Below are positions 1 to 17,299 of a stretch of 17,299 nt of DNA, in pieces. This DNA is from Candidatus Methylomirabilota bacterium. GTDB taxonomy: Bacteria > Methylomirabilota > Methylomirabilia > Methylomirabilales > Methylomirabilaceae. The notes under the pieces were generated by a model. That model had not been told where the DNA came from. It searched no databases and saw only the letters and a program-made list of their open reading frames with translations. Where the stretch lies: positions 1-17,299 of the forward strand of contig JAGWRQ010000021.1 in the NCBI GenBank assembly GCA_028869615.1, read 5' to 3'. The position numbers were made by a program, and so were the translations under genes. Numbering within the stretch: the first letter of the stretch is position 1; each line of letters starts with the position of its first letter.

Positions 1-45
1 CAGCTCTATCGGCGCGCCGCCGAAAAGAAAGGTGGACAGCAGTAG
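1..45 (+). CDS. C-terminal tail of an upstream gene (partial)
   Basis: Frame 1 is open from the first base and reads QLYRRAAEKKGGQQ before a TAG at 43-45. The basic, alanine-rich end is typical of a protein C-terminus, and the next gene starts 66 bases later on the same strand. Fourteen residues are too few to name a family, and the frame could be open by chance. Confidence 0.35.
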   Translation, partial: QLYRRAAEKKGGQQ

Positions 46-111
46 CATGACACTGTACTGTGTTGTTACTTGGCGATAGCTGATTTTACCTCACGGAAAG
101 GGGAGAGTTGA

Positions 112-516
112 ATGCGAATATGGAAGAGGTTGGGGATTGGACTGCTGACGACAACGATGCTGATCGGAGGGGGCATGGCTTCAGCCCAAAAGGAGTCGGC
201 AAAGGAGCAGGCGAAGGAGCCGGACCCCTTCCAGAAGCTGGGGCTTTCGGCCGATCAGCGGAGTAAGCTTGATACGGCCAAGAACGAGCGGATATCAGCG
301 CTGGGTGCGAGCCAGCAGAAGATTGTGGAGATCCAAAAAAAGCTAGTAAGCCTGATCTTTGACAAGAAGGCGTCGGACAAGGAGATCGACCAGGTGGCCA
401 ACCAACTCGGAGCCGTCGAGAAAGAGGCGCTCCTAGCACAGATTAAGTTTCACAAGACGATACGGCAGGTCCTGAACCAGGAGCAGCTCACGATGCTGAG
501 TAAAGGCGGCAAGTAA
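112..516 (+). CDS. Small exported helical protein, Spy/CpxP/ZraP-like
   Basis: This 134-residue protein begins with a basic stretch and a hydrophobic core (about residues 8-24) ending in SAQ, which reads as a signal peptide. The mature part is charged and helical, with LGLSADQRSKL near residues 43-53 and LNQEQLTML near the end. That layout (a first 'LxLTxxQ'-like helix and a repeat of it at the C-terminus) is seen in the periplasmic Spy/CpxP/ZraP family of chaperone-like or metal-stress proteins. The start is well supported by an AAGGGGAGAG ribosome-binding stretch just upstream. The gene converges on the TPR gene. No metal-binding His cluster is visible, so a chaperone-like role is more plausible than zinc sensing. 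Function is inferred from architecture alone. Confidence 0.6.
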   Translation: MRIWKRLGIGLLTTTMLIGGGMASAQKESAKEQAKEPDPFQKLGLSADQRSKLDTAKNERISALGASQQKIVEIQKKLVSLIFDKKASDKEIDQVANQLGAVEKEALLAQIKFHKTIRQVLNQEQLTMLSKGGK

Positions 517-527
517 CCGCGTGAGTA

Positions 528-568
528 GCCCTCAGTATAGTCAGTAGGTTGGGGAACTGAGCTAGGGC
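528..568. terminator. Imperfect hairpin between convergent genes
   Basis: GCCCT (528-532) can pair with AGGGC (564-568) and CAGT (533-536) with ACTG (556-559), with a four-base bulge on one side. It lies between the two converging stop codons, where a bidirectional terminator is expected. There is no clear T-tract on either strand, so termination activity is uncertain. Confidence 0.3.
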
Positions 569-1788
569 GATTCCGTGTGCTCCTCCGGTCCGTGAGCGGA
601 GGTCCGGCGAGCCGTCTCCTTGCGGTAGGGCTCATGTAGATACTGCTTTGCTACGTCTTTGGCGATGCTGTCGGTCTTGATGGCCAGCGCCATCCGGTAG
701 CTCCGCTCCGCCTCCGTTCGCCTCCCTAACAGGTCGTGGATCATGCCGGTCCGGGTCCAGGCCCATGCCGTCACCCAGGCGTACCGAGCGGTCGGCTGGT
801 CGATCGCCTGTCTGAAGAAGCTCAAGGCGGTAGGGTAGTCGCCCCGATCCATGTAGATCTTCCCCATGAGCTGCAGGTACCGTGGCAGCATCTCGCGTGT
901 AAAATGGTACCGGTCCAGATCGAGGTTGCCGCGGATGCGACGGCCGACCTCCAGGGCCTCAGAGAATCGTCCCAGCTCGGAATAGACCAGAGCCGCCTGG
1001 AAGTAGAGCTCCGGGTTGCCGGGGAATCGGCGGAGCAACTCAGTAGCCAGCGGCACGGCTTTCTCAAACTCTTTCTCGATGCCGGTGTAGGCCTGCAAGA
1101 GGGCGAGCTTCGCCAGCATCCGGGTCGCGGCGCCCCGCTCGCTCGCGATCGTCAGCTCCCGCAGACCTCGCTCGCGATCGCCGGGTGGCAGCAGCAGACC
1201 TACCAAAGGTCGGTAGAACCATGCGACCCTGGAGAGTGTGTAATCGTACAGCCCCAAGCCGTAGTAGGCATCGTACCTGATCGGTCGGCGCAAGAGGCAG
1301 GTATCGAGATGCGATTTTGTCCGCTTGGTCGCTTCGTAGGCCGAGAAATAGTTGCCCAGGGCGCCGTCGATCATCGCCTTGGAGCCCCAAGCCATTCCGA
1401 GGAAGAGCAGCAGATCGGCCTCCTCAGGGGCCTGCTTAAGACGCGCCTCGGCTTTGTCTGTGAGACTGCGCATAGCCGCCAAGAAGGCGTCCATCTCCTG
1501 GCGGTTTGGTTCTCGATCCTGCAGACGCATGAGCGTCACGAAAGCCTGATAGAACGGTGCAAGCAGCCCGGTCTTATCGACGTCGCCGAGGCGGGCGAAT
1601 GTCTGCTCGGCCAGGTCGTAGTCGAGATTAAGAAGGTGGTCGGTCCCGGCTGCCACCAACTCCAAGGTCTTCGTATCGGCCCAGGGGTCGGCCCGGCTCG
1701 GATCGGGCGGCAAGAGCACCAGTAAGCCAAGGACAAGGCTGAAGCCCGCGTGCCACCCTTTGGCCTTCACCAACGCCCAACGCGCCAT
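562..1788 (-). CDS. Exported tetratricopeptide-repeat (TPR) protein
   Basis: The product is about 408 residues. It starts with a basic segment followed by a hydrophobic stretch (GFSLVLGLLVLL) and PSRADPW, read as a signal peptide with cleavage after SRA. The rest is mostly paired helices with TPR-type spacing, for example NPELYFQAALVYSELGRF, then GKIYMDRGDYPTALSFF, then GMIHDLLGRRTEAERSY. This predicts a periplasmic protein-interaction scaffold. The ATG at 1788 is preferred because GGAGG lies eight bases upstream; the frame extends to a TTG at 1818 without better signals. The gene stands alone on the minus strand, divergent from pyrF, so its neighbours say little about its job. No enzymatic domain is visible. 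Confidence 0.75.
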   Translation of the reverse strand: MARWALVKAKGWHAGFSLVLGLLVLLPPDPSRADPWADTKTLELVAAGTDHLLNLDYDLAEQTFARLGDVDKTGLLAPFYQAFVTLMRLQDREPNRQEMDAFLAAMRSLTDKAEARLKQAPEEADLLLFLGMAWGSKAMIDGALGNYFSAYEATKRTKSHLDTCLLRRPIRYDAYYGLGLYDYTLSRVAWFYRPLVGLLLPPGDRERGLRELTIASERGAATRMLAKLALLQAYTGIEKEFEKAVPLATELLRRFPGNPELYFQAALVYSELGRFSEALEVGRRIRGNLDLDRYHFTREMLPRYLQLMGKIYMDRGDYPTALSFFRQAIDQPTARYAWVTAWAWTRTGMIHDLLGRRTEAERSYRMALAIKTDSIAKDVAKQYLHEPYRKETARRTSAHGPEEHTESP

Positions 1789-1840
1789 CCTGCACGCCTC
1801 CACGCCCCATTCATCCAACCCTTACTCCACCCCGCCTGCC

Positions 1841-1869
1841 TTGTCAATGCCCAGGCTTCATGGTATCGT
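1841..1869 (+). promoter_or_regulatory. Candidate sigma70-type promoter for pyrF
   Basis: TTGTCA at 1841-1846 and TATCGT at 1864-1869 are separated by 17 bases. They match the consensus hexamers at five and four of six positions. The site lies in the 140-bp divergent region and would give a leader of about 50 bases before the pyrF start. Confidence 0.45.
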
Positions 1870-1928
1870 GACGCCGTGCAACTGAGGACCTGATGCGCCT
1901 GGATGTGTAGATAAGGAAACACTGTGCC

Positions 1929-2636
1929 GTGTCGAAGATACCCGAACTAATCGTGGCCCTGGATGTGGGGAACCTGGATGCGGCCGCCGCGCTGGTTGCG
2001 CAACTCTACCCCACAGTAACGCTCTTCAAGGTGGGCTTGCAACTCTTTACGGCTGAAGGTCCGCGGGTGGTGGAGGCGGTAAGGCAGCAGGGCGGAGCGG
2101 TCTTTCTGGATCTGAAGCTGCACGATATCCCGAACACCGTGGCTGGAGCGGTTCGCGAGGCCGCAAGGCTTGGGGCAGTGATGTGCACGCTCCACGCCTC
2201 CGGCGGACGGTCGATGCTGCAGGCGGCGGCGCAGGCGGTCGCCGCAAGCGGCTCGCCCATGCGGCTGCTGGCGGTGACGGTGCTGACCAGTCTGGATTCG
2301 CGAGACCTTGAAGAAGCCGTCGGCAGCAAGCTCGATCTCGCCGCGCAGGTCGTTCGTTTGGCCTCACTCGCGCGGGAGGCCGGGTTGGATGGCGTCGTGG
2401 CGTCGTCTCACGAAATCGGCTTGCTGCGGGCGACTCTGGGATCGTCGATGCGCCTTGTCATCCCGGGCATCCGCCCGGCATGGGCTGCAGTCGATGACCA
2501 GCGCCGGGTCATGACTCCACAAGAGGCGGCCGTCGCAGGCGCCGACTACCTGGTGATTGGCCGACCGATCACGGCGGCAGTTGATCCGGTACAGGCGACC
2601 AGCCGGATTCTGGATGAGCTCAGGGCGGTGGCGTGA
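1929..2636 (+). CDS. pyrF: Orotidine 5'-phosphate decarboxylase
   Basis: This enzyme decarboxylates OMP to UMP, the last step of de novo pyrimidine synthesis. At 235 residues it has the usual length of the short bacterial form. The family landmarks are present: ALD at residues 10-12, FKVG with Lys34, and DLKLHDIPNT at 61-70 carrying the catalytic Asp61-Lys63-Asp66 set. GIRP and VIGRPIT, the phosphate-binding loops, follow near the C-terminus. The start is a GTG with a rather distant AAGGA element upstream. It ends one base before the rarA start, so the two are probably co-transcribed. Confidence 0.95.
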   Translation: MSKIPELIVALDVGNLDAAAALVAQLYPTVTLFKVGLQLFTAEGPRVVEAVRQQGGAVFLDLKLHDIPNTVAGAVREAARLGAVMCTLHASGGRSMLQAAAQAVAASGSPMRLLAVTVLTSLDSRDLEEAVGSKLDLAAQVVRLASLAREAGLDGVVASSHEIGLLRATLGSSMRLVIPGIRPAWAAVDDQRRVMTPQEAAVAGADYLVIGRPITAAVDPVQATSRILDELRAVA

Positions 2637-2637
2637 G

Positions 2638-3978
2638 ATGACACCTGATCTTTTTGACCGATTGCCCACCCCATCCCAAAAGGTTCCGGCGCCGCTTGCG
2701 GACCGGATGCGCCCGAGGACGCTCCAGGAATTCGTTGGGCAGGAGCACCTGCTCGGGGAGGGGAAGCTCCTCCGGAGGGCCATGGAGGCGGGCGAATTGC
2801 CGTCGTTGATCCTGTGGGGCCCGCCGGGTTCAGGCAAGACGACCCTTGCCTTTTTGCTGGCGGAGCGGTGCAAGGCGACCTTTCAGCCGTTCTCGGCCGT
2901 CACCTCCGGGATCAAAGAGATTAAAGAGGTGATCGCTCGCGCCCGGCAGGAGCGCACCTATGGCCGGCGGACGCTCCTGTTCATCGATGAGATTCACCGT
3001 TTCAACAAGGCCCAGCAGGATGCCTTCCTGCCCCATGTGGAGGGAGGCACGATCGTGCTGATCGGGGCCACCACCGAGAACCCCTCGTTCGAAGTCATTG
3101 CGCCCCTGCTGTCCCGGGCGAAGGTCGTGACGCTTCACCCACTGGCGGAGGACGCGCTGATGGTCATCCTTCGGCGCGCACTCGACGATCAGGAGCGGGG
3201 GCTCGGTCGTCTTCAGATCGAGGCCGATGACGAGGCGCTTCGCTTCATTGCAGGGCTCGGCTCGGGAGATGCCCGCGTATCGTTGAACACCTTGGAGCTG
3301 GCGGCGCAGATGGTAGAGGGGCAGCCTGAGGGAAGCAGACGGTTGACCGTGCAGATCGCCCAAGAGGCGTCAGGCAGGCGGACGCTGCTGTACGACAAGG
3401 CCGGGGAGGAGCATTACAACCTGATCTCGGCCCTGCACAAGAGTCTGCGGGGTAGCGACCCTGATGCCTCCCTCTATTGGCTTGCCCGGATGCTGGCATC
3501 GGGCGAAGATCCGCTGTACATCGCCAGGCGGCTGGTCAGGTTCGCGTCGGAAGATGTCGGCAATGCCGAACCGCGAGCGCTGCAGATGGCGCTGGCGGCC
3601 AAGGAGGCGTACCATTTCCTCGGCTCGCCGGAGGGGGAATTGGCGCTTGCCCAGGCCGTCGTCTTCCTGGCTACCGCGCCCAAATCGAATGCCATCTACC
3701 GGGCCTTCGGTGAGGCGCAGCGGGATGTGGAGGAGGCGCCGCTCGAAGGGGTGCCGCTGCACCTGCGCAATGCCCCAACTGCCTTGATGAAGGAGATGGG
3801 GTACGGCGTCGATTACCAGTATCCGCATGAGCTGCCTGAGGCCTTTGCCGACCAGAACTACCTGCCTGAACCGTTGAAAGGGCGAATCTACTACCACCCC
3901 ACTGATCGTGGGCTCGAAGCCGAGATCGGCCGCAGACTTGAAGCGTGGCGTCGTCGGAGGGTGGGGACGCCGTCGTAA
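2638..3978 (+). CDS. rarA: Replication-associated recombination protein A (RarA/MgsA), AAA+ ATPase
   Basis: RarA is a cytoplasmic clamp-loader-like ATPase acting at stalled replication forks. The 446-residue product has the N-terminal [12 protein letters not shown] box, Walker [10 protein letters not shown] (61-69), Walker [10 protein letters not shown] with Asp117-Glu118, sensor 1 GATTENPSF (Asn148), and the sensor 2/arginine region [13 protein letters not shown]. The C-terminal half holds the usual tetramerisation domain, with '[12 protein letters not shown]' and '[19 protein letters not shown]'. The N-terminal residues [10 protein letters not shown] resemble other bacterial RarA starts, which supports the ATG at 2638 over an in-frame upstream ATG inside pyrF. 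It sits one base after pyrF, consistent with an operon. Confidence 0.95.
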
Positions 3979-3993
3979 GCGATGGGAGCGTCT

Positions 3994-4881
3994 ATGACGA
4001 ACATCAAGACCGTTGGAGTCGTCGGGGCCGGCATCATGGGGTCCGGCATCGCGCAGGTGGTCGCACAGGGAGGCTACGCCGTCGTCGTCAGGGAGGCGGA
4101 GCAGCGCTTGTTGGATAAGGGGAAGCAGGCGATCGACAGCGGGCTGCAACGAGCGGTTGACAAGGGACGGATGACCGTCGAGGAAAAGACGGCGCTCCTT
4201 GGGCGGATCAGGTGGACCCTTGCCCTGGAAGACCTGAAAGGGGCCGATCTGATCATCGAGGCGATCACCGAGGATCTGCCGCTGAAGCAGGATCTATTCC
4301 GCGCCCTGGATCGCCTCTGCCCGCCGAGCACGATCTTTGTCAGTAACACCTCATCCATCAGCATCATGTCGCTGGCTTCTGCAACCGGGCGGGCCGACCG
4401 GTTCGCCGGCCTGCATTTTTTCAATCCCGTTCCGCTGATGAAACTGGTGGAGGTAGTCCGGAGCATTCGCACCAGTGCGGAGACCTTTCGGACCGTCTCC
4501 GATTTCGCCGTATCACTGGGAAAGGAGCCGGTTGCGGCAAAGGATCACTGCGGTTTTATCGTGAACCGCCTGTTGGTGCCGTACCTGTTGGATGCTATTC
4601 GAGCGTTAGAGGCGGGCGTCGCGTCTGTGACAGATATCGACAAGGCGATGAGGCTGGGCTGCAACCATCCGATGGGTCCCTTGGAGCTCGCCGATTTCGT
4701 CGGCCTTGACACGACATACGCCATCGCGAACATCATGTTCGAGGAGTACCGGGAAGCGCGCTACGCACCACCCCAACTTTTGAAAAAGATGGTCATCGCC
4801 GGCTATCATGGGCGGAAGTCTGGCCGGGGTTTCTACGACTACTCCGGCCCGACGCCGCACGCGACAAACCTGGGCCTGTGA
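3994..4881 (+). CDS. hbd: 3-hydroxybutyryl-CoA dehydrogenase family protein
   Basis: The 295-residue product is predicted to oxidise or reduce short-chain 3-hydroxyacyl-CoA with NAD(P). It has a Rossmann motif VGVVGAGIMGSG (7-18), the SNTSS segment near 117-121, and the catalytic HFFNP motif (His141). KDHCGFIVNR follows, and then the C-terminal helical domain with HPMGPLELADFVGLD. Length and motif order match single-domain Hbd/PaaH enzymes. The ATG at 3994 is favoured because GGGAG lies five bases before it; an in-frame ATG at 3982 has a poorer site. It lies 15 bases after rarA. The true substrate chain length cannot be read from sequence. Confidence 0.9.
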   Translation: MTNIKTVGVVGAGIMGSGIAQVVAQGGYAVVVREAEQRLLDKGKQAIDSGLQRAVDKGRMTVEEKTALLGRIRWTLALEDLKGADLIIEAITEDLPLKQDLFRALDRLCPPSTIFVSNTSSISIMSLASATGRADRFAGLHFFNPVPLMKLVEVVRSIRTSAETFRTVSDFAVSLGKEPVAAKDHCGFIVNRLLVPYLLDAIRALEAGVASVTDIDKAMRLGCNHPMGPLELADFVGLDTTYAIANIMFEEYREARYAPPQLLKKMVIAGYHGRKSGRGFYDYSGPTPHATNLGL

Positions 4882-4936
4882 TGCTGCTTCAACGCCTGAG
4901 CAAACGACCTGGCATGGAAACAGATTGGGGTAATCC

Positions 4937-5842
4937 ATGACGAGAAGCCGTTCCAGAATCTTATCCGTCATCTCACTTCAGCTCGGACTGATTCTTCTGC
5001 CAGGCCTGGCTTGGGCCGATCTTGTTGGACAGCAGAGTACCTGTGGCACCGAGCCGAAAAAGACCGTCGTCGCCCTGACCGGGCAGGAGAAAGTTGTCGA
5101 CCTTGCCGAGGGCGTGAAAACGGAAGCCTGGACGTTTAACGGTATCACCCCCGGACCGACAATCGAAGTCTGCGAGGGTGACACGGTGAGGATTGTACTG
5201 AAAAATGAAGGTAAGGTGGCGCACGGGCTTGATAGCCATGCCTTTAGAATCAATGCAACCAAGTTTGGACCGGTAGAACCAGGGGAAACGCTTGTCTATG
5301 AGAAAAAAGTGAATGCGCCCGGGGTGTTCATGTACCACTGCGCAAATGGCCCTCTGACAGACCAACACATCAAGATGGGCATGTATGGTGTCATGATTGT
5401 CTATCCTCGCGGCCAAAAGCTAAGGCCGGCTCGCGAGATTGTAGTCAGTGAGAACGGCGTCTATGGAGAGCCCGACCCAAAAGGCATGATTGCTCCGTCT
5501 ACAGAGCGAATGGATGAGAATCGAGCATACTTTGTTCTCTACAATGGGACACTTAAACACGAGCCCCTGGAAATGAAGGCGGGCGACTTGCTTCGCGTGT
5601 ATTTTGTGAACGCTGGCCCTTACACCTCCACGTTTCACGTGATTGGTGCCATCCTTGATCGAGCCTATGAAGGTGGCAATCCACGCAACCTAGTATACGA
5701 TGTTCAGGCCTACGCGGTTCCAGCCGGCTCGGGTGGCATGTTTGAGGTCACGATGCCCGAGCCGGGAAACTATCTGATAGTCGACCATGATAAGCTCTCG
5801 CAGCTTCCCAATGGGTTAGGTATTCCCATTGTAGCCCGGTAA
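4937..5842 (+). CDS. Exported NirK-like two-domain copper protein (AniA-like)
   Basis: A signal peptide (hydrophobic core then GLAWA, cleavage before Asp28) leads into two cupredoxin domains. Domain 1 has His96, Asp99 and His101 in AHGLDSHAF, then YHC (His134-Cys135), His144 and Met149. In copper nitrite reductases these positions give the type 1 site (His96, Cys135, His144, Met149) and two type 2 ligands (His101, His134), with Asp99 as the catalytic acid. Domain 2 has FHVIG (His234, the second catalytic residue in AniA/NirK) and VDHDKLS (His284, third type 2 ligand). All key positions of nitrite-to-NO reductases are therefore present. Cys36 and Cys79 may form a disulfide. The mature part is short and lacks the longer C-terminal arm of classical NirK. 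It lies 55 bases after hbd, upstream of the nxr operon. Nitrite reductase is the best guess; another multicopper oxidase role is possible. Confidence 0.75.
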   Translation: MTRSRSRILSVISLQLGLILLPGLAWADLVGQQSTCGTEPKKTVVALTGQEKVVDLAEGVKTEAWTFNGITPGPTIEVCEGDTVRIVLKNEGKVAHGLDSHAFRINATKFGPVEPGETLVYEKKVNAPGVFMYHCANGPLTDQHIKMGMYGVMIVYPRGQKLRPAREIVVSENGVYGEPDPKGMIAPSTERMDENRAYFVLYNGTLKHEPLEMKAGDLLRVYFVNAGPYTSTFHVIGAILDRAYEGGNPRNLVYDVQAYAVPAGSGGMFEVTMPEPGNYLIVDHDKLSQLPNGLGIPIVAR

Positions 5843-6180
5843 GCATCAGCGAGATCGGCTCAGAATCGCGAGTAGCTCGATTGGGCGAACTTACCTCTCA
5901 CCGGGCTCACTCCAGCGTGTTCTCGTGCAAACTCAGGCTGGCATGAAAGACCTATGGGCCGACGACAGCGACGACGCAATTTGAGCTTGACGGCGTAGGG
6001 GCAAGAGCGGTATAAAGTCACAGCGATTAACGAATCAAGTGAATAAACGTATATGCCTGAACAAGACTAGGCTAGGCTAACTTCTACTGGACGATCGCGG
6101 CGTGATACCGTCATGGGACGAGCCGTTGCTGGCCTGAAGCCGGTATACCTCATATGCAGAGTCGCCAGGTGTAGTGAGCG
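5843..6180. other. Intergenic region before the nxr operon
   Basis: This 338-base stretch has no credible gene on either strand. It is less GC-rich than its flanks around 6010-6090 and carries a candidate promoter at 5987-6016. That leaves an unusually long leader of about 155 bases before the first gene of the operon. I see no convincing terminator for the upstream copper-protein gene and no obvious NNR/FNR-type palindrome. Confidence 0.6.
5987..6016 (+). promoter_or_regulatory. Candidate sigma70-type promoter for the nxr operon
   Basis: TTGACG (5987-5992) and TATAAA (6011-6016) each match the consensus at five of six positions, with an 18-base spacer. It is the best promoter-like pair in the intergenic region and points into the operon starting at 6181. 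Confidence 0.5.
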
Positions 6181-7122
6181 ATGCAGATCCGGCTCGATCC
6201 ATCCCTGACCGAGACGGTTACTCTCCAAGAGATCACCCGCCGACAGGAGATGGGAGACCTCGCCCCCTTCCGTGAATATCATCTCGCCGCCGATCCTCTC
6301 TATCATTGCCATCCGGATACGCGGGAAGCGGGCTTCCGGAGGCTCCATGCGCTGTTCTTCGAGCGGCTAGGGTATGCCCAAGGTGTGCAGCAAGCGGTAC
6401 ACGAGTTCCCGGAGATCGAGGCCCGCGCATCCGAGGTCGTTGTGGCTCTCGCCGCCACCTCTGTGGAGGAGGGAGCCGACCTGGCGCGTGAGCGCGTCAA
6501 CGGGAACGGTCGTGCAACCACGCGCGTCGGCATACGATTGCAGGCCGATCGGTTCCTCGACCTGTCCACCTTGCAGCGCTATCTCCGGCATGAACTCTGC
6601 CATGTCACCGATCTGCTCAACCCTGATTTTGGGTACGAAGGCGACACTGTGGAGATCATCATCCGGAATCGGTATCGGCTCCTCTGGTGTCTTTCGATCG
6701 ACGCAAGGCTGGAGACCGCAGGCAGGGAGCCACTGGCCGACAAGCCGATGCACTGGCGACAGTTCGACGCGCAGTACGGCAAGTTCGCAACGGCGGTAAG
6801 GCAGGCGATCTTCGAGCGGCTCTGGCGGCCCGAGCCGGTCTCCCATACGTCACTGCTCCTGATGGCGAGGAGCAGTGAAGCGTTGCTTCGTCTTGCCGGT
6901 GATGCAGGCCAAAAAGGGGAGGGGGGCCCGCGCCCCACACTATTGCCTGGTTCACCATGTCCGCTCTGCCGCTTCCCCAGCTACCACTTTGTTGAACATC
7001 GCAGTCTCTTGGATTCAACGCTCACTGCCGCGATCCAGCAGGACTTCCCTGACTGGACCAGCGATAAGGGCCTCTGTGCGCGCTGCCTGGAAGCCTATGC
7101 CCTTCGAACCGGCCGTTGGTGA
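6181..7122 (+). CDS. HExxH metalloprotease-like protein with C-terminal zinc ribbon
   Basis: I do not recognise a named family. The 313-residue product has no signal peptide or membrane segment, so it should be cytoplasmic. A zincin-type motif HELCH (137-141) sits in a helix (LQRYLRHELCHVTDLL). Candidate third ligands are Asp174 or Glu178 in SIDARLE, about 35 residues downstream. The C-terminus carries two Cys pairs, CPLC (260-263) and CARC (299-302), that would form a zinc ribbon. It ends 36 bases before nxrA on the same strand, with no promoter between, so co-expression is likely. A role in maturation or quality control of the NXR subunits is an inference from position only. Proteolytic activity is unproven because the third ligand is uncertain. 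Confidence 0.65.
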   Translation: MQIRLDPSLTETVTLQEITRRQEMGDLAPFREYHLAADPLYHCHPDTREAGFRRLHALFFERLGYAQGVQQAVHEFPEIEARASEVVVALAATSVEEGADLARERVNGNGRATTRVGIRLQADRFLDLSTLQRYLRHELCHVTDLLNPDFGYEGDTVEIIIRNRYRLLWCLSIDARLETAGREPLADKPMHWRQFDAQYGKFATAVRQAIFERLWRPEPVSHTSLLLMARSSEALLRLAGDAGQKGEGGPRPTLLPGSPCPLCRFPSYHFVEHRSLLDSTLTAAIQQDFPDWTSDKGLCARCLEAYALRTGRW

Positions 7123-7158
7123 GCACCTCAGGAGAGGCAAGGGAGAAGGAGGTGTGAC

Positions 7159-10100
7159 ATGGCACTGACACGGCGACAGTTCCTGCAAGCGACGACTGCG
7201 GCGGGGGTCTTCACCCTCGCATCCTCACGACTTGGCCTCAGCATGTTGCAGCCGACGGTGGAGGTTGATAATCCGCTGGAGCGCTACCCGGATCGGGACT
7301 GGGAACGGATCTATCGCGACCAGTACCACTACGACCGCACCTTCACCTACGTCTGCTCGCCCAACGACACCCACGCCTGCCGACTGCGCGCCTTCGTCAA
7401 GAACGGCATCCTCCTGCGGGTCGAACAGAACTACGACGTAGAGCGCTACAGCGATCTGTATGGGAATAAGGCAACAGTCGCCTGGCATCCGCGGGGCTGC
7501 CCCAAGGGCTACACGATGGTCCGTCGGGTCTATGGCGCCTACCGCCTCAAGTACCCGATCGTGCGGAAGGGCTGGATAGAGTGGGCGGACGACGGCTTCC
7601 CCGAACTCGATGAGACGAACCTCAGCAAGTACAAGTTTGATTCGCGCGGCGAAGACGAGTTCGTGAAGGTGTCCTGGGATGCGGCGTTCTTCTACATCGC
7701 CAGGGGAATGATCCATATCGCCAAGAAATACAGCGGCGATGAGGGGATGAGAAGGCTCAAGGCACAGGGGTACGCGCCGGAGATGATCGAGGCGATGCAC
7801 GGAGCCGGCACCCGGACCATGAAGATACGTGGCGGCATGGGGCTGCTGGGGGTGATCGGCAAGTACGGCGCCTATCGCCTCGCCAATACCCTGGCGTTGC
7901 TTGACGCCGATATCCGGGGAGTGAGCGCTGAGAAGGCGTTAGGCGGCCGCCTCTGGTCCAACTACACCTGGCATGGCGACCAGGCCCCGGGCCATCCATT
8001 CGTCCACGGCCTGCAGGCGAGTGACGTTGACTTCAATGACCTGCGATTTTCAAAGCTCCACATTGGGTGCGGGAAGAATCTTATCGAAAACAAGATGCCG
8101 GAGTCTCACTTCTTCAATGAGCTGATCGAGCGGGGCGCGAAGATCGTCGTCATCACGCCGGAGTACAGTCCGCCGGCGACCAAGTCGGACTACTGGATCC
8201 CGATCCGACCCCAGACCGACGCCGCCCTCTTCCTAGGCCTGACCAAAATCCTCATTGACGAAAAGCAATACGATGAACGGTTCGTCAAGCAGTTCACGGA
8301 CCTGCCGCTACTGGTTCGGACCGATACCCTCAAGCGGCTGAAGCCGACCGACATCTTCCCCGGCTACAAGCACCAGGATATCACGCAGGGGGCGAGCGTC
8401 CAGGTCCATGGCCTGACAGCGGAGCAGCGTGAGCGAGTGGGCGACTTCGTAGTCTGGGATCGTACGACGAACGGCCCAAAGGCCATCACCCGTGACGACG
8501 TCGGGAAGCATCTGGCCGAGAAAGGGATCGATCCGACCCTGGAGGGGCGCTATGCCCTCAAGACGGTGGACGGCAAAGAGGTGGAGGTCTTCACGCTGTT
8601 CGAGCTGTACAAGATCCATCTCAAGGATTACGACCTCGATACCGTCCACGACATCACCCACGCGCCAAAAGAGCTGATCAGGCGCCTCGCCCACGACATC
8701 GCGACGATCAAACCTGCGGCGATCCACATCGGCGAAGGGATCAACCACTGGTTCCACGCCACTGAGGCCAACCGCGCCTTCTACCTCCCGCTGATGCTGA
8801 CCGGTAACCTCGGCATGCCGGGGGCCGGGTGTCACACGTGGTCCGGCAACTACAAGGCCGCCAACTTCCAGGGCTCCACCTGGAGCGGGCCGGGCTTCAA
8901 GGGCTGGGTGGCGGAGGATCCGTTTCGTCCCAATCTTGATCCTACGGCGCACGGCAAGACGATCCATGCCCACGCCTACACCAAGGACGAGGAGCCGGCC
9001 TATTGGAACCATGGGGATACGCCCCTGATCGTCAACACCCCCAAGTACGGGCGGAAGCTCTTCACCGGTCAGACGCACATGCCGACCCCGACGAAGGTGA
9101 TGTACTTTACCAACGTCAACCTGATCAACAATGCCAAGCATGTCTACGAGATGCTGAAGCACGTGAACCCTAAGGTAGAGCTGATCGTCTCGACGGACAT
9201 CGAGATGACCGCCAGCATCGAGTATGCCGACATCGCGCTGCCGGCGAACTCCTGGCCGGAATTTGAGACCCTCGAGGTCACCTCTTCGTGCAGCAACCCC
9301 TTCCTGCAGATCTGGAAGGGCGGGATCAAGCCGGTCTACGGCACCAAGGACGATGTCATGATCCTGTCCGGGATCGCGGCCAAGCTGGGTGAACTGCTTC
9401 ACGACGCCCGATTCGCCGACTACTGGAAGTTCGCTCTGGAAGGGCGGCCGGAGATCTACATCCAGCGCCTCCTGGACTCCTCGACCACCACGGCCGGCTA
9501 CAAGCTGGACGAGATCATAGCCGGCAAATTCGGCGAGCCCGGCGCGGCCCTGATGCTCTACAGGAGCTACCCTCGCATCCCGTTCTGGGAGCAGGTGCAT
9601 GACCATGTTCCCTTCTTCACGCCGACGGGGCGGCTCCAGGCCTACAACGACGAGCCGGAGGTGATCGAATACGGCGAAAACTTCATCGTCCACCGCGAGG
9701 GGCCGGAGGCCACGCCGCACCTGCCGAACGTCATCGTGTCGAGCAACCCATACATCCGCCCGGATGACTATGGCATCCCCCTCGACGCCATGGGGTGGGA
9801 CGAGCGGACGGTCCGTAACGTGAAGATGCCGTGGCACGAGGTCAAGGCGACCAGCAACCTGCTCTGGGCGAAGGGCTACCAGTTCTATCTGCTGACGCCG
9901 AAGACGCGCCACAAGGTCCACTCCTCGTGGAGCGTGTGCGACTGGAACATTATCTGGGACTCGAACTTCGGCGACCCGTATCGTATGGACAAGCGGATGC
10001 CCGGCGTGGGCGAGCATCAACTGCATATCAACCCGCAGGCCGCAAAAGACCTCGGGCTCAACGACGGCGACTATGCCTATGTGGACGCCAATCCGGCCGA

Positions 10101-10626
10101 CCGGCCGTACATCGGCTGGAAGCCTAGCGATCCCTTCTACAAAGTGAGCCGCCTCATGCTTCGAGTCAAGTTCAACCCCGCCTACCCGTATCACTGCGTG
10201 ATGATCAAGCATTCGGGGTTCATCGCGACCGAGAAGAGCGTGAAGGCGCACGAAACGCGTCCGGACGGACGGGCGCTCTCCGAGGACACCGGGTATCAAT
10301 CCAACTTCCGGTACGGATCCCAGCAAAGCTGCACCCGCGACTGGTCCATGCCGATGCACCAGCTCGATACGCTCTTTCACAAGCAGAAGACCTCCATGAG
10401 CTTCATCTTCGGGGGCGAGGCCGACAACCATGCCGTGAATACGGTGCCGAAGGAGACCCTGGTGAAGATCACCAAGGCCGAGGACGGCGGGCTGGGCGGC
10501 ACAGGTGTCTGGGAGCCGGCGCAGACCGGCTTCACGCCCGGCAATGAGCGCGAGACGATGAAGCGGTATCTGGAAGGTGGGTTCATCGAAGCACAGCGCA
10601 AAGGGGACGGCGATGCCGAACGATGA
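7159..10626 (+). CDS. nxrA: Nitrite oxidoreductase-type alpha subunit (type II DMSO reductase family molybdoenzyme)
   Basis: The 1155-residue protein is the catalytic bis-MGD subunit, interconverting nitrite and nitrate. A Tat signal (RRQFLQ at 5-10, then a hydrophobic stretch) places it in the periplasm. The FS0 cluster region reads Cys66-x3-Asp70-x3-Cys74-x39-Cys114, with Asp where many relatives have Cys. YTWHGD at 269-274 supplies Asp274 as the predicted Mo ligand of type II enzymes. The C-terminal third contains LTPKTRHKVHSSW, NFGDPYRMDKRMPGVGEHQ, HETRPDGRALSE and NTVPKETLVKITKAEDGG. I recognise these from Nitrospira/anammox-type NxrA rather than NarG. Length matches that group. The start has an AGAAGGAGG site. 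It overlaps the next gene by 14 bases. Nitrate reductase, chlorate reductase or another type II activity cannot be excluded. Confidence 0.88.
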   Translation: MALTRRQFLQATTAAGVFTLASSRLGLSMLQPTVEVDNPLERYPDRDWERIYRDQYHYDRTFTYVCSPNDTHACRLRAFVKNGILLRVEQNYDVERYSDLYGNKATVAWHPRGCPKGYTMVRRVYGAYRLKYPIVRKGWIEWADDGFPELDETNLSKYKFDSRGEDEFVKVSWDAAFFYIARGMIHIAKKYSGDEGMRRLKAQGYAPEMIEAMHGAGTRTMKIRGGMGLLGVIGKYGAYRLANTLALLDADIRGVSAEKALGGRLWSNYTWHGDQAPGHPFVHGLQASDVDFNDLRFSKLHIGCGKNLIENKMPESHFFNELIERGAKIVVITPEYSPPATKSDYWIPIRPQTDAALFLGLTKILIDEKQYDERFVKQFTDLPLLVRTDTLKRLKPTDIFPGYKHQDITQGASVQVHGLTAEQRERVGDFVVWDRTTNGPKAITRDDVGKHLAEKGIDPTLEGRYALKTVDGKEVEVFTLFELYKIHLKDYDLDTVHDITHAPKELIRRLAHDIATIKPAAIHIGEGINHWFHATEANRAFYLPLMLTGNLGMPGAGCHTWSGNYKAANFQGSTWSGPGFKGWVAEDPFRPNLDPTAHGKTIHAHAYTKDEEPAYWNHGDTPLIVNTPKYGRKLFTGQTHMPTPTKVMYFTNVNLINNAKHVYEMLKHVNPKVELIVSTDIEMTASIEYADIALPANSWPEFETLEVTSSCSNPFLQIWKGGIKPVYGTKDDVMILSGIAAKLGELLHDARFADYWKFALEGRPEIYIQRLLDSSTTTAGYKLDEIIAGKFGEPGAALMLYRSYPRIPFWEQVHDHVPFFTPTGRLQAYNDEPEVIEYGENFIVHREGPEATPHLPNVIVSSNPYIRPDDYGIPLDAMGWDERTVRNVKMPWHEVKATSNLLWAKGYQFYLLTPKTRHKVHSSWSVCDWNIIWDSNFGDPYRMDKRMPGVGEHQLHINPQAAKDLGLNDGDYAYVDANPADRPYIGWKPSDPFYKVSRLMLRVKFNPAYPYHCVMIKHSGFIATEKSVKAHETRPDGRALSEDTGYQSNFRYGSQQSCTRDWSMPMHQLDTLFHKQKTSMSFIFGGEADNHAVNTVPKETLVKITKAEDGGLGGTGVWEPAQTGFTPGNERETMKRYLEGGFIEAQRKGDGDAER

Positions 10627-10882
10627 GTTCGATCAGGACGACCCGATGGAGCTGGTAGGCGTGGCGCTGCCTGACGGCGATCCGGACGAGTTGGCTCGTT
10701 CGATCGTCGAGGAGTTCATCCGGATGGGCGTGAGCGATCAGGAGTTGCTGCACCTGTTCCACGATCCGTTCTACGCCGGCCCGTACGCTATCCGGCAGAG
10801 CCGAGGCGACGCCTATGTCCAGGACCTGATCGCGTATGGCCGTAAGCGCTGGGGTTATCCACGGTTCACAACAAAGGAGTGA
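10613..10882 (+). CDS. Conserved-looking small protein between nxrA and nxrB
   Basis: An 89-residue acidic protein of unknown function. Its start (ATG at 10613, preceded by GGGGACGG) lies inside the last codons of nxrA, and its stop TGA is five bases before the nxrB start, with the nxrB ribosome-binding site inside its last codons. Such packing suggests translational coupling and stoichiometric expression with the enzyme. Visible features are an Asp/Glu-rich N-terminus and a predicted helical middle (ELARSIVEEFIRMGVSDQE). HLFHDPFYAGPYAIRQSRG and a basic-aromatic end follow. There is no signal peptide, Cys motif or membrane segment. It could be an assembly factor or a small subunit carried with NxrA; both are inferences. 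Confidence 0.8.
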   Translation: MPNDEFDQDDPMELVGVALPDGDPDELARSIVEEFIRMGVSDQELLHLFHDPFYAGPYAIRQSRGDAYVQDLIAYGRKRWGYPRFTTKE

Positions 10883-10887
10883 CGGCA

Positions 10888-12168
10888 ATGGCCGACGTCT
10901 ATAACTGGCAGCTCGGACGCTCCATGGCGTACCCCTATGAGGAGAAGCACCCGCAGTGGCAGTTCGCGTTTGTCTTTAACATCAACCGATGCATCGGCTG
11001 TCAGACCTGCTCCATGGCCTGCAAATCGACCTGGACCTTCTCCAAAGGCCAGGAGTATATGTGGTGGAACAATGTGGAGACCAAGCCGTATGGCGGCTAT
11101 CCGCAATTCTGGGATGTGAGGCTTTTGAAGCTGCTGGATGAGGCCCACAAGGCGGCGGACCGCACGGCAAGCTGGGATGTCTCGCAACGCGATGGCGGTA
11201 AAAAGCCGTATGGCGTCTATGGCGGCGTGACGATCTTCGAGGCGGCGGTGAAACGGTACGGCCCGGAGGCCAACAAGCGGGCCATCGGCTACATCCCGAC
11301 CGATGCCGAGTGGCGCGCGCCCAACATCTACGAAGATACCTCTACCGGGTACGAGCCGGGCCCGATGGGGTTCAGCAAGGAGGGGGTAAGCCTCCCGGAG
11401 CACAAAAACTGGTTCTTCTACCTGCAGCGGCTCTGCAACCACTGCACCTATCCCGGCTGCCTCGCCGCCTGCCCGAGAAAGGCCATCTACAAGCGGCCCG
11501 AGGACGGCATCGTCTTGGTCGACCAGGCGCGCTGTCGCGGCTACCGGATGTGCGTGGAGGCCTGCCCGTACAAGAAGGCCATGTATCGCGCCACGACCAG
11601 GATCGCAGAGAAGTGCGTTGCCTGCTACCCCAGGATCGAGGGGAAGGACCCGCTCTCAGGCGGCGTGCCGATGGAGACCCGCTGCATGGCCGCCTGCGTC
11701 GGGAAGATCCGGTTGCAGGGGTTGGTGAAGATCAACGAGAACGGGAGCTGGGCCGAAGACCGTTCTCACCCCCTCTACTACCTGATCAGAGTGGAAAAGG
11801 TCGCGCTCCCACTCTACCCCCAGTTCGGCACCGAGCCCAACGGCTACTACATCCCGCCTCGGTGGGCCCCGCGTCCCTACCTGCGTCAGATGTTCGGGCC
11901 GGGCGTAGACGACGCGATCGCCAAATACATTGCCCCGTCACGCGAACTGCTCGCGGTCTTGCAGCTCTTTCGCACGACCCAGAAGATGATCTTCCGCTAT
12001 GCCATCGAGGAAGGACCGAAGGTCTTCGAGACGGAGATTAACGGCAAGCCCTGGGCGATGTACAACGATACCGTCATCGGGTTCGACAAGGCGGGCAAAG
12101 AGATCGTGCGGGTCACGGTGGAAGAGCCGGTCTATGAGCGGCCCAAGGAGCGACCGAACTCGATCTAG
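10888..12168 (+). CDS. nxrB: Nitrite oxidoreductase-type beta subunit (iron-sulfur electron-transfer protein)
   Basis: The 426-residue subunit carries electrons between NxrA and the gamma subunit through four clusters. Cys motifs are C35-x2-C38-x2-C41-x3-C45; C183-x2-C186-x4-C191-x3-C195; C216-x2-Tyr219-x2-C222-x3-C226; and C243-x2-C246 with C266-x3-C270. Tyr219 in place of a Cys predicts one [3Fe-4S] cluster, as with Trp in NarH. Phrases such as YMWWNNVETKPYGGYPQF, ACPRKAIYKRPEDGIVL and GPKVFETEINGK are those I associate with Nitrospira-type NxrB. There is no signal peptide, so export by hitchhiking on the Tat signal of NxrA is expected. The ATG at 10888 is chosen over a GTG at 10879 because AAAGGAG sits eight bases before it. 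Confidence 0.9.
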   Translation: MADVYNWQLGRSMAYPYEEKHPQWQFAFVFNINRCIGCQTCSMACKSTWTFSKGQEYMWWNNVETKPYGGYPQFWDVRLLKLLDEAHKAADRTASWDVSQRDGGKKPYGVYGGVTIFEAAVKRYGPEANKRAIGYIPTDAEWRAPNIYEDTSTGYEPGPMGFSKEGVSLPEHKNWFFYLQRLCNHCTYPGCLAACPRKAIYKRPEDGIVLVDQARCRGYRMCVEACPYKKAMYRATTRIAEKCVACYPRIEGKDPLSGGVPMETRCMAACVGKIRLQGLVKINENGSWAEDRSHPLYYLIRVEKVALPLYPQFGTEPNGYYIPPRWAPRPYLRQMFGPGVDDAIAKYIAPSRELLAVLQLFRTTQKMIFRYAIEEGPKVFETEINGKPWAMYNDTVIGFDKAGKEIVRVTVEEPVYERPKERPNSI

Positions 12169-12181
12169 GGCGGAGAGGCGG

Positions 12182-12967
12182 ATGGAACAGGAGCGCAGCA
12201 GCGTAGCGCAGAACGACGCGATAGACGCAGCCTTGGACCGGAGCGACCTGTACCGGTGGCTCTCCCTGGCGTTCCGGTACCCGGACGCCGATCCGGCAGC
12301 GCACCTGCAGACCTCTGCGCTCATCGCGCTGGAGACGATGCTGGAGCGGATTGCGAGTGAAGAGCGCGACGTCCTGCGCCCTGTCCTGACCTCCCTGCGA
12401 GCACGCTGCGCCGACCGTGATCTGGCGGCGCTGCAGTCGGATCACCGACGGGTGTTCGGCCACATCGAATCGTCTCTCTGCCCGCCGTATGAGACCCGCT
12501 ATGACATCCGTCACCTCTTCCAGCAGACACAGCAGCTCGCGGACATCGCCGGCTTTTACCGGGCCTTCGGCCTGGAGCTGTCGGATGACGCCAACGAGCG
12601 GCCGGACTATCTGCCAATCGAGCTGGAGTTCCTCCATTTCCTCTGCTTCAAGGAGGCGTACGCCCTCGAACACCACGGACCTGAGCAGGTCAAGGTCGTT
12701 CGGGACGCCGAGGCCGCATTCCTGCGGGATCATCTGCTCCGCTGGGCGCCCTCCTTTGCCGGACGACTGAAGGATCAGGCTGGGGACGGATTCTACGAAC
12801 AGCTTGCGACGTTGCTGCTGGTCTTCCTGAGGGCGGAGGCCGCACGGTGGAAGTGCGATCCGGCGGAGGATGCGCCCCTCCATCCCCTCACTCTGCTTCC
12901 GGAGGGCTGTAACTTTTCCTGCGGGCTGGACGGACAAAGCGTAGACGAACTGATCAGCGAACGATAG
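12182..12967 (+). CDS. TorD/NarJ-family chaperone for the molybdoenzyme
   Basis: Cytoplasmic all-helical chaperone expected to bind the Tat signal of NxrA and hold the protein back until the Mo cofactor is inserted. In the 261-residue product the family features are DLYRWLSLAFRYPD (22-35), VFGHIESSLCPPYETRYDI (91-109) and DYLPIELEFLHFLCFKEA (142-159). These are typical of the dedicated chaperones of type II DMSO reductase enzymes (the DdhD/ClrD/NarJ group). The start at 12182 is preceded by GGAGAGG and lies 13 bases after nxrB; the reading frame extends upstream into nxrB but has no good start there. It ends ten bases before the cytochrome gene. Confidence 0.85.
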   Translation: MEQERSSVAQNDAIDAALDRSDLYRWLSLAFRYPDADPAAHLQTSALIALETMLERIASEERDVLRPVLTSLRARCADRDLAALQSDHRRVFGHIESSLCPPYETRYDIRHLFQQTQQLADIAGFYRAFGLELSDDANERPDYLPIELEFLHFLCFKEAYALEHHGPEQVKVVRDAEAAFLRDHLLRWAPSFAGRLKDQAGDGFYEQLATLLLVFLRAEAARWKCDPAEDAPLHPLTLLPEGCNFSCGLDGQSVDELISER

Positions 12968-12977
12968 GGAGAGACCA

Positions 12978-14579
12978 ATGACAAGGACACGATCTGCGAG
13001 GATAGCCTTCGCAGTCTTGGTAGCTCTCGTCGGCGGCATAAGCGCCTTCGAGTCGCTTCGGCGCCAGGCCGCGGCGCAGAATCCGATCACGGGCGATGCC
13101 GCGCAGGGCAAGGCCCTGTACGAGAAGAAATGCGCCGTCTGCCATGGCGCCGAGGGGATGGGAAACGGCAAGGCGGAGTTTGTCCTCTTCCCCAAACCCC
13201 GCAACTTCACCAAGGGGATCTTCAAGATCCGCTCCACCACAACACTGCCCACCGACACCGACCTGTTCCGGACGATCACGCGGGGAATCCCAGGCACCGC
13301 CATGCCATCGTGGGGCACGCTCACCGAAACCCAGCGATGGAACCTTGTGGCCTTCGTCAAGAGCCTTTCGTCGCGGTTCACTGACGAGCAGGCCGGTCCG
13401 CCGGTCGCGATCCCGAAGCCGCCGCCACCAAGCCCGACGTTGCTGTCCCTTGGGAAGTACTATTACACGGAGGCCGGATGTTTCGACTGTCACGGGATGA
13501 GCGGCAGGGGGGACGGCCCTGCCGCCGAGACGCTGAAAGATGAGTGGGGCTACCCTATCGTTCCCTACGACTTCACCATCCATGGACGTATGAAAGCGGG
13601 ATCGAGGATTCAGGATCTCTACCGGACGCTTACCGCTGGGATCGGTGGAACCCCCATGCCCTCGTATGCCGACTCCCTCGACGAGCAACAGCGGTGGGGT
13701 CTGAGCTACTATGTGCTCTCCCTCGCCAACGAACCGGCGCCCGGACCGGCCGCTCAAGAGGTCACGACCATCCGCTCCGGTTTTGTCGCAGGGACGATAC
13801 CGACTGACCCTTTGGCCGCCCTCTGGCAGCAGGCGAAGCTGGTCGCGATCCAGACGCGCACCCTCTGGCTGCGCGTGAAGGAGACTGAGTCGATCCGCGT
13901 CGCGTCGTTTCATAACGGGCATCAGATCGGTATCCTGCTCGAATGGGACGACCCGATCATGAATCACGAGACACTTCGTCATGAGGACTTCCGCGATGCC
14001 GCCGCTGTCCAGTTTCCGACTCAAGAGACAGAGCCCTCCCATGTCATGGGAGAGCACGCAGGCCCGGTCAACATCTGGCACTGGAAGGCCGATTGGGAAG
14101 CCGATCTGGCTCGCTACCGCGATGTCCAGAACCGCTACCCGGGTATGGGCAATGATTTCTACCCCTTCTTAGAGCGCAGTCCGGTCTTACTGGGAGCCCC
14201 GGAGGGTGACCTGAAGGAGGTGCAGATGCGCACGTCGACCCACAACCCGACCTATCTGACCGGATGGGGGGCGGGCAATCTCTTCTCTCTTCCCGCGCGG
14301 CTGACATCGGTGGAGAATCTCAATGCCACCGGACTCGGGACCCTCACCTCGCAGCCGGCTGAACATCAGACCGTCAGGGGCCACGGGCTCTGGGCCGCCG
14401 GCAAGTGGCGCGTGGTGATGGTCCGTGCGCTTCAAACCGAGAACGACCGGGACACGCAGTTGACGCCCGGTAGCACGGTGCCGGTGGCGTTCGCCGTCTG
14501 GGACGGCGCCCAAGGCGACCGAGATGGCCGGAAGGCGGTCACCGTCTGGCAGTGGCTCGCCCTGCAGCCCAAGCCCTGA
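12978..14579 (+). CDS. nxrC: Exported diheme cytochrome c fused to an ethylbenzene-dehydrogenase-type heme b domain (NXR gamma subunit)
   Basis: The 533-residue protein starts with a hydrophobic segment (about 9-23) and RRQAAAQNP, a signal peptide or N-terminal anchor. The first cytochrome c domain has CAVCH (52-56) with Met109 in GTAMPSWG as likely sixth ligand. The second has CFDCH (168-172) with Met227 in GGTPMPSY. From about residue 285 to the end, the pattern matches the heme b gamma subunits of type II enzymes (EbdC/DdhC/ClrC-like). It includes IGILLEWDDP, AAAVQFP, HVMGE with Met357 as candidate heme ligand, NIWHWKADWE and GLWAAGKWRVVMVR. It is the last gene of the operon and would link NxrAB to soluble periplasmic electron carriers. 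The symbol nxrC reflects role and position; family-level homology is firmer than the name. Confidence 0.82.
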   Translation: MTRTRSARIAFAVLVALVGGISAFESLRRQAAAQNPITGDAAQGKALYEKKCAVCHGAEGMGNGKAEFVLFPKPRNFTKGIFKIRSTTTLPTDTDLFRTITRGIPGTAMPSWGTLTETQRWNLVAFVKSLSSRFTDEQAGPPVAIPKPPPPSPTLLSLGKYYYTEAGCFDCHGMSGRGDGPAAETLKDEWGYPIVPYDFTIHGRMKAGSRIQDLYRTLTAGIGGTPMPSYADSLDEQQRWGLSYYVLSLANEPAPGPAAQEVTTIRSGFVAGTIPTDPLAALWQQAKLVAIQTRTLWLRVKETESIRVASFHNGHQIGILLEWDDPIMNHETLRHEDFRDAAAVQFPTQETEPSHVMGEHAGPVNIWHWKADWEADLARYRDVQNRYPGMGNDFYPFLERSPVLLGAPEGDLKEVQMRTSTHNPTYLTGWGAGNLFSLPARLTSVENLNATGLGTLTSQPAEHQTVRGHGLWAAGKWRVVMVRALQTENDRDTQLTPGSTVPVAFAVWDGAQGDRDGRKAVTVWQWLALQPKP

Positions 14580-14605
14580 TGTGCCTCTTCCAGCCACTGC
14601 ACGTC

Positions 14606-14634
14606 TTGACAAAAGCGCTTTGCGGTGCTACAAA
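14606..14634 (+). promoter_or_regulatory. Promoter of the tRNA-Phe gene
   Basis: A perfect TTGACA (14606-14611) and TACAAA (14629-14634) are separated by 17 bases, followed by a GC-rich discriminator. The predicted start near 14641 lies about 35 bases before the tRNA. Confidence 0.7.
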
Positions 14635-14676
14635 AGTCGGGCTTTTTCGTGAACGGCTTATCCCGCTTCCGGTTTT

Positions 14677-14752
14677 GGGCAGGTAGCTCAGTCGGTAGAG
14701 CACAGGACTGAAAATCCTGGTGTCGGCGGTTCGATTCCGCCCCTGCCCACCA
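14677..14752 (+). tRNA. tRNA-Phe (anticodon GAA)
   Basis: The 76-base cloverleaf is complete. The acceptor stem is GGGCAGG/CCTGCCC with A discriminator and encoded CCA. The D stem is GCTC/GAGC. The anticodon stem CAGGA/TCCTG encloses loop CTGAAAA, with GAA at 14710-14712. The T arm is GGCGG-TTCGATT-CCGCC. It stands alone after the nxr operon and marks the boundary to less GC-rich DNA. Confidence 0.97.
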
Positions 14753-14818
14753 TATTCTTCCCTAGGCTTATCCCTTTGACTCGGGTTTCTTTAAATGTTG
14801 CTGATTCTGGTACAGATA

Positions 14819-14848
14819 TTGCTCAATACCTAGACAATCCGATATAAT
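14819..14848 (+). promoter_or_regulatory. Candidate promoter for the small gene cluster after the tRNA
   Basis: A perfect TATAAT lies at 14843-14848, with TTGCTC (14819-14824, three of six matches) 18 bases upstream, in AT-rich DNA. It points toward the gene at 15013, giving a leader of roughly 155 bases. Confidence 0.4.
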
Positions 14849-15012
14849 TCACAATATGAGGTTGTACAGAGTAAGATTTCCCTTGACTCTGACAGACTGG
14901 ATTAGGACACTACAACCCTCCAGAAGTGGCGTTTTAGATCTAAGCCTACAAAGTTTCAGAAGCTATTAACGAAGTTGCTCCAACAAAAGCATCCTCTTGC
15001 GAGGTAAGAACC

Positions 15013-15312
15013 ATGGCGGAACCATTGGATGTGTATGCGGATCAGTTCCAATTGAGTACGGCCATTTACGGTGCGACGCTTAACTTTCTGGTGTCGAGCC
15101 CAACTCCGCCCGCACCCGGAACAGTGCCTCCGATTGAGCGCTTAGCTACCGTACGCATGAGCCTTGAGCACCTGAAAGTAATGGCATTCATTCTGCGCCG
15201 GCAAGTCCTGCAGCATGAGCAACAAACTGAAACCACTATCCAAATTGCGGCTCAGGCATTAAATGGACTACAAATTGGTCTGGAGGACTGGGAGAGATTC
15301 TGGAGGGAGTAG
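15013..15312 (+). CDS. Small protein of unknown function, possibly DUF3467-like
   Basis: A 99-residue soluble protein with a GAGGTAAG ribosome-binding stretch seven bases before its ATG. It has an N-terminal part that reads as strand-like (DQFQLSTAIYGATLNFLVSS) and then a helix, VRMSLEHLKVMAFILRRQVL. An 'RMSxEHxK...LxxQ' pattern at the end of a short strand-rich domain is what I recall of DUF3467-type proteins, but the match is from memory and weak. It precedes the next gene by 11 bases, with that gene's Shine-Dalgarno overlapping its stop, so they form an operon. Base composition is lower in GC than the nxr region, which hints at transfer. Confidence 0.7.
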   Translation: MAEPLDVYADQFQLSTAIYGATLNFLVSSPTPPAPGTVPPIERLATVRMSLEHLKVMAFILRRQVLQHEQQTETTIQIAAQALNGLQIGLEDWERFWRE

Positions 15313-15323
15313 GAGGATTTGAG

Positions 15324-15719
15324 ATGGTCTGCACACTTAAGACCGTAAATACTGATGTCTCAAAGGAGAGTTCTTACGGAAAGCTTTTGCGACCCAATGA
15401 TTTCTTGTTGCCGCCCTCTATTCCCAATTGGACGGACGACCAGGTTGTCACGTTTCCTCAGAAAACCCCTATTCCAGATAGTGGCCTGTCACTCAGATAT
15501 ACATTAATTGCTGAGATAAGGGCTACCCGTGATGGGTTTGTATTGCGATCTGGCGATCTGGATGAAGATGCCTTCGGCCTTACTTATGAAGAGGCCTATC
15601 TGGGTTTTCTTACTTCGCTTCGGGATCGCTATTACTCTTTGGTGAGGAGAGAAGCATCGCTCTCGCGTCAAGATCATTCGGTTCTTGAAAAGCTGCGCAG
15701 GTTATTAGCGAAAGGGTAA
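15324..15719 (+). CDS. Unknown protein, possible antitoxin-like partner of the next gene
   Basis: A 131-residue protein started by a strong AGGAGG seven bases before ATG. The N-terminal half is polar and proline-rich (DFLLPPSIPNW). A strand-like core follows (LRYTLIAEIRATRDGFVL), then a helical end, EEAYLGFLTSLRDRYYSLV and VLEKLRRLLAKG. I do not recognise a named family. A small strand-helix core followed by a helical tail, next to a short basic protein, is the layout of many antitoxin genes, but this is inference from context. The gap to the next gene is 29 bases. Confidence 0.65.
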   Translation: MVCTLKTVNTDVSKESSYGKLLRPNDFLLPPSIPNWTDDQVVTFPQKTPIPDSGLSLRYTLIAEIRATRDGFVLRSGDLDEDAFGLTYEEAYLGFLTSLRDRYYSLVRREASLSRQDHSVLEKLRRLLAKG

Positions 15720-15748
15720 GATCGCTCCTGATTGCGGTCCTTCAGTTC

Positions 15749-16033
15749 ATGGCCTTGACGGTTCGTGATGTGGAACGTGGTTTTTTGCGAAAGCTCGGTG
15801 CCGAAAAAGATGAAGAAAGAGATCACGTTTACTTCTATCTGACCCACGAGGGCAGCCGGTACACAGTTGGGAAACTGTCGCATTCGTGGAGGGGAGATCT
15901 TAACGACACACAGGTCGGCATGCTTGCTCACAAGCTCCGTCTTCAGAAGCGTGAGTTTGAGAGGTTCATTGAGTGTAAGTTAGGTAAAGCTCAGGTGATT
16001 GAGATTTGGGAAAGACGCCGAAATGAGACCTAG
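15749..16033 (+). CDS. Small basic protein, faintly HicA-like (possible toxin)
   Basis: A 94-residue basic protein. The segment DHVYFYLTHEGSRYTVGKLSHSW (written here in part: HVYFYLTHEGSRY) has the 'H-x-F/Y-strand-G' look of the small double-stranded-RNA-binding fold of HicA toxins. It is followed by SHSWRGDLND and a helix MLAHKLRLQKREFERF similar to the C-terminal helix of such toxins. The ATG at 15749 has no clear Shine-Dalgarno, so expression may depend on coupling to the upstream gene. With that gene it could form a second toxin-antitoxin pair in the window. The similarity is pattern-level only. Confidence 0.6.
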   Translation: MALTVRDVERGFLRKLGAEKDEERDHVYFYLTHEGSRYTVGKLSHSWRGDLNDTQVGMLAHKLRLQKREFERFIECKLGKAQVIEIWERRRNET

Positions 16034-16377
16034 CAAGTCACGAAGATTTGGTGGGTTTTTGGAAATTGGACAGGATAAAGCTAGCATCAGCATTACCGCA
16101 GAATAAAACCATTTCCCCGCTGTTCTAGTTTCCGCAGGTTCCGTTCAGATCATCTTTACTTGGTGCAACGTCGCAAGCTTAATGGTGATGAATGTGACCG
16201 AAAACCCCAAACTACTTGCCGGATCAGTTGGCTTGGGCACGCTACCAAGCGATCCTTTCAAGGTACCTGAGTCAAAGCGCTAAGCCTATTCTACCCTTCT
16301 AAGTCCTCCAAATGAACCAACTCCAATAGTAGTCGTACAAAGCTCACCGCGCATTCGCGGATTCATCAAGTCCCGAC
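16034..16377. other. Non-coding stretch before the hicBA pair
   Basis: About 344 bases with no gene I can support. The only open frames are very short (for example 16182-16283, 33 codons) and lack ribosome-binding sites. Composition is AT-richer than the nxr region. I see no transposase remnant, inverted repeat pair or copy of the tRNA end here. Confidence 0.55.
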
Positions 16378-16617
16378 TCATGTTTCTTCATAGGCTTTGA
16401 GGAATTCGTCTCTGGCGATACTCGCTTGAACGCAGATGGTGCGGAGCGTCGAGCCTCTGATGTCGGAGTGATTAGGTATGGTGAGGGACGTCTGCGTCCC
16501 ATCCGGGTTGTCCCGCATCATCGCCAGATGCGGTCCCTCTCGGATCAGCCGGAAGCCCAGCCGCTCCAATGGCTTAATGACCCTTACTTTCGGGACATCT
16601 ACCGGAAACGTGGGCAT
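16378..16617 (-). CDS. hicA: HicA-family toxin of a type II toxin-antitoxin system
   Basis: HicA toxins are small mRNA interferases of the dsRNA-binding-fold type. The 79-residue product shows the family pattern: an N-terminal helix (VIKPLERLGF), then RLIREGPHLAMMR with the conserved His30. After these come TSLTIPNHSDIRGSTLRTI and a final helix, ARDEFLKAYEE. The ATG shares one base with the stop of the upstream hicB (TGATG), so translation is coupled. The antitoxin-first order is one of the two known arrangements. Length is normal for the family, and the catalytic His is intact, so the toxin is probably functional. Confidence 0.88.
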   Translation of the reverse strand: MPTFPVDVPKVRVIKPLERLGFRLIREGPHLAMMRDNPDGTQTSLTIPNHSDIRGSTLRTICVQASIARDEFLKAYEET

Positions 16618-16841
16618 CAGACCGTGACTGTGGCTTCCGCAATGAAGGCGTCCAGGATGGGGGACTCGGCTTCCAGCGCCTCCGGTCCAAAGGTTTCGAT
16701 GTGGAAGCGGATGGCAGATCTTACATCTGCCAAGGCATCCTCGTAGGTCTCGCCTTCGCCGATCACCACCCCTTTGAGCCCCATGGGATAGGCTACGTAG
16801 CCCTCCGGGTGTTTCTCCACGATCACTTTGAAGTACCGCAT
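16617..16841 (-). CDS. hicB: HicB-family antitoxin
   Basis: HicB neutralises HicA. From the chosen start the product is 74 residues, MRYFKVIVEKHPEGYVAYP leading to LKGVVIGEGETYEDALADVRSAI, the partial RNase H-like fold of HicB antitoxins. There is no C-terminal helix-turn-helix or ribbon-helix-helix domain after ILDAFIAEA, so this is the short form and autorepression would need another mechanism. Three tandem ATGs (16847, 16844, 16841) follow AAGAAGGA; the third has the best spacing, though the second is possible. The frame extends upstream to 16922 without homology-like sequence. Confidence 0.85.
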   Translation of the reverse strand: MRYFKVIVEKHPEGYVAYPMGLKGVVIGEGETYEDALADVRSAIRFHIETFGPEALEAESPILDAFIAEATVTV

Positions 16842-17156
16842 CATCATTCCTTCTTCGGCTAAGAGGAGAGCCGTTTCAGATCTTTTTCGACGGATCATAC
16901 TCCTTCGCGCTCCCAGGCGCAAGCTGACCCGTCTGATTCACGCCAAGCGATGAATTGATCCCTGTCGCCTCAGGTGAATCGACACATCCGCCCCGCGCAG
17001 CCGTGGTCTTTACTCTGATAACCCACGATACCACTTGACGCTCCCAGGCGAATCTCTTACTGTTAGCTCACGGCTGATCGATTCGTGGTGGCGATGTCCG
17101 GCTTCCTAACGTATTCGGGGGGGCTGGTGCGGCAAAGTCGGAAGGGGACAGAGAAG
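16842..17156. other. Intergenic region between hicB and purM
   Basis: This 315-base divergent region should hold the hicBA promoter and the purM promoter. A 12-base direct repeat (CGCTCCCAGGCG at 16908-16919 and 17039-17050) flanks its centre. No further gene is supported. Confidence 0.5.
17035..17063 (+). promoter_or_regulatory. Weak candidate promoter for purM
   Basis: TTGACG (17035-17040) is followed after 17 bases by TACTGT (17058-17063). The -35 is good and the -10 matches only three of six positions. It lies about 95 bases before the ATG. Confidence 0.35.
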
Positions 17157-17299
17157 ATGCAGGAGCATCCAGAGGGCGCAGCGAGCTATCGTGGCGCCGG
17201 CGTCGATGTCGAGCGGGAAGAGCAGGTGCTGTCCCGGCTGATCGAGACGGCCAGCCAGACGTTCGCCTTTGTGCAAGGCGCCGGGAAGCCGGTCCTGCC
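17157..17299 (+). CDS. purM: Phosphoribosylformylglycinamidine cyclo-ligase (AIR synthase), 5' part only
   Basis: The ATG at 17157 follows GAAGGGGA and opens a frame that runs off the window. The 47 visible residues include SYRGAGVDVEREEQVLSRL, matching the N-terminal 'Y-x-x-AGVD' signature of PurM, then a helix and GAGKPVLP. PurM closes the imidazole ring in purine synthesis using ATP. The catalytic region is outside the window, so the call rests on the N-terminal signature; another AIR-synthase-related protein is possible. Confidence 0.7.
   Translation, partial: MQEHPEGAASYRGAGVDVEREEQVLSRLIETASQTFAFVQGAGKPVL

What the first reader, a model, noticed from the sequence alone, without database searches (positions are those of the whole stretch)
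6181..14579. Complete periplasmic NXR-type operon without a membrane subunit
Six tightly packed genes encode a Tat-exported NxrA, NxrB, a TorD-type chaperone, a triheme gamma subunit and two unknown proteins. Gene gaps are 36, -14, 5, 13 and 9-10 bases, and no NarI-like gene is present. The NxrA and NxrB sequences look like the Nitrospira/anammox group, usually tied to nitrite oxidation. If the host is an NC10 bacterium, a nitrite-reducing lineage, the physiological direction of the enzyme is an open and interesting question.
Basis: partly seen in the sequence, partly recalled or inferred. Interest (0 to 1): 0.8.

Follow-up and report, generated by a model that had tools for sequence, protein, structure and literature searches.

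The report
Nitrite-oxidizing enzyme operon in a methane-eater
This is a complete gene set for a known nitrite-to-nitrate enzyme, lying as one block in the chromosome of a Methylomirabilis-type bacterium whose genome also carries genes for eating methane with nitrite, which makes the direction in which the enzyme runs there a real and testable question.

Summary
Confirmed: six co-directed genes at 6181-14579 encode a Tat-exported NxrA, NxrB, a TorD/NarJ-type chaperone, a triheme NxrC and two proteins without a Pfam family; gaps are as stated. Trees, active-site residues and the match to the solved Kuenenia enzyme place NxrA and NxrB in the periplasmic NXR clade of anammox and Nitrospinota. No NarI was found in the host genome; soluble NxrC is usual in this clade. 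The host is in the genus of Ca. Methylomirabilis and its bin also holds pmoAB, nirS, a nod fragment at a contig end, qNOR, cytochrome c oxidase and RuBisCO. Of nine same-genus genomes comparable at this site, seven are empty, one has only nirK, one other DNA. NXR of this clade is in 5 of 15 genomes of the genus, 3 of the 10 with pmoA. Periplasmic-type NXR in the NC10 phylum was already in print (CSP1-5, 2018). The 89-aa gene is an unnamed companion of this NXR clade: 65 of 80 loci, mostly between nxrA and nxrB, and none of 45 relatives lacking such an NxrA. Most likely a reversible, cytochrome c-linked NXR that oxidizes nitrite; direction unproven. New member of a known kind.

The parts
6181..7122 (+). 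313-aa NXR-cluster protein: HExxHxxD motif (residues 137-144) in a zincin-like domain and a CxxC...CxxC zinc ribbon (260/263, 299/302); no signal peptide seen; proposed cytoplasmic NXR maturation factor
7159..10626 (+). nxrA: Tat-exported molybdopterin catalytic subunit of a periplasmic NXR
   Evidence: 1954.5 bits to Kuenenia NXR-A 7b04_B; Mo ligand Asp274, Asn69, Cys66 and Asp70 conserved; trees
7171..7188 (+). Tat motif RRQFLQ of NxrA
   Evidence: read from the sequence
10613..10882 (+). 89-aa NXR companion protein, overlaps nxrA by 14 bases; three-helix model; unnamed family
   Evidence: 65 of 80 NXR loci, between nxrA and nxrB in 61; 13 of 15 relatives with a clade NxrA, 0 of 45 others; pLDDT 83.8
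10888..12168 (+). nxrB: iron-sulfur electron-transfer subunit, 15 cysteines
   Evidence: 635.8 bits to Kuenenia NXR-B 7b04_A; tree; Cys count
12182..12967 (+). TorD/NarJ-type Mo-enzyme chaperone
   Evidence: PF02613 3.2e-24; TIGR03482 103 bits, below its cut-off of 152.3
12978..14579 (+). nxrC: N-terminal hydrophobic stretch (signal peptide), two cytochrome c domains, then a heme b (EB_dh) domain
   Evidence: PF00034, PF13442, PF09459; N-part to Kuenenia cytochrome 6h5l 199 bits, C-part to Kuenenia NXR-C 7b04_C 123.3 bits
13131..13145 (+). first c-heme motif CAVCH of NxrC
13479..13493 (+). second c-heme motif CFDCH of NxrC
5970..14590 (.). stretch absent from the same site of genome G004, where nirK and its downstream bases run directly into the tRNA-Phe leader: the NXR block
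   Evidence: window 5969 and 14591 both align to L120 position 11498
4937..5842 (+). nirK-type copper nitrite reductase upstream of the operon (context, 338 bases before it)
   Evidence: TIGR02376 149.3 bits, below its cut-off of 296.3; 153.5 bits to 4kns with the copper and catalytic positions present in the alignment, positions recalled; 93% identical gene in G004
14677..14752 (+). tRNA-Phe (gaa), right flank of the block

Best explanation
The operon encodes a complete periplasmic nitrite oxidoreductase of the anammox/Nitrospinota type. NxrA is loaded with Mo cofactor with the help of the TorD-like chaperone and exported by Tat with NxrB carried along; NxrC is exported on its own and receives its hemes in the periplasm; the 313-aa and 89-aa proteins most likely help assembly in the cytoplasm. 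Electrons pass between the Mo centre, five iron-sulfur clusters, heme b and two c hemes to soluble cytochrome c, not to quinone. The block sits as one piece at a tRNA-Phe site of a Ca. Methylomirabilis-type bacterium whose genome also has pMMO, NirS, Nod-type and cytochrome c oxidase genes. I think it most often runs as a nitrite oxidase, giving high-potential electrons to cytochrome c and from there to cytochrome c oxidase or to the nitrite reductases. Shown: gene content, family, residues, host genus, empty sites. Inferred: export order, electron partners, roles of the two small-family proteins, direction.
For: Family and residues; trees. Kuenenia NXR works both ways and has the same ligands (PMC8387239, passages); a diheme cytochrome of its nxr cluster, Kustd1711, sits near +350 mV (PMC11791136, passages; I did not establish that it is the 6h5l protein that NxrC resembles). 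No NarI in the genome, so no evident quinone link. Host: RarA, on the same contig, 88-92% identical to ten same-genus genomes (nine over 454 residues or more, G002 over 336), 80-86% in G001, G006, G011 and G012, at most 72% in the other genera searched; pmoA and pmoB, NirS beside a second D1-type and a radical SAM gene, N-terminal fragment 78-83% identical to the Nod-type proteins of five same-genus genomes that carry the His-to-Asn change described for Nod (PMC3413370, passages), qNOR, COX1 and COX2, RuBisCO. Site: seven of nine comparable same-genus genomes have hbd within 161 bases of the tRNA-Phe leader, G004 has nirK only, G003 has other DNA.
Against: No expression, activity or redox data. 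The Kuenenia enzyme is reversible, so sequence cannot fix the direction. NxrA and NxrB identity to G006 (85, 89%) is about as high as that of core genes (pyrF 72, rarA 82, hbd 80%), so an old NXR in the genus, later moved and lost elsewhere, is as possible as recent transfer. The genome is in 278 contigs with 7.85% estimated contamination; pmo, nir and nod lie on other contigs than the operon, and the nod fragment ends before the diagnostic residues.
Confidence: 0.6

Rival explanations
1. The same complex runs mainly as a cytochrome c-linked nitrate reductase: electrons from periplasmic methanol oxidation reach it by cytochrome c and make nitrite from nitrate, which the nitrite-dependent methane pathway then uses. 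The host would then be able to use nitrate.
For: Kuenenia NXR reduces nitrate too (PMC8387239, passages). The host lineage needs nitrite, and no NarI was found in the host. Methanol dehydrogenase gives electrons to cytochrome c (recalled; not searched for in this genome).
Against: The heme ligation and the c-type hemes point to a high-potential pool, at which nitrate reduction is close to equilibrium and conserves no energy (inference). Nap and other nitrate reductases of the host were not searched for.
Confidence: 0.25
2. It is a type II enzyme for another substrate (such as perchlorate, chlorate, selenate or a hydrocarbon) that only resembles NXR.
For: All curated NCBIfam models that match NxrA, NxrB, the chaperone and NxrC score below their cut-offs, in the rows shown.
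Against: About nine times more bits to Kuenenia NXR-A (1954.5) than to perchlorate reductase (208) or ethylbenzene dehydrogenase (160.5); trees; NXR-type cluster residues.
Confidence: 0.05
3. The contig or bin is an artefact: the NXR block of another organism was joined to a Methylomirabilis contig, or the pMMO/Nod contigs come from another strain.
For: 278 contigs, 7.85% contamination.
Against: Both flanks of the block are syntenic with same-genus genomes and meet at one site, so a chimera needs two joins at the two ends of one empty site; the nearest NXR relatives are same-genus genomes G001 and G006. The second half of the statement is not excluded.
Confidence: 0.05
4. On origin only (it does not compete with the function proposed): the block is an ancestral trait of the genus, kept here and in G001/G006 and lost elsewhere, rather than a later gain at this site.
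For: NXR identity to G006 is no higher than expected from core genes; the G001/G006 rows are the sisters of the window row (100).
Against: The site is empty in seven of nine comparable genomes; G002 and G004 carry another NXR lineage in the NxrA trees.
Confidence: 0.3

Closest known systems
Kuenenia stuttgartiensis NXR-ABC (PDB 7b04)
   Same: NxrA, NxrB and the heme b domain of NxrC match; Mo ligand Asp, Asn, Cys and Asp of the first cluster and Met/Lys heme ligands conserved
   Different: NxrC is fused to two cytochrome c domains; nxrA, the 89-aa gene and nxrB are adjacent; no 89-aa gene was found in the 12 loci of Brocadiaceae and like Planctomycetota held (stretches, not whole genomes); NXR-T was not searched for
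NXR of NC10 bacterium CSP1-5 (XU15_C0015, L006)
   Same: same phylum, six homologous genes, NxrA 74%, NxrB 78%; reported in 2018 as clustering with Nitrospina/Nitrospira/anammox NxrA (PMC6094997, passages)
   Different: CSP1-5 is described there as unable to oxidize methane and lacking nirS; the present host bin has pmoAB, nirS and a nod fragment
NXR of Methylomirabilota groundwater genomes JACQQF01 (L004) and JACQEV01 (L059)
   Same: nearest relatives, NxrA 85-86%; the same six genes in L004
   Different: by coordinates these are G006 and G001, which show no pmoA and no qNOR/Nod match; L004 has no nirK, rarA or hbd match in the stretch held
Nitrospinota NXR
   Same: same clade by the rows L042 and L047; a soluble NxrC and a TorD-like chaperone are described for N. 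gracilis (PMC3578206, passages)
   Different: N. gracilis itself is not among the rows; its operon is nxrABC with the chaperone beside another nxrC, as the passages say
Membrane-bound Nar/Nxr of Ca. M. oxyfera (Damo_0774-0779)
   Same: same genus, related reaction
   Different: NarGHI type, its NarG grouped with Nitrobacter/Nitrococcus NxrA in print (PMC6094997); a NarG row from G005, which I take for M. oxyfera, falls outside the NXR clade (L153)

Membership tests
Periplasmic NXR (anammox/Nitrospina/Nitrospira type) | NxrA groups with anammox and Nitrospinota NxrA and not with NarG or other type II enzymes | tested here: met
   56 rows; 44 rows; no Nitrospira row; quick trees, SH-aLRT only
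Periplasmic NXR (anammox/Nitrospina/Nitrospira type) | Mo ligand Asp, substrate Asn, first Fe-S cluster with Cys and Asp | tested here: met
   Asp274, Asn69, Cys66, Asp70; the three NarG rows have His and Cys at 66 and 70
Periplasmic NXR (anammox/Nitrospina/Nitrospira type) | Tat signal on NxrA | tested here: met
   RRQFLQ at residues 5-10, by eye; export itself not tested
Periplasmic NXR (anammox/Nitrospina/Nitrospira type) | NxrB groups with NXR beta subunits | tested here: met
   (outgroup of 3 long rows)
Periplasmic NXR (anammox/Nitrospina/Nitrospira type) | soluble heme b gamma subunit with Met/Lys ligands | tested here: met
   one hydrophobic stretch only, at the N-terminus
Periplasmic NXR (anammox/Nitrospina/Nitrospira type) | oxidizes nitrite to nitrate | not testable with these tools
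   needs biochemistry
Membrane-bound nitrate reductase NarGHI | NarI quinol-oxidizing membrane subunit | tested here: not met
   no PF02665 match in the genome
Copper nitrite reductase NirK (neighbour gene) | type 1 and type 2 copper ligands and catalytic Asp/His | tested here: met
   read by eye from the alignments to 4kns and 3wia, ligand identities recalled; TIGR02376 score below its cut-off
Nitrite-dependent methanotroph (Ca. Methylomirabilis type) | pmo and nirS genes in the genome | tested here: met
   pmoA, pmoB, nirS; on contigs other than the window's
Nitrite-dependent methanotroph (Ca. Methylomirabilis type) | nod gene with the His-to-Asn change | tested here: inconclusive
   only an N-terminal fragment at a contig end, 78-83% identical to five same-genus proteins that have the change
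Zincin metallopeptidase (313-aa protein) | zincin fold with HExxH | tested here: inconclusive

The most novel reading that the evidence does not exclude
In this bacterium NXR and the nitrite reductases may be wired together through cytochrome c, so that nitrite is both donor and acceptor: 3 nitrite give 1 nitrate and 2 NO, and Nod turns the NO into N2 and O2. Oxygen for methane oxidation would then be made without spending methane-derived electrons (net 3 NO2- + 2 H+ -> NO3- + N2 + O2 + H2O). The nirK gene 338 bases upstream of the operon fits this, but no such gene was found beside the NXR genes of the same-genus genomes G002, G004 and G006.
Probability: 0.12. Interest if true: 0.85.

Novelty: new member of a known kind. 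Interest (0 to 1): 0.48.

Why it matters
Nitrite-dependent methanotrophs compete with nitrite oxidizers and anammox for nitrite. If some of them carry and use a periplasmic NXR, they could send nitrite back to nitrate, or live on nitrate or oxygen in addition, which changes how methane and nitrogen budgets of groundwater are read from genes. It also warns that nxrA in a metagenome need not mean a classical nitrite oxidizer. The 89-aa gene is a specific marker of this NXR clade outside anammox, as far as examined here, and a target for assembly studies.

Tried and rejected

Rows dropped and cuts: trees used 56 and 44 NxrA rows chosen by me out of 102 and 38 NxrB rows chosen likewise; repeated loci of the same genomes were left out. 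The 80 loci are the best 80 of 374 relatives and lean to close relatives. 'Clade NxrA' among relatives is my cut of 55% identity in the list, which was cut off at its weak end; G024, counted as lacking it, has a 60-residue piece at 51% at a contig end. The 89-aa profile was built partly from the loci then counted. Ten papers were read as passages only (PMC6094997, PMC9562985, PMC8387239, PMC11791136, PMC12758564, PMC3578206, PMC11264602, PMC8906906, PMC3413370, PMC10406867); all others were seen as search listings.
Full report
What is there. Six genes on the + strand at 6181-14579 are packed with gaps of 36, -14, 5, 13 and 10 bases. They encode a 313-aa protein, NxrA (1155 aa, Tat motif RRQFLQ), an 89-aa protein, NxrB (from the ATG at 10888), a TorD/NarJ-type chaperone (261 aa) and NxrC (533 aa). 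Pfam gives molybdopterin oxidoreductase, 4Fe-4S, nitrate reductase delta, and cytochrome c plus EB_dh domains for four of them, and nothing at E 0.001 for the 313-aa and 89-aa proteins. A nirK-type gene ends 338 bases upstream and tRNA-Phe starts 97 bases downstream.

Identity. Against solved structures NxrA scores 1954.5 bits with Kuenenia NXR-A, 208 with perchlorate reductase, 160.5 with ethylbenzene dehydrogenase and at most 136.8 with NarG. NxrB scores 635.8 bits with Kuenenia NXR-B. The C-terminal part of NxrC matches Kuenenia NXR-C (123.3 bits) and its N-terminal part a Kuenenia cytochrome, 6h5l (199 bits) (the organism of 6h5l is recalled). By the residue numbers given for Kuenenia (PMC8387239, passages), the Mo ligand Asp, the substrate Asn, and Cys and Asp at the first cluster are present (Asp274, Asn69, Cys66, Asp70), as are the heme b ligands (Met357, Lys519) and two CxxCH motifs. 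In the 85 NXR-clade rows compared there, Asp274, Asn69 and Cys66 are kept in 84 and gapped in 1; position 70 is Asp in 76, Cys in 8, gapped in 1. The three NarG rows have His and Cys at positions 66 and 70. In trees of 56 and 44 chosen rows the window NxrA groups with L004 and L059 (100) inside an NXR clade with anammox, Nitrospinota ARS89 and ODZ_NOB7a rows (100); NxrB agrees (99). The program flags long outgroup branches, and the root split itself is weak (54). A second NXR-like nxrAB of the same genome, on contig C69, is 40-42% identical and forms its own clade with other relatives.

Host. The window is contig C154 of a genome of 278 contigs, 2.06 Mb, 99.79% complete and 7.85% contaminated. 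RarA, on the same contig, is 88-92% identical to ten same-genus genomes, 80-86% in G001, G006, G011 and G012, and at most 72% in the other genera of the order that were searched. One same-genus genome, G005, is closed and 2,752,854 bases long, which I recall as the size of Ca. M. oxyfera. The host genome has pmoA and pmoB, NirS beside a second D1-type gene and a radical SAM gene, an N-terminal Nod-type fragment at a contig end, 78-83% identical to proteins of five same-genus genomes which carry the His-to-Asn change described for Nod (PMC3413370, passages), qNOR, COX1 and COX2 of a cytochrome oxidase, RuBisCO and no NarI. So the bin has the gene set of a nitrite-dependent methanotroph, with the reservation that these genes lie on other contigs and the nod fragment ends before the diagnostic residues.

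How it got there. Same-genus genomes were compared at this site. In seven of the nine with both flanks on the stretch held (G005, G007, G008, G009, G010, G013, G014) hbd and the tRNA-Phe leader are 161 bases or less apart. G004 has nirK (93% identical) and then the tRNA-Phe leader, with window bases 5969 and 14591 meeting at one base. G003 has about 5.4 kb of other DNA; I listed its ORFs only. G002 and G006 could not be compared, and G001, G011 and G012 were not fetched there. So DNA at the site differs in several ways in the genus, and the NXR block 5970-14590 is a unit relative to G004. No direct repeat of 10 bases or more was found at its ends. NXR identity to G006 is like that of core genes, so timing and source are open. 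Over the genus, NXR-clade NxrA is in 5 of 15 genomes: G000, G001, G006 (85-86%) and G002, G004 (59-61%, another branch in the NxrA trees). pmoA is in 10 of 15; 3 of those 10 have NXR (G000, G002, G004), and G001 and G006 have NXR without pmoA found; G010, G011 and G012 showed neither, at 80-83% completeness.

The two small-family genes. Of the 80 NXR loci held, 65 have the 89-aa gene; it lies between nxrA and nxrB in 61, just before nxrA in 3, and in 1 no nxrB was found in the locus. The 15 without it are 12 loci of Brocadiaceae or of Planctomycetota with like gene content, L008, L019 and L059, whose contig ends inside nxrA. Among 60 relatives, 15 have an NxrA of this clade by my cut of 55% identity, fragments included, and 13 of these have the 89-aa gene; the two without, G019 and G041, show NxrA fragments only. 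None of the 45 others has it, including three with only the second NXR-like type, G008, G013 and G042. It is a conserved, unnamed companion; the model has three helices (pLDDT 83.8) and no structural match. The 313-aa gene is in 49 of 80 loci, just before nxrA in 24, next to the chaperone in 24 and elsewhere in 1. It has invariant Glu and Asp of an HExxHxxD motif and four invariant cysteines in 33 aligned rows, a confident model and weak zincin matches. It is probably the 'putative zinc finger' of the gene set shared by Kuenenia, Nitrospira and Nitrospina (PMC3578206, passages); I did not compare the sequences. I take both to act in the cytoplasm in assembly, since I see no signal peptide and no hydrophobic stretch; this is inference.

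How it works and direction. Export by Tat, maturation by the chaperone, and electron flow Mo - Fe-S - heme b - hemes c follow from the families. With no NarI and two c hemes on NxrC, cytochrome c is the likely partner. I favour nitrite oxidation (0.6) over nitrate reduction (0.25), but the Kuenenia enzyme does both and nothing here measures activity.

What is known. Versantvoort et al. 2018 (PMC6094997, passages) reported for NC10 CSP1-5 an NxrA clustering with Nitrospina, Nitrospira and anammox and said that function was untested; for Ca. M. oxyfera and M. lanthanidiphila they reported a membrane-bound Nar/Nxr near Nitrobacter and Nitrococcus, and for M. lanthanidiphila a further Nar. PMC8906906 (passages) lists a membrane-bound Nxr for M. 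tolerans too. PMC9562985 (passages) mentions nxrAB, expressed, in a Ca. Methylomirabilis groundwater genome with pmoABC (nzgw240), without typing it in the passages seen, and NXR homologues in many phyla; it may be such a case already in print. PMC11264602 (passages) describes a non-methanotrophic clade of the genus with NAR/NXR. PMC10406867 (passages) lists nxrAB in a Methylomirabilales methylotroph. PMC12758564 (passages) confirms that anammox NXR-A groups with Nitrospirota and Nitrospinota. I found no explicit statement of a periplasmic-type NXR in a pmo-bearing Methylomirabilis in the searches, which cover only open-licence PMC papers, most seen as listings.

Noticed in passing
14677-14752 and 14811-16370: The tRNA-Phe site is variable in the genus: besides the NXR block, about 14812-16371 has no match in the G005 stretch, is lower in G+C (0.493 at 15001-16000) and holds three small ORFs without a Pfam family over cut-off; G004 has two tRNA-Phe copies 957 bases apart.
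   Followed up: partly
L111 (own contig C69), nxrA-like gene at 2097-5555 -: A second NXR-like gene set (nxrA2, nxrB2, start of a heme b-type gene) with a Tat-like motif and the same four active-site residues but only 40-42% identical; relatives in G004, G008, G013 and others.
   Followed up: partly
4937-5842: NirK-type gene, found with 93% identity only in G004 among 15 same-genus genomes (other matches 30-35%); NirS is present as well.
   Followed up: partly
L128 (G002): NxrC of G002 is 70% identical to the window's while its NxrA is 61% and its 313-aa protein 38%, and the NxrA and NxrB trees place G002/G004 differently, which hints at exchange of parts of the cluster.
   Followed up: no
L123 (G003), about 3344-8795: About 5.4 kb of other DNA sits between hbd and tRNA-Phe in G003, at the same site as the NXR block; ORFs listed, one of them sigma factor-like by eye.
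   Followed up: partly
16617-16922, - strand: Small ORF that looks HicB-like by eye but has no Pfam match over cut-off.
   Followed up: partly
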